From NCBI GenBank assembly GCA_003332265.1, contig QPGA01000002.1:77150-141149 (forward strand): a stretch of 64,000 nucleotides of DNA, in the 5' to 3' direction. Source of the stretch: Candidatus Accumulibacter meliphilus (GTDB taxonomy: Bacteria > Pseudomonadota > Gammaproteobacteria > Burkholderiales > Rhodocyclaceae). The notes below the pieces were generated by a model. The model had not been told where the DNA came from and searched no databases. It worked only from the letters and a program-made list of their open reading frames with translations. Of this stretch, positions 1 to 64,000 are shown one piece after another. How positions within the stretch are numbered: the first letter of the stretch is position 1; each line of letters begins with the position of its first letter. A program made the translations under genes and the position numbers.

Positions 1-2
1 AG

Positions 3-686
3 CTCCTCGCCATCGACGTCGTCGAACGCTACGCGGCGAGGCTGCGGCAGGCGGCGCCGCCGGGAATGACTGCCGCAGTTGCCTCGGAAGTCAGCGCGAG
101 GCTGCTGAACGTTTTGGGCACGGCACAGGAGCCGGCGCCGAGCGCGCCGAAAAGCACCCCGCGAGTCGACCGGGCCTTCAGTGACAGCGACGCGATTTAC
201 GTCGACAACGCCGGCCTGGTCATCCTCTGGCCGTTCCTGCAGAGTTTCTTCGGTCGCCTCGGGCTCGTGGACGAAAAGCGCTTCAGGGATGAGGCCGCGG
301 CGCAGCGGGCGGCGGGTCTGCTGCAATACGTCGCCACCGCCGACGAGGCGCCGCCGGAGTATCTGCTGCCTCTGAACAAGTTACTCTGCGGGATTGCGCT
401 CGACGAGGTGTTCGATTTCGGCGAGCCGATTAGCGCCGACGAAATCGAGGAATGCACCGACCTGCTCACCGCGGTGATTGCGCAGGCACCGATTCTGCAC
501 CAGATGTCGATTGCGGGCTTTCGCGGCAGTTTCCTGCTGCGCCAGGGGCAACTCAGCGTGCGTGACGGGAATTGGCTGCTGCGCGTGCAGCGCGAAACGC
601 ACGACATCGTTCTCGACCGCTTCCCGTGGAGCGTCCAGATCGTCAAACTGCCGTGGATGACGGCGCTGATGCAGGTCGAGTGGTGA
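3..686 (+). CDS. Contractile injection system tape-measure protein, 5'-truncated by window edge
   Basis: The reading frame is open to the left edge, so the gene starts before the window; the ATG at 66 is probably internal. The visible part begins with an Ala/Pro-rich linker (to about residue 55). A conserved module follows with motifs IYVDNAGLVIL, LLQYVATADE, PPEYLLPLNKLLCG and a C-terminal segment ending near WSVQIVKLPWM. From memory of the family, these are hallmarks of the eCIS tape-measure (Afp14-like) family, which sets tube length during assembly. The TGA overlaps the ATG of the next gene (TGATG), and that gene is an eCIS ATPase, which supports an operon. No transmembrane segment is seen. 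The family call is fairly secure; the true length cannot be judged here. Confidence 0.8.
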   Translation, partial: LLAIDVVERYAARLRQAAPPGMTAAVASEVSARLLNVLGTAQEPAPSAPKSTPRVDRAFSDSDAIYVDNAGLVILWPFLQSFFGRLGLVDEKRFRDEAAAQRAAGLLQYVATADEAPPEYLLPLNKLLCGIALDEVFDFGEPISADEIEECTDLLTAVIAQAPILHQMSIAGFRGSFLLRQGQLSVRDGNWLLRVQRETHDIVLDRFPWSVQIVKLPWMTALMQVEW

Positions 687-2068
687 TGCCCTTGGGTGCC
701 AATCTACCTCTGGAAACGCTTAGGTCCTCGCTGATCGAGCTCAACGCGCGCGACCTCGAACAGGAACTCGCGTGGTTCGCACGCCTGCTCGATACGCGCT
801 TCAAGCTCTATTTCAGCCAGGAAACGAGTTACAGCAGCGTCTTTGAGGTCGCGCCACCCGAATTCGGCACTCCCGAATCGGCCTACGCGGGTTTCCTGCG
901 CCATTACGCGTTCTCCTTCGTCGAGCGCGTGGCGCTCGTCCTCGGCCTCGTGCCCCACCTCCGACCGCAACTGCTCGACATCTTCCACACGAAGAACAAG
1001 ACATTTGACCGCCGCTTCACCGAGTTCGGTGGCCTTCGTGATGAAAACGGGGACTTCGTGCCGACTGGCGAAACACTCGCCTTCATCCTCGCGGGCACCA
1101 ATCTCGAAACCCGCTTCGCGCTTCAACCGATCTTCGACCGCGACCATTACTTCGCCCGGCACGACCTCCTGCGACCCGTCCCGCAGAGCCGCGACGAGCC
1201 GCTGATGAAAGCGCCACTGCGCCTGTCGGCGGAGTGCCTGGGCCTGGTCACCACCGGTTACGCCCGGCGCCCCGACTTGAGCGCCGATTTCCCCGCCCGC
1301 CACATCGAAACCCGGCTCGAATGGAGCGACCTCGTGCTGCACCCCGGCACGCTCACGCAGGTACAGGAAATCGAAATCTGGCTGCGCCACGGCGACACCC
1401 TGATGGACGACTGGGGGATGGGGCCGAAGCTGCGGCCCGGTTACCGCGCGCTGTTCTACGGGCCGCCCGGCACCGGCAAGACGATGACCGCCTGCCTGCT
1501 CGGTAAATCGACTGGCCGCGAGGTGTACAAGGTGGACCTTGCGCTGGTCGTCTCGAAATACATTGGCGAAACCGAAAAGAACCTCGCCCGCGTCTTCGAC
1601 CAGGCACAGCACAAGGGCTGGATTCTCTTCTTCGACGAAGCCGACGCGCTCTTCGGCAAGCGAACGGAGACCAGGGACGCACACGACCGCTACGCCAACC
1701 AGGAGGTCTCTTTTCTGCTGCAACGCATCGAGACCTTTGACGGCATCGCCATCCTCGCCTCGAATCAGAAAGACAACATCGACCAGGCCTTCGCCCGCCG
1801 CTTCGAGTCGATCATCTACTTCCCCATGCCGCGCCACGAGGAGCGCTTGCGCCTGTGGCGGCAGGGCTTCTCGCCAAAAGCCCGGATTGACGAAGCCGTC
1901 GATCTCGACAAGATCGCGGCGCAGTACGAGCTGTGCGGTGGGGCGATCATGAACGTCGTGCGCTACGCTTCGCTGCAGGCGCTCGAGAGCGGCGACAGCG
2001 TGGTTACGCGCGAAACACTCCAGCGCGGCATTCGCCGCGAGCACGTCAAGGAAGGGAAAGGAACATGA
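686..2068 (+). CDS. eCIS AAA+ ATPase (Afp15-like)
   Basis: A 460-residue AAA+ ATPase. The N-terminal half is a helical eCIS-specific region. The AAA module has Walker A GPPGTGKT, then SKYIGETEKN, Walker B ILFFDEADALFGKR and an arginine-finger region AFARRFES. The ATG at 686 is chosen because it overlaps the upstream stop (TGATG) and the sequence becomes family-like from there; an open frame extending upstream to 572 is anti-family, Arg-rich sequence. In Afp/PVC systems such an ATPase takes part in particle assembly or cargo loading, a cytoplasmic role. It overlaps the following cargo candidate by 4 bp (ATGA). It resembles the C-terminal AAA domain of the ATPase at 42220, which belongs to the second eCIS locus. 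Confidence 0.88.
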   Translation: MPLGANLPLETLRSSLIELNARDLEQELAWFARLLDTRFKLYFSQETSYSSVFEVAPPEFGTPESAYAGFLRHYAFSFVERVALVLGLVPHLRPQLLDIFHTKNKTFDRRFTEFGGLRDENGDFVPTGETLAFILAGTNLETRFALQPIFDRDHYFARHDLLRPVPQSRDEPLMKAPLRLSAECLGLVTTGYARRPDLSADFPARHIETRLEWSDLVLHPGTLTQVQEIEIWLRHGDTLMDDWGMGPKLRPGYRALFYGPPGTGKTMTACLLGKSTGREVYKVDLALVVSKYIGETEKNLARVFDQAQHKGWILFFDEADALFGKRTETRDAHDRYANQEVSFLLQRIETFDGIAILASNQKDNIDQAFARRFESIIYFPMPRHEERLRLWRQGFSPKARIDEAVDLDKIAAQYELCGGAIMNVVRYASLQALESGDSVVTRETLQRGIRREHVKEGKGT

Positions 2069-4314
2069 CGCCATCCGTGAAAACCCACGCCTCGGCCAGT
2101 AGAGCCGCCAAGAACAGGGACGTCGCGTCGCAACAGTCATCCAGTGGAAAGAACGGCGCAGCGTTTGCCCCGCCGGCTTATGGAGTCGATTTTGTCGATC
2201 GCGGAGAGACTCCCGCCGCTACAGGGAGGCCAGTCGTCGACAATACAGGTGGAATAGGAGGCCCTGAAAGGCAGGCGCCCTTCAGGGTGCTTGGGCGGCC
2301 TGAAGGTCGCTCGACAATGGAAAAGGCTGCCTGGACACCATTCGGAGCGGAAAATAGCCTTTTAAAGCTCCCCTCGGGAGAAGGTGGTGTGAGGGCCAAA
2401 ACGCCTGTTGTCAAGACAAGCTTGGCGCAAACATTGAGGGCTTCGGCCCTCACCCCAACTGTTCCGGCGGCTGCGCCCCCCCAGGCAACAGCTCCTGACC
2501 CTCAGTCCGAGCCGGGTGAACAGAAACTGGACACACCGGGCAATAAGTACCGGTATGAGTATGAATATCCGGTCGGCGAACGTTTTTCATTTAAATTTCG
2601 TTTTGTCGTCTCACAGACCAACCCCAACATGGCCAATACAAAGGCCGGACGCAAGAAGGCAAGCCTGGGTGAGTCGAAGATGACGATTAAAAAAACCGCC
2701 GGAAGAGCGACCTCTTTCGCCATTGCAGAAGCCGTAGCAAATGCCAGTTTAGAGCAGGAGTTCTTGTGGCCTGGCGTCAAAATCAAGGCCGACCTCACGG
2801 CGCTGGAGGCCGAATATTCAAAAGGCAATATCGATTTCAATGTGTTCAAAATCGGCGTTGGGGTTGAGGGGGTGCTCACAGAAGCCATTGGCGGTACTGA
2901 ATGGGGCCAAAAGATCCTGGATACCGAGATCGGAGAGATGATCAAAGCGGGCCTGTCCGTCACCGTCAACGGCAAGGTCGAGCTTAAGGTTGATCCGGCC
3001 GACGCCGTTCGCCTCAGCCGAGCGATTAAGTACCAATGGCAGATCTCAAAAAATGCCGCCCAGGCCATCAAGACCAAAGCCTTGATTCAACGGCATATCG
3101 ATAACAACCTTAGCCTTCAAAAAAAACTGAACCGCAAACTCAGCAAATACGCCCGCGCCCGGATTACCAAGCAGTTAGCCAACAACAAGGCGGTCATCAC
3201 TAACCTGGAAAAGAAGATCATCGAGAGTAAAACCGTCACCAGAAGGTTAATGCCGCTGCTGAGTGAGGCAAAGGCAGGGTTAAAGAGTAAAGCTGGACGG
3301 TTGGTCGGGAAAGCAGTTGGCAAATTCGCCGGAAAATTCCTGGCGAGGCTGGTCCCCGGGTTGAATATCATCATGACGGTTCTGGATATCGTTGACCTGG
3401 TGGATAAGATCTACGATCTGGCAACAGGCAAAACTGAGATCGGCTTTGGCGGTGGAGATGCAGGCGAAGTGAAGGACGAAGGGGAAGAGGGCGCAGGCAT
3501 GGGTGAGGATGCTGGAGCATCGTCTGAGGAGGACGACAGAGACGCCGCTGCCCTGGATGCCGAGGCCAAAGAATCCCTGGTGTATAAGCCGGACGCCGGG
3601 CTGGCTGACGCGCGCTCTGGTCAGGGTAAGGGCAAGGGGCCTGAACTGCACCCGGCCGCCAATGCCATTTTTGAGTCGATCAAATCAAGTCCGGGCGTGG
3701 GTGCCCGTTTTACAGCAGAGGATTTGGCCCAACTCAACGATATTGTTCCCAAGAATTTGACGAGTGAGCAGATGGCAGCGGTCATGGAAATGCTGAAGGG
3801 CGGTAAAGGCGAGGCAACCGGGGACGCCTTTGTCATCCTGGGCGCCATTCAAAAGGTAGTCTCCCAAATGAACAACCCGGCGCCGGTGCTGAAAATTTCT
3901 GCTGAAACTCCTGAAGGAAATAAGACTGAGACCATCAGCGGCCCTGAAGCAACACCGCCGCTTGAAAAGGGGAAGGAGCCAGAAAAATCAAAACTGGGAA
4001 CCCAGGAGGACCTGGTTAAGTATATCGCTGATGCAAAACCAAGGCTGGCAGGGGATGGAGCCATGTTAATCAGCCTGCAAACTCTTGTGCAGAAAAAGGA
4101 TGTCAAGGTGGGTATGGTCCTGCGGGGGATGATTGCTCTGATGGAACGGAAGAAGTACTATGGTGGATATGTGGTCTTTATCATCACCGAGGTGCAGCCT
4201 GGAAACGGAAAATATGTCATTAACCGATTGGCGGCGGATGTCTATGATGAAGCCGGCAATAAAAAGAGATTGAAAGCCATGGAAGGTCTGAAAGTAACCG
4301 ACCTAGGGGAATGA
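2065..4314 (+). CDS. Candidate eCIS cargo/effector, function unknown
   Basis: A 749-residue protein starting at ATG 2065, overlapping the ATPase stop by 4 bp (ATGA), so it is translationally coupled to it. The first ~50 residues are a Ser/Lys/Gln-rich leader with the motif FAPPAYGVDFVDRG, which I associate with N-termini of other eCIS-linked proteins (recollection, not a search). The middle (about 310-420) is strongly helical and Lys-rich. A hydrophobic helix follows at about 430-452 (LVPGLNIIMTVLDIVDLVDK), then an acidic low-complexity stretch and a helical C-terminal third. No enzyme motif is recognised. Base composition is clearly more AT-rich than the flanking genes, consistent with recent acquisition. 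The position behind the ATPase at the end of the locus is typical for cargo. A pore-forming or membrane-associated toxin is possible but unproven. Confidence 0.6.
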   Translation: MTPSVKTHASASRAAKNRDVASQQSSSGKNGAAFAPPAYGVDFVDRGETPAATGRPVVDNTGGIGGPERQAPFRVLGRPEGRSTMEKAAWTPFGAENSLLKLPSGEGGVRAKTPVVKTSLAQTLRASALTPTVPAAAPPQATAPDPQSEPGEQKLDTPGNKYRYEYEYPVGERFSFKFRFVVSQTNPNMANTKAGRKKASLGESKMTIKKTAGRATSFAIAEAVANASLEQEFLWPGVKIKADLTALEAEYSKGNIDFNVFKIGVGVEGVLTEAIGGTEWGQKILDTEIGEMIKAGLSVTVNGKVELKVDPADAVRLSRAIKYQWQISKNAAQAIKTKALIQRHIDNNLSLQKKLNRKLSKYARARITKQLANNKAVITNLEKKIIESKTVTRRLMPLLSEAKAGLKSKAGRLVGKAVGKFAGKFLARLVPGLNIIMTVLDIVDLVDKIYDLATGKTEIGFGGGDAGEVKDEGEEGAGMGEDAGASSEEDDRDAAALDAEAKESLVYKPDAGLADARSGQGKGKGPELHPAANAIFESIKSSPGVGARFTAEDLAQLNDIVPKNLTSEQMAAVMEMLKGGKGEATGDAFVILGAIQKVVSQMNNPAPVLKISAETPEGNKTETISGPEATPPLEKGKEPEKSKLGTQEDLVKYIADAKPRLAGDGAMLISLQTLVQKKDVKVGMVLRGMIALMERKKYYGGYVVFIITEVQPGNGKYVINRLAADVYDEAGNKKRLKAMEGLKVTDLGE

Positions 4315-4320
4315 GGCTTC

Positions 4321-4397
4321 GACGATCTCGATTATCTGGAATACCTGCGCCGCCTCAAACAGGCTGCCGATCGCTGTGGCTGCGCGGTGCATGCCTA
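4321..4397 (+). pseudogene. 77-bp fragment of a REP-associated tyrosine transposase gene
   Basis: These 77 bp match 6141-6217 inside the transposase pseudogene downstream with only a handful of mismatches. They encode the same segment (DDLDYLEYLRRLKQAADR...CAVHA). It is followed by a stop and by two copies of cagcggggtca (4403-4413 and 4421-4431), a motif also seen in altered form near 5265 and 5301. It is a scrap of a second transposase copy, not a gene. Confidence 0.75.
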
Positions 4398-4465
4398 AAC
4401 GACAGCGGGGTCATTCCAAACAGCGGGGTCAAGTCTAACATTCCAACACCCAAAGGATCGCGGGC

Positions 4466-4897
4466 TCAGGCTTTGCCTTTCGCATCAATCCGAGCAAGAA
4501 TATCCCGCGCCGAGACGATGCAGATGCGCTGATAGCTGCCGATACTGAGCAAGTCGCCGTCGCCCGAGACGATCAAGGTTGCGCTGCCGGCTACCGCCGC
4601 GGCAATGACGTGATCGTCATCCGCGTCGCCGAGCACCACGCGCGGCACGTCGGTGGGCACGACCCATTCGACAGCCTCAACGTAATCGGCCAGCACCTCC
4701 TGCACCGTCATGCCGATAATCGCCAGCCGCTTCGCTGCGACCGGCCGCCTAAGCACGTCGGATAGTTCCTCCAGCAGTGTGGGGCTGCTGACGAGCTGCA
4801 AATCGCCGCGCTGGCGAAGGGCCTGCAGCAACCGATATGGCGTGCCGCGCCACAGCAGTGCCGACAGCGCGACGTTCGTGTCAATGACGATCCGCAC
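4466..4897 (-). CDS. PIN-domain toxin, COG1569-type
   Basis: A 143-residue PIN ribonuclease-like protein. It opens with MRIVIDTNVALSALL, giving the first acidic residue. It carries a conserved Glu in LEELSDVL, the LGDADDDHVIAAA acidic cluster and the terminal SGDGDLL motif. The family cuts RNA and is neutralised by a cognate antitoxin. Its start overlaps the end of the upstream antitoxin by 17 bp, the usual coupled arrangement with the antitoxin first. All the expected acidic positions are visible, so it looks intact. It lies between transposase remnants, within a toxin-antitoxin island. Confidence 0.85.
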   Translation of the reverse strand: MRIVIDTNVALSALLWRGTPYRLLQALRQRGDLQLVSSPTLLEELSDVLRRPVAAKRLAIIGMTVQEVLADYVEAVEWVVPTDVPRVVLGDADDDHVIAAAVAGSATLIVSGDGDLLSIGSYQRICIVSARDILARIDAKGKA

Positions 4898-5171
4898 CTG
4901 AGTCCTTGGCGGCGGGCTGCGCCGCCAAGGCTGCCAGCCGCAGGCGCCGTTCGGCGCGTGCGGCCTTGACCTCGGCAGCGATTTCTTCCTCGCTCACGGG
5001 CTGGACGCCGGCCGCTTCCAGCGCAGGCGCGATGGCCAGCAGCCGATCCAACGCCGCGCGCTTGCTCGCCTTGGCAGCAAGGAACTCCACGAAGTCGACG
5101 ACCTCCGCCACCTGCTGCGGCGCAAGCGTTCTGAGCTGCGAGATCAAAGTCTGTTCCACGGTTGAATCCAT
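4881..5171 (-). CDS. Antitoxin partner of the PIN toxin
   Basis: A 96-residue, helical, Ala-rich protein containing LAPQQVAEVVDFVEFLAAK, a segment typical of small DUF2281-like antitoxins. It is followed by a charged C-terminal tail (EEIAAEVKAARAERR) that could wrap the toxin. The ATG at 5171 is chosen because a good ribosome-binding site (GGAGG) lies just upstream; a longer in-frame extension to 5288 has no family-like sequence. It is transcribed ahead of, and overlaps, the PIN toxin gene. No classical DNA-binding fold is evident, so autoregulation is uncertain. Confidence 0.72.
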   Translation of the reverse strand: MDSTVEQTLISQLRTLAPQQVAEVVDFVEFLAAKASKRAALDRLLAIAPALEAAGVQPVSEEEIAAEVKAARAERRLRLAALAAQPAAKDSGADRH

Positions 5172-5385
5172 CGTTCGACCTCCGTTGCTGTCAGCACGAC
5201 ATTGTCTATCCTGAGGAGAACAGTATAGGGCTAGAGGTGTGTCAATGGCGGCGGAAAAACACGTGCCGGGGTCAAGTCGGCAGGTCAAAAGAGCGGAAGA
5301 AAGGGGTCAGAACGCTTAAAATGTTCACGCCATCGGCAAGATGATGGTAGGTTTTCGCATTGATCATCGTACGAAACGAGGCGTC

Positions 5386-5622
5386 ATGCGAACCACGTTC
5401 AACCTCGATGAACAATTGCTCATTGCCGCGAGGCACCGGGCGGTCGAAGAGAGCGTTTCCCTGGCGCGCGTGATTGAAAACGCTTTGCGTGAGTCCATCG
5501 CAGAGCCAAGGGCAATGCGCGAAACGATACAGCTGATCACGGCCTCCGGGCCCGGTGTGAAACCGGGGGTGGACCTGGATAATGGGCGTTCGCTACGGCA
5601 GATCATGGATGACCCGTCGTGA
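5386..5622 (+). CDS. Ribbon-helix-helix antitoxin of a VapBC-type pair
   Basis: A 78-residue protein. Its N-terminus, MRTTFNLDEQLL followed by a helix-turn-helix-length segment with SLARVIENALRE, matches the ribbon-helix-helix antitoxin pattern (strand for DNA binding, then two helices). The C-terminal half carries PGVKPGVDLDNGRSLRQIMDD, typical of tails that bind PIN toxins. ATG 5386 is preferred over an upstream ATG at 5341 because homology starts there. The stop overlaps the GTG start of the toxin by 4 bp (GTGA). RHH antitoxins usually repress their own promoter. Confidence 0.8.
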   Translation: MRTTFNLDEQLLIAARHRAVEESVSLARVIENALRESIAEPRAMRETIQLITASGPGVKPGVDLDNGRSLRQIMDDPS

Positions 5623-6047
5623 TATTGATGGATTTGAATGTGTTGGTGTATGCGCACCGGGAAGACGTGAAGGATCATCGGGCTTACCGTGACTGGCTGG
5701 AATCCGTGATCAACGCCCCGACTGCATACGGTTTCTCGGAACTGGTGTTGAGCGGTTTCGTCCGGGTCGTGACCCATGCGAAGGTTTTCGAAACACCGAC
5801 TTTGCTGGACGTCGCCATCGCCTTCGTGGAGCAGGTTCGCACAGCGGAGCACGCGGTTTGCCTGACGCCCGGCAGGAATCATTGGCGTCTGTTACTGCAG
5901 TGCGCGCGGTCGATTTCTGCGCAGGGCAACGATATCCCTGATGCCTATCATGCGGCGCTCGCGCTGGAGTGGGACTGCGACTGGGTCACCACCGACAGGG
6001 GATTTCCCCGCTTCAAGGGCTTGCGGGTGCGCCATCCGCTGAAGTAG
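5619..6047 (+). CDS. VapC-like PIN-domain toxin
   Basis: A 142-residue PIN-domain protein with MDLNVLVYAHRED at the N-terminus, a conserved Glu in the FSELVLSGFVRV helix, NDIPDAYHAALALE in the middle and WVTTDRGFPRF near the C-terminus, supplying the acidic metal site. The family acts as a ribonuclease held in check by the preceding antitoxin. The GTG start at 5619 overlaps the antitoxin stop. It ends 9 bp before the dead transposase. It appears intact. Confidence 0.85.
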   Translation: MILMDLNVLVYAHREDVKDHRAYRDWLESVINAPTAYGFSELVLSGFVRVVTHAKVFETPTLLDVAIAFVEQVRTAEHAVCLTPGRNHWRLLLQCARSISAQGNDIPDAYHAALALEWDCDWVTTDRGFPRFKGLRVRHPLK

Positions 6048-6056
6048 CGACGCCAG

Positions 6057-6640
6057 ATGCCGCGAAAACCTCGCTTTTACGTTCCCGGGGCCCCTGTTCA
6101 TGCCGTTCAGCGCGGCCACAACCGATCCGCAGTATTCTTTGACGATCTCGATTCTCTGGAATACCTGCGCTGCCTTAAACAGGCAGCCGATAGCTGTGGC
6201 TGCGCGGTTCATGCCTATGTGCTGATGACCAATCACGTGCATTTGCTGCTGTCGTCCGAGCGGGCCGACTCGGTAGGGCGCTTGTTCCAGAGTCTGGGCC
6301 GACATTATGTGCGACATATCAACGAAACCTATCAGCGACATGGCGGTTTGTGGGAGGGTCGCCACTGGTGCAACGTGATTGAGTCGTAGACCTATCTGCT
6401 CTCGTGAATGCGTTACAAGGAGCTGAATCCGGTGAGGGCCGCGATGGTCGATCATCCGGCCAGGTACCGTTGGTTCAGCTACGCGGCCAATGCGTTGGGG
6501 GTGAGCAATGCCGTCCTGACCGCGCACCCTGAGTATGTCGCCCTGGGTCGTTTACCCGACGATCGGCAGTCGGTCTATCGCGGCCTGTTCGACGGGGAGT
6601 CCGATTTCGACGAGCAGGCTCGCTTGATTCCTTCTGCTCA
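6057..6640 (+). pseudogene. REP-associated tyrosine transposase (RAYT), inactivated
   Basis: Starts MPRKPRFYVPGAPVHAVQRGHNR and carries the HUH motif NHVHLLLS, as in IS200-like REP-associated transposases that move or maintain REP palindromes. In-frame stops interrupt it at 6387-6389 (TAG) and 6405-6407 (TGA). Reading through gives ES*TYLLS*MRYKELNPVRA, where the family normally has an unbroken segment of the type SETYLLACMRYIELNPVRA. The family-like sequence runs on to about 6625 (YRGLFDGESDFDEQA) and then degenerates, so the C-terminus is also lost. A 77-bp part is duplicated at 4321-4397. Both stop positions are consistent with simple point mutations. Confidence 0.85.
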
Positions 6641-6653
6641 CTCGACGTATAGT
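6624..6653 (+). promoter_or_regulatory. Candidate sigma-70 promoter for the DUF2384/RES pair
   Basis: TTGATT (6624-6629) and TATAGT (6648-6653) are separated by 18 bp and end 17 bp before the antitoxin ATG. They match the -35 and -10 consensus at 4/6 and 5/6 positions. The site lies in the degenerate tail of the transposase pseudogene. Visual assignment only. Confidence 0.4.
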
Positions 6654-6670
6654 GACTGCTCACTAGAGCG

Positions 6671-7276
6671 ATGTGGATGTCCAACGTGGGAGCGACCAAC
6701 CGTACCAGCAAGTCCAGGCTCAAGCCACCCGACGCGAGCGTGCCGGCCAATCCGGATTTGAGCGGGGAGATGCTCAATCTCGTCGACCAGGTCGCGCCTG
6801 TACAGAAAAACAGGCTTGTCGATAGGATGCTCAAGCAGCAGTACTTCAAACAGTACTTCGAGCAGGCCTATCGTGCCGCGCCGATAGTGCGTATCGATAT
6901 GATCAAGCACGGCGTGCCGGCCACGCTGGTCGTGGAACTGGCAGCGCAGCTGTGCATTTCGAAGGAGCAGCTGTGCCGTACGCTCGGTTTGGCTCGTGCC
7001 ACGATCGACCGCAAGGTACGCGAAGCCAGCCTGCTATCGCCCGATGAGACTTCGCGCGTGTTGGGACTCAGCCGGCTTGTCGGGCGCGTGCAGGCGATCA
7101 TGGACGATGCAGGCAGCGTGGCGGATTTCGATGCTGCCGTGTGGGCCGCGACCTGGCTGGAGCAACCGTTGCCGGCGCTCGGAGGCCAGCGGCCCGCGGA
7201 GTGGATGGACACCGCCGAAGGACAGAACATCGTTTTCCACCTGCTCGACCAGATCGGCAGCGGCGCCTACGCATGA
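6671..7276 (+). CDS. Xre/MbcA/ParS-type antitoxin (DUF2384)
   Basis: A 201-residue protein. The central helix-turn-helix region contains LCISKEQLCRTLGLARATIDRK. The C-terminal DUF2384 domain contains SRLVGRVQAIMDDAG, then AAVWAATWLEQPLPALGGQRPAEWMDT and a final LLDQIGSGAYA. This C-terminal domain defines antitoxins paired with RES toxins. The start could be ATG 6671 or ATG 6677. Its stop overlaps the RES toxin start by 4 bp (ATGA). The DNA-binding region suggests that it represses its own operon. Confidence 0.88.
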   Translation: MWMSNVGATNRTSKSRLKPPDASVPANPDLSGEMLNLVDQVAPVQKNRLVDRMLKQQYFKQYFEQAYRAAPIVRIDMIKHGVPATLVVELAAQLCISKEQLCRTLGLARATIDRKVREASLLSPDETSRVLGLSRLVGRVQAIMDDAGSVADFDAAVWAATWLEQPLPALGGQRPAEWMDTAEGQNIVFHLLDQIGSGAYA

Positions 7277-7776
7277 GCGTCGCGCTCTGGCGCATCGCAC
7301 TCGCATCGAGGAGCATTGCCCCCACCGACCTCGGCGGCCTGGGCGCAGGGAATACGGGTGGTCGGTGGAACAGCCCTGGCAGGCCGGTAGTCTATGCCGC
7401 CACCAGCGCCTCGCTGGCTTGCCTGGAGACGGTCGTGCACCTCAATGCGGGTGGCTTGCCGCTGAACCGCGTGCTGGTGCGTATCGACGTTCCGGACGAA
7501 GTCTGGAATGTACGGCAATCGCTGTTGCTTGCGAGCCTTGCCGAGGGCTGGAATGCCGTGCCTGCGGGATCGGTGTCCGCAGAAGCTGGCAATGCATGGC
7601 TCGATGGTCTGCTGTCGGCTCTGCTGATAGTGCCGTCGGCGATCGTCCCCGACGAGTTCAACGTGCTGCTGAATCCCCGTCACGCGGACGCCGCCAAGGT
7701 GACTGCAACGGCCGTTCGGCCCTGGACCTATGACGCCCGCTTGCTCGTGGAACGTGGGACCCGTGAAGTTCCTTGA
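7273..7776 (+). CDS. RES-domain toxin (NAD+-degrading family)
   Basis: A 167-residue RES-domain protein. RES toxins (MbcT/ParT type) destroy or divert NAD+ or ADP-ribosylate targets. The conserved Arg is in LWRIA, followed by GGRWNSPGRPVVYAATS and the conserved Glu in SLACLETVVHLN. The DEFNVLLNPRH segment near the C-terminus supplies the expected Asn-Pro-His region. ATG 7273 is chosen for the ATGA overlap with the antitoxin stop. All the family signature residues I know are present. Confidence 0.88.
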   Translation: MSVALWRIALASRSIAPTDLGGLGAGNTGGRWNSPGRPVVYAATSASLACLETVVHLNAGGLPLNRVLVRIDVPDEVWNVRQSLLLASLAEGWNAVPAGSVSAEAGNAWLDGLLSALLIVPSAIVPDEFNVLLNPRHADAAKVTATAVRPWTYDARLLVERGTREVP

Positions 7777-7867
7777 GTTCGCCTGCCGGTAATGCACCTA
7801 CCGTTCATGCGCGGGTGCTCCCTCCTGCGCGTCGCCGGCGCCTTGGCGGCATGGCTTGGAGCACCAT

Positions 7868-9715
7868 TCAGCTCGCTTTCTCGTAGATCACGAAACCGGC
7901 CGCCGGAACGGTCAGATGTACGGCCCTTGTCGGTCCGCGATCTTCAACCGGCAACTGGGTGCCGACCTCGGCGACGTCGGTAGAATAGGCGCAGCGGAAG
8001 TGTTCGCCGGGCCGATGCAGATCGTGGTCGATGACCGACCACACAGTGCGGGCCTGGACGGAGTCGGTGTTGATCGCGCACAGGACTTCCTCGCCGTCGA
8101 AGAGCCGTGACCAGGGAACGACGGAGCGGATTTCATTCCCGAACATCCGTGGGTAGCCAAAGCCGATACCATCGCCGGAGATTTGCCGCAGGTATTGTCG
8201 ACCACGGCGCAAGGCGATCTTGTCCTTGCGCAGGGCCAGGATCCTGGACGTTTCCCGGTACACGGGATGGCTCTCATCGAAAAAATGGCGACCGCGTGAT
8301 CGGAAGGCGCCGAAATCGCCGCCGAACTGGCATTCGCGAATGTAACGATCGTTGCCGCCTTCGCCATCGAACGCCTGCTCGGTTCCGTAATAGAGCAGCG
8401 GAATTCCCAGGGTCGTCGCTTCCATCCCGAGAACGGCGATCACCTGACGCGCATAAGCCGGGTCGCCGGCACAGAAGCGGGCCTTGCGTTCGCCCTTGCG
8501 TACCTGGTCGTGGTCGTCGAAGAGGGTGACGACCTTGTTGCGAAACCAGATGTGCGATTCCTTGTTGACCAGCAGCGAGTTGCGGAAGAGGTCGAAGTAC
8601 TGCTCCGGGTTTCGCGAGCCCTTGACGAGAAACTCCAACTTGTCCGGGATGTCATCGACGCCGAGGGCGGCATCAAGCCCCGTCTCTTCGAGCCGTTGAA
8701 AGGCGAAGCTGCGGCCGCCAGTGATTTCCCCGATGAGATAGAAGTTCTCTTTTCCCAGGCTCTGCGCGAATTCGTGAATGACCGAGGCAAAGTATCGCGT
8801 GGCACCGGGTTCCATGTGTTTTACGGTGTCGATACGAAAGCCGTCGACGTCGGCGAAGGCGATCCAGTACTTGTAGGCTTGCGTGATGACTTTCAGCGCC
8901 GTTGAGGGTCGGTAGGGATCGAGAAATCCTTCGCCCAGGGAGATATCCTTCAGCGTCTCGAAATCGCCCTGATAGAACTCCGGATCGTAATCCCAGCTGC
9001 GGATCTTTCCCTTGCGCGTAAAGGTCGTCGCGGCTTGCAGTTCTTGCGGCCAGATCGCAGCGTCGGGCGATCCCTGTCCCGCTGCCAGCGGAGCATCGAA
9101 AGGCAGCGTCGGGGCGCCGCTGGCGTCGCGGTAGCCTGCCACCGGAAACGTCCCGCCATTCCAGAACGGAACGACATCCGGCTCGTAGGCAAAGACGTTG
9201 CCGCTGTGGTTGAGAATGATGTCGAGGATGACACGAATGCCACGCTTGTGCGCCTCGGCGACCATCCTGCGCAGATCGTCCGCGCTGCCGAAATGTGGAT
9301 CGACGGCGAGGAAGTTCTGGATGCCGTAGCCGTGATAGGCGCCGGCGTCGAACGCTACCTGTTTGAAGATCGGACTGACCCAGATTGCCGTCACTCCCAA
9401 GCGCTGCAGATAGCCCAGCTTGCTGCTCAGGCCACGCAGCGTCCCGCCGCAGAAGCGTCCGCCGGCATCGCGCCAGCTCGCGGCAGCGGCCTCGGTTGGC
9501 ACGGCGTTGCCGGCATCCGCTGGCGTAAAAAGGGGCGTGCTACCGGTGTTCACCAACGTTCCGTCATTGCCTTTGTAGCCGTTCTCCTGATCGTCGGAAA
9601 AGCGGTCGAGCATCAGAAAATAGAGGACTTGATCTTCCCAGGCAGCCGGGGAGGGGTGAAAGCAGCCGGTGCGCAGTGCGGCAAAATCAATGCCGCCAAT
9701 CGATTCCAGGTTCAT
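7868..9715 (-). CDS. Alpha-amylase family glycoside hydrolase (GH13)
   Basis: A 615-residue GH13 enzyme. The four conserved regions are visible: VILDIILNHSG (I), GFRIDTVKHM with the nucleophile Asp near residue 290 (II), LIGEITGG with the acid/base Glu near 328 (III), and LFDDHDQ near 398 (IV). An N-terminal segment with YLQRLGVTAIWVSPIFK fits the (beta/alpha)8 barrel. No signal peptide is apparent, so a cytoplasmic role in alpha-glucan turnover is likely. It lies downstream on the same strand of the TerB/PspA operon but is separated from it by about 475 bp and a hairpin repeat, so it probably has its own promoter. Exact substrate specificity cannot be read from the sequence. Confidence 0.88.
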   Translation of the reverse strand: MNLESIGGIDFAALRTGCFHPSPAAWEDQVLYFLMLDRFSDDQENGYKGNDGTLVNTGSTPLFTPADAGNAVPTEAAAASWRDAGGRFCGGTLRGLSSKLGYLQRLGVTAIWVSPIFKQVAFDAGAYHGYGIQNFLAVDPHFGSADDLRRMVAEAHKRGIRVILDIILNHSGNVFAYEPDVVPFWNGGTFPVAGYRDASGAPTLPFDAPLAAGQGSPDAAIWPQELQAATTFTRKGKIRSWDYDPEFYQGDFETLKDISLGEGFLDPYRPSTALKVITQAYKYWIAFADVDGFRIDTVKHMEPGATRYFASVIHEFAQSLGKENFYLIGEITGGRSFAFQRLEETGLDAALGVDDIPDKLEFLVKGSRNPEQYFDLFRNSLLVNKESHIWFRNKVVTLFDDHDQVRKGERKARFCAGDPAYARQVIAVLGMEATTLGIPLLYYGTEQAFDGEGGNDRYIRECQFGGDFGAFRSRGRHFFDESHPVYRETSRILALRKDKIALRRGRQYLRQISGDGIGFGYPRMFGNEIRSVVPWSRLFDGEEVLCAINTDSVQARTVWSVIDHDLHRPGEHFRCAYSTDVAEVGTQLPVEDRGPTRAVHLTVPAAGFVIYEKAS

Positions 9716-9858
9716 TGTCGTAACCTCGCTTGATGGTGGTCAACGGTCAACGCCGCGCGCGCTCGATTCTTGCCAGCAAAGCTACGCGCCGGCAGCAGCC
9801 CCCGCGGTCGGATAGGGGCTTGGGTAAGGTGAGGTGGTCTGCCACGTGTGGGCCGCGG

Positions 9859-9913
9859 ATGAACTACGAATGAACTACGAATGAACTACGAATGAACTAC
9901 GAATGCACTACGA
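9859..9913. repeat. Five tandem 11-bp repeats
   Basis: The unit atgaactacga is repeated five times head to tail; the last copy has one change (a to c at position 4 of the unit). It lies in the 475-bp spacer between the amylase start (9715) and the TerB-like gene end (10191). Besides this array and the hairpin repeat at 10069-10194, I see no gene in that spacer. Too short and uniform to be a CRISPR array; probably slippage, or possibly a protein-binding array upstream of the amylase. Confidence 0.85.
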
Positions 9914-10068
9914 AGCGACACGACCAAGAGAAGCAGCTAACTCCAGGAGCGCGCTCAAAAAGTATAGGTAGCCGCCAACAGCTCTGTCAATTACCGATTC
10001 GGCCGCGGCGAACCCCCGAAACAAACATCGAAAGGCCGGGTTTTCGAGCCCTTCCGCCTTTCAGCCCA

Positions 10069-10194
10069 TTAATGTGAAAGTCGCGCCAGCGACTCACGAA
10101 ACTCCCTTCTCCCCTCGCGGGAGAAGGGTCAGGGGAAGAGGGGAACGGTCATGGCTTTCATCATCAGGGGTATCTCGAATGTCATGACCGTTAG
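10069..10194 (+). repeat. Dispersed multi-hairpin repeat, copy A
   Basis: One of four near-full copies (others at 20663-20780, 23934-24058, 24059-24184). It contains three dyads: gtcgc/gcgac; cccttctccc/gggagaaggg with a 5-nt loop; and aacggtcatg... pairing with catgaccgtt, slightly decayed here. The right end supplies the TAA stop of the TerB-like gene (complement of tta at 10191-10193). Likely a transcription terminator or a non-autonomous mobile element. Confidence 0.8.
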
Positions 10195-10643
10195 CCCAAT
10201 TCGCGTGCCACCACCGCCACCGAGTCGGCGTCGGGCAGTCTGGCGAGTTGGGCAAGCATGTAGTCCTTGACCAGGGCCAGCAGTTCGTCGACGCGCGTCC
10301 CGGCCATGCCGATCTCGGCGGCGACTTCACGAACCGCCGCCAATTCCTTGTCAATCAGAGCGCCGTCGGCGTAGGCCACCAGCAGGCAGGTGGCGACGAG
10401 CATGTCGCGCTGCGCCGGCGCCGTGAACAAACCGGCAGCGTTGCCGGCGGGTGTCTCGGTCTGCAGGGAGGCGAAGGCGGGCCAGTCCAGCGCCGCATTG
10501 CGACAGGCGTCATAGAACTGGCCAATCAGGGCCACTTCTTCTGCGCTTTTTGTGCCATCGACGTGTGCGATACGCAGCAGTATTTGGGTGGCGGCGACGG
10601 TCTGGGCGACATTGAGCGAAACGTCATCGAACTGGGGAAACAT
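10191..10643 (-). CDS. TerB-like helical protein
   Basis: A 150-residue, all-helical protein with two TerB-like repeats: ILLRIAHVDGTKSAEEV and LLVAYADGALIDKELAAVREVAAEIGM. In TerB the acidic loop after each A-x-x-DG binds metal. ATG 10643 is chosen because GAAGGAG lies 8 bp upstream; the open frame further upstream is Arg/Cys-rich and not family-like. It is the last gene of an eight-gene minus-strand operon, 10 bp after the AAA+ ATPase. TerB domains occur in tellurite/phage/stress response modules, often with AAA+ or PspA-like partners, which matches this context. The stop codon lies inside a dispersed hairpin repeat. Confidence 0.78.
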   Translation of the reverse strand: MFPQFDDVSLNVAQTVAATQILLRIAHVDGTKSAEEVALIGQFYDACRNAALDWPAFASLQTETPAGNAAGLFTAPAQRDMLVATCLLVAYADGALIDKELAAVREVAAEIGMAGTRVDELLALVKDYMLAQLARLPDADSVAVVARELG

Positions 10644-10653
10644 AGGGGCTCCT

Positions 10654-12516
10654 TCAACGGTTGATCTGGCGCCGGAACTCGGCGAGTCGGGTCTGCACTT
10701 CCTGGACCGATAGCGCGCGGAAGCGCTGCGGCAGCAGCGAACGGCGCGAAGTTTCCGATACCGCCAGCATCTCCATGTAGTGCACCATGGCAATCTCCTG
10801 CGGCGGCATGAAGTCGTCGATCGCCTGCTTCAGGAGGGCGCTGGTCAGAGCCGTCCGCGCGCGTTCGGCAAATTCGGCAGCGAGTAGTGCGAGCGCTTCG
10901 AGGTCGGCATTGGAATAGCCTTCCAGCGCTTCGCAGGCTTCGTGCAGGGCAGCGTCGGTGAGGTCCAGTGCTACTACCTGGTAGCGGCGAAAAATGGCGC
11001 CGATCACGGCTGCGCGCTCAGCGGCCGTTTCGGCGTAGAAAAAGGGAATCTTGCGATCGAGACGCCCCGGACGTTTGATATCGGTATCGAGCTTGTCCGG
11101 ACGGTTGGTCATCAGGATGAACAGCACCTGGCCGCGGTTCTCGGGGTCGGACATGAACTCCTTGAGGCGGGCGATGACTCGCGAGCCGGTGCCACCGTCG
11201 GAATCGCCGCTGCTACCGAAGCTGCGGTCGCCTTCGTCGATGACCAGCGCAATCGGTCCCATGGCCTTGACCGTCGCCAGCACCCGTTCGAGGTTGGCCT
11301 CGGTCGAACCGACCCACTTGGAGCGGAAGTTCTTCAGCGCCACGCCGGACAATCCCGCCTCCTTGAGGAAGGCCTTGATGACGAAGGTCTTGCCGGCGCC
11401 CATCGGGCCCACGGCGAGCAGACCCATCGGTGCCCGCGCTCGGTCGCCGCTACGGATCAGGCGGGCAATCTCGAGCAGTTCGCTCTTGATGTGCTCGTTG
11501 CCGCCGACACTGTCGAGTCCGTGCCGAGGTTCGATGAATTCGATCAGGCCGGCGCACTCCTTCTCGATCAACTCGCGCTTGCGTTGGCGGACGACGGCCA
11601 GCATCTCGCCGGCCGGGTCCTCTTCGGGCAGCGCCCGGGTCGGGTCGACCAGTTGCTGGATTTCGCCTGGCGTCATGCCGGCGGTGATCGTGGCGAGTCT
11701 TTGCGCGCGTTGCTCGGCGTTCGGACTGCCCTGCAGCAGTCCGACGATCAGGCTTCGTCGTTGCTGCTCGCTCAGTGCCTGCGGCGCTTCGCTGGCGACG
11801 ATGCTGGCCAGCTGGATCAGGCGTAGTCCGGCGGTATGATCGGCCAGCAGTTCGGCTTCAGCAGCCGGCATGCTGGGTGCGTAATGCCCGATCGTCGCGT
11901 GGCGCGCTTCGCGATCCGGCATCGGCAACTCGATGGCTACGATGCGCGGATGCGTCAGCAGAGCCGGGCTGATGTCGGCCAGGGACTCGCTGACCAGGAT
12001 GACGACGTTGTCACGATCGGAGAATTCCTCGTCGAGCGACCAGCGGTGCAGCGCGGTGAAGGCTCCGCGTTCGTCGAGTGACAGGAGGTGCGGCTCGGCC
12101 GCCGGAAAGAGGGTCCCTGCGTAGGGAATCAGCAGGGCGCTCGAACGCTGCTCGAGCATCTGCCGTTCGAGCGATTCGAAGATGCCGGCCAGCCCCTTGC
12201 CTTCCAGATGACGATAGAGCTCGATTTTTCCCTGCGCGCTGCTCCCCTGGACGATGCGCACGCCGCGGTCGATGCTCAGTTCGAAGATCTGCTGCTTGTT
12301 GTCCTTGAGCAGCACCTCGCTGAGCAAGGGCAACAGCGTGTAGTAGCGAGCGCCGACCTGATAGCGGTCAAAAACATTGCGGTAGAGGACGAAAACCGAA
12401 GCTTCGCCGGCCAGATACTTCTGACGCAGCGTCTCTGCCCAGCCCGGCAGTGGCGGGCGCGGTGAAGATGATGGATACGGCGGCTGACTTGCGGCTGCGG
12501 GGCTGCTGCGGGTCAT
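10654..12516 (-). CDS. AAA+ ATPase of the PspA/TerB operon
   Basis: A 620-residue protein. An N-terminal region (to about 300) has a degenerate ATPase-like core with [17 protein letters not shown]-terminal AAA+ domain has Walker A GPMGAGKT (about 370), Walker [14 protein letters not shown], sensor-1 region [12 protein letters not shown] and arginine finger [14 protein letters not shown]. The layout resembles two-domain AAA+ remodelling ATPases. It sits between pspA and the TerB-like gene with 10-16 bp spacing. PspF-type sigma-54 activators also have AAA+ domains, but no GAFTGA loop is seen here, so this is not PspF. A role in remodelling membrane or PspA assemblies is inference. Confidence 0.8.
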
Positions 12517-12531
12517 GGCGTTCTGCGGCAG

Positions 12532-13245
12532 CTACATCGACTTGCCGGCGACAGCATCCGCCTGGCCGGCCCGCGCGCGCTTCATCTCCTCGAGCTGCTG
12601 ACGCGCGGTCACCGCGCCGCTACTCTGGCGAAGCCTGGCGAGCTTGACGTCGAGGTCGGAATCACGCATTTCGGAGCCCATTTTTGCTTCGGCGACGGTC
12701 GTCTTGATATGTTCGCGGACGTTGTCGAGGGCGCGCACCTCGGCGTCGACTGACAAGCCATCGAGCTGATTCTGGATCTTGAGGCGTGCCTGCGCGCTGA
12801 GCATCTGCGCCAGCATGCGGTCCTTCTCGTCCTTGAGTTTCTGGATTTCGGACTTGACCTGCAGCAGCGAGTCCTTCGCTTCCTGGGTATCGGTACGCGC
12901 CTGCTCCATTTCCTGTTCGAGCGCCTTGATGCTGGCGTCGAGCGCGTTCTTCTTCTGGATCAGGACGATGCCGAGGTCATCCTGAGCGGTGGCCAGGGCG
13001 ATGTTGAGGTCGGCGGTAACCGCCGCGAGTTCGCTGCGCTCACTTTCGAGGCGCGCCGAAACGTCCTCGCGCCGGCGCATGATTGCCGCCGTGGCGGTCT
13101 TCAACTTGCCATACTTTTCGATCATCGAATCGATCGCGTTCTGGTAGGCGATTTCCGGATGCCGCTTTTCCACGTCGGTGATCCACAGCGAGACAAAGCC
13201 CGACCAGAGGTTGGAGAGACGCCCCACAAGACTGATATCAACCAT
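12532..13245 (-). CDS. PspA/IM30 family envelope-stress protein
   Basis: A 237-residue, almost wholly helical coiled-coil protein with long heptad stretches ([19 protein letters not shown] and neighbours) and an N-terminal amphipathic helix ([16 protein letters not shown]). This is the plan of PspA/IM30/Vipp1 proteins, ESCRT-III relatives that bind and stabilise stressed inner membrane. ATG 13245 is preferred because GGGAAGAAGG precedes it. The length is close to E. coli PspA (222 residues). It is 15 bp from the next gene (AAA+ ATPase). No pspB or pspC genes are nearby, so regulation differs from the classical psp operon. Confidence 0.82.
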
Positions 13246-13352
13246 TGCCTTCTTCCCTTCGTAAACCGGTTCCCCGGCCAAGTATGAGTGAGCAAATGAC
13301 GGCGATCGTCATCAGCCCTTCAAAAAAAGTCGCCATTTTCCCGGCAATCCTC

Positions 13353-14228
13353 TCAGCTTCTGCCGGCGCTCGCCACGGCCACCAGGCGCCGTGCGCCGCT
13401 GCCAGCCGGCATGGCCACCCCGGGCAGCGCTTCGGCCAGGCCGCTGGCCAGATCGGCCTCGATGTCTTCCTGCAGGCGCAGCTTGCCGACAGCCTCTTCG
13501 AGCCGGTTGCCGATGTCTTCGGAGGCTGGCAAAGTCATGATCGTCTGGTAGATTTCGGCGAGTTGGTCGGGCATCGACAGCATCGCCGCCTCGAGCGCCC
13601 GGCGGCGGCTCTGCATCCGGTTATGCCGCTCGATGAGATCCACGTAGTCGGTGCGCGCTTTCTGAAGTTGGCGGAGATCGGTTCCCCGGCGCGGCGAGGC
13701 CAGTTCTCTTTCGATGCCAGCCAGCATGGCATCGACTTCCTGAAGGTTGATCGATTCGACGCGATCATCCATCACCAGTCCGGACAACCACAGGCCAAGG
13801 TACTCCAGCGTCACGTCGTCGAGCTGCTCGACGTCCCGGTAGTGCAGGCGGGAAAGACCGGTTTCCGCGCGCTGATAGAGCGAATCGACCCTTTCCAGCA
13901 TCCTTTGGTAGGTGCGCAGTCTGTGCGAATAGCCTTCGCGTTTGCCGGCGCGTTTCTGGAGTTCGGCGAACAGTTGCTCGCGCGAGGCCTGCCGCGCCCT
14001 GGCCCGCCAGCGGCGGTCGACCTGCTCGCGAAAGCTGGGCAGGGACGGGATATGCAGGACGGCGAGCACTTCGCCGGCAGCAAAAGCAATCAAGGGCACT
14101 GCCCCGATGCCGAAGCCGAAGGGGATCGACAACAGGGCCGCGGCGGCCAGCGAGCCGAGAAACGCGTAGAGATTCGCCTGACTGGTGAGGACTTCCCTGA
14201 CGTACGGCGGTTTCCCTTCTTCGGCCAT
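13353..14228 (-). CDS. Membrane-anchored coiled-coil protein, unknown function
   Basis: A 291-residue protein with a hydrophobic hairpin at about residues 22-60 (LYAFLGSLAAAALLSIPFGF, then IGAVPLIAFAAGEVLAVL) predicting two transmembrane helices. A long Arg/Glu-rich helical cytoplasmic region follows. ATG 14228 is only 2 bp after the upstream ABC ATPase stop; an extension to 14462 would overlap that gene extensively. I do not recognise the family. Being sandwiched between an ABC transporter and pspA suggests a membrane adaptor linking the two, which is inference. Confidence 0.7.
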   Translation of the reverse strand: MAEEGKPPYVREVLTSQANLYAFLGSLAAAALLSIPFGFGIGAVPLIAFAAGEVLAVLHIPSLPSFREQVDRRWRARARQASREQLFAELQKRAGKREGYSHRLRTYQRMLERVDSLYQRAETGLSRLHYRDVEQLDDVTLEYLGLWLSGLVMDDRVESINLQEVDAMLAGIERELASPRRGTDLRQLQKARTDYVDLIERHNRMQSRRRALEAAMLSMPDQLAEIYQTIMTLPASEDIGNRLEEAVGKLRLQEDIEADLASGLAEALPGVAMPAGSGARRLVAVASAGRS

Positions 14229-14230
14229 GG

Positions 14231-15100
14231 CTAGATGCTGACCCTGACCTGGCCCTTGCCGGGACTGGCGTGGAGCTGGGCGAGAATGCGCTCCTCGAGG
14301 CCTTGAGCTGCCGCCGAGCGCTGCCATGCCGCCGCGCGCGGACGCGGTTCGCCGATCAGAAAATCGTCGGCGACACGCGCCGGCTGGCCAGACAGGACGA
14401 TTACCCGGTCGCCAAGCAGCAGCGCTTCGGTCACGTCGTGGGTGACGAAAACGACCAGGCACGGCCAGGACTGGTAGAGGTCGATCAGCAGCTGCTGCAT
14501 TTCCTCGCGCGTCTGCGCATCGAGGGCGCCGAAAGGCTCATCCATGAGCAGGATTTTCGGCCGCAGGACCAGGGCACGCGCCAGTGCGACGCGCTGGTTT
14601 TGTCCGCCGGAGAGCTGCGCTGGCCGCAGGCCGGCCTTGTCCGCCAGACCGACGGCCTTGAGCAGGTCGGTGACGCGCTGACGCCATTCGGCTTCCGGCT
14701 CGCGCGACTTCCACAGCTTGAGCCGAAACGGGAAGGCAACATTGTCGAACACCGACAGGTCGGGTCGATTGGCATAGCGCTGGAAGACCATCACCGAATC
14801 GTCGTGGGCGCCGTGGCACTCGACACCGTCGATCATCACGCTGCCTGAGGTCGGCGTCTTGACGCCCATCGGCCGCACGCCACCGAGCATGTGCAGCAGG
14901 GTGCTCTTGCCGCAGCCGGAGGGACCGAGCAGCATGTTGATCCCCGGTTGCTCGAAGCTCAGGGTGACGCGGTCGATCACCCGTGTGACGGCACCGGAGT
15001 GCGCCGGATATTCCTGGACGATGTCCTTGAGGACCACCGCTACCGACTTTGCGGCAGCGGCCGCGACTGGCCTGCCGGCCGCCGTCATTGGCGCAGTCAT
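14231..15100 (-). CDS. ABC transporter ATP-binding protein, NitT/TauT type
   Basis: A 289-residue ATPase with Walker [11 protein letters not shown]-loop region [15 protein letters not shown], signature [15 protein letters not shown], Walker [15 protein letters not shown] and switch histidine in [11 protein letters not shown]. The pattern is that of nitrate/sulfonate/taurine importers. It overlaps the permease gene by 4 bp. With the permease and the OmpA-fused binding protein it forms a complete importer, but the substrate cannot be told from sequence. Confidence 0.9.
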
Positions 15101-15894
15101 TGCTGTGTTTCCCAGGGATAGAGGCGGCGCTTGAGCCAGATCATCAAGCGGTAGGTGAGCAGCGCCAGCGCAATGATGACAATGATGCCGGCAAACACCT
15201 GATCCCAGGCGCTGAAGCGGCGAGCGTTCTGGATCAGCTGGCCGAGTCCCTCACGGGCATTCACGTATTCAGCGACGGTAATGTAGGTCCACATCACCGA
15301 GAAGGCGACGATCACCGCGTCGGCGATGCGCGGCATGGCCATGGGCACCACCGCCTGGCGGATGCACTCCCAGGGCGTGGCGCCGAGGTCGCGGGCGCCG
15401 ATCCAGTAGCTTTGCGGCACCGCCTGAATGGCGTCACGGACCATCGGAATCAGGTACACCACGGCGCCGATGAACAGAAAGGCGATCTTCATCGACTCGC
15501 CGATACCCATCCACATCACCAGAATGGGCAACAGGGCCACCACCGGCGCCGAGCGAAAGGGATCGACGAGCGGCGACAGTGCCGCATTGATCTGTGGCGC
15601 GGCGCCCATGACGATGCCGATCGGAATGCCGATGATGATCACCAGCAGGCCGGCAACGAGCAGCCGCCCGCCGGACCACAGCGTCGCCGTCAGCAGCATG
15701 CTGTGGCCATCGTTCCAGGCCAGGTAGGCAAACGCCGAAACGACGTCCCAGGGTGCCGGCAGCCGGGTCTGGCTGACCAGTCCGGAAGCGGCGACGGCGC
15801 TCCACAGCAGCAGCACGGCGAGCACCGAGCCGACACCGAGCAAGCGGCGGCGCTGCGGATCCGGCGGCGCGTAGGGGTTCCAGAATTCGCCCAT
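15097..15894 (-). CDS. ABC transporter permease, NitT/TauT type
   Basis: A 265-residue inner-membrane protein with about six hydrophobic segments and the cytoplasmic coupling motif around AAPQINAALSPLVDPFRSAPVVALLPI. An ARDLGATPWECIRQAVVPMAMPRIADA loop (EAA-like) contacts the ATPase. The N-terminus (GEFWNPYAPPDPQRRR) is cytoplasmic and unusually Pro/Arg-rich. It is encoded 19 bp after the binding-protein/OmpA fusion and overlaps the ATPase gene by 4 bp. Confidence 0.88.
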   Translation of the reverse strand: MGEFWNPYAPPDPQRRRLLGVGSVLAVLLLWSAVAASGLVSQTRLPAPWDVVSAFAYLAWNDGHSMLLTATLWSGGRLLVAGLLVIIIGIPIGIVMGAAPQINAALSPLVDPFRSAPVVALLPILVMWMGIGESMKIAFLFIGAVVYLIPMVRDAIQAVPQSYWIGARDLGATPWECIRQAVVPMAMPRIADAVIVAFSVMWTYITVAEYVNAREGLGQLIQNARRFSAWDQVFAGIIVIIALALLTYRLMIWLKRRLYPWETQQ

Positions 15895-15913
15895 CGTCGT
15901 GCAATCGCTGGCT

Positions 15914-17617
15914 CTAACGGCCGCCGAACACGGCTACCCGGGTGCTCCGGTTTAGCGCTCGGCAGTCTTCGAGGGACAAGCCTTCGGCGGCGGCGTTGGC
16001 TTCGTTGCACAGCGGACGATCAGGGCCGTTGCCGACAATCTTGAAACGCTCGCGCGGGAACTCCCATTGCGTGACCAGATAGTCGACCACGGCCCGGGCG
16101 CGGACCTCCGAAAGACGCTGATTCACCTCGCGAGCGCCCGTCGAGTCGGAATTGCCGCTGACTTCGAAATAGGCTTTGCCGTTGTTCTCGATGAACGGCA
16201 CCATCTCGGCATCGATCGTTTTTTGGGCGCGCTTGCTCAAGTCAGTGCTGCCCGAGGCAAAACCAACGGTCACCGGCTTGGTCACCATCGCTTGCTGTTG
16301 CGTGGCTTCCTTGAGCGAGGCTTGCGTGAAGCTGGTCTGCGCTTGCGCGGCGGCGGTCGCCGCCGGCTGATCACGGGCCAGCATGGCCTTGATGAAGCGG
16401 TAGTCGAAGCTGTCCTGCGGCGCGATCACCGGCGATTTTGGATTGGCCAGCGCGCCGGCCTTGCGGTAGATCTCGTCAAAACGCTTGTAGACGCGCTCGT
16501 AGTGGTTGGTGCCACCGGCCAGGCCGAGAATGCGGGCATTCTCTTCGACGCCGGTCCACACCACATTCGGGAACAGGTTCTTGACGAAGGGCCGGCCTTC
16601 CTTGTCGGCGAGCAACTTGAAGAACTCCTCGGTGTTGATCAGCGCGTCCACCGCGTTGTCCGGATTGGCGCGCGCTGCCGGCACGCCTTCCATCCAGCCT
16701 TCGACGAACTTCTGGACCACAGCCTGTCCCTCGGGCTTCGCCAGCAAGCGAGAGTCGCAGACCATGACGTCGAAAATCAGGTTGGTGGCCGTCTTCGTCG
16801 AGTAGACGACGTGCGCGCCTTTGACGTTGCGCAGCGCCAGGGCCAGATCCGGGTCCCAGAGAACGGCCGCATCGACGTGCCCGGACTCGAGCGCGGCGCG
16901 CACGCCGGCCGTGCCTTCCTCGGCATTGATGAAGACGATCTTGACACTTTCCTTCTTGCGCGCCGTCAGCGAGGCGTTGTCCAGCGCGTCGATCAGGATG
17001 CCGTGCGACGGCGTGAACTGGAGCAGCGCCACCGAACGTCCGGCCAGGTCCTCGATGGCCTTCACCGCTGGGTCGCTGGCGATTACCGCGTCGCCGCCCT
17101 GCGTGTTATCGACAATCATCACTGCCTTGCCGTCGAGGCCGGCGTTACGCAGGTTCGGTTGCTCCTGGGCCCAGAAGTCGGAGGTTCGCCAGGCGCACTG
17201 CGCCGCGCCGGATTCGAAGATCGTCGCCAGCGTCGGGATGTCGTCCTGAATCACAAAGCGCACATTCAGGCCAATCTTGCTGTAAATCGACCCCGGCTGC
17301 GTGTCAAGGGAATTGCCATTGGCGACCAGGGCGGGTGCGTAGCCGTGGAAGCTGACCAGGCTGACCTTGAGGGGGTTGCCCGGGGTGCCGAGCGCTGCAT
17401 TCTTGGCGTCCGCCTTGACGGCCGCGGTCGCGGTCGGCGTCGGCGGCTGGGCTCTGGCCGCGGCCTCGGCGGCGGCGGTCGCTGGCGTGGATACCACCGC
17501 TGCATCACCGCCGCCGGCAAAGCGCTCCTTGAGGCCCAGGTTCCAGGCCAGCGATCCGGCGACGCCGAGAATTATGACGGTAATCAGGCCCTTGGCCATC
17601 GGTGTCAGTTGCGCCAT
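15914..17617 (-). CDS. Membrane-anchored ABC substrate-binding protein fused to an OmpA domain
   Basis: A 567-residue fusion. Residues 9-28 (KGLITVIILGVAGSLAWNLG) form an uncleaved membrane anchor. An Ala/Pro-rich linker follows (about 35-75). A NitT/TauT-type binding domain spans about 80-430 (VSLVSFHGYAPALVANG; AAQCAWRTSDFWAQEQ). A C-terminal OmpA domain (about 445-567) has VGFASGSTDLSKRAQKTID, GNSDSTGAREVNQRLSEVRA and FKIVGNGPDRP. OmpA domains bind peptidoglycan, so the protein would tether an importer to the cell wall. GGAGA lies upstream of ATG 17617. It is the first transporter gene after the coiled-coil gene of the operon. Confidence 0.85.
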   Translation of the reverse strand: MAQLTPMAKGLITVIILGVAGSLAWNLGLKERFAGGGDAAVVSTPATAAAEAAARAQPPTPTATAAVKADAKNAALGTPGNPLKVSLVSFHGYAPALVANGNSLDTQPGSIYSKIGLNVRFVIQDDIPTLATIFESGAAQCAWRTSDFWAQEQPNLRNAGLDGKAVMIVDNTQGGDAVIASDPAVKAIEDLAGRSVALLQFTPSHGILIDALDNASLTARKKESVKIVFINAEEGTAGVRAALESGHVDAAVLWDPDLALALRNVKGAHVVYSTKTATNLIFDVMVCDSRLLAKPEGQAVVQKFVEGWMEGVPAARANPDNAVDALINTEEFFKLLADKEGRPFVKNLFPNVVWTGVEENARILGLAGGTNHYERVYKRFDEIYRKAGALANPKSPVIAPQDSFDYRFIKAMLARDQPAATAAAQAQTSFTQASLKEATQQQAMVTKPVTVGFASGSTDLSKRAQKTIDAEMVPFIENNGKAYFEVSGNSDSTGAREVNQRLSEVRARAVVDYLVTQWEFPRERFKIVGNGPDRPLCNEANAAAEGLSLEDCRALNRSTRVAVFGGR

Positions 17618-17632
17618 CTGTCGTCTCCTTGC

Positions 17633-18367
17633 TTATTGCGCGGCGCTGTCAGGCGCCTTGAAATTGTTCGGAATTTCTCGCAGGCGCTCGATCTCGGCGT
17701 CCATGCGTCGGGTTTCACGCGTGCTCGACTCGCGCGCCGCGCGCAGGCCGGCCTCGACGCGCGTTGTTTCCTGCGCGGCGCGCGTCACTTCGCGTTCGAG
17801 CAACTGTTCGAGTTCGGCGATCTGCTGGCGAATCGCCACGCTCGACTTGTCGAGCGAAAGCTTGATCTGGTCGATGACTTCAGCTGCTTGCTGCTCGCCA
17901 TTCTGCAGCTGTCCCGTCAGCTGCCGCTTGTAGGCGTCGAGCGCCGAGATCTTGAACTGGGCATCGCTCACACAATCGACGATCTGCCAGTTGTCATCAG
18001 CCGCGTCCATCGCCAGGACCGCCGCATGCCGGGTCCCGGCGTCCATCGCTCGCAGGCCGTCGAGCAGGCGCAGGAGCTTTTCTGCCGGATACGGCGAAGC
18101 GGGCACAGCGGCGGCGGCGTAGATGTCGGGCAAGAGGATGCCTTCCTGCTTACCCGCGACTTGCTCTGCCGGAGCGCCAACGGCCGCCACTTCCGGCGGC
18201 GGCGAAGCGCCGCCGATTTCCGCGGGTGCATCGGCAGCGTCAGCAGGCGCCGCAGCGTACGCTTGCGTGCCGGCCGCGGCCTGTTCAGCTTCGGCGGCGG
18301 CCAGTCGCTCATCGTCCGAGAGCTCAATCAGATTTGCTCTCGCCAGAAAATTCAGGATGCCCTTCAT
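17633..18367 (-). CDS. Coiled-coil protein heading the PspA/TerB/ABC operon
   Basis: A 244-residue protein: a short N-terminal helix (MKGILNFLARANLIEL), an Ala/Pro-rich linker (about 30-80), a helical middle, and a C-terminal heptad-rich region of about 110 residues (IDQIKLSLDKSSVAIRQQIA; RVEAGLRAARESST). ATG 18367 follows a strong site (GGGAGGT). There is no signal peptide. The family is not recognised. It is the first gene of the minus-strand operon, 15 bp before the OmpA-fused binding protein, with a 247-bp divergent region shared with the RIO kinase that should hold the promoter. Confidence 0.68.
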   Translation of the reverse strand: MKGILNFLARANLIELSDDERLAAAEAEQAAAGTQAYAAAPADAADAPAEIGGASPPPEVAAVGAPAEQVAGKQEGILLPDIYAAAAVPASPYPAEKLLRLLDGLRAMDAGTRHAAVLAMDAADDNWQIVDCVSDAQFKISALDAYKRQLTGQLQNGEQQAAEVIDQIKLSLDKSSVAIRQQIAELEQLLEREVTRAAQETTRVEAGLRAARESSTRETRRMDAEIERLREIPNNFKAPDSAAQ

Positions 18368-18614
18368 TCCACCTCCCGGGATGGTCGATAGGTCGTGGGA
18401 CGTCGCACGAACCAGAGTCGGGCGATTATACGAATGAAACCACGCTTGGCAAGAAGACACGGCAAAGACATCGCTAGCAGCCAGAGTATCTCTGGCCTTG
18501 GCCAGCCCAGTCAAGGCGGGCGAGCTATGCAGCCGAATCTCGATGCGGCCTATCGCGCTGTGGTGTACGGCGGAAGGCGCTACACTGCGGCATTGCCACA
18601 AAAATGAACACCCC

Positions 18615-19460
18615 ATGAAAACACCCGCAAGACTTGCAGCACTCGTTGAAGAAGGCCTCGTCGACGAGGTGCTCGGCCAGTTGATGAGCGGCAAGGAGGC
18701 CACTGTCTATGTCGTTCGCTGTGGCGACGACATTCGCTGCGCCAAAGTCTATAAGGAAGCCAGCCAGCGCAGCTTCCGCAACAATGCCTCCTATCAGGAA
18801 GGCCGCAAGGTCAGGAATAGCCGGCAGGCGCGCGCCATGGAGAAGGGCAGCCGCTTTGGGCGCAAGATGCAGGAAGAGGTCTGGCAGAGTGCCGAGGTCG
18901 ATGCCCTGTATCGGCTGGCCGCTGCGGGGGTGCGGGTGCCACAGCCGCATCTTTGCTACGAGGGCGTCTTACTGATGGATTTGATTGTCGATGCCGACGG
19001 CCATCCGGCACCGCGCCTCAACGATGTCGAGCTCAGCGAAGAACTGGCGCTGGAGTTTCATGCCCTGCTGATCGAGCAGGTGGTGCGGATGCTTTGCGCC
19101 GGCATCATCCACGGCGATCTTTCCGAATACAACATCCTCGTCGGCGAGGACGGACCGGTGATCATCGATGTGCCGCAGGCGATCGACGCGGCGGGCAACA
19201 GCAACGCCGCCGAGATGCTGGCGCGGGACGTAATCAATCTGCGCAGCTACTTCAGCAGTTTTGCGCCCTCGCTGGCGGGCAGCCAGTTCGGCAAGGAAAT
19301 CTGGGCGCACTACGAAAGTGGCCTGCTCACCCCGGACCTTGCCTTGACGGGCCGGGTTGTTCTTGACGAACATCTGGCCGATGTCGACGCGGTCTTGCAA
19401 CAGGTCGCGCTGGCCATCAAGGAAGATGAAATCCGCCGCATGTGCCGGGAAGATCAATGA
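18615..19460 (+). CDS. RIO-type serine protein kinase
   Basis: A 281-residue RIO kinase. It has a nucleotide-binding segment with GKEATVYVVRCGD and catalytic lysine in CAKVYK. The flexible loop region is FRNNASYQEGRKVRNSRQARA, the catalytic loop HGDLSEYNILV, and the metal-binding site IIDVPQAID. These match bacterial RioA-like kinases. ATG 18615 is chosen because the kinase homology begins at LVEEGLVDEVLGQLMSGKEAT just after it; the frame upstream is unrelated. The gene is divergent from the PspA operon. The target is unknown. Confidence 0.9.
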   Translation: MKTPARLAALVEEGLVDEVLGQLMSGKEATVYVVRCGDDIRCAKVYKEASQRSFRNNASYQEGRKVRNSRQARAMEKGSRFGRKMQEEVWQSAEVDALYRLAAAGVRVPQPHLCYEGVLLMDLIVDADGHPAPRLNDVELSEELALEFHALLIEQVVRMLCAGIIHGDLSEYNILVGEDGPVIIDVPQAIDAAGNSNAAEMLARDVINLRSYFSSFAPSLAGSQFGKEIWAHYESGLLTPDLALTGRVVLDEHLADVDAVLQQVALAIKEDEIRRMCREDQ

Positions 19461-19482
19461 CCCCTCAGACCATTCTCATGCC

Positions 19483-20664
19483 ATGAAAAGGAAGGCATGT
19501 AAATTTTCAGGGTGCTGGCACCTCGGCGCCCTGGCATTCGCCAGTGCTTCCCTGCTATGGGTGCCAGGCAGTGCGTACGCCCGCGCACCGGTCCCGCTCC
19601 CGGTCCCCAGCGTACAGCCCGGCAGCGGCCCATGGACGGGTGGCGAGGGCTTTTCCTTCGGCCTGGGCAAGAAGAAAGAGGCGAAAGCCCGCCGCTCGGT
19701 CAGCGGCATGGCCTGTAGTCTCAGTGCCGCCCGACAGCGCATCTGCCTGCTGGTTTTCGACGAAGGCGTCGAGGCGCGTTACGCGACCCTACGCGACGCT
19801 ACTCTGGTCGTCGGTTCGGAGCGCGTCGTGCTGCGCGCCGACGAGGGCGAACTGGACGCTGAAGGCGCAGCCACCGATGGCAGCTACTTCTATGTCACTG
19901 GCTCGCATTCGGCGAAACGTTCCGATTGCCAGAGCAATCCGCACAGCCGCCATGTGCTCCGCTTCCGCCGCGATGCGGCGACCGGCCGCGCGCTGCGCTC
20001 TCCGAGCGGTGACCCCAGCGGGATCCTGGTCGACTATGCGGACAGCGGGCGCCTGTGGGCGATCATGCAGGCGCAGCCGGAACTCAAGGCGTCTGTCGGC
20101 GAAGGCAAATGCCTGGGCTCGGCGCCTCCCCCCGAGGCGCCGGGTTTGGCGGGAGAACATGGCGTCAACATCGAAGGCCTGGCGGTCAGCGACGGGCGCC
20201 TGTATTTCGGCTTCCGTGGCCCGGCCAGGAAGGGGCAGGCGCTCATCCTGGCGGTCGATGCCGAAGCGCTGTTCAAGGGCGGCGACGCCAAGGCCGGCGT
20301 CACCCGAGTCAAGGTCGGGGCAGGGCAGGGCATACGCGACATGGTGGCCGTAGCAGGCGGTTTCCTGCTGCTGACCGGCCCTGACGACGACCCTGCCAAC
20401 CAGGAGCGCGTGAAGTGGTCGATTGCCTGGTGGGACGGAACAGGCGGCGCCGCCGTGGTCACGCCAAAAACCCTGGCCACCCTGGATCTCGAAGGCGTGG
20501 AACTGCGCCAGACCAAAGCCGGCAAAGCCAACACCTGCGAAGACAAGGCGCTCAAACCGGAGGCCATGACGGTGCTCGAAGAGACCACACAGTCCTACAA
20601 GCTGCTGATCCTGTCCGACGGCATGTGCGACGGCGGAGCGCTGGCGTTTACTGTGGGGCGCTAA
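19483..20664 (+). CDS. DUF3616 family exported protein
   Basis: A 393-residue protein. The signal peptide runs about 1-33 (LGALAFASASLLWVPGSAYA, cleavage after AYA). The mature part has repeated beta-rich blades: AEGAATDGSYFYVTGSHSAK, NIEGLAVSDGRLYFGFRG and GIRDMVAVAGGFLLLTGP, as in DUF3616 proteins, which look like a beta-propeller. The C-terminus (LLILSDGMCDGGALAFTV) is typical. No catalytic role is known. ATG 19483 is 22 bp after the kinase stop; the same frame is open further upstream but only inside the kinase gene. The TAA stop lies at the border of a dispersed hairpin repeat. Confidence 0.8.
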   Translation: MKRKACKFSGCWHLGALAFASASLLWVPGSAYARAPVPLPVPSVQPGSGPWTGGEGFSFGLGKKKEAKARRSVSGMACSLSAARQRICLLVFDEGVEARYATLRDATLVVGSERVVLRADEGELDAEGAATDGSYFYVTGSHSAKRSDCQSNPHSRHVLRFRRDAATGRALRSPSGDPSGILVDYADSGRLWAIMQAQPELKASVGEGKCLGSAPPPEAPGLAGEHGVNIEGLAVSDGRLYFGFRGPARKGQALILAVDAEALFKGGDAKAGVTRVKVGAGQGIRDMVAVAGGFLLLTGPDDDPANQERVKWSIAWWDGTGGAAVVTPKTLATLDLEGVELRQTKAGKANTCEDKALKPEAMTVLEETTQSYKLLILSDGMCDGGALAFTVGR

Positions 20665-20780
20665 CGGTCATGACAATCGGGACGCCCGGGATCATGAAAG
20701 TCATGACTGTTTTCCCCTCTTCCCCGACCCTTCTCCCGCGAGGGGAGAAGGGAGTTTCGTGAGTCGCGTCGGCGACTCGC
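20663..20780 (-). repeat. Dispersed multi-hairpin repeat, copy B
   Basis: Inverted relative to copies A, C and D. It starts at the TAA stop of the DUF3616 gene (aacggtcatgac from 20663) and ends just before the glgB stop at 20784. It keeps the cccttctccc/gggagaaggg stem and a gtcgc/gcgac stem whose loop differs from the other copies. It separates two convergent genes, as a bidirectional terminator would. Confidence 0.8.
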
Positions 20781-20783
20781 AGC

Positions 20784-22973
20784 TTAGCGCTGCAAGGTCA
20801 GCACGATGGTCGCCAGTGGCGGGATGGTGATTTCCAGCGAGTGCGAACGATTCATCCACGGCATGGACTGGGCAACGAGAGCCTCCTGCCCATTGCCGAG
20901 GTTGCTGCCACCGTAGAAATGCGAATCGGAGTTGAAGATTTCGGCGTAGGCACCTTCTTCAGGGACCCCGATGCGGTAGTAGCTACGCGGCACCGGCGTC
21001 AGGTTCACCACCACAATCACGAACTCGGACCCCGAGCGGCGCACGAAGCTCAGAATCGACTGGGCAGAATCGTTGCAGTCGATCCACTCGAAACCGGTCC
21101 AGTCGAATTCGTGACCATGCAGCGCCGCGGTGTTGCGATAGAGGTGGTTGAGGTCGCTGACCATGCGTTGCATGCCACTGTGCAGGGGGTATTCGAGCAC
21201 ATACCAATCGAGCACGCCGGCGCTGTTCCATTCCAGGCCCTGGCCGAATTCGGTTCCCATGAACAGCAGCTTCTTGCCCGGATGGGTGAACATGTAGCTG
21301 TAGAGCGTGCGCAGGTTGGCGAAACGTTGCCATTCGTCACCGGGCATCTTGTTTAGCATCGAGCCTTTGCCATGCACCACTTCATCGTGCGAGAAGGGCA
21401 GCATGAAGTTCTCGGTGAATGAATAGAGCATGCTGAAGGTGAGCAGGTTGTGGTGGTACTGGCGATGGATCGGCTCCTGGGCGATGTAGCGCAGGGTATC
21501 GTTCATCCAGCCCATGTTCCACTTGATGTCGAAGCCGAGACCGCCCAGATAAACCGGTCGCGTCACCTGCGGCCAGGAGGTGGACTCCTCGGCGATGATC
21601 AGAGCGCCCGGACATTCGACGTGCGCGACGCTGTTGAGCTCGCGCAGAAACTCGATCGCTTCGAGGTTTTCGCGGCCGCCGTACATGTTGGGAATCCAGT
21701 CCTCACGCGAATAGTCGAGGTAGAGCATCGATGCCACGGCGTCGACGCGCAGTCCGTCGAGGTGCATTTCGCGCAACCAGTACAGGGCGCTGGCGACGAG
21801 GAAGTTTCGCACTTCGTTGCGACCGAAGTTGAAGATCAGCGTGGACCAGTCGAGGTGCTCGCCCTTGCGCGGGTCCTCGTGCTCGTAGAGAGCTGTGCCG
21901 TCGAAGCGGGCGAGGGCAAAAGCGTCTTTCGGAAAATGCGCCGGCACCCAGTCGAGAATCACGCCGATTTTGTGGGCATGCAAATGGTCGATGAAGAAGC
22001 GGAAATCATCCGGCGTGCCAAAACGGCTGGTCGGGGCGAAATAGCCGGTTGCCTGATAGCCCCACGAGAGGTCGAAGGGATGCTCGGTGACCGGCAGTAG
22101 TTCGACGTGCGTGAAGCCCATGCGCGTGACGTAGTCAACCAGCCGGATGGCCAGCTCGCGGTAGTTCAGGAATTCTCCCTCCGCTCCGCGCTGCCACGAA
22201 CCGAGGTGCACTTCGTAGACCGACATCGGCGCGTGCTGCCAGTCCCATTCGGCACGCTTTGCCATCCACTCGCTGTCCTGCCAGACGTGCTCTGCTTCAC
22301 CGACGACGATCGACGCCGTTTTCGGGCGTGCCTCGAACTGCTGTCCGTAGGGGTCGGCCTTCAGCAATACCTCACCGCTATTGCGATTCCTGATCTCGAA
22401 GCGGTAGAAGGCTCCCGGAGCCAGGTCGGGAATGAAGATTTCCCACACGCCGCTGCCCGGACGCACGCGCATCTGGTGGCGACGGCCGTCCCAGCGGTTG
22501 AAGTCGCCAACCACGCTGACGCGCTCGGCGTTGGGCGCCCAAACGGCGAACAAGACGCCGGCAACGCCATCCACTTCACGGCAATTCGCGCCCAGGATGT
22601 TGTAGGCATGGCGGTGGTTGCCGGCGCTCAGCAGGTGCAGATCGAGATCGCCGATCTGTGGTCCGTAGGAATAGGGATCATGGGAGATGTGCTGGCGATG
22701 ACCATCGTCCAGCCAGATCAGCCGATAGTGCTCGGGAACGTCGTCGACCGCGCCGCGCCACATGAAGAAATCGCTGTCTCCGATCCGTTCCAGGGAGTGA
22801 TTGCCTTCCAGTATTGAGACTTCGACGGCATGCGGAATATAGACGCAGACTTCGACGCCGTTTTCGTCGGGATGTTTGCCCAGCACCTCGAAGGGATCGT
22901 GATGCCTGGCCTCGATGATCTTGATATGGTGGTCATTGAGGGTGGGTCGCGTGATGCTATCTACCGGTTTCAT
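20784..22973 (-). CDS. glgB: 1,4-alpha-glucan branching enzyme
   Basis: A 729-residue GlgB, nearly the length of the E. coli enzyme (728). An N-terminal carbohydrate-binding region contains [13 protein letters not shown] second beta-sandwich has [20 protein letters not shown]. The GH13 barrel has [18 protein letters not shown] with the nucleophile Asp near 407, [11 protein letters not shown] with Glu near 459, and [12 protein letters not shown]. It adds alpha-1,6 branches to glycogen. ATG 22973 has GAGAAGG upstream; the open frame extends to 23222 but that part is unlike GlgB. It is convergent with the DUF3616 gene and is not adjacent to the glgP/glgE/glgM cluster 12 kb away. Confidence 0.95.
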
Positions 22974-23933
22974 ATGCCTTCTCGATTTTGCGTTGACGCC
23001 GCGCGTACGAATGTGGACCGCGGCCAGGGATTTGTGGGAAGCGTCTTCGACACGTGCCAAAAGGTCGCCGAGGGTCGGCGCCCGTGTCATGCGTGGGTTC
23101 TTCTGCTGGTCCTTCTCTATCCCACATAGCTCGACGTCAATTTTATTCCTTGGCCATTGGTACCACAAGAAAAGCATGGTTAAAGAGTTGGCGCGGCGCG
23201 CGAAGGAGCATGCCATCGGCACGCGCTATGATGATGAAGGTTTCGGTGTCGTCAGCAGCGCAGGTGCGGAAACCTGGCGATGCTCAGCATCGCAGCCATC
23301 GCCCACAGATCGATCGCCATCGATCCTCGGTACACGTGGAGAGCAAACGTGAAGTGCGCGCTGGCCGGGCAAGCCAGAGCGCCGTGGTGGCGGCTGCAGC
23401 GAAACCGGTGCCGGTGCGCGCTGAGGTGGCGGCGAACCCCAAAGATCGCCTGCTTGCCTTCTTCGTCAAACTCCTCACTCAGCTCGCTCCTACGCGCGTT
23501 TCGTGCTTCCCAGCGCGGGGCACACGCACCAGAAAAACCGTTTCAAGCTGTCGGAAAATTTTACATCCCAATACGATTGCTGCCCATGTGGCGTTAAAAA
23601 AAGACCATTAAAACAGGCGTATAGATAGTTTAATAGAGGCTGGCATCTATTTTGCTTAGAGTGCTCGTCCGAGTTTGTCCAGTGGAGACATCCGCATCGG
23701 CCTCGCCGGCGGGCCGAGGGGCGGCTCTCCACAAACTCGGTAGTTGGCAAGACCGGTCCTTGCCCCAAATGTTCGACTACCACGAGATTCTTTTGTTGAG
23801 GCAGAATCCCTCGCGCAGTGTCTGAAGCTGGGCATAGCCATGCCACATAAGTTGATGTCCCGGGGGTGGATCGGGGGCACGGCCGAGGTCGCCGCCCAGG
23901 CGAGCAACGAGACGCACGGCATCACCCCGCTGC
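22974..23933. other. Gene-poor region upstream of glgB
   Basis: About 960 bp without a convincing gene. Open frames here are Arg/Ser-rich and have no family resemblance. A stretch at about 23540-23640 is notably AT-rich and leads into a sigma-54-like site at 23641-23656. The glgB promoter should lie in the first 100-250 bp, but I cannot assign it. Confidence 0.5.
23641..23656 (+). promoter_or_regulatory. Sigma-54 (-24/-12) promoter-like site
   Basis: TGGCATCTATTTTGCT has the GG (23642-23643) and GC (23654-23655) with the required 10-bp separation, and fits the TGGCAYR-N4-TTGCW consensus at all but one position. An AT-rich segment lies upstream. No clear gene starts directly downstream; the first is the TPP enzyme at 24319, beyond two hairpin repeats. 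It may serve a lost gene or a small RNA. Confidence 0.4.
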
Positions 23934-24058
23934 TTAATGTGAAAGTCGCGCACGCGACTCACGAAACTCCCGTCTCCCCTCGCGGGAGAAGGGTCAGGGG
24001 AAGAGGGAAACGGTCATGACTTTCATGACTTGGGGTGTCTCCACGTGTCATGACCGTT
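23934..24058 (+). repeat. Dispersed multi-hairpin repeat, copy C
   Basis: Same element as copy A, with the outer dyad aacggtcatgac ... gtcatgaccgtt perfect over 12 bp and the gggagaa stem intact. It is directly followed by copy D with a period of 123 bp; the two are nearly identical, so the duplication is recent. Confidence 0.85.
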
Positions 24059-24184
24059 AATGTGATAGTCGCGCACGCGACTCACGAAACTCCCGTCTCC
24101 CCTCGCGGGAGAAGGGTCAGGGGAAGAGGGAAACGGTCATGACTTTCATGACTTGGGGTGTCTCCACGTGTCATGACCGTTAGC
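24059..24184 (+). repeat. Dispersed multi-hairpin repeat, copy D (tandem with C)
   Basis: Near-identical to copy C (gatag instead of gaaag near the start). It ends in gttag as copy A does. It lies 135 bp before the start of the TPP enzyme gene, so a terminator function here would insulate that operon from upstream transcription. Confidence 0.85.
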
Positions 24185-24318
24185 CTGAGGCAGCCATTTC
24201 TTTCATAGGCCTCGAACGCTGTGCGATCATGGCTTGTCCGGCATGGTGCTTATTCGGCCCGTGTCAGTCACATTTGCAGCATATCGCCGCACCTCGGCGG
24301 AGACTGGTTGGAGACGCT

Positions 24319-25944
24319 TTGGAACAAACAACCCTGTCAGGGCTCTTGTTGGAGCACATCGAAAGTCTAGGCAGCAATACGATATTCCTCGTACCGGGGG
24401 CAAACATATCGTCATTCGTGAGCCAGGTGCAAAGCCGGAAGACGATCGATCTGGTCATTGCAAATCACGAGTTGGCGGCGGGTTTCATGGCCATCGGCTA
24501 CGCCAAAGCAACCGGAAAGCCAGGTATTGCGTGCAGTATTGGTAGCGTCGGCATCGCTTACATGATTGGGGCCGCGGCCACGGCGGCGGCCGAGCAGATT
24601 CCCTTGCTCTTCGTTTCCGGCAACATTCCGCGAGACAGCTGGGGCAAAGGATTTTTTCAGGACGGTAGCCCCCAGGGTACCAACGATGTCGCGCTGCTCG
24701 AGCAGGCGATCGGCTGTTCCTGCACATGCAGCGATGCTGGCATGATCGACGATCTCCTGGCCTTGATCACAGAGCGTCTAAGGTCCAAACGCCCGGCCCA
24801 CATCCAATTGACGATCGACGTACAAAGTGCGTTCTGCGGCGAGCGTCGGCGTAACGGGTCGACCGTGCCAAGAAATCAGGCCGGTCTTCGCTCATTGCCG
24901 CCGACAGCCGATTTGCACAAGAAGACCCTTGTGTTGATCGGCCATGAGGCGGCAGATGGCATCGATCCTCTACTGCTGCAACGCGCGCTAGCAAGGCATG
25001 CGTTTGGCGTCGTTACCGATATAAAGTCGCGAGGCGTCCTTGATGAGTGTTGTGCCAATTCTCTCGGTTATGTCGGATTCAACAGCAGCCGCAGCGCGCT
25101 ATCGGCACTCGCCGTCGATCACCCGCTTGCAGCCGATCAGCTGGTTCAAATCGGCTTCCCAACGACCATGTACGCCCGCTACGCCGGGCATTTCATGCCG
25201 TCAACTACCATCGACGCGGGCGCAGTTAACGCCTGGCTGCAAGAATTGGTCGACGGCAATGGTGGATCATCGCCAGGCTACGCGGATACAAACATGCAAT
25301 GGCTTCGAGAGTTGCGCGAGCTGAGCAGCTACTCGCCCATCCTCCGGGAGATAGAAGGCCGGCTGCTCTATTCACAAATAGTCAATGCCTGTCAGCGGCT
25401 TTTGCCGGCCGACACGATCTACTGCCTGGATTCCGGTCAGATTCGTCGGGCGGGCAACATGATGATCAAGGCGCGCAATCGCCAGACGATTATCCAGTCG
25501 GACACGCTGTCGCCGATGGGAATGGGAATATGTGCCGCCATCGGGGCCAAGGCCGCCTTGCCGGACCGGCCGGTCGTCGCACTTTTCGGCGATGGCTCAA
25601 TGCGGATGCATGGTATGGAGCTAGCGACTGCACAGCGCTACCGCCTGCCCATAATTTTCATATTGTGCGACAACCAATGCCTCGCCAGCACGCCCGGAAA
25701 CGATGCGCTCAAGAAGCTGTCGTCTGTGCGCTGGGACAACTTTGCCGGGGCATTCGGCGTCAAGACGTATCTGAGTGTCGACGACGAGGCATTTACACGG
25801 AACTTGCTTGTCGCGATGACGTCGCCCGAGCCAACATTGTTGTGGACTCGCGTTCCCGATCTGCTCGATGATGAGGTGAACATAGTGGCCAGCGCATCTG
25901 ACAAGACCTGGTTGAACAGATTTCAGAAAGGTCAGCGTTCGTGA
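24319..25944 (+). CDS. Thiamine pyrophosphate-dependent enzyme, acetolactate synthase-like
   Basis: An approximately 541-residue ThDP enzyme. The N-terminal PYR domain contains FLVPGANISSF and NHELAAGFMAIGYAKATGKPG, whose Glu activates ThDP. A divergent central domain follows. The C-terminal PP domain has FGDGSMRMHGMELATAQRYR and CDNQC, the GDG...N metal/ThDP motif. The family makes or breaks C-C bonds of 2-keto acids. TTG 24319 is favoured because GGAGA lies 3-8 bp upstream and homology begins there; ATG 24229 is an alternative giving 571 residues with a non-homologous leader. It overlaps the ATP-grasp gene by 4 bp (GTGA). The divergent middle domain and the partner argue against housekeeping acetolactate synthase. 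Substrate unknown. Confidence 0.82.
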   Translation: MEQTTLSGLLLEHIESLGSNTIFLVPGANISSFVSQVQSRKTIDLVIANHELAAGFMAIGYAKATGKPGIACSIGSVGIAYMIGAAATAAAEQIPLLFVSGNIPRDSWGKGFFQDGSPQGTNDVALLEQAIGCSCTCSDAGMIDDLLALITERLRSKRPAHIQLTIDVQSAFCGERRRNGSTVPRNQAGLRSLPPTADLHKKTLVLIGHEAADGIDPLLLQRALARHAFGVVTDIKSRGVLDECCANSLGYVGFNSSRSALSALAVDHPLAADQLVQIGFPTTMYARYAGHFMPSTTIDAGAVNAWLQELVDGNGGSSPGYADTNMQWLRELRELSSYSPILREIEGRLLYSQIVNACQRLLPADTIYCLDSGQIRRAGNMMIKARNRQTIIQSDTLSPMGMGICAAIGAKAALPDRPVVALFGDGSMRMHGMELATAQRYRLPIIFILCDNQCLASTPGNDALKKLSSVRWDNFAGAFGVKTYLSVDDEAFTRNLLVAMTSPEPTLLWTRVPDLLDDEVNIVASASDKTWLNRFQKGQRS

Positions 25945-27044
25945 AAAAGAGACTCATCATTACCAGCGTCGGCAGCCTGGTCGGGCAAAACGTTCTCGAT
26001 ACACTACACGGCAGAAGAGAGCATGTGCTCATCATCGGCACCAACAGTATCGTCGAAGCTGCCAACAACTTCCGATGTGACAAAGCCTATCTGGTCCCGC
26101 CGGCCGCGTGTACCGCCGATTATGTAGCTGCACTTTGTTCGCTCATCGCAAACGAACGCCCTGACCTCGTCATACCTGGAAGAGACGACGATATAGTCAT
26201 TCTGGCGGACCTTAAGGCCCAGTTGCCGGCTTACTCGGAGTCTCTTCTCGTTGGCAGTGGCCACTTTGCCCGCGTCATGGATGACAAGGTGAAGAGCTAT
26301 GCTTTTGCCAGGCAATACGAGCTGCCCTTCTCGCCCACGTTACTGAGTGCCGGTGCCGGGATAGAGAGCGATTTGCAGCAAATGGTCGAAGTTTTCGGAT
26401 TCCCGCTGATCGCCAAGCCAGTAGCGGGGAACGGCTCACGGGGCGTCTGGATCGTTACCAACGAGCAGCAGCTAGGACAGGTGAGCCGGGAACCCGGCTA
26501 CGCCATTCAGCCTCTGTTAGGTGACAAACCCGATCTGACAATGGATACGCGCTTCGGCCTGCCGTTCGTGTGGCAGGTCCCTGAGGATAATCTGTTTGCA
26601 GCGCAGGTGCTCATCGACCGCCAAGGCAAGATCTTCGACATGATCGGTTTTGTATCCAGGATGGTCGCCGGAAGATGCGAGCAGCTGCGACGTTGCATTG
26701 ATCCCGGACTACTGCGCATTACACGGCGGTTTGCCGAAGCTGCCGTCGAGGAGGGCTGGCGCGGGCCCTTCAATCTTCAGCTGAAGCGGGACCCGACGCA
26801 TGGCTTTCAGGCAATCGAAATGAACGGGCGCTTCTCGGGCGGTACGTCGGCCCGGTACTACCTGGGCTTCGATGAAGTGGGCAAGATAGTCAATCTGTGG
26901 ACGGACTCGCAGTCTGTCGCCGACAGCTCACGCCCCCAGGGTACGGACCTGGTGACAAAGATCCTGACGGATTTCCCTATACGCAATGCCGACATGGAGC
27001 AGATGAGCGCGAATTTCGTCTGGGAAAGGCTAGCGCACACCTAA
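25941..27044 (+). CDS. ATP-grasp ligase, CarB-like
   Basis: A 367-residue ATP-grasp protein. A Rossmann-like pre-domain (IITSVGSLVGQNVLDTL) leads to the ATP-grasp core with FPLIAKPVAGNGSRGVWIV (ATP-binding lysine and Gly-rich loop) and AIEMNGRFSGGTSA (metal-binding Glu and Asn). Such enzymes join a carboxylate to an amine or other nucleophile via an acyl phosphate. GTG 25941 overlaps the TPP gene stop (GTGA), so the two are co-translated and likely act in one pathway. Its 3' end overlaps the convergent SDR gene by 15 bp. Substrate unknown. Confidence 0.85.
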   Translation: MKKRLIITSVGSLVGQNVLDTLHGRREHVLIIGTNSIVEAANNFRCDKAYLVPPAACTADYVAALCSLIANERPDLVIPGRDDDIVILADLKAQLPAYSESLLVGSGHFARVMDDKVKSYAFARQYELPFSPTLLSAGAGIESDLQQMVEVFGFPLIAKPVAGNGSRGVWIVTNEQQLGQVSREPGYAIQPLLGDKPDLTMDTRFGLPFVWQVPEDNLFAAQVLIDRQGKIFDMIGFVSRMVAGRCEQLRRCIDPGLLRITRRFAEAAVEEGWRGPFNLQLKRDPTHGFQAIEMNGRFSGGTSARYYLGFDEVGKIVNLWTDSQSVADSSRPQGTDLVTKILTDFPIRNADMEQMSANFVWERLAHT

Positions 27045-27800
27045 TCTGCCGATTCCTCCATCAATCGCGATCTCCTCACCCGTTATCGCGGGTGCGTCAC
27101 AGACAAGAAAGCGGACGACCTCCGCCACCTCGTCCGCTTCGACGGTTCGGGCGATGTGATTGCGCTGCGCAACATGCGCTTTTACTTTTCCATCTTTTGG
27201 CCAGGCGAAACCGGTTTCGACGAAGCCCGGCGCGACTGCATTGACGCGGATCTTGGGCGCCAGCGCCCGCGCAAGTGAGCGTGTAAGGTTTGAGAGTGCT
27301 GCGTTGGCAGCCGCATAGACGATAGACGAACCTTTCGCGGCGATGCCGGCAACAGAAGTGATATTGATGAGTTGGCCGGCACCGGACTGTTCCAGATGGG
27401 GCCGAGCAGCTCGGAGCAGACACAGCGGGACATCAATTTTCATACGAACTGTCTTGCTGATCATTTCGTTGTCCAGACCCTCGATGTCGTCGGCCTGGAC
27501 AACTCGTGTCCAACCCGCGTTGTTTACGATGATGTCGAGTCGGCCAAAGGCCTCCACTGATCGCGCCACCAGGTCGCACGCTGCGGCATTGTCCAGCAGG
27601 TCAGCGGCAATGGGCACGAACTGCTGCGAGGCCAGTCGCTTGCTGCTTTGCAGTTGTTCCGCAAGTTTCACGGCATTGGCCTCCCGCGAGCAGTAATGGA
27701 GGGCCAGGGAGGCACCCTCACGCGCCAGAGCACGGCAGATCGCGGATCCAATGCCACCGGATGCACCTGTAATCAGAGCAACTTGGCCAGCTAGTTTCAT
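27030..27800 (-). CDS. Short-chain dehydrogenase/reductase with Lys-to-Asn change at the catalytic site
   Basis: A 256-residue SDR with nucleotide motif TGASGGIG (11-18) and structural motif NNAG (93-96). The catalytic serine is Ser149 (NITSVAG) and tyrosine Tyr162. The Y-x3-K lysine position is Asn166 (VYAAANAALS; codon AAC on the minus strand, 27305-27303). The C-terminal APAITGEEIAIDGG motif is typical of FabG-like proteins. Loss of the lysine should strongly impair hydride transfer chemistry, so the enzyme may be weak, altered or non-catalytic. It is convergent with, and overlaps, the ATP-grasp gene by 15 bp, so a functional link with the TPP/ATP-grasp pair is possible but it has its own promoter. 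Confidence 0.85.
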   Translation of the reverse strand: MKLAGQVALITGASGGIGSAICRALAREGASLALHYCSREANAVKLAEQLQSSKRLASQQFVPIAADLLDNAAACDLVARSVEAFGRLDIIVNNAGWTRVVQADDIEGLDNEMISKTVRMKIDVPLCLLRAARPHLEQSGAGQLINITSVAGIAAKGSSIVYAAANAALSNLTRSLARALAPKIRVNAVAPGFVETGFAWPKDGKVKAHVAQRNHIARTVEADEVAEVVRFLVCDAPAITGEEIAIDGGIGRLGVR

Positions 27801-27889
27801 ATATCAATCTTCTCAATCAGAATGTTATCAAGCCGTTCGGGCTCTCTTGGCTTGTGTGGGCAGCACAGGGTCAGCGCAAGGGGTCCGAG

Positions 27890-28573
27890 TCATTGGCTCG
27901 TCGTCGTTTCGCCCGCTGGCAGGTGGTACACGAACCAGCGCGCCGTTTCGCGCGCGACCCACTCGAAGGCCGCGGCCGAGTCGGGGGCATCGGCACTCGC
28001 CGGCAGTCGCTGCAACTCCTTGCGCCCGGCGAGCTCGCGTAAGGCGCGTCGGTTACTGGCTTCGACGCGCTGTTCGCCTTCGCCGACGAGGACCAGCAGG
28101 GGCGAGATCAGGGTATGCAGATAGAGCATGCCGGCCAGGTCGATCAGGCCGCCGCGGCAGACAATCGCAAAGATGTCGCGGTCACGAATGGCGGCGGCGC
28201 GCACGACCACCGGCGAGCAGTCAGCGGCAGCGCTGAGGCCGATTGGCAGCGGCGGCAGTTCTTCGAGGAGCATCTGCTGCTTGAGCAGGGTCAGGCCGTC
28301 GAGCAGGCGGCTGGCGAGCAGCGAAACGTTGTGATGATTGTCCGCGAAACGTTCTTCGCTACGGCTCAGCAGGTCGAAGCTCAGCGTGCCGATGCCGGCG
28401 TGGCGGAGGACGACGGCGAGGGCGTCGTCGCGGGCCTCGGGATTCGGCCCGGCGTGGGCCAGGATCACCAGTGCCGAAGGTCGCGTGGGCAGGACCAGCT
28501 CGGCGTGCAGTCGCGCGCTGCCGCTGGCGATGGCCAGCGTCCTGGCGGCGGCGGTGGCCATCGCTTCACTCAA
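27890..28573 (-). CDS. Dienelactone-hydrolase-like protein with degenerate active site
   Basis: A 227-residue protein with the fold pattern of small alpha/beta hydrolases found near phosphoribosyltransferases: ALVILAHAGPNPEARDDALA, GIGTLSFDLLSRSEE, VCRGGLIDLAG and SPLLVLVGEGEQRVEASN. The nucleophile elbow (usually G-x-S-x-G) reads GLSAAADCSP, the acid position is Glu in VGEGEQ, and the usual His near the C-terminus is missing (PASADAPD). It is therefore probably not an active hydrolase. TTG 28573 overlaps the upstream stop (TTGA); ATG 28561 is an alternative start. It follows the radical SAM gene directly. Confidence 0.65.
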   Translation of the reverse strand: MSEAMATAAARTLAIASGSARLHAELVLPTRPSALVILAHAGPNPEARDDALAVVLRHAGIGTLSFDLLSRSEERFADNHHNVSLLASRLLDGLTLLKQQMLLEELPPLPIGLSAAADCSPVVVRAAAIRDRDIFAIVCRGGLIDLAGMLYLHTLISPLLVLVGEGEQRVEASNRRALRELAGRKELQRLPASADAPDSAAAFEWVARETARWFVYHLPAGETTTSQ

Positions 28574-29679
28574 CGGCGGACCAGCTTGACCGGAACGCGA
28601 CGGGGACCGAAAGGTTTGCCAAAGCGGCTGAAATAGCCGGCGATCGGCGTCGCGCAGTGCGGACAGCGACCATCACTCGGCAGGTCGTAATGGCGGATGT
28701 TGTACCAGTCGCGCTCGATCAGTGCCGCCTGGCACTCCGGGCAGAAAGTGGTGCCGCCTTCGGTGTCATGCACATTGCCGGTGTAGACGTAGTTCAAGCC
28801 GGCGTCCATGGCGATGCGTCGAGCCTGGGTCAGGGTTGATGGCGGCGTCGGCGGCAGTTCGCTCATTTTCCAGTCTGGGTGGAAAGCCGAGAAGTGCAGG
28901 GGCACGTTCGCTCCCAACTCGCGCGCCACCCAGTCGGCAAGAGCCTTGATCTCGCTCGACGAGTCGTTACGGCCGGGGATCAGCAGGGTGGTGATTTCCA
29001 GCCAGCAGTTCGTCTCATGGTGGATGTAGGCGAGCGTATCGAGCACTGCTTGCAGGTGGCCGCCACAGAGCTTGAAGTAGAAGTCGTCGGTGAAGGCCTT
29101 GAGATCGACGTTGGCGCCGTCCATGACCGCAAAGAATTCGCGCGCCGGCTCGGGATGGATGTAGCCGGCCGTGACGGCAACGGTCTTGATGCCCTGTGCG
29201 CGGCAGGCAACGGCGGTATCGATGGCATACTCGGCAAAAATTACCGGATCGTTGTAGGTGAAAGCGACGGCGTGCGCACCATAGGCCGCCGCAGCGGCAG
29301 CAATGCCCGCGGGGCTGGCAGCGTCGAGCAGGCGGTCCATGTCCTTCGACTTGGAAATGTCCCAGTTCTGGCAGAACTTGCAGGCCAGGTTGCAGCCGGC
29401 GGTGCCGAAAGAAAGAATCGACGAGCCCGGGTAGAAGTGGTTGAGCGGTTTCTTTTCGATGGGGTCGATGCAGAAGCCCGACGAACGGCCGTAAGTGGTC
29501 AACACCATCTCGCCGGCGATGTTCTGGCGGACGAAGCAGGCGCCGCGCTGGCCGGCGTGCAGCTTGCAGTCGCGGGGGCAGAGGTCGCACTGAATGCGAC
29601 CGTCGGCAAGCGTGTGCCACCAACGCCCGGGGTGAGCGGAGGCGGGGGTTTTCAGCGAGTCGTTCAGATCTCTTTCCAT
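28570..29679 (-). CDS. amrS: AmmeMemoRadiSam system radical SAM enzyme
   Basis: A 369-residue radical SAM protein. The N-terminal Cys-rich part has QCDLCPRDCKLHAGQRGACFVR, and the radical SAM cluster motif is CNLACKFCQNW. YGRSSGFCIDPIEKKPLNHF precedes it, as in the AmmeMemoRadiSam family. A C-terminal Cys pair region (FCPECQAALIERDW; RCPHCATPIAGY) looks like a zinc ribbon. The substrate of this conserved system is not established to my knowledge. The gene overlaps the fused MEMO/AMMECR1 gene by 16 bp, as expected for the family's gene set. Confidence 0.9.
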   Translation of the reverse strand: MERDLNDSLKTPASAHPGRWWHTLADGRIQCDLCPRDCKLHAGQRGACFVRQNIAGEMVLTTYGRSSGFCIDPIEKKPLNHFYPGSSILSFGTAGCNLACKFCQNWDISKSKDMDRLLDAASPAGIAAAAAAYGAHAVAFTYNDPVIFAEYAIDTAVACRAQGIKTVAVTAGYIHPEPAREFFAVMDGANVDLKAFTDDFYFKLCGGHLQAVLDTLAYIHHETNCWLEITTLLIPGRNDSSSEIKALADWVARELGANVPLHFSAFHPDWKMSELPPTPPSTLTQARRIAMDAGLNYVYTGNVHDTEGGTTFCPECQAALIERDWYNIRHYDLPSDGRCPHCATPIAGYFSRFGKPFGPRRVPVKLVRR

Positions 29680-31031
29680 TTTCGTACTCCATAACGCGCC
29701 AGGGTGAGCTCGGGGTCCCAGAAGTCGGCGGCCAGGCCGGCTTTCAGCTTGAGCTGGGCGATGAACTGCCGGGGGTCGGGGAGGGACTCCCAGACCTGTG
29801 GCAGGAAAGTCGCTCGCCGCCGGCCGTAGCTCAGGATCAGGCCGTCAATACCCGGTCGCAGGCGGGCCAGGGCGTCTTCTTCGCTGCGTACCGGAAAAGC
29901 TTCGGCCGGCGTCAGCAATGATACTTCGACGCGCGTGCGCGGCAACTCCGGCTCGCTCAGTGGCGCGAAGCGCCGGTCGTGAAAAGCGGCGGCGAAGGCG
30001 TTCTCGGCGACGTCGGTGGCCAGTGGCCGATGCGCTTCCAGGCTGCCGATACAGCCGCGCAGGTGGCCGTTCTGGGTCAGCGTGACGAAGCTCGCTCCGG
30101 GCTCGGAGAGTTCGGGCATCGGCGTCACCGGCTGTGGTGATAGTCCGAACTTTGCGGCAATGGCGTTGCGCGCACTGACGAGCAGGGCGCTGCCGAGGAG
30201 GTCCCAGTGGGCATCGGCGCTCACCGGCGTAAAGCTGAAGGCGCCATAGCCGACGACGCGTGACTTGTCGCCGGCGGTATCTCCCGAATTGCGCAGATCG
30301 AGCAAGCGCGCTCGCAGTCCGTGCCGACGCGCGGCCAGCAAGAGGCCGTTGACCGGTGTCGCGCCGCAGGCCTGTTGATGGTCGAGCTTGGCGTCAAGCG
30401 CGACGATGTGCCGGGCGGTGTCGGTGTCGGTCTCGCAGGCACGCGGGTAGGGAAGGTAATGCGAGAGGTCGGAGCTGATCACGATCAGCGTCTCATCGCT
30501 GCCCCACAGGGTTTCGAGCACTTCGGCGACTTCGCTCGGCGAGGCCTTGCCGACGGCCAGGGGCACCAGCGTAAAGCGTTCGAGCACTGTTTGCAGGAAC
30601 GGCAGTTGTACTTCGAGCGAGTGTTCCATGGCGTGTGCGGCGTCGCTGACGACGACCTGAGGCAATGGCGCGATGCGGGCGATGGCCTCGGCGTCCAGAG
30701 GAACCTCGCCGAGCGGCGTGGCGAAGGCGCTGACCGACGGCACGGCCAGCCCATTGACCGCGACGCGGTGCGTCGGGCCGAGTAGAACGACGCGCCGGAT
30801 AGTCGCGCGCAGTGCGTGCAGCGGCGCATAGACAGTGGCGGCGATCGGGCCGGAATAAACGTAGCCGGCGTGCGGCGCGATGATCGCTTTCGGTGGCCGT
30901 TCCCGACTCTCCTGCGCTGGCGGCGTGTCGCCGAGTAGCCGGCGCAGAGCGCGCGTCAGAACGATGGCCGATTCTGGATAGAAGGTGCCGGCGACTGCGG
31001 CCGGACGAACTGTGGCTGTCGAGTGGGTCAT
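29664..31031 (-). CDS. AmmeMemoRadiSam system protein B fused to protein A (MEMO1-AMMECR1)
   Basis: A 455-residue fusion. Residues ~8-265 are MEMO-like, with VRPAAVAGTFYPES, APHAGYVYSGPIAA, HAMEHSLEVQLPFLQ and ISSDLSHYLPYP. These provide the His/Asp/Cys-type metal site related to extradiol dioxygenases. Residues ~275-455 are AMMECR1-like, with GASFVTLTQNGHLRGCIGSLEAHRPL (written here in parts: GASFVTLTQNG and LRGCIGSLEAHRPL) and SYGRRRATFLPQVWESLPDP. ATG 31031 is chosen because the family start (TVRPAAVAGTFYP) follows it. It is first in the three-gene operon with amrS and the hydrolase-like gene. Confidence 0.9.
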   Translation of the reverse strand: MTHSTATVRPAAVAGTFYPESAIVLTRALRRLLGDTPPAQESRERPPKAIIAPHAGYVYSGPIAATVYAPLHALRATIRRVVLLGPTHRVAVNGLAVPSVSAFATPLGEVPLDAEAIARIAPLPQVVVSDAAHAMEHSLEVQLPFLQTVLERFTLVPLAVGKASPSEVAEVLETLWGSDETLIVISSDLSHYLPYPRACETDTDTARHIVALDAKLDHQQACGATPVNGLLLAARRHGLRARLLDLRNSGDTAGDKSRVVGYGAFSFTPVSADAHWDLLGSALLVSARNAIAAKFGLSPQPVTPMPELSEPGASFVTLTQNGHLRGCIGSLEAHRPLATDVAENAFAAAFHDRRFAPLSEPELPRTRVEVSLLTPAEAFPVRSEEDALARLRPGIDGLILSYGRRRATFLPQVWESLPDPRQFIAQLKLKAGLAADFWDPELTLARYGVRKWKEI

Positions 31032-31176
31032 TTTGTCGATCCTCAAGGCGTGCTGCTCGGGAAGGCGGAGCGGCTCCGGCACGGGCTCCCGAAAAGTTGC
31101 CCGGCGGCGAGAGCCCGTGCGCAGCGCTGCGCGCTTATTTCGGTATCGGCTTGCCTTCTTTGGTTAAAATTACGCC

Positions 31177-31875
31177 ATGCTACGTCACTACGCAATCGTC
31201 CCCGCCGCCGGCAGCGGATCGCGCTTTGGCGGCGAGATGCCAAAACAATACCAGATGCTCGCCGGCCGACCCTTGATCTACTACAGTCTTGCCGCTCTGT
31301 GTCGCTGCCAGCACATCGATCGCGTCTGGGTGGTGCTCTCTCCGGACGACGGCTGGTGGCGGCGATACGATTGGACGAGTCTTGGCCACAAACTGGAGAC
31401 CGTCTATTGCGGTGGCGCAAGCCGCTCCGACAGCGTTGCCAATGGCCTCTCTGCCGCGGCTACGGCCGCTCACGACGATGACTGGGTGCTGGTTCACGAC
31501 GCCGCGCGCCCCTGCCTGTCGCAGGCGAATTTGAACGCGCTATGCGAGCAGCTCGCCGACGATCCGGTCGGCGGCCTCCTGGCCGCGCCGCTGGCCGATA
31601 CGCTCAAGCGCGCAGATGGCGAACAGCGCGTCGCGTGCACCGTGTCGCGCGACGGCCTGTGGCAGGCGCAGACGCCACAGATGTTTCGTTACGGCGTGCT
31701 GCGCCAGGTGCTCGCCGAACACCCGCAGGGCACTGACGAAGCCTCGGCCGTCGAGGCCGCCGGCTTCAAACCGCGCCTGGTTGCCGGCGACGCCAGCAAC
31801 TTCAAGGTCACTTTCCCCGCCGACCTGCGCCTCGCCGAACTGATCCTGCAGGGCAGGGCGCGGGAGGACGAATGA
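31177..31875 (+). CDS. ispD: 2-C-methyl-D-erythritol 4-phosphate cytidylyltransferase
   Basis: A 232-residue IspD: CTP + MEP to CDP-ME, the third step of the MEP isoprenoid pathway, in the cytoplasm. The nucleotide-binding motif is [18 protein letters not shown]. Also visible are [23 protein letters not shown] and [11 protein letters not shown], with the final [12 protein letters not shown] typical of the family. The stop overlaps ispF by 4 bp (ATGA), the classical ispDF arrangement. It is divergent from the AmmeMemoRadiSam operon. Confidence 0.96.
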
Positions 31876-32351
31876 TCCGCGTCGGCCAGGGTTGCGACAT
31901 TCACGCACTGGTTCCCGGTCGCAAGATGATTCTCGGTGGCGTCGACATCGCGCATCACAGTGGCCTGCTTGGCCATTCCGATGCCGACGCGCTCCTGCAC
32001 GCGATCATTGACGCGCTGCTCGGCGCCGCCGCGCTGGGCGACATCGGCCGTCACTTTCCCGACACCGACCCGCGTTATCGCGGTGCCGACAGCCGCGTGC
32101 TGCTGCGCGCCACGTTGGCGCTGTTGGCAGAGGCTGGCTGGCAGGTCGGCAACATCGATGCGACGATCATCGCCCAGCAGCCGAAGATGGCCCCGTACCT
32201 GCCGCAGATGGTCGCCAACATCGCCGCCGACCTGCAGGTGGCGCTGGACTGCGTGAACGTCAAGGCAAAGACCTCCGAAAAGCTGGGCTTCGTCGGGCGA
32301 GGAGAAGGCATTGCCACCGAGGCGGTGGTGCTGATCAGGCAGGACGATTGA
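31872..32351 (+). CDS. ispF: 2-C-methyl-D-erythritol 2,4-cyclodiphosphate synthase
   Basis: A 159-residue IspF of normal length. It has metal ligands in [48 protein letters not shown] and the C-terminal [18 protein letters not shown]. It cyclises CDP-ME-2-phosphate with loss of CMP, following IspD and IspE. It is translationally coupled to ispD. It is followed by a 108-bp spacer. Confidence 0.97.
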
Positions 32352-32459
32352 TTTCGGCTGCTGCGCTCGTTCTGCGCGTCTGGCTCCCCGGCATCCCCGG
32401 CTTGCTGCGCAAGGCGTCTGAAGTCCGTCAATCCACGTTTCCCCTGGGAGTCGAAATAA

Positions 32460-33500
32460 ATGCATCACGATAGTCCGCGCTTGAGCAGAAACAACTTCGA
32501 CCTGCTGCGCCTGTTGTTGGCGGTGAATGTTGTCGTCGTTCACGTTGCCATTCTTTCCGGATTTCAAGAGCTGTCGCCCGACATTGGTTTCTTGTCAGGC
32601 GGTGTCGCAGTGAAGGCTTTTTTCGTTGTCAGCGGCTTTCTCATTTTCATGAGCTGTGAGCGGTCGACATCGCTTGCTTCCTACTTCAGCAAGCGTGTCA
32701 GACGCCTCTATCCAGCCTATTTCACGGTAGTGATGCTTTGCGCGGTGTTGCTGGTAGCGGTCAGCTCGAAGGCCGTCGGCGACTATTTCTCCTGGGCATG
32801 GCTCAAGTACGTCGGCAGCAACCTGATTTTTCTGAACTTTCTGCAGCCAACGCTTCCTGGTGTGTTTGACGGCAACACGGCACCTGAGGTCAATGGGGCA
32901 CTATGGACGCTCAAGATCGAAGTGATGTTCTACCTGCTGGTGCCGCTACTGGTGGCTCTGTGCAGGAAGTTTTCCTATCGGCCGGTTCTCTTGATCATTT
33001 ATTGCGCGTCGGTGGCCTATGCTCACCTGATGTCCATGGCGGCGGAACAGACAGGCTCGGGGCTCTATGTGCAACTCGCCCGACAGCTTCCCGGGCAGTT
33101 CTGCTACTTTGCCGCCGGCGCCTTCCTTTATTGCTGTCGGGATTTGTTCGAGCGGCAAGTCGGATACTTCATGGCGGCGGCGATTGCGATTCTGCTTGCC
33201 GGCAGGATCTACCCGCTGCCGCTCCTCGAACCGTTTGCCTTGGCAGTGGTCGTCGTTTTTTTTGGTCTCTTTCTCTATGTCGGGAACTTCGGCAAGTACG
33301 GTGATTTTTCCTACGGCGTCTACATCATCCACGTGCCGGTCATTCAGCTCCTGGTCAATGCGCGCTGGCTTCAGGATAGTCCCTGGCAGTTCTTCGCGGT
33401 CGTCGCCCTGATCACCGGCACGGGCGCCATTGCCCTCTGGCATCTGGTGGAAAAGCGCTTTCTGCTGCGCGCCAGCCACTACATCACCAGCACCAACTGA
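32460..33500 (+). CDS. Membrane acyltransferase, OafA/YrhL family
   Basis: A 346-residue, strongly hydrophobic protein with about ten membrane segments. The family signature is NNFDLLRLLLAVNVVVVHVA with the conserved His, followed by GVAVKAFFVVSGFLI and a basic loop SYFSKRVRRLYPAYF. Such enzymes move acyl groups onto sugars of surface polysaccharides or lipids. FSYGVYIIHVPVIQLL near the C-terminus is also typical. It is on the same strand as ispDF but 108 bp away and functionally unrelated. Somewhat lower GC than its neighbours. Confidence 0.85.
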   Translation: MHHDSPRLSRNNFDLLRLLLAVNVVVVHVAILSGFQELSPDIGFLSGGVAVKAFFVVSGFLIFMSCERSTSLASYFSKRVRRLYPAYFTVVMLCAVLLVAVSSKAVGDYFSWAWLKYVGSNLIFLNFLQPTLPGVFDGNTAPEVNGALWTLKIEVMFYLLVPLLVALCRKFSYRPVLLIIYCASVAYAHLMSMAAEQTGSGLYVQLARQLPGQFCYFAAGAFLYCCRDLFERQVGYFMAAAIAILLAGRIYPLPLLEPFALAVVVVFFGLFLYVGNFGKYGDFSYGVYIIHVPVIQLLVNARWLQDSPWQFFAVVALITGTGAIALWHLVEKRFLLRASHYITSTN

Positions 33501-33524
33501 TCGGGAGACGAGCTTTGCCGCCGC

Positions 33525-34556
33525 TTACCTGGTTTTCGGTAGGCGCAACAGTTGGAGCGGGCGTTCGGCTTGTTTGCCGTTCAGCCACACCGTCCCGGCC
33601 ATCGTGGTGCCATCGGCAGCGATGGTGGCGTGCAGGTTCCCGCTATCGACCAGTACGTCGCCGGGAGTGCTGACAATCTGCAGGGCGATATCGACGACCA
33701 GCTGCTCTCCCGGGAGGGCGCTGGCGCTCCCTTTGCCGCGGTAGCTGACGGTGTCGAGTTCGCTGCCGAAACGCTCGCGCCAGAAGCTGCGGTAGTCTGC
33801 CCAGTCGGCACGGTGACTGATCGGCACGGGGCGACTGTTGAGTTCGACCTGATCGCCGATCTGTCGTAGCGACAGGGAGAGCGTCTCGTCGGGTGACAAG
33901 GTCGCGGACCAGGCACCGCTGACATCGGTGCTCGATGGGGTCGGCGCAAGTCTCAGCGCGTACCCGCCGATACCGAGAGCGAGGACTGCGGCCGCCGCCA
34001 TACCGGCGACCAGCCAGCGGCGACGCGTCCCGCCGACGCTTCGCTGCGCCGTGGCTGGCGCTGGCGCGGACGCCTCAAGCGGCGCCGCGGGGGCAATGCC
34101 CAGCGCCTGCAGGTCGTCTACCAGGCGCCGGATGTCGTGCTCCCAGTCGTAGGCGCGCAGCGGACGCCAGGTGAACTCGCCGATGCGGTTCAGGGGTGGC
34201 GGCAGCTCGGCGGCAGGGGGCGCTGCGGCGACGCCGTCGCAAAGCAGCGGGATGAGGTGCGCACCGCCTGCCAGGGCGTCGGCGACTTCGCGTCGCACCG
34301 GGTCAGCGGGGTCGTCGATGCGCCGCTTGCCGTGATCATCGCGGGCGCCCAGCAGCTGCGGGGTGAGCAGCAAGAGGAGTACCGGCTGTTCCTTGAGTGT
34401 GGCGGCGATCTCGTCGCGCCAGCGCAGCCCGGCGCGCAGGTCATCCTTGTCGATGAAGACCTGCGCGTCGCCGTACAGCGCGCCGAGATCGCGTGCCAGC
34501 GCCGTTGCCTTGTCGCGACCGTCGGACGAACGGTAGCTGATGAACAGCTGCGCCAT
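33525..34556 (-). CDS. TIR-domain membrane protein with C-terminal beta-rich domain
   Basis: A 343-residue protein. An N-terminal TIR domain (1-~160) begins AQLFISYRSSDGRDKATALA and contains FIDKDDLRAGLRWRDEI, with the conserved Glu position, and VLLLLLTPQLLG. A single transmembrane helix lies at about 183-205 (WLVAGMAAAAVLALGIGGYA). The C-terminal ~130 residues (SGAWSATLSPDETLSLSLRQ; MAGTVWLNGKQ) look like a small beta-barrel/lipocalin-like domain of unknown ligand. Bacterial TIR domains often cleave NAD+, but membrane-tethered scaffolding forms also exist. It is followed at 25 bp on the other side by the acyltransferase end, and precedes nothing recognisable as a defence partner. Confidence 0.82.
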   Translation of the reverse strand: MAQLFISYRSSDGRDKATALARDLGALYGDAQVFIDKDDLRAGLRWRDEIAATLKEQPVLLLLLTPQLLGARDDHGKRRIDDPADPVRREVADALAGGAHLIPLLCDGVAAAPPAAELPPPLNRIGEFTWRPLRAYDWEHDIRRLVDDLQALGIAPAAPLEASAPAPATAQRSVGGTRRRWLVAGMAAAAVLALGIGGYALRLAPTPSSTDVSGAWSATLSPDETLSLSLRQIGDQVELNSRPVPISHRADWADYRSFWRERFGSELDTVSYRGKGSASALPGEQLVVDIALQIVSTPGDVLVDSGNLHATIAADGTTMAGTVWLNGKQAERPLQLLRLPKTR

Positions 34557-34580
34557 CGCCGTGCCCTCGCGTTGTGCTGC

Positions 34581-35060
34581 TCAGCGACGCCGCTGGCGGG
34601 CCGGGATTTCGCCAGCCGAGAGCGGAGCCCTCACTGGCCGTCCCGGCGTGCTTTCTTGCCCTTGCCCCCCTTTCTTCGGCTTGACGGGGGGTGCGCTCGG
34701 ATCCCTTGACGCCGGGCCGGTGACGGCAGATCTCGGGGCGACGCCGCTTTCGCCGCTGCCGCTGTCGCCGCTGGCCGCAATATGGGCGTTACTGACCCAG
34801 CCCTCGATCTCGGGGTCGGCGACGACCTCGACCAGGCTCCAGCGGGCAGGCGCTTCGAAGCGGAGCACTTCGGTGCCGATCTTCAGCGCCGCCGCGACAG
34901 GTTCGAAACTGGCGTCGGGCCCTTTGCGGATGTTCAGGCTGCGGGCAGTAAGCACGCAGCGTGCCGCTTCGTCCTGCTCACGACGGAGCACATGCTTGGG
35001 CGTGCTGCGATGACTGACCAGCTCGCCGACCAATTGGTGGTTTTCGATTCTCAGAGTCAT
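34581..35060 (-). CDS. SH3-like domain protein
   Basis: A 159-residue protein with a single bacterial SH3 domain at about 45-105 (TARSLNIRKGPDASFEPVAA; WSLVEVVADPEIEGWVSNAHI). A disordered Gly/Ser/Pro/Lys-rich tail follows. There is no signal peptide, unusual for cell-wall SH3 proteins. ATG 35060 has GAGGAAAG upstream; the frame is open to 35462 but that part has no family-like sequence. It lies 24 bp upstream of the TIR gene on the same strand, so the two are likely co-transcribed. Confidence 0.7.
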   Translation of the reverse strand: MTLRIENHQLVGELVSHRSTPKHVLRREQDEAARCVLTARSLNIRKGPDASFEPVAAALKIGTEVLRFEAPARWSLVEVVADPEIEGWVSNAHIAASGDSGSGESGVAPRSAVTGPASRDPSAPPVKPKKGGQGQESTPGRPVRAPLSAGEIPARQRRR

Positions 35061-35486
35061 GTGCTTTCCTCGCGGTGCTTGAACAAGAAGGAACACGGCG
35101 CATCGACAACGTGCCACCGGAGGCATTTCTGCCTGGCTGACTGCCTGCTCGTCAATGCTAGCACCATCCGGCGTCACGGCGCCGCCTGTCGATGAAAGCC
35201 GCGCCAGCGACTCACGGCAGGCAGGCAGGCAGGCAGGGGTTGAGCGTTCGCTTGCCATGTTCATTGTTACTGCAATCAAATCGCCTAAGCGTCGACCGGG
35301 ACGCTGACTACCCTGCCACCTCCACAGACGAAGCGCAGGCCAGGAAAAAAACCTCGCCGGGGGCGGTAGGCACGGGCGCGCACTATGCTTTAGACTCGCC
35401 GCTGAGGAGTCTTTCAAGGCAGCAAAAACGACGCTACCAGGGTAATTGTTGGCAATAATCAAACCGAGCTATCGAGAGGAATGGGC
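35061..35486. other. Divergent spacer between SH3/TIR genes and glgP
   Basis: About 425 bp with no convincing gene. It holds a piece of the dispersed hairpin repeat (35191-35215, gaaagccgcgccagcgactcacg-like), directly followed by a (GGCA)n microsatellite to about 35237. The glgP ribosome-binding site GAGAGG is at 35474-35479. Promoters in both directions are expected, but none is clear by eye. Confidence 0.5.
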
Positions 35487-38066
<2,580 letters not shown>

Positions 38067-38130
38067 GCAGAAGGTAGTCGCGCCGGGGAATGATGTTTTT
38101 CCCCTGCTGCGCGCAGAAGCGAACGTCACA

Positions 38131-38163
38131 ATGAAATGGCGGCCATAGAGGCCGCCATTTCAT
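38131..38163 (+). terminator. Hairpin downstream of glgP
   Basis: A perfect 14-bp stem (atgaaatggcggcc, with its complement at 38150-38163) with a 5-nt loop ataga, 64 bp after the glgP stop. There is only a short T-rich run afterwards on the plus strand, but the stem flanks are A/T-rich. It lies between convergent glgP and glgE, so it probably works in both directions. Confidence 0.75.
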
Positions 38164-38174
38164 TTGTCAGCGCC

Positions 38175-38238
38175 TGAGACAGTGAGACAGTGAGACAGTG
38201 AGACAGTGAGACAGTGAGACAGTGAGACAGTGAGACAG
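38175..38238. repeat. Eight tandem 8-bp repeats
   Basis: The unit tgagacag is repeated exactly eight times, immediately downstream of the glgP hairpin and 22 bp from the glgE stop. Perfect short units suggest recent slippage, so copy number probably varies between strains. Confidence 0.9.
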
Positions 38239-38259
38239 TGACTGCGCGCTGGCCCGCGC

Positions 38260-40218
38260 TTACCAGCGACGGATCTTGATGATGTGCGCCATCAGGTTGT
38301 GCGGGCTGAGTTCGACGTAGGCGGTCGGGCCGCTCCAGCGATAACTCTGGTCGTTCAGCACGTCGTGTGCCTGGTATTGCTCGTCCCAGCCGATGCCGAA
38401 AGTGCCCAGCGGGATCTGCAGAGTGGCTGGCTGTTGATGGTAAGGATCCAGGTTGACCGCGCAGACGATGATATCCGAGCGATCATCGCTCATCTTGGCG
38501 TAGGCGAGGATGTTCGGGTTGTCGGTGGCCAGGAACAGAACGTTGTTGTAGCCGTGCAGGGCTGGCGATTCGCGGCGGATCTTGTTGATGCGGGTGATGA
38601 TGTCGACGATGTTGCCCGGAGCCCGCCAATTGCGCACCTTGACTTCGTACTTCTCCGAGTCGAGGTACTCCTCCTTGCCCGGAATCGCCGCGTTTTCGCA
38701 CAGCTCGTAACCACTGTAGATGCCATAGACCGAGGACAGGGTCGCCGCCAGAACGGCGCGCATGATGAATGCCGGCCGACCGCCGTATTGCAGGATCGGC
38801 GGCAGGATGTCCGGCGTATTGGCGAAGAAGTTGCCGGTAAAGTACTCCTTCATCTCGCCGTTTGTCAGCTCATTGACATACTCGGTGATCTCGTCTTTCT
38901 CGTTGCGCCAGGTGAAGTAGGTGTAGGACTGGGCGTAGCCGGCCTTGGCCAGCAGGCGCATCATTTTCGGCTTGGTAAAGGCTTCGGCAAGGAAGATTAC
39001 CCCGGGGTGCTGCCGGTGTACCTGCGCGATCACCCATTCCCAGAACGGCACCGGCTTGGTATGGGGATTGTCCACGCGGAAAGTGGTCACCCCCTTGTCG
39101 ACCCAGAACAGGAAGACCCTGAGCATCTCCTGCCACAGGCCGGCGCGGTCCCTGGTGCCAAAGTTCAGCGGGTAGACATCCTGGTATTTCTTCGGCGGGT
39201 TCTCGGCGTATTTGATCGAGCCGTCGGGACGATGGAAGAACCATTCCGGATGAGCGGCGACGTAGGGGTGGTCGGGCGAGCAATTCATCACGTAGTCGAG
39301 TGCAATCTCGATCTCCAGCTCGCGGCAGGTGGCGACGAAGCGATCCCAGTCCTCCCAGGTGCCGAGCTTCGGTTCGAGGCCGGTGTGACCGCCGTGCTCA
39401 TTGCCGATCGCCCACGGACTGCCGACGTCACCGGGCTGGGCGGTCAGGCTGTTGTTCTTGCCTTTGCGGAAACTGTGGCCGATGGGATGGATCGGCGGCA
39501 GATAGATGACGTCGAAGCCCATGGCCTTGACCGCCGGCAGGCGCTGGATGCAGTCCTGCAGGGTGCCGTGCTGGTGCGGGGTCGTGCTCTGCGAACGCGG
39601 AAAGAACTCGTACCAGGCGGCAAAACGGCTGATCGGACGGTTGACCATCACTTTCAGCGTCGGCGCCAGCTCGTAGCCCTCGCTACGATCAGCATACCTG
39701 GCCATCAGGCTGTGCAGGACGCCGCCAATTCCCAGGTCGATCACGCCCTGCTGTTCGCCGGCACCCAGCGCACCGTCCATGGCCGCGATGATGCTTTCGA
39801 TACGGGCACGATCCTCACCCTTGGCCAAGGCTGCCGATTTCCTGATGATCGCCATGCCCTCGAGCAGTTCGCTTTCGAGCTTGGCACCCGGCACGTTCTT
39901 CTTGCTGATCTCTTCTACCCACGACCGGTAGTGGTCGGCGTAGGCCTCGATGGTGTATTCCCAGGGACCGATCTCGGTGACAGAAAACTCGCCGTACCAG
40001 TCGTCGTTGAGGGCCAGCGTCATCGGGCTTTCCTGCCACGTCTTCGCGCCCAGCTTGCGGGCCTTGAGCACGGCCGACAGCTTGTCGTGACCTTCCTTGT
40101 AGATGTCCGCGCTGACGGCGACTTTCTCGCCGACGACGCGTTTGATTGGATAGCGGCCACAGTCGATCTGCGGCTTGACGGCTTCAATATTTACGCGGGG
40201 GTAGTCCTGGGGAATCAT
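38260..40218 (-). CDS. glgE: Alpha-1,4-glucan:maltose-1-phosphate maltosyltransferase
   Basis: A 652-residue GH13_3 enzyme that extends alpha-1,4-glucan with maltose from maltose-1-phosphate. It has VIYLPPIHPIGHSFRKGKNN, FRVDNPHTKPVPFWEW with the nucleophile near residue 382, IFLAEAFTKPKMM with the acid Glu near 410, and SVYGIYSGYELCE. These are GlgE-specific and not found in simple amylases. ATG 40218 with AGGAG upstream is chosen over a longer frame to 40281. Its neighbour upstream is a GlgM-like synthase that would make maltose-1-phosphate. The gap to that gene is 163 bp, so the two may be co-transcribed. Confidence 0.92.
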   Translation of the reverse strand: MIPQDYPRVNIEAVKPQIDCGRYPIKRVVGEKVAVSADIYKEGHDKLSAVLKARKLGAKTWQESPMTLALNDDWYGEFSVTEIGPWEYTIEAYADHYRSWVEEISKKNVPGAKLESELLEGMAIIRKSAALAKGEDRARIESIIAAMDGALGAGEQQGVIDLGIGGVLHSLMARYADRSEGYELAPTLKVMVNRPISRFAAWYEFFPRSQSTTPHQHGTLQDCIQRLPAVKAMGFDVIYLPPIHPIGHSFRKGKNNSLTAQPGDVGSPWAIGNEHGGHTGLEPKLGTWEDWDRFVATCRELEIEIALDYVMNCSPDHPYVAAHPEWFFHRPDGSIKYAENPPKKYQDVYPLNFGTRDRAGLWQEMLRVFLFWVDKGVTTFRVDNPHTKPVPFWEWVIAQVHRQHPGVIFLAEAFTKPKMMRLLAKAGYAQSYTYFTWRNEKDEITEYVNELTNGEMKEYFTGNFFANTPDILPPILQYGGRPAFIMRAVLAATLSSVYGIYSGYELCENAAIPGKEEYLDSEKYEVKVRNWRAPGNIVDIITRINKIRRESPALHGYNNVLFLATDNPNILAYAKMSDDRSDIIVCAVNLDPYHQQPATLQIPLGTFGIGWDEQYQAHDVLNDQSYRWSGPTAYVELSPHNLMAHIIKIRRW

Positions 40219-40381
40219 GGCTTGTGCTCCTGAAATCTGACCCGGCGAGGCGGGAAGCAGAGGGTGATAGGTGATCTGCACGGCGACGGCCCCTGCGGGC
40301 CGTCAATACGCAATCCCTTTCCGCAATCCCTTTCGCCCTGAGCTGAGTCTGTGCCGGTGGACGAAAGGCTGCGGCGAATCG

Positions 40382-41590
40382 CTACGTCAGCAGAGACTTG
40401 TAGAGTGTGCGGGTTTGCTGGGCGATGCTCGACCAGCTGAAAACCTCACGCGCGCGTTTCTGGCCGGCAGCGGCCATCGATTCGGCGAGCGCCGGGTCAT
40501 CGAGGACCTTGTTGATCGCCGTCGCCAGGTCGCGCGAGAAGGCATCGGGATTCACCGGCTCGAAAGGCGCGACGCGCAATTGTTCCAGTGGTACCAGGTA
40601 ACCCGTTTCACCATCGACGACGACTTCCTTGATGCCGCCGACGGCGCTGGCCACGACGGCTGTGTGGCAGGCCATCGCTTCCAGGTTGATGATTCCGAAA
40701 GGCTCGTAGATGGACGGGCAGCAGAAGACCGTGGCATGCGAATACATCTGGATCACCTGCGGCTTGCTGAGCATTTCCTGGACCCAGATCAGGTTCTTGC
40801 AACCTTCCCGCCGCACGGCCTTGACCGCCTCTTCCATCTCGGCAAGGTATTCCTTGGTATCCGGCGCGCCGGCACAGAGGACGACCTGCACATCGGGGTT
40901 GATGTACTTGATGGCATTGACCATGTGCACGATGCCCTTCTGGCGCGTGATGCGGCCAACGAAGAGCACGAAAGGCTTGCTCGGGTCGACGCCGTGCTTT
41001 TCGAGGGCATCGGTAGCGGTCGTCGGTTGGTACTGCTCGACCTTGATGCCGTTGTAGATCACCGCGATCTTGTTCGGATCGATGTCAAAATGTTCAAGAA
41101 TGTCGGCCTTGGTTCCTTCCGAAACGGCGATCACCGCGTCCGCCATCTGCAGCGAGGTGCGTTCGACCCACGACGACATGTCGTAGCCGCAACCGAGTTG
41201 CTCGCGCTTCCACGGCCGCAGCGGTTCCAGCGAGTGCACCGTATGCACCAGCGGAATGTCGTAGAGGTTCTTGGTCAGGATGCCGGCGAGGTGTGCGTAC
41301 CAGGTGTGCACGTGCACCAGATCGGCGTCAACCTGCTCGCGCAGGGTTTCGAGGTTGGTCTCGAAAGTGTCGAGGGCGCCGCTGAGTCTCTTGTCGACGT
41401 GCGCAAAACTGCCCTTGCCAAAGGGGTAGCCCTTGACGCGTACCCCGCCGCTGACAGTGTCCTGGTCACCGAAACAGCGTACTTCGACATGCATCAGTCT
41501 GGCCAGTTCATCGGCCAGATACTCGATGTGAACGCCGGCTCCACCGTAAACATTGGGAGGATACTCGCGGGTCAATAGCAGTACTTTCAT
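40382..41590 (-). CDS. glgM: GlgM-like glycosyltransferase (glycogen/maltose-1-phosphate synthase)
   Basis: A 402-residue GT4-type enzyme opening MKVLLLTREYPPNVYGGAGV, with HSLEPLRPWKREQLGCGYD, FVGRITRQKGIVHMV and the donor-site motif PSIYEPFGIINLEAMAC. These stretches closely resemble the mycobacterial GlgM (Rv1212c) sequence as I remember it, rather than the longer GT5 GlgA. GlgM makes maltose-1-phosphate from ADP-glucose and glucose-1-phosphate, the substrate of the GlgE encoded next door. ATG 41590 is where family similarity starts. Many databases label this family simply glycogen synthase; the GlgM reading rests on similarity and on the neighbour. Confidence 0.85.
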   Translation of the reverse strand: MKVLLLTREYPPNVYGGAGVHIEYLADELARLMHVEVRCFGDQDTVSGGVRVKGYPFGKGSFAHVDKRLSGALDTFETNLETLREQVDADLVHVHTWYAHLAGILTKNLYDIPLVHTVHSLEPLRPWKREQLGCGYDMSSWVERTSLQMADAVIAVSEGTKADILEHFDIDPNKIAVIYNGIKVEQYQPTTATDALEKHGVDPSKPFVLFVGRITRQKGIVHMVNAIKYINPDVQVVLCAGAPDTKEYLAEMEEAVKAVRREGCKNLIWVQEMLSKPQVIQMYSHATVFCCPSIYEPFGIINLEAMACHTAVVASAVGGIKEVVVDGETGYLVPLEQLRVAPFEPVNPDAFSRDLATAINKVLDDPALAESMAAAGQKRAREVFSWSSIAQQTRTLYKSLLT

Positions 41591-42219
41591 GGCGGCACTT
41601 TCTCTGCTGAGGTTGTGGAGTCGAACGCAACAGCATTGCGTCGAAGACCTTGCCATTGTATCGGCAAAGGGGTCGGACGGCCAAGCCGGAGGCCACGACG
41701 GATCGCTCTGGTGCCCTGCTTGCGGCGCTCTGGCGTCGGCGCGCAGCGGCTTGCGTCGCTCGCCGGAGCCGGCGTCGCTTGGTGAAGTCCACGGGGCAGA
41801 GGCGGCCAGCGCGCGGCATAAGGCGGATCGCAGCGGCGTTCTCGGTGGCGCTGCGGTCGGCCCACGCGGGCGCGGCTACCGTGGCTCGGCAGCTTGATGC
41901 CCTTCGCCGTAGGTGGTTGCCTGACCGTCGCCCGTGTTCTGCAGCGGCTGCTTCGCCAGCATCCAGGAGCCGGCCCTGAAAGTCACCTCCCGTTACGCAA
42001 ACTCGTCACGACAGTCGCCTCTTGTGTATGCTGGTACCCAGGAGGTCCCCGGCGGCGAGGTCGTCGTCTTTCAAGAGCTGACAAACTGGTCGACATGGCG
42101 CTTCGCCAAGCTAGTGAAAGGCGTACTACCTGATCTGCCTGCAATTTTTCGTGGCCAGAAAGTTCCGCAGCCAACGAAATTCGTGGGGCTCAACAGTTCC
42201 AACACCAGGCTTGATTCAC
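41591..42219. other. Spacer between the glycan cluster and the second eCIS locus
   Basis: About 630 bp with no gene I can support. Frames here are short, Arg/Ala-rich and conflict with each other. The sequence must hold the glgM promoter on the minus strand and the eCIS operon promoter on the plus strand, but neither is clear by eye. Confidence 0.5.
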
Positions 42220-44370
42220 GTGAATGAATTCAGCGCGGTAAACACAGCGCTCCAGGATCTGCAGCCGGTACTGCAGCGGCTGGACAACCTGTTGCAAGCG
42301 GCAGTCGCGGCGGCTCAGTCTGCGTATGGTGCTGAGGCTGCCGCCGATCCCTACCGAGGGCTGTACATCGGCTCTGCCGAGGTGGAGAAGTTGCTGGCGC
42401 GCCGACCCGGTGTGCCGGTGTTGAAGAATGCGGCGCAGAACCTCCCTCTTTCTAAGCCACTGGGCGAACAGTCGCGCTTGCGGTCTCTGAAAAAGGCATT
42501 CCGGCTGTCGTCGTTCGAGCTGGATATGATTCTGGTCGCTCTGGCACCGGAAATTGACCTCCGGTACGAACGGCTCTACGCGTATCTGCAGGACGATGTG
42601 ACTCGTCGTCGGCCGAGTGTCGATCTGGTCTTCAATCTGCTCTGTACCTCGGCCGAGGACAAGCTTGCAAAGTGCAGCCATCTGGCGGCTACGGCCCCGC
42701 TGCGCTGCCACGGTCTGCTTTCCCTGATTGTCGATCCTCAGCAGGTTCACCCTTCGCTATTGGCGCGACAACTCCTGCTTGATGAAGATATCAGCGCATA
42801 CCTGTTGGCCCAAGACACCCTCGATGCCCGCCTGACGTCGTTCTGTGAATGGGCAGACTCGTCTGCCACTCTGGCGGACCTGCCCATCGGCGCCGAGCTC
42901 AAGCAGGTGTTACCGGGTTTGGTCGTGCAGGCAAAGGGAACGCAGCGGCCGCTGAGGCTCTACTTTCAGGGACCAAGAGGGGTCGGTAAACGGAGGGTTG
43001 CCGAGGCGCTGGCGGGTCTGATCAAGGCGCCGCTGTTGGTTGCCAATCTGGCACGCGCGCCGATTGCCGTCGACGACTTCGAAACGGCGGTGACAGTCCT
43101 GCTACGCACCGTGCTCCTCCGGGAGGGCATGCTGTACTGCACCGGTCTTGACGCACTGCTGGTTGCCGAGCGCTCGCGGCAGTATGAAGACCTACTGAAT
43201 AGACTGCAGAGGCATGCAGGCATGGTTGTTCTGGCGGGGTCCCGGGTCTGGCGACCGCCCTTCGATCACGTTCTCGCGATCCAGGCCGTTCCATTTCCAG
43301 CGCTTGACTACCCCCAGCGACGGGCCTGCCTGGAGGCGGCTCTAGCGGCTGCTGACAGCGCACTACCGGCAGGTGAGCTGGATGAGCTGGCGGCACGCCT
43401 CCAATTGAAGCCTGACGAGATTGCCAGAACAGTTGCCGGCGCTGTCGATCTGGCTCGTTGGCGTGTTGAGCAGACGGCTAACAGAGGCGCGGCCGTGCAC
43501 AGCACCCAGCCGACCCTGCTCGAATTGTTTGCCGCTGCCCGCGCGCAAACGGACCATCACTTGCTGGACCTGGCCCGCAAAATAACGCCCAAGTACACGT
43601 GGGCCGACATCGTGCTGCCGGCTGATGAGCTGGCGCAGTTGAACGAAATCTGCCAACAGGCCAAGAACCGGAATATCGTCTATGGCCAATGGGGCTTCGA
43701 CCGCAAGCTCGCTCTCGGCAAGGGGCTCAACGTCCTGTTCTCTGGCCCGCCGGGCACAGGCAAAACGATGGCTGGCGATGTGATCGCCAATGAACTATGT
43801 TTAACACTCTACAAGATCGATTTGTCACAAGTGGTAAGCAAATATATCGGCGAGACGGAGAAGAACCTGGAACGTATTTTCACCGCTGCCCAGAGCACCA
43901 ATGCCATCCTCTTCTTCGATGAAGCCGATGCCTTGTTCGGAAAACGTTCTGAGGTCAAAGATGCGCATGACCGCTACGCGAATATCGAAGTGGGCTACTT
44001 GTTGCAGAAAATGGAAGAATACGAAGGTGTTGCCATCCTGGCGACCAATCTACGCAGTCACATGGATGATGCCTTCGTCCGGCGAATGCATGCTATCGTC
44101 GAGTTTCCGTTTCCGGACGAGATGCACCGTCGACGTATCTGGGAAGTCCTGTTTCCGCCGGAGGCGCCACTCGGTGAGGATGTGGATTTCTGGAGCCTGG
44201 CTCGTGAGGTCAGGTTGGCTGGCGGAAATATCAAGACGATCGTGTTGACGGCCGCATTTTATGCGGCCGCTGAAGGGTCTCGCATTGGAATGGCACATCT
44301 CTTGCTCGCGGCACGACGCGAGTATCAGAAGATGGGGCGTACGTGGGATGAAGGGACGCGAAATAGGTAG
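42220..44370 (+). CDS. eCIS AAA+ ATPase with N-terminal winged-helix-like and degenerate ATPase regions
   Basis: About 716 residues. An N-terminal helical part (DLQPVLQRLDNLLQAA; LGEQSRLRSLKKAFRLSSFE) leads to a degenerate P-loop (YFQGPRGVGKRRVAEALAG) around residue 248. The full AAA+ domain follows: GPPGTGKTMAGDVIA, KYIGETEKNLERIF, ILFFDEADALFGKR and AFVRRMHAIVEFPFP. It is the layout of ATPases that open many eCIS loci. GTG 42220 is preferred since the protein then starts NEFSAVNTALQ; ATG 42151 is an alternative with an unrelated leader. Its C-terminal domain resembles the ATPase at 686-2068. It probably remodels or loads injection-system components. Confidence 0.85.
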   Translation: MNEFSAVNTALQDLQPVLQRLDNLLQAAVAAAQSAYGAEAAADPYRGLYIGSAEVEKLLARRPGVPVLKNAAQNLPLSKPLGEQSRLRSLKKAFRLSSFELDMILVALAPEIDLRYERLYAYLQDDVTRRRPSVDLVFNLLCTSAEDKLAKCSHLAATAPLRCHGLLSLIVDPQQVHPSLLARQLLLDEDISAYLLAQDTLDARLTSFCEWADSSATLADLPIGAELKQVLPGLVVQAKGTQRPLRLYFQGPRGVGKRRVAEALAGLIKAPLLVANLARAPIAVDDFETAVTVLLRTVLLREGMLYCTGLDALLVAERSRQYEDLLNRLQRHAGMVVLAGSRVWRPPFDHVLAIQAVPFPALDYPQRRACLEAALAAADSALPAGELDELAARLQLKPDEIARTVAGAVDLARWRVEQTANRGAAVHSTQPTLLELFAAARAQTDHHLLDLARKITPKYTWADIVLPADELAQLNEICQQAKNRNIVYGQWGFDRKLALGKGLNVLFSGPPGTGKTMAGDVIANELCLTLYKIDLSQVVSKYIGETEKNLERIFTAAQSTNAILFFDEADALFGKRSEVKDAHDRYANIEVGYLLQKMEEYEGVAILATNLRSHMDDAFVRRMHAIVEFPFPDEMHRRRIWEVLFPPEAPLGEDVDFWSLAREVRLAGGNIKTIVLTAAFYAAAEGSRIGMAHLLLAARREYQKMGRTWDEGTRNR

Positions 44371-44397
44371 GTAAGGCGTGTTGTCGGGAGGCCTGCA

Positions 44398-46026
44398 ATG
44401 AGGACTAGGGCTGTTATCGAAGCAAATATGGAAAATGTGACGGCGGCGCAGGCAAGGCAGCTTCCCCCGCAAGCCGGCCGGGTGCCAAAGCCATTGAGCG
44501 CGAGCGCTATTCTGAAGAATCTCCAGCGTACTCACGGAAACCGATTTGTGCAGAGGTTTCTGGCGAAGGGCTATGAGACCGATGGTGCGTTTGCAGTTGC
44601 TCCGGAAACGGAAAAAGCCATCCAGCGTGCGCGTGGCCATGGTCAGAATCTTGATAGCGGAATACGCGCTCAAATGGAGGGAAGCTTCGGCGCCAATTTC
44701 AGCTGCGTGCAGGTACACACCAGTGCCGAAGCCGATTCCCTAGCACAAGCGCTCGGCGCTCGCGCTTTTACCACCGGGAAAGACATTTTCTTCAGCCACG
44801 GGGAGTACAAGCCGACGAGCTGGGCGGGGCGGGAGCTCTTGGCGCATGAACTGACCCATGTTCTGCAACAAGGCAGCCATACCATCCAGGGCAAGCTTAC
44901 TGTCAGTCAAGCAGACGATCGCTACGAGCAAGAAGCGGATCGGTGTGCGCGCGCAGTAATGGAGCAGGAAGAGCAGACCGGATCGGACAGCCTGCGTCAA
45001 GCTCCGGTCTCCGGCGACAACCTTCCTGCAATTACCTCCGATACTGCGCCGCAACTGCAACGCTTGAGCGTGCCGTTAAGGGGTTGGGGTGACGTTCTGC
45101 AATATTTTGATGACTCCAGCATGGAATTAGCTGTCAAAGCCTCGCTGTGGGTCGCTGGACGCAGAATTGTCGAGCGCAATTTTTCCAACACCCAGAGGGA
45201 AAGTATTTCCATCCCGTTAAACACCGATGCTCATCTGCAAATCGCCGGCTCCGTCACTGTTAAGCGGGACAACCCCGTAATCAACGACACCAATTTATGG
45301 GAGATTGATTACCAGTGGCGTGTTTCGGTTGGCGAACGCGGTGCGCTAACAGTAAATGCGCCAACTATCAGCTTCTCGGGCGGCTCCCGCGATGCTCCCT
45401 GGTCGCTCAGCGCCATGCCGGTCCAGGGCGGCAGTAGTGTGGGATTGGCGCTAAGGCTGGGCTCAACAGAATCTACGAGTAGTGGCAAAGAGGTCTCGGT
45501 GCAACTTGGAGGTGGCAATGCCAGCGCTGGATACGCGCGCAGTTGGGGAACGTCTGCCGGCTCGACTCTGACGGCCGAACGCGCATTAGTAGTCGACATT
45601 GAAACGCCCGCACCTCCTCCCGAGATTGTCGTCGGTCCAATCACGGTTGGCGATCGCCGAGCTTACTACTTCAACACGGGTCAGGCCATACCGGGGACAA
45701 ATCCATCGACGCAAGAAGACGAGAATGTTCGCCTGACCTCTTTTCTCAGAAGTCTCGATACGCGTGGTGACGGGGGCAGTAATCTATCCGGTTTCGTTGA
45801 CGGCTATGCAAGCCCTCGTGGAGGCGTAGAACGCAATCGGGATCTGGCCAGAGCGCGCGCCGATTACATCCTGAGCAGAATCAGAGATACCTTGCCGCGC
45901 GCCGGTTTTTCCGTGCGTGTGTACGGCGAAGACATATGGCGGGGGCAGGGCGTACCGAATGTCGATGATAGCGAGAAGCATAGAGTCGTTGTTCTGGATA
46001 TTCGGCGAACTATCGCTGCGGAGTGA
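44398..46026 (+). CDS. DUF4157 (eCIS-core) protein with HExxH motif and C-terminal OmpA-like domain
   Basis: A 542-residue protein. A leader (1-~75) has LQRTHGNRFVQRFL, common in eCIS-linked cargo. The DUF4157 domain (about 85-190) has LDSGIRAQMEGSFGANFSCV, VHTSAEADSLAQALGARAFT, the putative zinc motif LLAHELTHVLQQG and a downstream YEQEADRCARAVM Glu. A beta-rich middle follows. A C-terminal OmpA-like region has YFNTGQAIPG, LSGFVDGYASPRGGVERNRDLA and ARADYILSRIRD. DUF4157 proteins are known as a common eCIS-associated cargo family. GGGAGG precedes ATG 44398. It lies between ATPase and structural genes, as expected for a delivered or loading protein. Whether it is a protease is unproven. Confidence 0.82.
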   Translation: MRTRAVIEANMENVTAAQARQLPPQAGRVPKPLSASAILKNLQRTHGNRFVQRFLAKGYETDGAFAVAPETEKAIQRARGHGQNLDSGIRAQMEGSFGANFSCVQVHTSAEADSLAQALGARAFTTGKDIFFSHGEYKPTSWAGRELLAHELTHVLQQGSHTIQGKLTVSQADDRYEQEADRCARAVMEQEEQTGSDSLRQAPVSGDNLPAITSDTAPQLQRLSVPLRGWGDVLQYFDDSSMELAVKASLWVAGRRIVERNFSNTQRESISIPLNTDAHLQIAGSVTVKRDNPVINDTNLWEIDYQWRVSVGERGALTVNAPTISFSGGSRDAPWSLSAMPVQGGSSVGLALRLGSTESTSSGKEVSVQLGGGNASAGYARSWGTSAGSTLTAERALVVDIETPAPPPEIVVGPITVGDRRAYYFNTGQAIPGTNPSTQEDENVRLTSFLRSLDTRGDGGSNLSGFVDGYASPRGGVERNRDLARARADYILSRIRDTLPRAGFSVRVYGEDIWRGQGVPNVDDSEKHRVVVLDIRRTIAAE

Positions 46027-46043
46027 ATGGAGCGTGTTGAAGC

Positions 46044-46898
46044 ATGATCCGCGACCTGAGTCTGACCCTGCGAGCCCTGCTGCGCGATCCCTCGCTGGCA
46101 AGCGTAGTCCCCGAACTCGCTGCGGCTCAGATCGTTTTCGACCGGCCGTCGGAGCAGTTCAGCCCGGCTCAGACAACGATTGACATGTTCTTGTACGACA
46201 TTCGGGAAAACATCGAAATGCGCAGCAGCGAGCCGCTACTTGAACGCCAGAATGGCCAAGCAGTCATCCATCCGCCTCCACTGCGGGTCGCCTGTAGCTA
46301 TCTGATCACCGCTTGGCCGGTTGGTGGTGCCGAGCTACCGCTGCAGGAACACCGCTTGCTGAGCCAGACGCTGCAAGTGCTGTCCCTCTATCCGATGCTG
46401 CCGGCAGCGTCCCTGCAAGGAAGTCTGGTCGGGCAACAACCGCCTTTGCCGATGCTTACCGCGCAAGCCGACGGTTTGAAAGATCCGGCGGATTTCTGGG
46501 CGGCCATCGGCAACAAATTGCGTCCCGCGATCACCATCACGGCGACCCTGGCGATGGACAGGTTCGCACCAATCACGGCGCCTCTGGTGATCACCGAGCA
46601 GGTCGTTCTCGGCGAGCGGACAAGCGCCACGGAAGAAGATCTCAACCCGGCCACCCGGCAAAACCTCTTGCGCTTCGGCGGGACGGTTACGGACGCCACC
46701 GATCTGCCTGTGGCAAACGCCAGGGTGACGCTGCTCGATAGTGGTTTCGAGACGCGGACTGACGCGGCGGGCCGCTATACGCTGACCGTACCGGAGCCGG
46801 GCATATTTGACTTGACCGTACAGGCCGGCGCAAGTGCTCGCAGCATCCGTATCACCGTTCCTGCCACCGCTGGAAGCCACTACGACGTGCAACTTTAG
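46044..46898 (+). CDS. DUF4255 tail-terminator/cap protein (Afp16-like) with Ig-like extension
   Basis: A 284-residue protein. Residues ~1-190 are DUF4255-like, with MIRDLSLTLRALLRDPSL, ADGLKDPADFWAAIGNKLRP and the FDRPSEQFSPAQTTIDMFLYDIREN region (given in part). This family caps the eCIS tube and is called Afp16-like. A C-terminal carboxypeptidase-regulatory/Cna-B-like domain (about 205-284: FGGTVTDATDLPVANARVTL, TDAAGRYTLTVPEPG) is an addition often seen in this family. It lies 17 bp after the DUF4157 gene and 29 bp before the first sheath gene. Confidence 0.85.
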   Translation: MIRDLSLTLRALLRDPSLASVVPELAAAQIVFDRPSEQFSPAQTTIDMFLYDIRENIEMRSSEPLLERQNGQAVIHPPPLRVACSYLITAWPVGGAELPLQEHRLLSQTLQVLSLYPMLPAASLQGSLVGQQPPLPMLTAQADGLKDPADFWAAIGNKLRPAITITATLAMDRFAPITAPLVITEQVVLGERTSATEEDLNPATRQNLLRFGGTVTDATDLPVANARVTLLDSGFETRTDAAGRYTLTVPEPGIFDLTVQAGASARSIRITVPATAGSHYDVQL

Positions 46899-46927
46899 GC
46901 TACCCAAACCGCTAAGGAGTAAGGCGT

Positions 46928-48187
46928 ATGTCTCAGTATCTATCACCCGGTGTCCATGTTGAAGAAGTGCCCTCGGCGATCAAGGCCATCGCCGGGGTGA
47001 GCACCAGCACGGCGGCTTTCATCGGCGTCGTGCCAGACACAATTTATCAGGTGGCCAAGGACCCGGAGGCGGCGCCGGGAATGACCAAGTTCGTAGACTT
47101 CAGTTTGCCGACAGCGGCCGGAACGCCCATGCTGATCACCAGCTGGACGCAATTCACCAGGGCTTTCGGCGATCTGATCGGCAGCGAGGCGGCAGCAGCC
47201 ACTGCAGACCCCAGCCCGGCGATCGACGCGGGTCATCAGCATCTCGCGCATGCGGTCTATGGCTTCTTCAACAACGGCGGTAGCCGCTGCTACGTGGTTC
47301 GGATTCTCGCCGCGGCCGACCTTGATAATGCCCTCAAGGCTTTTGCGGCAATCGATGAAATCGCCCTTGTTGCGGCGCCCGGTCTCACCGATGAGGCAAG
47401 CCGTGACAAGCTGGTGACGCACTGCGTCAGCACATCCGACCGGTTTGCGATCCTCGATGGACCCGAGAGCGTCAGCGATTTGACGACGCTGACGCGGATT
47501 GCCGCGGACGCCAATCCGGGTGTGATGCCCAGGAAGACCGATTACGCCGCCTGGTATTTCCCGTGGATCAGGGTTTTCGATCCGGCCACCAAGATGCAGT
47601 CCGCTGCCGGCGATGGCGCGATCGCCGTCCCGCCCAGCGGTCACCTGGCGGGAATCTACGCGCGGGTGGACAACCTGCGGGGGGTGCACAAAGCCCCGGG
47701 CAACGAAGCGATCTTCGGCGCGCTGGATGTCACGCAAGCTCTGAGCAAGGCCGAGCAGGACGGCTTGAATCCGAAAGGGGTCAATTGCATTCGCGTGCTC
47801 AACGACAATATTCTTGTCTGGGGAGCGCGGACCGTTGGCGGTGACGCCAACGCCGATTTGAAGTACATCAACGTGCGCCGTACCTTGCTGTTTCTCCGCG
47901 AGTCGATCGATGAAGGTCTGCAATGGGCGGTGTTCGAGCCAAACACGCCCGCACTGTGGCAGAAAATCAACCGCAACGTGACCGCCTTTCTCACCAACGT
48001 GTGGCGTTCCGGCGCGCTCTTCGGCAGCACGCCGCAGGAGGCTTTCTACGTCAGATGCGATGCCGAAACCAACCCGCCTGAATTGCGTGAGTTGGGCCAG
48101 GTGGTGACCGAGATCGGAGTATCGATCGTGCGGCCGGCGGAGTTCGTGATCTTCCGCATCAGCCAGTTCGTGGCCTCCACAAAGTAA
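46928..48187 (+). CDS. eCIS tail sheath protein 1
   Basis: A 419-residue contractile sheath protein. It opens SQYLSPGVHVEEVPSAIKAI, the N-terminal strand that links neighbouring subunits. It has AVYGFFNNGGSRCYVVRILA, GVHKAPGNEAI and GVNCIRVLNDNILVWGARTV. The C-terminal segment VVTEIGVSIVRPAEFVIFRI closes the handshake fold. A strong AAGGAG site precedes ATG 46928. It is followed after 12 bp by a shorter second sheath gene; two sheath paralogues are usual in Afp/PVC-type loci. Confidence 0.95.
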   Translation: MSQYLSPGVHVEEVPSAIKAIAGVSTSTAAFIGVVPDTIYQVAKDPEAAPGMTKFVDFSLPTAAGTPMLITSWTQFTRAFGDLIGSEAAAATADPSPAIDAGHQHLAHAVYGFFNNGGSRCYVVRILAAADLDNALKAFAAIDEIALVAAPGLTDEASRDKLVTHCVSTSDRFAILDGPESVSDLTTLTRIAADANPGVMPRKTDYAAWYFPWIRVFDPATKMQSAAGDGAIAVPPSGHLAGIYARVDNLRGVHKAPGNEAIFGALDVTQALSKAEQDGLNPKGVNCIRVLNDNILVWGARTVGGDANADLKYINVRRTLLFLRESIDEGLQWAVFEPNTPALWQKINRNVTAFLTNVWRSGALFGSTPQEAFYVRCDAETNPPELRELGQVVTEIGVSIVRPAEFVIFRISQFVASTK

Positions 48188-48199
48188 GCGCGTCCGACG

Positions 48200-49339
48200 G
48201 TGGCCAACTACCAGATTCCTGGCGTTTTTCGCCAGGACATCTTTCTCCGACCGGCAACTGGCTTGCCGACCGGCATCCCCGGTTTTGTCGGTTTGGCGGC
48301 GCTCCCCGGTCAGTCTTCTGCGACTCCGGTTCTGTTGCATCGCAAGGAGGAGCTGGTCAGCGCATTGCCCATCCCCTCCGAGAGCTATCTCGGCGCAGCG
48401 ATCACCGGCTTCTTCGAAAACGGTGGTAGCCGCTGTTATGTCGCACTTGGCGATCCCGCCGCCGGTCGGCCGGCTGCCCTGAAGGCGGCACTCGCCACGC
48501 TGGGACCACTGCGCGACCTCGATCTGGTCGCGATGCCGGACGCCGTACGGCCGGTCGACAGCACAGCCATCGACCCGGAAGAAATCAAGGACCTTCAACA
48601 AGCGCTGCTGCGGCACTGCGCGGAGCATGGCGATCGCCTGGCGATTCTCGATGCGCCGCGCAACAGTTCGCCGGACAGTGTGCTTGCGCAGCGCAAACGG
48701 CTCACTCAAGGACAGGCGGAACCGCTCAACGGAGCTTTGTACTACCCCTGGCTGCAGACAGCTCGTGAGCAATGGGTTCCACCCTGCGGCCATGTGGCCG
48801 GGATTTTTGCGCGAACGGATGCCCGGGGCGGAGTGTTCAAGGCGCCGGCCAACGAGGAAGTGCGCGATGCCCTGGATCTGGAAGTCGCGATTGACAATTC
48901 GTTGCAGGATCTCCTCAACCCGGAGGGCGTTAATTGCCTGCGTGCATTTCCGGGGCGCGGCATCCGCGTTTGGGGCGCGCGCACGCTGAACCGCGATCCT
49001 GCCTGGCGCTATATCAATGTCCGGCGGCTGTTCCTGACTGTCGGTCGCTGGGTCGACCGGAACATGAGCTGGGTGGCTTTCGAGCCGAATGATTCCGGTT
49101 TATGGCTACGAATTCAGCGTGAGTTGAATCCGTATCTGACCGGCTTGTGGCGGGCCGGCGCCTTGCAGGGAAAAACGCCGGCCGAAGGGTTCTACGTAAA
49201 ATGCGATGCCGACACCAATCCACCGGGGACTCGCGAGCCAGGAGAGGTGGTTACCGAAATTGGTCTGGCTGCCAGTGCGCCGGCTGAATTCGTCGTGGTG
49301 CGCATCATGCACCGGGCGGGTACAACGGCCACGGTCTGA
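48200..49339 (+). CDS. eCIS tail sheath protein 2
   Basis: A 379-residue paralogue of sheath 1, opening ANYQIPGVFRQDIFLRP and ending with REPGEVVTEIGLAASAPAEFVVV. It shares GFFENGGSRCYVALGDP, GGVFKAPANEEV, GVNCLRAFPGRGIRVWGART and the final strand pattern. It lacks part of the variable domain of sheath 1, so it is likely a baseplate-proximal or distal sheath ring, as for Afp3/Afp4. It starts with GTG and has no obvious Shine-Dalgarno, suggesting coupling to sheath 1. Confidence 0.92.
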   Translation: MANYQIPGVFRQDIFLRPATGLPTGIPGFVGLAALPGQSSATPVLLHRKEELVSALPIPSESYLGAAITGFFENGGSRCYVALGDPAAGRPAALKAALATLGPLRDLDLVAMPDAVRPVDSTAIDPEEIKDLQQALLRHCAEHGDRLAILDAPRNSSPDSVLAQRKRLTQGQAEPLNGALYYPWLQTAREQWVPPCGHVAGIFARTDARGGVFKAPANEEVRDALDLEVAIDNSLQDLLNPEGVNCLRAFPGRGIRVWGARTLNRDPAWRYINVRRLFLTVGRWVDRNMSWVAFEPNDSGLWLRIQRELNPYLTGLWRAGALQGKTPAEGFYVKCDADTNPPGTREPGEVVTEIGLAASAPAEFVVVRIMHRAGTTATV

Positions 49340-49399
49340 CTTGCCAGATCAAATGAGAGCTTGTCTGCCTTTTCACCGAACATAATCGAAGGAGCTTCC

Positions 49400-49834
49400 A
49401 TGCCTACCGGAACACGTACCGATCCCTATCGGGGCTTCAATTTCATGGTCGAAATCGATGGCATTACCCAGGCCGGCTTTCAGGAATGTGGCGGCCTGGA
49501 CGTGAGTACCGATCCCGTCGACTATCGTGAGGGGACCGATCCGCTGCATGTCCGCAAGCTGACCGGCCTGAACAAATACACCCTCGTTACGCTCAAGCGC
49601 GGCATTACCGATTCGGACGAACTGTGGAAGTGGCGCCAGACGGTCACCGACGGCAAAGCCGAACGAAGGAACGGCTCGATCATTCTGCTGGACGACACCG
49701 GAGCCGAGAAGCTGCGCTGGAATTTCGTCAATGCCTGGCCCTCGAAGTGGACCGGCCCGGCGTTCAACTCGACGAATAACGCGGTTGCCATTGAGGCGCT
49801 GGAAATCACGCACGAGGAGTTGAAGCGCGCCTAG
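49400..49834 (+). CDS. eCIS inner tube protein
   Basis: A 144-residue phage-tail-tube-like (gp19/Hcp-like) protein with TRTDPYRGFNFMVEIDGITQ, GFQECGGLDVSTDPVDYREG, WKWRQTVTDGKAERRNGSI and NAWPSKWTGPAFNSTNNAVA. It polymerises inside the sheath to form the cargo-carrying tube. The family opening follows an AAGGAG site closely, which fixes ATG 49400. About 140 bp without a supported gene follow before the tail assembly gene. Confidence 0.95.
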   Translation: MPTGTRTDPYRGFNFMVEIDGITQAGFQECGGLDVSTDPVDYREGTDPLHVRKLTGLNKYTLVTLKRGITDSDELWKWRQTVTDGKAERRNGSIILLDDTGAEKLRWNFVNAWPSKWTGPAFNSTNNAVAIEALEITHEELKRA

Positions 49835-49975
49835 GAAGCTATTGCGCTATTCCGGGTCCGACGCGGCTGCTTTTCAGGCCGGGGAGGGCGGCGATGTGGA
49901 CGCGCAGTGCGTCGCATGGAGAGTCTGCCACGCCGTCCGTAGCTACGATCGATTCTCGCTGAGACAGGAAAGAAG

Positions 49976-50353
49976 ATGTTGCAGACCGAATTCCCGTTCA
50001 CCCTGCCGATGGGCTATATCGACAGCGAAGGCAATCTGCATCAGGAAGGTGTGATGCGTCTGGCCACGGCTTTTGACGAAATCACACCGCTCAAGGATCC
50101 GCGGGTGCACAACAACCCGGCCTATCTGCTGATCATCCTGTTGTCACGGGTTATCACCCGCCTGGGAAGCCTCGAGCAAATCAATCCCAAGATCGTCGAG
50201 GGTTTTTTTGCCGCCGATCTTGGGTATTTACAGGATCTCTATCGTCGCCTCAACGACAGCGGTAGCAACCGGGTGCATACCCAGTGCCCGTACTGTGAGA
50301 AGGAATTCGAAGTGGAGTTGAGTGACCCGGGGGAGTCTGGCGCTACCCCATAG
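49976..50353 (+). CDS. eCIS tail assembly protein (frame-0 product; carries -1 frameshift site)
   Basis: A 125-residue protein with TEFPFTLPMGYIDSEGNLHQ, GVMRLATAFDEI, DPRVHNNPAYLLIILLSRVI and a C-terminal Cys pair (TQCPYCEKEF). It is the eCIS counterpart of phage tail assembly chaperone G. The TAG stop at 50351-50353 follows a tail VELSDPGESGATP. Near the 3' end the frame-0 codons gac-ccg-ggg-gag contain C-CCG-GGG at 50326-50332, a -1 slippery heptamer. Slipping there would replace the tail by GGVWRYPIERLYEEV and extend the protein to 50505. AGGAAAGAAG precedes ATG 49976. Confidence 0.85.
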   Translation: MLQTEFPFTLPMGYIDSEGNLHQEGVMRLATAFDEITPLKDPRVHNNPAYLLIILLSRVITRLGSLEQINPKIVEGFFAADLGYLQDLYRRLNDSGSNRVHTQCPYCEKEFEVELSDPGESGATP

Positions 50354-50376
50354 AGCGGCTCTATGAAGAGGTAGCG
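50326..50376 (+). promoter_or_regulatory. Programmed -1 ribosomal frameshift signal
   Basis: The slippery heptamer CCCGGGG (50326-50332) is in the X_XXY_YYZ register of the tail assembly gene. An 8-nt spacer (50333-50340) follows. Then comes a nested perfect stem-loop: outer stem cgctacc (50341-50347) with ggtagcg (50370-50376), inner stem catagag (50349-50355) with ctctatg (50359-50365), and loop cgg. The frame-0 stop lies inside the inner stem. Seen directly in sequence; function is inferred from the lambda G/GT analogy. Confidence 0.75.
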
Positions 50377-50505
50377 TACATCGGATTTCATTTTCACTGG
50401 CCGCAGCAAGAGATCATGGATTTCGATCATCTGGAACGGCGCCGCTGGGTGTTGGAGATTGCCAGGATCAATCGGCGTTTGAACGAGCAGTCCGAGACCG
50501 GGTAA
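50326..50505 (+). CDS. DUF6760-like extension, expressed only by -1 frameshift from the tail assembly gene
   Basis: In the -1 frame, codons from 50326 encode PGGVWRYPIERLYEEV, then AYIGFHFHWPQQEIMDF and HLERRRWVLEIARINRRLNE, ending at TAA 50503-50505: 59 sense codons. This matches the small eCIS protein family I know as DUF6760 (pattern YPLERLYEEVAFI...HFHW...RRRWVEEIARIN). A TGA at 50323-50325 closes the frame just upstream. The first in-frame ATG/GTG/TTG is ATG 50416, after the conserved core. Independent initiation therefore cannot yield the family's full product. It should be the C-terminal half of a G-T-like fusion, and is easily missed by gene callers. Confidence 0.78.
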   Translation, partial: PGGVWRYPIERLYEEVAYIGFHFHWPQQEIMDFDHLERRRWVLEIARINRRLNEQSETG

Positions 50506-50520
50506 CGAGGAGCAAGCGAT

Positions 50521-51075
50521 ATGCCTGAACTGGGTTTGAACACCGCCTTCAGTGCGGCGAGCAACTTGTCGGGGGTGCGTGTCGATCCCTACCAGGCCTT
50601 CAATTTCCTCGTGGAGATCGAAGGGATTCTGGCCGGAGGCTTTTCGGAATGCAGTGGCCTGCAAGTGGAAACCGAAACGTTCGAGTACCGCGAAGGCGGC
50701 GTCAATGAGTACATGCACCGTTTTGCCGGACCGACCAGGTATCCACCGCTGCTGCTCAAACACGGCCTGACGCCAATCGACGGACTCTGGGGCTGGCATC
50801 AGGATGTCGTACAAGGCAGGATCAAACGCCGGAACGGCACCATCTACCTGCTGAACAAGCAGCGTATCCCGGTCATCTGGTGGAACTTCAGGGAGGCCTT
50901 CCCCTTCCGCTGGAGCGGGCCCTCGCTGGTGGCACATTCGGATCAGGTCGCCATTGAAAGCGTGGAACTCGCCCACCGAGGGCTCAGCCGGCCGAGACTG
51001 GCAAACGCCTTGGCTGGCGTCGTCGCCGAGCGCATTAGTGGCGGTTCGCTGACCGTTTCCGGGGGGCTTTTCTGA
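50521..51075 (+). CDS. Second eCIS tube-type protein (Afp5-like)
   Basis: A 184-residue tube-family protein: VRVDPYQAFNFLVEIEGILA, GGFSECSGLQVETETFEYRE, GVNEYMHRFAGPTRYP, WHQDVVQGRIKRRNGTI and WWNFREAFPFRWSGPS. It is longer than the main tube protein, with a C-terminal tail from about residue 150. In Afp-type systems the paralogue joins the tube to the spike/baseplate hub. It begins 15 bp after the frameshifted extension ends, and GAGGAG lies just upstream. Confidence 0.9.
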   Translation: MPELGLNTAFSAASNLSGVRVDPYQAFNFLVEIEGILAGGFSECSGLQVETETFEYREGGVNEYMHRFAGPTRYPPLLLKHGLTPIDGLWGWHQDVVQGRIKRRNGTIYLLNKQRIPVIWWNFREAFPFRWSGPSLVAHSDQVAIESVELAHRGLSRPRLANALAGVVAERISGGSLTVSGGLF

Positions 51076-51165
51076 TGCCTGTTCGGGCAATGACTGCGGA
51101 AAATCCATTGGCACCAGGACGGCTGCCCGACAGTCGCTACAAGCCAGCAGCGAGGAGAACTCGGG

Positions 51166-52959
51166 ATGATTGACGTGCGCTGGCCGCAGCAGCGTTACAC
51201 CCGTGCTGTTGGCTGGGTCGGGCGGCGCCTTCCATTGCTACAGCGCTTGCTGGCGCGCAACGCCGACGGCGAGAGGCGGCCAATCGAAGGTGGCACTTTC
51301 GTTTACCGGACGGTACGCGCTGCACCGCGCAAAGTACCGAAAACCCATGTCCCGGCGGAGGCGCGCCTGCCAGCGACCTACCTCGCCCGGTCGATTCCGT
51401 TACCCTCCGTAGGAGGCGCTGGAAACGACCGGCCTACATCAGTGCCAAGCGTTCACGCAGCCGCTACCGGGTTCGATTCGAGCGTAAGGCCGCTGGCACT
51501 GGCGCGATCTACCGCCGTCGCACGGCCAGCCGAGCCGACCACGGTAGTTAGCGCTCATCGTGGTGGCGCAGATGATGCCGACACAGCTTCCGCTATTCCC
51601 CGTTCAGCCCTTGGCGCCAAGTCAACGGGCGCGGGCCCGGCGACAAGCGCTGCTCTTCGGCATGATGTACTGCCGTCGTCACGCCCATTTCCTCACGATA
51701 GGTTGCTTCCTGCCGACCCTTCTTCACCAGGCAGTAGTACGGCGACCGCCAGCGTGTTTCCCCGGCGTCTGGCACTGCGCGCGAGCAGCCCGCCTGGGGT
51801 AATCGATTTGCAGCGGTCAGCCCAGCACTACAGCCGTGCCGCCGGCTGGAGCGATTCATCGCTGCCATTGTTGAGCCGCCTGCTGAACCGTGGTCGTTCT
51901 GACAGCGATCTCGGGACTGGCGTCAGGGGTGGACGGGTGGCCGCTGCTGAGTCGTCGGCCAGGCCGGATAGCGTGACCATCGTGAGTGCCTTCGTTCCGC
52001 CGGCCGACCATGTTCTCTCGCTTGCCGCCAGTGTCGCGCCTGGGGAAGCACAGCAGTGGCAGGCAGGCGGCTCGCCTTCTCTGCTTCGGGTGACGGCGAC
52101 GGAGCCGCGAGGGGCCAGTGCTACCGTTGCCCGCTTTGCCGATCACCGGTCATCGGCAGCGCCGGAGACAGAATCCCCGGTCCAAGCGCCGCCGGTCCTG
52201 CGTGTCAGGCGGCGGGCAGTGCCGTCGGCGGACGCGGGCTCGATTCTGGCGGGAGAGGCAACGATACGGACCAAGCCGGTAGAGAGTACTCGCCAGAGTC
52301 CTGGTCATGCAGCCGAGGCGGGGGCGTTGGCTGCTGTCGTCTTCGGGAAAGCCCCCGCGAATCGGCGGGCGCCGACGGTATTGCCCGTTGCGCCAGCACC
52401 GCAGCCGCTGCTCCGCCGCAAGGCAATCGCTTCGTCCGCTTCGTCCTTGTCCTCCAGGGGTGAATTGCTTGCTGCGGCGATCACCGTCGGCGCTCCCGCG
52501 CCGACCGCCACCTTTGCCGTTCCCGAGGCAAGGCCGCCGGGGCGGTCGACTGGTTCCATGCGGCCGCCTGCAACGACATCGGAGAAGGTCGTCACCCAGC
52601 TCCTTCCCGTGATCCCGCAAAGAACGGCGCTAGCGTCAGCGGCTGCCAGCGCGCTTCCCGGTCTTGTCCTGCAAAGAAAAGGGTCTGCTTCGGCAGTGGC
52701 CCCGGCCGGCAATCGGGAAGCTCGCGCCGCGACGACAAGGACGGCGGTAGGCACGCATCACCCGGCACACGACGGCCCGCTTGCGCCCGGGGATAGCCGG
52801 CCGGCGAAGAGCCAGCCCGGAGCTCCTCGGGTCAACGGCAACACTCTTCCAGCGGCGGTGGCACTGGACTGGGAGCAACTGACTGCCGAGGTCAGCCGCC
52901 GCCTCCTGCGCCATATGAGCATCGAGCGCGAACGTCGAGGATGGAAACAATGGAATTAG
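51166..52959 (+). CDS. Large low-complexity eCIS protein, unknown function
   Basis: A 597-residue Ala/Pro/Ser/Arg-rich protein, mostly predicted disordered. A motif occurs twice: near residues 7-30 (QQRYTRAVGWVGRRLPLLQR) and near 217-243 (QHYSRAAGWSDSSLPLLSRL). A short C-terminal helix (LTAEVSRRLLRHMSIERERR) is ordered, and proteins at this position in other eCIS loci often end in a similar Arg-rich helix. GAGGAG precedes ATG 51166, so the start is well supported. It overlaps the LysM gene start by 10 bp. It lies between the Afp5-like and Afp7-like genes. A flexible linker, an adaptor or a cargo-related role is possible; none is shown. Confidence 0.7.
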   Translation: MIDVRWPQQRYTRAVGWVGRRLPLLQRLLARNADGERRPIEGGTFVYRTVRAAPRKVPKTHVPAEARLPATYLARSIPLPSVGGAGNDRPTSVPSVHAAATGFDSSVRPLALARSTAVARPAEPTTVVSAHRGGADDADTASAIPRSALGAKSTGAGPATSAALRHDVLPSSRPFPHDRLLPADPSSPGSSTATASVFPRRLALRASSPPGVIDLQRSAQHYSRAAGWSDSSLPLLSRLLNRGRSDSDLGTGVRGGRVAAAESSARPDSVTIVSAFVPPADHVLSLAASVAPGEAQQWQAGGSPSLLRVTATEPRGASATVARFADHRSSAAPETESPVQAPPVLRVRRRAVPSADAGSILAGEATIRTKPVESTRQSPGHAAEAGALAAVVFGKAPANRRAPTVLPVAPAPQPLLRRKAIASSASSLSSRGELLAAAITVGAPAPTATFAVPEARPPGRSTGSMRPPATTSEKVVTQLLPVIPQRTALASAAASALPGLVLQRKGSASAVAPAGNREARAATTRTAVGTHHPAHDGPLAPGDSRPAKSQPGAPRVNGNTLPAAVALDWEQLTAEVSRRLLRHMSIERERRGWKQWN

Positions 52960-53639
52960 CCAAGATCGAAGTCACGCCGCTCGACAACCGCGGTGGCCGC
53001 GTGGAAGGTAAGAAGTTCAAGGTGCTTTTCAATCCGAATAGCTACTCGATCACCAAGACCGTGGCGTGGAATTCCATCGGCTCGTCCGGTCCAGCCATCA
53101 CTCGCACCAACGGCAAGGTCAATGCACCGACCCTGTTCTTCGCCGGCGGCGGCAGCCGCTTGCTCAACCTCGAGCTGTTCTACGACGTCACCGAGCCGGT
53201 CAACGACGTCGCCAGCGATGACGTGCGCAAGGAAACCAACAAGGTCGTCGAACTGACGCGTATCCAGAAGGATCTGCAGCGCCCCCCGGCGGTCGAAATC
53301 GCCTGGGGCGCGGCGCCCCCGGCGCGTTCCGATTTTCCCTTTACCGGCGTAGTCAGCAACCTCGTCCAGCGCTTCACCCTTTTCAGCAGCGACGGCAGGC
53401 CCTTGCGCGCGACACTGACGATCACGGTCACCGAGTTCCTCGACCCGGTACTGGATCAGAGACAGACCGACCCCGAATTTACGACTCGCCGAATCAAGCG
53501 TGGCGACACCCTGAGCGCTATCGCCGCCGAGAACTATCGCGACCCGAGCCTGTGGCGAGTGATCGCCGAGGCCAATCAGCTGGACGATCCGCGCGATCTG
53601 CGCATCGGCCGGACGCTGACGATTCCGAAGCGCGGCTAG
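52950..53639 (+). CDS. LysM-containing baseplate hub protein (Afp7-like)
   Basis: A 229-residue protein. The N-terminal part (KFKVLFNPNSYSITKTVAWN; LNLELFYDVTEPVNDV) is the hub domain of gp53/Afp7-type proteins. A C-terminal LysM domain (about 180-228) has RRIKRGDTLSAIAAENYRDP and LRIGRTLTIPK. LysM here is a structural module that clamps the baseplate and tube. ATG 52950 is preferred to 52941 because GAGG at 52937-52940 is then 9 bp away. The start lies inside the end of the low-complexity gene. Confidence 0.9.
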   Translation: MELAKIEVTPLDNRGGRVEGKKFKVLFNPNSYSITKTVAWNSIGSSGPAITRTNGKVNAPTLFFAGGGSRLLNLELFYDVTEPVNDVASDDVRKETNKVVELTRIQKDLQRPPAVEIAWGAAPPARSDFPFTGVVSNLVQRFTLFSSDGRPLRATLTITVTEFLDPVLDQRQTDPEFTTRRIKRGDTLSAIAAENYRDPSLWRVIAEANQLDDPRDLRIGRTLTIPKRG

Positions 53640-53652
53640 GGGGAAACTGTCG

Positions 53653-54726
53653 ATGTCTGCCGCCACGCCGCGTAGCCCACTGGTTCCCGATTTCCAGATC
53701 GCGATCAACGGATCCCCCCTGTCCAAAGCGCTTGCGGTGCATGTCATCGCCGTCGAGGTCGACGACAGCGTCGAGCTGCCGAGCATGTTCGCCATCGAGC
53801 TCGCCGGATCGGAAAACGACGCACAGATCCTCGGCTGGATCGACGATCAGAAGTTGTTCGCCGTCGGGCAGGCGGTCGAAGTCTCGCTCGGTTATGTCGA
53901 CGATCTGGCCAGCCTGATCAAGGGCGAAATCACCGCGCTGGAACCCGAGTTTGCCGTCGACCGCTTGCCGCACGTGACGGTGCGTGGTTATGACCGCCGT
54001 CATCGACTGCAGCGGGGTTGCCAGGTGCGCACTTTCGTGCAGCAGAAAGACAGCGATATCGCCGCGCAAATCGCTCGTGAAGCCGGTTTGACCGCGCACA
54101 CCGACGACAGTCGTGTGGTCCATGAGTACGTCCTGCAGGCCAAGCAGAGCGATCTCGATTTTCTTCAGGAGCGCGCTCGGCTGATCGAATACGAGGTCCG
54201 CGTCGACGACCAGACGCTGTCTTTCCGGGCGGTCGCCAATGCCGCGAGTGAAATCATGACCCTGACCCTGAACGATGAGTTGCTGGAGTTCTATCCGCGC
54301 CTTTCTTTGGCTGGCCAGGTCAGCGAAGTTCAGGTGCGCGGCTGGAACGTCAGAGACAAGCAAGCGATCATCGCCCAGGCCCGGGTCGGCGCCGAAGTGT
54401 CCAGCATGGGTGGTCAGCAGAGTGGCGCGGCGCTGGCCAGGCGTGCCTTCGGCGCGGCGGTGGGAGTGCTCGACCGGCACCCGCCAGCGACCCAGGCCGA
54501 AGCTGACCAACTGGCCAAAGCACGCTTCAATCGTGCTGTCCTGGAACTGATCGAAGGCGAAGGTGCGTGCTTGGGTCGAACCGACTTGCGCGCCGGCAAG
54601 GTGATCAAGATCGCCGGGCTGGGGTCTCGCTTCAGCGGCCAATACTATGTCGTCTCTGCAACTCATGGCTATACATCACAACAGGGCTATCTGACCCGCT
54701 TCACCGTTCGGAGGAACGCGACGTGA
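53653..54726 (+). CDS. gpD-like spike hub protein (Afp8 N-terminal part)
   Basis: A 357-residue homologue of phage late-control protein D, the hub that holds the spike: PRSPLVPDFQIAINGSPLSK, VSLGYVDDLASLIKGEITALE, VRGYDRRHRLQRG and AREAGLTAHTDDSRVVHEYV. The C-terminal FSGQYYVVSATHGYTSQQGY is typical. Its stop overlaps the GTG of the gpV-like spike gene (GTGA). In VgrG proteins these two genes are fused, so this pair is the split form of a VgrG. Confidence 0.92.
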   Translation: MSAATPRSPLVPDFQIAINGSPLSKALAVHVIAVEVDDSVELPSMFAIELAGSENDAQILGWIDDQKLFAVGQAVEVSLGYVDDLASLIKGEITALEPEFAVDRLPHVTVRGYDRRHRLQRGCQVRTFVQQKDSDIAAQIAREAGLTAHTDDSRVVHEYVLQAKQSDLDFLQERARLIEYEVRVDDQTLSFRAVANAASEIMTLTLNDELLEFYPRLSLAGQVSEVQVRGWNVRDKQAIIAQARVGAEVSSMGGQQSGAALARRAFGAAVGVLDRHPPATQAEADQLAKARFNRAVLELIEGEGACLGRTDLRAGKVIKIAGLGSRFSGQYYVVSATHGYTSQQGYLTRFTVRRNAT

Positions 54727-55358
54727 GCTTCTTCAACCTGCTCGTCGAACGCGACGACACGGCGCGCATCAGCGGCGTCGTCGTCGGCGTGGTGACCAAC
54801 AACCAGGACCCTGAGGGCCTGGCGCGGGTCAAGGTCCGCTTCCCCTGGCTGAGCGCCGAGGATGAGAGTGCGTGGGCCCGGATGGCGACGCCGATGGCCG
54901 GAAACGATCGCGGCCTGTACTTTCTGCCCGAAGTGGACGACGAGGTCCTGGTCGCCTTCGAGCACGGCGACCTGCGCTTTCCCTATGTCCTCGGCGCTCT
55001 CTGGAACGGCAAGGACAAATCCCCCGCCGACAACGCCGACGGCAAGAATGCCTTGCGCGTGATCCGCTCGCGCAGTGGCCATCTCATTCGCCTGAATGAC
55101 GAGGACGGCGAGGAGAAGATCGAAATCATCGACAAGAGCGAGAAGAACAGCATCGTCTTCGATACCGCCAACAACACCATCACCATCAGCAGCGACAAGG
55201 ACATCAGCTTGTCGGCGCCGCAGGGCACGATCAGGCTCGACGCCCGGAAGGTGGAAATCAAATCGTCGACCGATGCCCAATTCGAGGCCGGAGCAGGCCT
55301 CGACGTGAAAGCCGGCGCGACGCTGAATATCAAGGGCGCTACCGTCAATATCAACTGA
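54723..55358 (+). CDS. gpV-like spike protein (baseplate assembly protein V)
   Basis: A 211-residue protein. An OB-fold-like start (ISGVVVGVVTNNQDPEGLAR; VKVRFPWLSAEDESAWAR) is followed by LPEVDDEVLVAFEHGDLRFP and FPYVLGALWNGKDKSP, classical in VgrG/gp5. The C-terminal repetitive beta-helix (NTITISSDKDISLSAPQGTI; VKAGATLNIKGATVNIN) forms the piercing spike. The GTG start at 54723 overlaps the gpD gene by 4 bp; an upstream frame to 54567 lies wholly inside gpD and is not used. A PAAR tip gene follows 3 bp later. Confidence 0.92.
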   Translation: MSFFNLLVERDDTARISGVVVGVVTNNQDPEGLARVKVRFPWLSAEDESAWARMATPMAGNDRGLYFLPEVDDEVLVAFEHGDLRFPYVLGALWNGKDKSPADNADGKNALRVIRSRSGHLIRLNDEDGEEKIEIIDKSEKNSIVFDTANNTITISSDKDISLSAPQGTIRLDARKVEIKSSTDAQFEAGAGLDVKAGATLNIKGATVNIN

Positions 55359-55361
55359 GCC

Positions 55362-55760
55362 ATGGGCCAAGCCGCCGCCAAGCAGGGCGATCAGATCATC
55401 GCCACCGACACCCATATCGTCATGGTCCCGGGACCAGGCTCACCCGTGCCGACGCCCTTGCCGCATCCCTTCAGCGGCATCATCAACGGCAATCTGAGCG
55501 GCAACGTCAATATCCTGGGAAAACCGGCGGCAACGGTCGATAGCACGGCCGAGAACACGCCAGCGCACCTGCCGACGCCGCCCGGGATGAGCTTCCAGAA
55601 GCCGCCGGCCAACAAGGCGACGATCAGGATCGGCAGTGCGACGGTGAAGATCAACGGCAAGTTTGCGGCGCGCAACGGTGACACGGCGAGTACCTGCAAC
55701 GACCCGGCGGATCTGCCGGTGGGCCAGGTGATTGCCGTCGGCACGGTGTTCATCGGTTAG
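55362..55760 (+). CDS. PAAR-like spike tip protein (Afp10-like)
   Basis: A 132-residue PAAR/DUF4150-like protein: AKQGDQIIATDTHIVMVPGP, VPTPLPHPFSGIINGNLSGN, VNILGKPAATVDSTAENTPAH and ARNGDTASTCNDPADLPVG. The His/Cys residues fit a metal-stabilised sharp tip capping the spike. It lies directly after the spike gene (3 bp), 8 bp before the gp25 gene. Confidence 0.9.
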   Translation: MGQAAAKQGDQIIATDTHIVMVPGPGSPVPTPLPHPFSGIINGNLSGNVNILGKPAATVDSTAENTPAHLPTPPGMSFQKPPANKATIRIGSATVKINGKFAARNGDTASTCNDPADLPVGQVIAVGTVFIG

Positions 55761-55768
55761 GAGGACTG

Positions 55769-56164
55769 ATGTCGAAATCCTTTCTCGGCGTTGGCTGGGG
55801 ATTCCCGGTGCAGCTCGATGACCAGGGTTTTTTCAAGCTGGCCGAGTACGAGGAGAGTGTTCGCCAGTCGATCTGGATCATCCTCGGCACCGCCAAGGGC
55901 GAGCGCGTGATGCGTCCTGATTTCGGCTGCGGCATTTACGAACTGGTCTTCGAGATCAACAGTCCTTCCACGGCCGGCAAAGTGGCGCAGGCCGTTCGCC
56001 AGGCCTTGCTGCTCTTCGAGCCGCGCATCGACGTGCTCGACATCGCGGTGCACGCGACCGACGGCGGTGAGGTCCTGCTGATCGAAATCGACTATCAGGT
56101 CCGCGCCACCAACAACGCCTTCAACCTGGTGTACCCCTTCTATCTCGAGAGGAGTTCGGCCTGA
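55769..56164 (+). CDS. gp25-like baseplate wedge protein (Afp9-like)
   Basis: A 131-residue GPW/gp25 family protein with SKSFLGVGWGFPVQLDDQGF, EESVRQSIWIILGTAKGERV, MRPDFGCGIYELVFE and LLFEPRIDVLDIAVHATDGG. The EPR motif and the GERVMRPDFG segment are family hallmarks. It is the inner baseplate wedge, needed for sheath initiation. A GGAGG site precedes ATG 55769. Its stop overlaps the next gene's ATG (TGATG). Confidence 0.95.
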   Translation: MSKSFLGVGWGFPVQLDDQGFFKLAEYEESVRQSIWIILGTAKGERVMRPDFGCGIYELVFEINSPSTAGKVAQAVRQALLLFEPRIDVLDIAVHATDGGEVLLIEIDYQVRATNNAFNLVYPFYLERSSA

Positions 56165-59100
56165 TGGTCAGCAGCGCTCCACCGGTCGACCCGCGAACGG
56201 CCGTCGACATTGCCCGGCAGCTTCGCCAGCTCTTGGCAATCTATGCCCCGGGCTGGCACGAACAGTCGGACGATACACGCACGGGCCTGATCAGCAGCGA
56301 CCCGCTGGGGCGCGCCTTGATCGCGGTCTTCAGTCGCTTTGCAGAAACCATCCTGCAGCGGCTCAACCAGGTCCCCGACAAGAACCTTCTGGCGTTTCTC
56401 GACTTGCTGGGCGAGGCGCACCTGCCCCCGCAGGCGGCCCGTGTGCCGCTGACCTTCTCGCTGGCGCCCGGCAGCATCGCCGACGCGCTGGTCCCCATCG
56501 GCACCCAGGTCGCTGCGCCGCCGGCCGAAGGCGAGCAGGAGCCGGTGCTCTTCGAGACCGAACGCGAACTCGTCGTCAGCGCAGCGCAGCTCGCTTTCCT
56601 GTTGATCCGCGACCCCGGCGCGGACCGCTATGCCGACCACAGCTCCTGGCTGACCGCGCCGGCAGCGACGGCCATACCCGTCTTCACAGGCAATCAGGCG
56701 CTCGAACATGTCCTGTATCTCGGAGACGACGTGCTCTTCGCACGTTCGGATCTGCAGCAACTGCGCCTGACTTTCAGGCTGGCGAACGAGCTTGCCGATG
56801 CCGACCCGCGCACTTTGCAGTGGGAGATCTGGGACGGCAAGGACGGCCTGACGCTGACGCCCGCCGATGATACCGGAGCGCTGACCCGCAACGGCGAGGT
56901 CACTCTGACTGCCGGCCTGAGCGCGTTTCCGATTCCGGAACAGCGGGTCGCCGAAACGAGCAGCCGTTGGTTGCGCTGCCGCTTGCTGACGCCGATCACC
57001 CTGGACAGCGTCGGGCAGGGCGGCCGGGTGCGTGTTGCTCACTTGCCGGAAATTGATTCCCTGACGGCGACGATCACCTGCGGCCAGGTGGGGCTGAGCG
57101 CGGAAGTCGCTTTCGCGAACCAGCTGGCGCTGGATCTCGGCAAGGACTTCTTCCCCTTCGGCGAGAAGCCGAGGTTTGGCGATACCTTCTATCTGGCCCA
57201 TGCGCTGGCGCTTGCCGACGCCGGCAGCCGCGTCACCGTGCACGTCGAACTGAGCAATCCTGAGGATGACGATCAGTCGCCCATTGCCCCGACCCGGGCG
57301 TCGGAGAAGCTCGATCTTGCCTGGGAATACTGGGACGGCCAGGCATGGATCGCCCCGCACTCGTTTGTCGACGACACGGCGCAGCTGGCCCGGTCGGGCA
57401 CCGTAAGCTTCATCCTGGCCACGCCCCCGCGCCTGGCGACTGTCAATGGCCTGGTGAAGTACTGGCTGCGCGTCCGTTTGATCGCTGGCGATTACGGTCA
57501 GGAAGCCCGTTACGAGGCTGTCGATCCCGAACACGCCGAAAAAGGCTACCGGTTTATCCCGGCCAGCTTTGCTCCACCGGCCATTCGTCGTCTTCGCATC
57601 GACTATGCCTTGACCCGGCAAGAGCTGGCGCTCGATACCATCGTCGCCCACAACGATTTTGCTTACTTGCCCTGCAGCGCCGCTTTCAAGCCGTTTCAGG
57701 CCAGCAGTGAAGCCCGACCAACGCTTTATCTGGGTTTTACCTTGCCCACGGGACCTCGCGTCTTTCCCAATCGCCAGCTCAGTCTGTACCTCCGTGCTGC
57801 CGAAGTGAAGTACGGTGCGGCCCTCGCCGGCCTGCCTTCCGGCCAGGCATCGCCTTCCGGAACCCCGCCCGGAACCCCCTTGAGAATCGCCTGGACGTAC
57901 TGGAACGGGGCGCACTGGGCCGATCTGAAAGTTCAGGACGGATCGGACAACTTCACCCGCTCGGGTCTGCTCGAATGGCTGGTGCCGGGCGATTTCGCCA
58001 GTCGTAGCGAGTTTGCCAGGCAGGCTTACTGGTTGCGGGCGCGCTGGGAGAGCGGCGACTACCCGCTTGCAGCGCATCTGAGCCGCGTCCTTTTCAACAC
58101 CACGCCGGCCGTGCAGGCGGTGAGCGTACGCGAGGAAATCGTCGGTTCCAGCGACGGCAGCGAAAAGCAGCGCTTTCGCAGCGTCCACGCCCCCGTATTG
58201 GCCGGCCAGCGTCTGGAAGTGCGCGAACGCGAACTGCCCGCCGCGGCTGAACAGACGCTCATCCAGCAGGCCGGTGGCGAGGATGCCATCACCGTCATCG
58301 ACGACGCCAGCGGCCGGCCGCGCGAGATCTGGGTGCGCTGGCTGCCGGTGCCCGATTTCTACGCCTCCGGCCCGCGCGACCGGCATTACGTGCTTGACGC
58401 CCTGAGCGGAGAGATTGGCTTCGGCGATGGCCGCCATGGACTGATCCCGTCGGTCGGCGCCGGCAATGTCCGTCTTGCGCATTACCGGACCGGCGGTGGC
58501 GCCCGCGGCAACCGGCCGGCGGCTAGCATCGTCCAGTTGAAGACGACCGTGCCGTATGTGGACAAGGTGAGCAATCGCGAGCCCGCCGAAGGCGGCGCCG
58601 ACGCGGAAGCGCTCGCGTCGCTCCTGCAGCGCGCGCCGCGCGCCTTGCGTCACCGGCACCGGGCGGTCAGCGTTGAGGACTATCAGGACCTGGCGCTGCT
58701 CGCCTCGCCCGAAGTGGCGCGCGCGCGCTGCGTACCCTTGCACGACCTGGCCAGTGACCCCGATGCGCTCGTCTTCCGGCCGGGGACCGTCAGCCTGATC
58801 GTCGTGCCGCACAGCAGCGATGCCAGGCCCCTGCCGAGTCTGGCGCTGATTGACCAGGTGAGGCGCTATCTCGATCAACGTCGCCTGCCGACCGCGGACC
58901 TGGTGGTCGTCGGACCCGAGTACGTCCGGGTCGACGTCGTTGCCGGGATCGCCTTGCTGTCAATGCAGGGAGCCAGCATCGTCGAAAGCGCAGTGGCGCA
59001 GGCACTGGCCCGTTTTCTTCATCCCTTGAGCGGTGGCCTCGATCGAAACGGCTGGGACTTCGGTCGCAAGCCGCATCCGTCGGACCTCTATGCGCTGCTC

Positions 59101-59238
59101 GAGGCGGTTCCCGGGGTCGACCATCTGCACAGCCTGCAGATCACGGAAAGAGAAGAGCGCCCGGGTGCGCTGGCGAGCGGCCGCTTCCTGGTCCATTCCG
59201 GCAGCCATGATATTCGTTTGTCTTTCACGGAGCCCTGA
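56164..59238 (+). CDS. Baseplate J-like wedge protein, large (Afp11-like)
   Basis: A 1024-residue baseplate assembly protein. The N-terminal wedge region is IARQLRQLLAIYAPGWHEQS, RLNQVPDKNLLAFLDLLGEA and PPQAARVPLTFSLAPGSIAD. Long inserted beta-rich domains occupy about 250-680 (TYWNGAHWADLKVQDG and repeated YWDGQAW-type motifs). The J-like C-terminal core (LVPVGAGN-like LIPSVGAGNVRLAHYRTGGG; EDYQDLALLASPEVARARCV; HPLSGGLDRNGWDFGRKPH) closes it. It forms the baseplate arms. ATG 56164 overlaps the gp25 stop. Size is typical for the eCIS version. Confidence 0.92.
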   Translation: MVSSAPPVDPRTAVDIARQLRQLLAIYAPGWHEQSDDTRTGLISSDPLGRALIAVFSRFAETILQRLNQVPDKNLLAFLDLLGEAHLPPQAARVPLTFSLAPGSIADALVPIGTQVAAPPAEGEQEPVLFETERELVVSAAQLAFLLIRDPGADRYADHSSWLTAPAATAIPVFTGNQALEHVLYLGDDVLFARSDLQQLRLTFRLANELADADPRTLQWEIWDGKDGLTLTPADDTGALTRNGEVTLTAGLSAFPIPEQRVAETSSRWLRCRLLTPITLDSVGQGGRVRVAHLPEIDSLTATITCGQVGLSAEVAFANQLALDLGKDFFPFGEKPRFGDTFYLAHALALADAGSRVTVHVELSNPEDDDQSPIAPTRASEKLDLAWEYWDGQAWIAPHSFVDDTAQLARSGTVSFILATPPRLATVNGLVKYWLRVRLIAGDYGQEARYEAVDPEHAEKGYRFIPASFAPPAIRRLRIDYALTRQELALDTIVAHNDFAYLPCSAAFKPFQASSEARPTLYLGFTLPTGPRVFPNRQLSLYLRAAEVKYGAALAGLPSGQASPSGTPPGTPLRIAWTYWNGAHWADLKVQDGSDNFTRSGLLEWLVPGDFASRSEFARQAYWLRARWESGDYPLAAHLSRVLFNTTPAVQAVSVREEIVGSSDGSEKQRFRSVHAPVLAGQRLEVRERELPAAAEQTLIQQAGGEDAITVIDDASGRPREIWVRWLPVPDFYASGPRDRHYVLDALSGEIGFGDGRHGLIPSVGAGNVRLAHYRTGGGARGNRPAASIVQLKTTVPYVDKVSNREPAEGGADAEALASLLQRAPRALRHRHRAVSVEDYQDLALLASPEVARARCVPLHDLASDPDALVFRPGTVSLIVVPHSSDARPLPSLALIDQVRRYLDQRRLPTADLVVVGPEYVRVDVVAGIALLSMQGASIVESAVAQALARFLHPLSGGLDRNGWDFGRKPHPSDLYALLEAVPGVDHLHSLQITEREERPGALASGRFLVHSGSHDIRLSFTEP

Positions 59239-59243
59239 TTGCC

Positions 59244-60137
59244 ATGCCACTGACCCTGCCTGATCTGGACGATCGTCGCTACGCCGACCTGGTCGACGAA
59301 GCGCGCGCGCTGATTGCCAGCTGCGCGCCGGAATGGACCAACCACAATCCCTCCGATCCCGGCATCACCCTGATCGAGCTCTTCGCCTGGCTGTCGGAGA
59401 TGTTGCTCTACCGCTTGAACCGGGTCAGCGACGCCAACCTGCGTAGTTTTCTCAAGCTGCTCAACGGCAAGGACTGGCAGCCGTCTGGCCTGACCCCCGA
59501 AGCGCTGGCGGCGGACATTCGCGCCAGCGTACAGGCACTTCGCCGGCAGGAGCGGGCAGTCTCCTGCGCCGATTTCGAAGCGCTGGCGCTCGAAGCAGAC
59601 GCGCGCGTTGCCCGAGTGCGCTGTCTCGCGCGGCGAAATGCGCTGCTCGACTTCGAAACCGAGCAGCCCGGCCATATCAGTCTGATCGTCGTGCCCCGCC
59701 AAGACAGCGAACGGGAGGCAGTGATCGGGGCCGTCGAAGCCTATCTCGAGCCGCGCCGGTTGCTGACCACTTTCGTCCATGTCCTCGGCGCGCAGTCAGT
59801 TGCGGTCGATATCGACGCCGAAGTGGTCGCTCTGCCGGACGTCGAGCCGAGCGGGCTGTTGCCGCGACTGAGCGCCGCCCTGCGTGCCTTCCTTGATCCG
59901 TTGCATGGCGGCGAGCAGCAGTCCGGCTGGCCTTTCGGACGCAATGTCTTCGTTTCGGAGATCTACCAACTGCTCGACCAGTTCCCCGGCGTCGACTACG
60001 TGACCCGCGTCGAACTGAGCAGCGCCGACCCCGCACGCGTGTTTCACAACGCACAGCACCAGACGGTCGGTCTCACCATCAAGCTGCACGAACTCGTCCG
60101 CGCGCGAACGATGACCCTGGTCTGCGCAGCGGCGTAG
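59244..60137 (+). CDS. Baseplate J-like wedge protein, small
   Basis: A 297-residue protein with an N-terminal wedge region (ASCAPEWTNHNPSDPGITLIE; ELFAWLSEMLLYRLNRVSDA) fused almost directly to the J-like C-terminal core (LRRQERAVSCADFEALALEA; FLDPLHGGEQQSGWPFGRNV; LLDQFPGVDYVTRV). It lacks the central inserted domains of the large J protein. It lies 5 bp after that gene. The two could form heteromeric wedges as in phage T4 gp6/gp53-like baseplates; the partnership is inference. Confidence 0.88.
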   Translation: MPLTLPDLDDRRYADLVDEARALIASCAPEWTNHNPSDPGITLIELFAWLSEMLLYRLNRVSDANLRSFLKLLNGKDWQPSGLTPEALAADIRASVQALRRQERAVSCADFEALALEADARVARVRCLARRNALLDFETEQPGHISLIVVPRQDSEREAVIGAVEAYLEPRRLLTTFVHVLGAQSVAVDIDAEVVALPDVEPSGLLPRLSAALRAFLDPLHGGEQQSGWPFGRNVFVSEIYQLLDQFPGVDYVTRVELSSADPARVFHNAQHQTVGLTIKLHELVRARTMTLVCAAA

Positions 60138-60148
60138 GAGAAGCGACG

Positions 60149-60805
60149 ATGGCTATCGATCCACGGCAAGGCAGCAGCTATCTCCAGTACCTACCGGGCA
60201 TTTTCGCCGACGACCCGCTGCTGGGCCGCTTCCTGCTCGCTTTCGAACAGGTGCTGACGGGCCTCGATGGCAGCGAGGGCGAGCCCGCGCGGGGACTCGA
60301 AGAAATCATCGCCGCGATTCCCGAGCTTTTCGATCCATCGGCGACGCCGCGCGAATTCCTCGACTGGCTGGCGAGCTGGGTGGCGCTCGGTCTGCGCGCC
60401 GACTGGCGGGAAGACCAGCAGCGGGATTTCCTGGCCAGTATCGTCCCCCTCTACCGCCGCCGTGGCACGAAGCAGAATCTGATCTCCCTGCTGAAAATCT
60501 ACACCGGCCTGGAACCGGAAATCTCTGAAGGCGAGAACACGGTTTTCCAGATTGGCGCGCATTCCACCGTCGGCATCGACACCCAGATCAACGGTAGCGC
60601 GCCGCATTACTTCCGGGTGACGGTAACCGTCCCCAATCCCGATCCCGCCACCCTGCAGCGCCAGAATCGGATCATCCGGGCCCTGATCGAGCTCGAGAAG
60701 CCGGCACATACCGCGTTTGACTACTATCCCAAGCACACCACGATGCAGATCGGCGTCCATTCCCGGATCGGCGTTGACACGCTCATCGGGGATCTCGCCC
60801 ACTAA
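60149..60805 (+). CDS. gpI-like phage tail protein (wedge, Afp12-like)
   Basis: A 218-residue P2 gpI-family protein: QGSSYLQYLPGIFADDPLLG, FLLAFEQVLTGLDGSEGEPA, FLDWLASWVALGLRADWRED and QRDFLASIVPLYRRRGTKQN. Also YFRVTVTVPNPDPATLQRQ and a C-terminal EKPAHTAFDYYPKHTTMQIG. The protein anchors fibres to the baseplate. The fibre gene follows 20 bp later, as expected. Confidence 0.9.
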   Translation: MAIDPRQGSSYLQYLPGIFADDPLLGRFLLAFEQVLTGLDGSEGEPARGLEEIIAAIPELFDPSATPREFLDWLASWVALGLRADWREDQQRDFLASIVPLYRRRGTKQNLISLLKIYTGLEPEISEGENTVFQIGAHSTVGIDTQINGSAPHYFRVTVTVPNPDPATLQRQNRIIRALIELEKPAHTAFDYYPKHTTMQIGVHSRIGVDTLIGDLAH

Positions 60806-60825
60806 CCAGAGAGGCAAGGACCACC

Positions 60826-63800
60826 ATGGCTGATATCAAGCGTTTGCACTACTTCAATCACCAGTTTCTGGTCGAAGCCGATTTTTCGGACGAGCAGCAG
60901 TACCATCTGGCGATGCGCCGCCGGCACAACGCGAGCCTGCACGGCTACGGGGTTGCCGACGGTCTAGCCGTGACCAGGAGCGGCGACCGGGAAATCACCG
61001 TCCAGCCCGGTATGGCCATCGATCGCGCGGGGCGAGAGCTGATCCTGCTCGATAGCCGAATCATCTCGTTGAACGACGCGGCCGCGTTCCCGCCCGGGGC
61101 CACGGTCCATATCACCATCGCTTACCACGAAGAGGAAAGCGATCCCAGCACCGCCACCGGCGTCACCGGCAACACGCGTACCAGCGAAAAGCCGGAAGTG
61201 CGCGCGGTCACCGCCGCGCCGCCGGGCGACGGCAGCCTGATTCTCCTGGGGCAGTTCGCCCTCAGCGCCGCCGGCAATGTGCCGGGCAATGTCGGAGACA
61301 TTTTCGTTGACGGACGACAAACGGCAGGAGCCGCGCTGGCGCCGGCTTCGGTGGCGACCGACAAGGTGGTCGATGGCGCGGTTGATGAGAACAAGCTGAG
61401 TGCTGGTGCGCGTGGGAAGCTCGTCACCAATGGCAACAGTCACGACCATTCCGGCGGTGATGGCGCGCAGATCAGGCACAGCTCGCTGAGTCTAGATGGT
61501 GGCAGCAATCCGCACGCCACGACCGCCGCGGATGTTGGAGCGCTGTCGAATAGCGGTGGGGTACTGAACGGTAACTTGCAGGTGAATGGTAGCCTCGGCG
61601 TCGGCGTTGCTCCTCTGTCGTGGGCCAAACTCTACCTCATGGCTAACGATGGCGTGGCCGGCACAGCCTTTGCGAACCTGAGTGCTTCATCAAGTGACGG
61701 CAGCGGAACGGTAACCGGTCTGGACGTGAATGCCTATGGCACCGGGCCTGGATTGAAGAGAGGCATTACGGTTTCCGTCAGCGGCCTTGGTCCCACCAGT
61801 GCCAGTTATTTCAGTGCCGCAGCGCCGACCGCCTCGACGGACTATACAAGGGCGATCCACGGTCTTGTAACGCAAGAAGGGACGGGCGTTGCGCGGTGCC
61901 TGGAGGTTACGGCGACGGGTTCAGGGAGTGGGGCGAAGGAAGGACTCGCCTGCGTCGTTAGTGGTGCGGGTTACAAGCAAGCCGGTCAATTCTGGGCCCA
62001 AAGCGCAGTCGGCTCGGCCGACTCGACGAATGGCGTTTCCATCCAGGCCACCAATGAGGGAACGGGCAACACCTGTGGTCTTCGGCTAACGACTGAAGGC
62101 TCCGGAACAGGGTTCAAGGAGGGCCTTGTCTCTTCGGTATTGGGCGCTGGCGCCAAGCGGGCTGCTCATTTCAACGCCGAAAATCCAGCGTCTTCCGATG
62201 AGAAGGCGGAAGGAGTTCTCATTACTGCCAGCAGCCAGGGGGCTGGCGACGCGTTGGGGTTGGTGGTTGAAACGTCCGGTTCGGGAGTGGGGCGCAAGGA
62301 GGGCATTCGTAGTTCTGTCAGTGGCGCTGGAGAAAAAAGCGCCGGCGCGTTTCATGCCAATAGCGACGTTGGTTCAGCGGACCGGACAAATGCGCTCTAC
62401 GCCTTGGCCAATAGCGAGGGGTCTGGCGACGTGACAGGATCCTGGGTACAGGTAGGTGGTTCAGGAGCAGGTCGTAAAGACGGTCTGGTGAGCGTCGCCT
62501 TTGGCTCTGGCGCCAAACGTGCAGGTCAGTTTGGCGCGTTTGGCGTGGCCGGCTCCGAGGACTCGACAAATGGCGTAAACATCGCCTCCAGCAGCGAGGG
62601 AAGCGGCGAAGTGTTCGGTCTTTCGGTTGACGCGACGGGGACCGGAACAGGCGCCAAATATGGCATTTTCGCCGACGCCCAGGGTGCTGGTCGAAAGACG
62701 GCTGGTGTCTTCCGAGCACGAGGGGACAGCGATTTCACAGACGGCACGTATGGAGTTTGGTCGGAGGTGGTAAACGACGGGAACGGAGAGGCCATTGCGA
62801 TTACCGCAAGCGCTGGAGGCGCCGGAACAGAGCAAAAATGTGCTGTCTCAGCCCACGTCTACGGTGCCGGTCCAAAGCTGGCCGGCGTGTTTCGCGCCGA
62901 TTGCAGCGAAGGTTCGACGGACAAGGCCCTTGGCCTTGAGGTCCTCGCCCAGAGTAAGGGGAGCGGCTCCGTGTCGGGTATACGAGCGTACGCAACCGGT
63001 GAAGGAAGCGGATTCAAAGAGACGCTCAGGTGCACCGCCACTGGTGCTGCCGGCCAGAAGCGGGCTGCATACTTCGCTGCTGATAATCCGGCAGAGTCAA
63101 CTGATACGACCGAAGGGATTTACGTCGACGCCAGCGGCAACGGTACTGGCAAGGTGCTGGGGTTCTCGCTGACTACGTTTGGTTCAGGACCGGGACAAAA
63201 GGAGGGCATCGTATGTACTGTCCAGGGTTCAGGGCACAAGTATGGCGGGCAGTTTCGTGCCTACAGCGACGGTGACACGGGCGACCGCGCGGAAGGACTT
63301 CGGGCCGTCGCCCGGAGCGAAGGCACTGGCGATGCGCTTGGGTTGCGCGTCGACACGTCCGGTTCGGGACCGGCGCTCAAGCAGGGAATCCTTGCTCGCA
63401 TCGCGGGCGGCGGGACGGGCAACGTGTATGGACTCAGCATCTCGGCGGCAGGCGACGGGACCGGATTGAAGACTGGAATGATTTGCGACGTGAGCGGTGC
63501 CGCCGGTCGGATACAAGGAGGCCACTTTTCCGCTACCAGTTCCGCGAGTTCGGCGGACGAGGTCAGGGGCGTTGGGGGCTATGCCATAAGCGCCGGCAGT
63601 GGCGATACCCATGGCGTCGTAGCCCATGCCAGTGGATCGGGGGCAGGCCCGAAGTATGCCCTGTACAGCTACGTGAGCGGCAACGGAGCATTGTGGGCGG
63701 GCTACTTTGACGGCAACGTCCATGTGACGGGCACCCTTTCCAAAGCCAGCGGCACTTTCCTGATCGATCACCCACTCGACCCTGAAAACAAGACGCTGCG

Positions 63801-64000
63801 CCACAGCCTTGTCGAATCGCCCGAAGACCTGTGCCTCTATCGCGGCAAAGTGCAGCTTGACGCGAGTGGCGAAGCGCTCGTCAAGATGCCTGCCTACTTC
63901 GCCGCGCTGACCAGGGAAGATGACGCCACGGTCAGCCTGACGGCGATCGGCAGCAAGCCCTTCCTGGCCGCTTACGAGTGGAATGGCGCTTTCACGGCCT
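60826..64000 (+). CDS. Large repeat-containing tail fibre/receptor-binding protein, 3' end beyond window
   Basis: Open from ATG 60826 to the window end without a stop (at least 1058 residues). The N-terminal ~165 residues (IKRLHYFNHQFLVEADFSDE; HGYGVADGLAVTRSGDREIT; GMAIDRAGRELILLD) are typical of eCIS baseplate-attached proteins. A Gly/Ser/Asp-rich region leads to ten 60-residue repeats (from 61756), then a conserved C-terminal domain (IDHPLDPENKTLRHSLVESPED; MPAYFAALTRED) known from large surface and fibre proteins. The position after gpI matches the fibre (Afp13-like) slot. It would bind target cells. The gene continues past 64000, so its true C-terminus is unseen. Confidence 0.85.
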   Translation, partial: MADIKRLHYFNHQFLVEADFSDEQQYHLAMRRRHNASLHGYGVADGLAVTRSGDREITVQPGMAIDRAGRELILLDSRIISLNDAAAFPPGATVHITIAYHEEESDPSTATGVTGNTRTSEKPEVRAVTAAPPGDGSLILLGQFALSAAGNVPGNVGDIFVDGRQTAGAALAPASVATDKVVDGAVDENKLSAGARGKLVTNGNSHDHSGGDGAQIRHSSLSLDGGSNPHATTAADVGALSNSGGVLNGNLQVNGSLGVGVAPLSWAKLYLMANDGVAGTAFANLSASSSDGSGTVTGLDVNAYGTGPGLKRGITVSVSGLGPTSASYFSAAAPTASTDYTRAIHGLVTQEGTGVARCLEVTATGSGSGAKEGLACVVSGAGYKQAGQFWAQSAVGSADSTNGVSIQATNEGTGNTCGLRLTTEGSGTGFKEGLVSSVLGAGAKRAAHFNAENPASSDEKAEGVLITASSQGAGDALGLVVETSGSGVGRKEGIRSSVSGAGEKSAGAFHANSDVGSADRTNALYALANSEGSGDVTGSWVQVGGSGAGRKDGLVSVAFGSGAKRAGQFGAFGVAGSEDSTNGVNIASSSEGSGEVFGLSVDATGTGTGAKYGIFADAQGAGRKTAGVFRARGDSDFTDGTYGVWSEVVNDGNGEAIAITASAGGAGTEQKCAVSAHVYGAGPKLAGVFRADCSEGSTDKALGLEVLAQSKGSGSVSGIRAYATGEGSGFKETLRCTATGAAGQKRAAYFAADNPAESTDTTEGIYVDASGNGTGKVLGFSLTTFGSGPGQKEGIVCTVQGSGHKYGGQFRAYSDGDTGDRAEGLRAVARSEGTGDALGLRVDTSGSGPALKQGILARIAGGGTGNVYGLSISAAGDGTGLKTGMICDVSGAAGRIQGGHFSATSSASSADEVRGVGGYAISAGSGDTHGVVAHASGSGAGPKYALYSYVSGNGALWAGYFDGNVHVTGTLSKASGTFLIDHPLDPENKTLRHSLVESPEDLCLYRGKVQLDASGEALVKMPAYFAALTREDDATVSLTAIGSKPFLAAYEWNGAFTA
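61756..63651 (+). repeat. 180-bp direct repeats inside the fibre gene
   Basis: Repeat units begin at 61756, 61936, 62116, 62296, 62476, 62656, 62836, 63016, 63199 (the unit before it is 183 bp) and 63379 (a 90-bp half unit), then 63469. Each encodes about 60 residues. The framework is K-x-G at the start, then (S)GAGxKxAGxFxA, TNG(V), an S/N-EGxG motif and a final GSGxG. The copies diverge strongly in DNA while keeping length and Gly positions, so selection acts on the fold. Confidence 0.88.

What the first reader, a model, noticed from the sequence alone, without database searches (positions are those of the whole stretch)
50326..50505. Programmed -1 frameshift (lambda G/GT-like) in an eCIS tail assembly gene
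Seen directly: the heptamer CCCGGGG in the X_XXY_YYZ register of the 125-codon gene, 8 nt before a nested perfect stem-loop (7-bp outer stem, 7-bp inner stem, cgg loop), with the frame-0 stop inside the hairpin. The -1 frame is closed by TGA at 50323 and then open to 50505. It has no start codon before its conserved core RYPIERLYEEV...FHFHW, so independent translation cannot make this family-like product. Known: lambda and many tailed phages use a -1 slip between tail assembly genes G and T to make a rare GT fusion. I know of no description of this in eCIS. If general, many eCIS annotations lack or mis-start this small protein.
Basis: partly seen in the sequence, partly recalled or inferred. 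Interest (0 to 1): 0.87.

Follow-up and report, generated by a model that had tools for sequence, protein, structure and literature searches.

The report
Conserved ribosomal frameshift in bacterial injectors
Genes for phage-tail-like injection machines in bacteria and archaea appear to make two versions of an assembly helper protein by a built-in ribosome slip, as tailed phages do, so a small protein domain that gene finders can miss or mis-start is probably made as a fusion.

Summary
Gene A (49976-50353, tail assembly chaperone) ends in frame 0; DUF6760 (B) lies in frame -1 with no start codon back to its upstream stop. The locus is a true eCIS. Of 214 junction rows from bacteria and archaea, 210 have A ending at the junction at this offset. 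After dereplication (139), 133 have a slip-type heptamer there, mostly G_GGG_GAR or G_GGG_GGN (two of the 133 doubtful). A hairpin follows, usually 6 nt later, far more stable than synonymous recoding predicts (mean z -3.3), with covariation and unusual codons. 69 of 139 have no ATG/GTG/TTG between slip and core. All 6 representatives without slip have a start codon and weak hairpins; one has left frame -1. Distant relatives use TTTTTTG/A or GGGAAAG. A same-genus gene carries an A-type and a B-like domain in one frame. B is homologous to phage P2 E', annotated as a frameshift extension. Caveats: no frameshift was measured; RNAalifold did not choose the stem; half the loci also carry a possible start codon. 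No description in eCIS was found in the library searched.

The parts
49976..50353 (+). Gene A: tail assembly chaperone, short isoform (TAC-N like), 125 aa, with a CPYC zinc-ribbon-like stretch near its end
   Evidence: PHROG 508 tail assembly chaperone E 1.4e-4, 43 of 44 scanned homologues hit it at E up to 1, best 1.9e-9; AF2 pLDDT 83.8, fold matches phage proteins named T4-like baseplate hub assembly (E 7e-6, 7e-5) and, weakly, Mu FS-gp41 (E 0.022)
50329..50335 (+). Conserved slippery heptamer G_GGG_GAG (P-site GGG, A-site GAG)
   Evidence: Slip-type heptamer in register in 133 of 139 representatives: GGGGGAA 62, GGGGGAG 23, GGGGGGG 23, GGGGGGA 13, others 12; 129 of 139 have one within the last 13 codons of A, 4.4% expected
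50326..50332 (+).
   Evidence: CCCGGGG in register in 7 of 139, in six of them followed at once by the G run
50323..50325 (+). TGA closing frame B just upstream of the slip
50341..50376 (+). Predicted stimulatory hairpin: outer stem 50341-50347/50370-50376, inner stem 50349-50355/50359-50365; 5 nt after G_GGG_GAG
50351..50353 (+). Frame-0 stop TAG of gene A, inside the hairpin
50326..50505 (+). Frame B (-1): DUF6760 extension, C-terminal part of the predicted 176-aa fusion (119 codons of A plus 57 of B, counted from coordinates)
   Evidence: PF20546 55.5 bits, cut-off 27; no start codon; 33 of 91 relatives hit PF06528 Phage_P2_GpE at E up to 10, best 2.9e-4; hhalign against P2 E' probability 92.8
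49361..49834 (+). Tail tube protein (Phage_T4_gp19) upstream
50521..51075 (+). Second tail tube protein (Phage_T4_gp19) downstream
42151..60805 (+). eCIS gene cluster: AAA ATPase, eCIS_core, Pvc16_N, two sheaths, two gp19 tubes, CIS_tube/LysM, GPD, base V, PAAR, gp25, Baseplate_J x2, Tail_P2_I

Best explanation
[quoted passage not shown] Most ribosomes translate A (125 aa) and stop at TAG 50351. A minority, slowed by the hairpin at 50341-50376, slip back one base on G_GGG_GAG and continue into frame B, giving a 176-aa A-B fusion whose C-terminal domain is DUF6760. By analogy with lambda G/GT and P2 E/E+E', the two isoforms together probably chaperone the tape measure or tube start during assembly. 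Shown here: reading frames, conserved slip, conserved hairpin, lack of a start codon, homology to P2 E'. Inferred: that slippage occurs, its efficiency, and the chaperone role.
For: An A-profile hit ends at the junction in frame -1 in 210 of 214 rows (209 plainly, L140 in its last part); the others are L134 (A in B's own frame, behind a stop), L077 (A broken), L108 and L132 (no A hit). Slip in the last 13 codons of A: 129 of 139, 4.4% expected. Hairpin z against synonymous recoding: mean -3.30 over 139, 123 below -1.5; in a first set of 77 it was -3.54 with control stretches -0.55 to -0.83. Codons: stem Val is GTA in 60 of 76, against 0 of 19 Val at the next such site; Tyr TAC:TAT 69:5 against 33:40 at the second Tyr. 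Covariation score 0.132 against 0.079 shuffled, 0 of 500 as high; 90.2% of cells paired, 26-67% when slid. Spacer heptamer to GCTACC 6 nt in 93 of 97 that hold GCTACC. No canonical start between slip and core in 69 of 139, none back to the frame-B stop in 47 of 139. The 6 slip-less representatives all have a start (Fisher p 0.028) and weak hairpins (mean z -0.86 against -3.41, p 1.3e-5). In a distant set 10 of 12 loci have TTTTTTG/A, AAATTTT or GGGAAAG in register, 0 of 1272 background codons. L002 has GGGAAAG. L015, same genus, holds a T4_baseplate domain (E 1.8e-7) and a DUF6760-like C-terminus (19.7 bits, below the cut-off 27; own B profile E 2.5e-8) in one frame. B is homologous to P2 E', annotated as -1 frameshift product in P2, PSP3 and KL3. 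PRFect reports GGGGGAA as the only 'fivetwo' motif of SEA-PHAGES frameshift genes (PMC10885494, passages).
Against: No translation data. G_GGG_GAR is not a perfect X_XXY_YYZ site; the A-site tRNA must accept a G:U re-pairing. RNAalifold did not pick the stem on A2. In one search two measures were not extreme (pairs with double changes 21 of 500, further pair types 137 of 500) and slides +1 and +3 score 0.110 and 0.108. Seven slip-bearing loci have hairpin z above -1, L002, L018, L021, L023, L025, L182, L218, and so does L132. 64 of 133 slip-bearing representatives have ATG/GTG/TTG between slip and core and 60 more a near-cognate codon; 9 have neither. L035 has no start and no credible slip. 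A does not match the P2 E profile. L249 and L250 have no XXXYYYZ. Some P2-like records list E' as a separate CDS. Sequences are related, so counts are not independent.
Confidence: 0.9

Rival explanations
1. Translational coupling: ribosomes ending A re-start on B at the codon overlapping A's stop (NTG or NTA) or at a near-cognate codon, using the G run as a Shine-Dalgarno sequence, so B is a separate small protein.
For: -1 is also the relation given by ATGA/GTGA overlaps; 70 of 139 have ATG/GTG/TTG near the junction; several Streptomyces-type loci have GTGA; six representatives have a start and no slip; RefSeq lists B as a gene, starting at TTG, ATT or CTG in three records (read with 37); some P2-like records list E' separately.
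Against: The window and 46 other representatives have no start back to the frame-B stop; B's overlap codon is NTA in 84 and NTG in 55 of 139, simply following A's stop (TAG 54, TAA 30, TGA 55); the G run lies 0-4 nt from that codon in the loci I read, too close for an SD (inference); hairpins are kept in start-less loci and weak where a start stands without slip; L015 shows the two domains in one chain.
Confidence: 0.06
2. RNA polymerase slippage on the G run inserts or drops bases so that some mRNAs encode the fusion in one frame.
For: The junction is a run of 5-8 G in most loci.
Against: GGGGGAA and GGGGGAG, with only 5 G, make up 85 of 139; GGGAAAG, GGGAAAT and T runs replace it; a hairpin at ribosomal spacing is conserved.
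Confidence: 0.02
3. The hairpin serves another purpose (mRNA stability, termination of A, or hiding an SD-like AGGAGGT in its 3' arm) and B is made by another route.
For: The 3' arm often reads GAGGAGGTAGC, an SD-like sequence.
Against: No start codon follows that arm at SD distance in the window; the hairpin is weak where the slip is absent.
Confidence: 0.02

Closest known systems
Phage P2 E / E+E' (Phage_TAC_7 PF10109 and Phage_P2_GpE PF06528)
   Same: Chaperone gene and -1 extension after the tube gene; E' carries the FHW motif homologous to DUF6760; the P2 record lists E' only as part of E+E'.
   Different: P2 slips on TTTTTTG (2679-2685 of L028); A and E profiles do not match, though 3 of 44 A members hit PF10109, best 5.1e-5; the tape measure gene follows directly in P2, a second tube gene here.
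Lambda G / GT (recalled, heptamer GGGAAAG recalled)
   Same: Two overlapping tail assembly frames, -1 slip, rare fusion. L002, L240 and L241 carry GGGAAAG at the junction.
   Different: Not compared by sequence here; lambda is a siphophage, this is an eCIS.
Actinobacteriophage tail assembly chaperones with slip GGGGGAA (PMC10885494, passages; PMC5506516, one passage on a corynephage)
   Same: Same heptamer as 62 of 139 representatives.
   Different: Here usually with a GCTACC/GGTAGC hairpin (93 of 139); phage chaperone genes were not aligned with A and B.
Phage Mu gp41 / FS-gp41 and T4-like baseplate hub assembly proteins (PF12322)
   Same: A's predicted fold matches both; A of the distant set (L240, L244) and L015 hit PF12322; 10 of 44 A members hit Gp41_Mu weakly, best 0.0095.
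   Different: Mu match is weak (E 0.022). The title of Vladimirov et al. 2022, seen only in reference lists, says T4-like phages use another mechanism than frameshifting.

Membership tests
Tail assembly chaperone pair made by -1 frameshift (lambda G/GT, P2 E/E+E') | Downstream frame overlaps the end of the upstream gene in frame -1 | tested here: met
   210 of 214 rows; exceptions L134 (same frame), L077 (A broken), L108 and L132 (no A hit)
Tail assembly chaperone pair made by -1 frameshift (lambda G/GT, P2 E/E+E') | In-register slippery heptamer near the end of the upstream gene | tested here: met
   129 of 139, 4.4% expected; mostly G_GGG_GAR, imperfect but documented
Tail assembly chaperone pair made by -1 frameshift (lambda G/GT, P2 E/E+E') | Downstream part cannot be started on its own | tested here: inconclusive
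   Met in the window; 69 of 139 lack a canonical start near the junction, 70 have one
Tail assembly chaperone pair made by -1 frameshift (lambda G/GT, P2 E/E+E') | Proteins homologous to known chaperone parts | tested here: met
   B to P2 E'; A to PHROG 508 in 43 of 44 scanned; A against the P2 E profile not met
Tail assembly chaperone pair made by -1 frameshift (lambda G/GT, P2 E/E+E') | Located between tube gene and tape measure gene | tested here: inconclusive
   After a tube gene; next gene is a second tube; tape measure not identified
Tail assembly chaperone pair made by -1 frameshift (lambda G/GT, P2 E/E+E') | Fusion protein is produced at low frequency | not testable with these tools
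   needs reporter or mass spectrometry
eCIS | eCIS_core, Pvc16_N, CIS_tube, sheath, gp25, Baseplate_J, AAA ATPase together | tested here: met
DUF6760 (PF20546) | Score above curated cut-off | tested here: met
   55.5 bits against 27

The most novel reading that the evidence does not exclude
A single -1 frameshift cassette (G run or other slip, about 6-nt spacer, hairpin) sets the ratio of two chaperone isoforms in eCIS of Bacteria and Archaea alike, including haloarchaeal-type loci with G_GGA_AAT. It is an ancient trait of the eCIS lineage shared with contractile phages. DUF6760 acts as the C-terminal domain of a fusion, except in a few lineages that replaced the slip by a start codon or by a direct gene fusion.
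Probability: 0.65. Interest if true: 0.82.

Novelty: new variant of a known kind. Interest (0 to 1): 0.78.

Why it matters
Frameshifted chaperones are common in phage tails, but I found no report of one in eCIS in the library searched. If real, many eCIS annotations lack a fusion protein, and reconstitution or heterologous expression that recodes these genes could lose it. It also gives a testable assembly factor, an RNA element seen in bacteria and archaea that no Rfam family matched in the window, and a nucleotide signature for finding eCIS loci.

Tried and rejected
Sequencing error or pseudogene: rejected, since the junction recurs in the same genus and elsewhere. CCCGGGG as the conserved slip: rejected, in register in 7 of 139, six of them followed at once by the G run. 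RNAalifold on A2 (76 of the 77 first representatives; L025 left out) gave another, near-zero-energy structure; the named stem was then tested directly and by a codon null. The stem and the stretch folded were chosen after viewing alignments, which favours them. A against P2 E by hhalign failed. PDB fold search of A gave nothing significant; YqbN 3klu has TM 0.49-0.51 at E 3.0. Tblastn of the window's B in phage records: none at E 0.01. NCBIfam: none. PDB by sequence, A only: none. A first DNA pattern had the wrong spacing, corrected.

Rows dropped before counts: L001 (same as L003) and five sub-threshold matches, L005-L008 and L015. L005 and L007 are frames of about 740 aa; L006 and L008 were read on the wrong strand and not looked at again. 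At least 13 of the 214 rows are re-fetches (L109-L120; L043 is the contig of L009). One search looked for A only in frame -1, so its 212 of 214 is circular; one search replaces it with an A profile in all frames. L132 (no A hit) and L134 (not -1) remain among the 139. In one search, L034, L153 and L192 were scored slip-less because the window hung on A's stop; hung it on the core and also admitted GGGG, which lets in L035 (GGGGCGT), not a credible slip; L132's slip is doubtful too. The genome-contig scan kept the 80 loci closest to a start-less query, which could favour this type; the phylum samples do not have that bias.

Full report
Check. A (49976-50353, 125 aa) ends at TAG 50351-50353. Frame -1 is closed by TGA 50323-50325, then open to TAA 50503-50505 and reads as DUF6760 (PF20546, 55.5 bits, cut-off 27) with no ATG/GTG/TTG before the core. 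The nested stems are at 50341-50347/50370-50376 and 50349-50355/50359-50365. The locus is an eCIS: AAA ATPase, eCIS_core, Pvc16_N, two sheaths, two gp19-type tubes, CIS_tube, gp25, Baseplate_J and Tail_P2_I. The genome is probably Candidatus Accumulibacter: same-genus contig G412:C65 and NZ_SPMY01000006.1 have the same length (128069) and junction.

Comparative set. Five sub-threshold rows were left out. This gave 214 rows, at least 13 of them re-fetches.

Frames. A profile built from 44 A proteins ends at the junction in frame -1 relative to B in 210 of 214 rows (209 plainly; L140 has an earlier frame change inside A). The rest are L134, where A lies in B's own frame behind a stop and B has GTG; L077, where A is broken; and L108 and L132 without A hit. 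43 of 44 scanned A proteins hit PHROG 508, tail assembly chaperone, at E up to 1, best 1.9e-9. In L015, from the window's genus, a 306-aa frame holds a T4_baseplate domain (PF12322, E 1.8e-7) and a DUF6760-like end (19.7 bits, below the cut-off of 27; E 2.5e-8 with my B profile) in one chain. This looks like a natural in-frame fusion of the PF12322 type of A with B.

Slip site. Of 139 representatives (under 85% identity), 133 have a slip-type heptamer in A's register near the core: GGGGGAA 62, GGGGGAG 23, GGGGGGG 23, GGGGGGA 13, others 12 (L035 and L132 among the 133 are doubtful). In the last 13 codons of A, 129 of 139 have XXXYYYZ or GGGGG, 4.4% expected from the rest of A. [quoted passage not shown] a corynephage paper names the same site in its tail assembly genes (PMC5506516, passage). 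In the window this is 50329-50335. CCCGGGG overlaps it, but CCC is absent in L009-L014.

Replacements. L002 has GGGAAAG. L179-L183, unnamed archaeal loci resembling Haloferax L025, have GGGAAAT in register, and L180, L181 and L183 have no start codon near the junction. The IMG/VR scan gave 22 loci, all with a frame of 75 aa or more at the A offset. Twelve (L240-L251) form a distant set; A of L240 and L244 hits PF12322, and L240, L244 and L246 have sheath and gp19 neighbours. Ten of the twelve carry TTTTTTG, TTTTTTA, AAATTTT or GGGAAAG in register, 0 of 1272 background codons. L240 and L241 are identical there, L242 and L243 82% alike, and L249 and L250 have no such heptamer.

Hairpin. Folding 48 nt after the slip against synonymous recoding with local codon use gave mean z -3.54 in 77 loci, with control stretches -0.66 (n 75), -0.83 (75) and -0.55 (77), and -3.30 in 139, 123 below -1.5. 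The share below -1.5 was 11 of 19 in Actinobacteria and 0 of 1 in Bacillota, higher in the other groups. Twelve loci have z above -1, some with a slip, such as L002, L018, L021 and L023. In 76 aligned junctions the stem Val is GTA in 60, while none of 19 Val codons at the next such site is; stem Tyr is TAC:TAT 69:5, the other Tyr 33:40; where the outer base is G the partner Ala ends in C in 38 of 40 (24 of 40 at a control Ala), where it is A in 1 of 22 (7 of 22 at the control). The named 7-bp stem has 90.2% paired cells (26-67% when slid) and covariation 0.132 against 0.079 in shuffles (0 of 500), but two other measures are unremarkable (21 and 137 of 500) and two slides score 0.11. RNAalifold alone did not choose it. 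The spacer from heptamer to GCTACC is 6 nt in 93 of the 97 that hold GCTACC.

Start codons. A's stop is TGA 55, TAG 54, TAA 30 of 139, so B's overlapping codon is NTA in 84. No ATG/GTG/TTG lies between slip and core in 69 of 139, of which 9 also lack CTG, ATT, ATC and ATA; 47 of 139 have no start back to the frame-B stop. The six representatives without slip (L100, L131, L133, L134, L136, L137) all have a start (Fisher p 0.028), and their hairpin z averages -0.86 against -3.41 (p 1.3e-5). Five come from the actinobacterial sample and may share ancestry. This joint loss is what a frameshift signal should show when a start codon takes over, and L134 has left frame -1. Annotation follows the difficulty: no B gene is listed in CP030123 (the plasmid gene table is incomplete), and in three other records B begins at TTG inside the core, ATT or CTG (read with 37).

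What A and B are. B hits Phage_P2_GpE (PF06528) in 33 of 91 members at E up to 10, best 2.9e-4, and aligns with a 9-sequence E' profile at probability 92.8, E 3.9e-7 for that single comparison. E' is annotated as made by -1 frameshift in P2, PSP3 and KL3; SEN8, AP3 and two others list a separate small CDS. A's model (pLDDT 83.8) matches phage proteins including T4-like baseplate hub assembly proteins (six matches at E up to 0.001) and more weakly Mu FS-gp41 (E 0.022); it does not match the P2 E profile. B is predicted as helices, pLDDT 90.1.

Mechanism. Best supported is a -1 slip on G_GGG_GAG giving A (125 aa) and a rarer A-B fusion (176 aa, counted from coordinates). Shown: frames, slip, hairpin, homology. 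Inferred: that it slips, how often, and that the fusion acts in assembly.

Literature. Searches for eCIS or contractile injection with frameshift or tail assembly terms, and for DUF6760, listed no paper that I recognised as reporting this (listings, with passages looked up in PMC8528098, PMC8718954 and PMC13222765). A GeneTack survey measured 6-7% frameshifting in phage tail chaperone genes related to HK97 (PMC3711429, passage). Pseudomonas phage Adele is argued to use the same logic (PMC12846349, passages). Vladimirov et al. 2022 on T4-like chaperones is not held and could mention eCIS. The library holds only open-licence papers.

Check of this report. 

Noticed in passing
L015 619-1626 (G423, same genus as the window): A frame with a T4_baseplate domain and a DUF6760-like C-terminus in one chain: a likely natural fusion of an A-type and a B-like part.
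   Followed up: partly
50366-50376 and most aligned junctions: The 3' arm of the hairpin commonly reads GAGGAGGTAGC, containing an SD-like AGGAGGT with no start codon behind it in the window; the Glu codon next to Val is GAG in 72 of 76.
   Followed up: partly
L240-L251: A distant set in IMG/VR contigs, with an A related to PF12322 where tested, mostly uses T-run slips (TTTTTTG, TTTTTTA) at the same junction.
   Followed up: partly
L179-L183, L025: Archaeal loci carry GGGAAAT or GGGAAAC in register some 16 nt before A's stop; some have ATG or GTG for B, others none.
   Followed up: partly
L134: A and B lie in the same frame separated by a stop, B with GTG, no slip and no hairpin (z -0.09).
   Followed up: partly
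L035 (Streptomyces flaveus): No start for B near the junction and no credible slip, yet hairpin z -2.1; possibly a decayed or different signal.
   Followed up: no
L077 (Brocadiaceae MAG) and L140: A is broken into pieces in different frames upstream of B.
   Followed up: no
49361-49834 and 50521-51075: Two Phage_T4_gp19 tube paralogues flank the A-B pair.
   Followed up: no
51166-52959: 597-aa Ala/Pro/Ser-rich protein without Pfam match between the second tube and CIS_tube genes.
   Followed up: no
sample: DUF6760 is far commoner in the myxococcal sample (71 of 168 genomes) than in the other phyla sampled; seven genomes have two matches.
   Followed up: no
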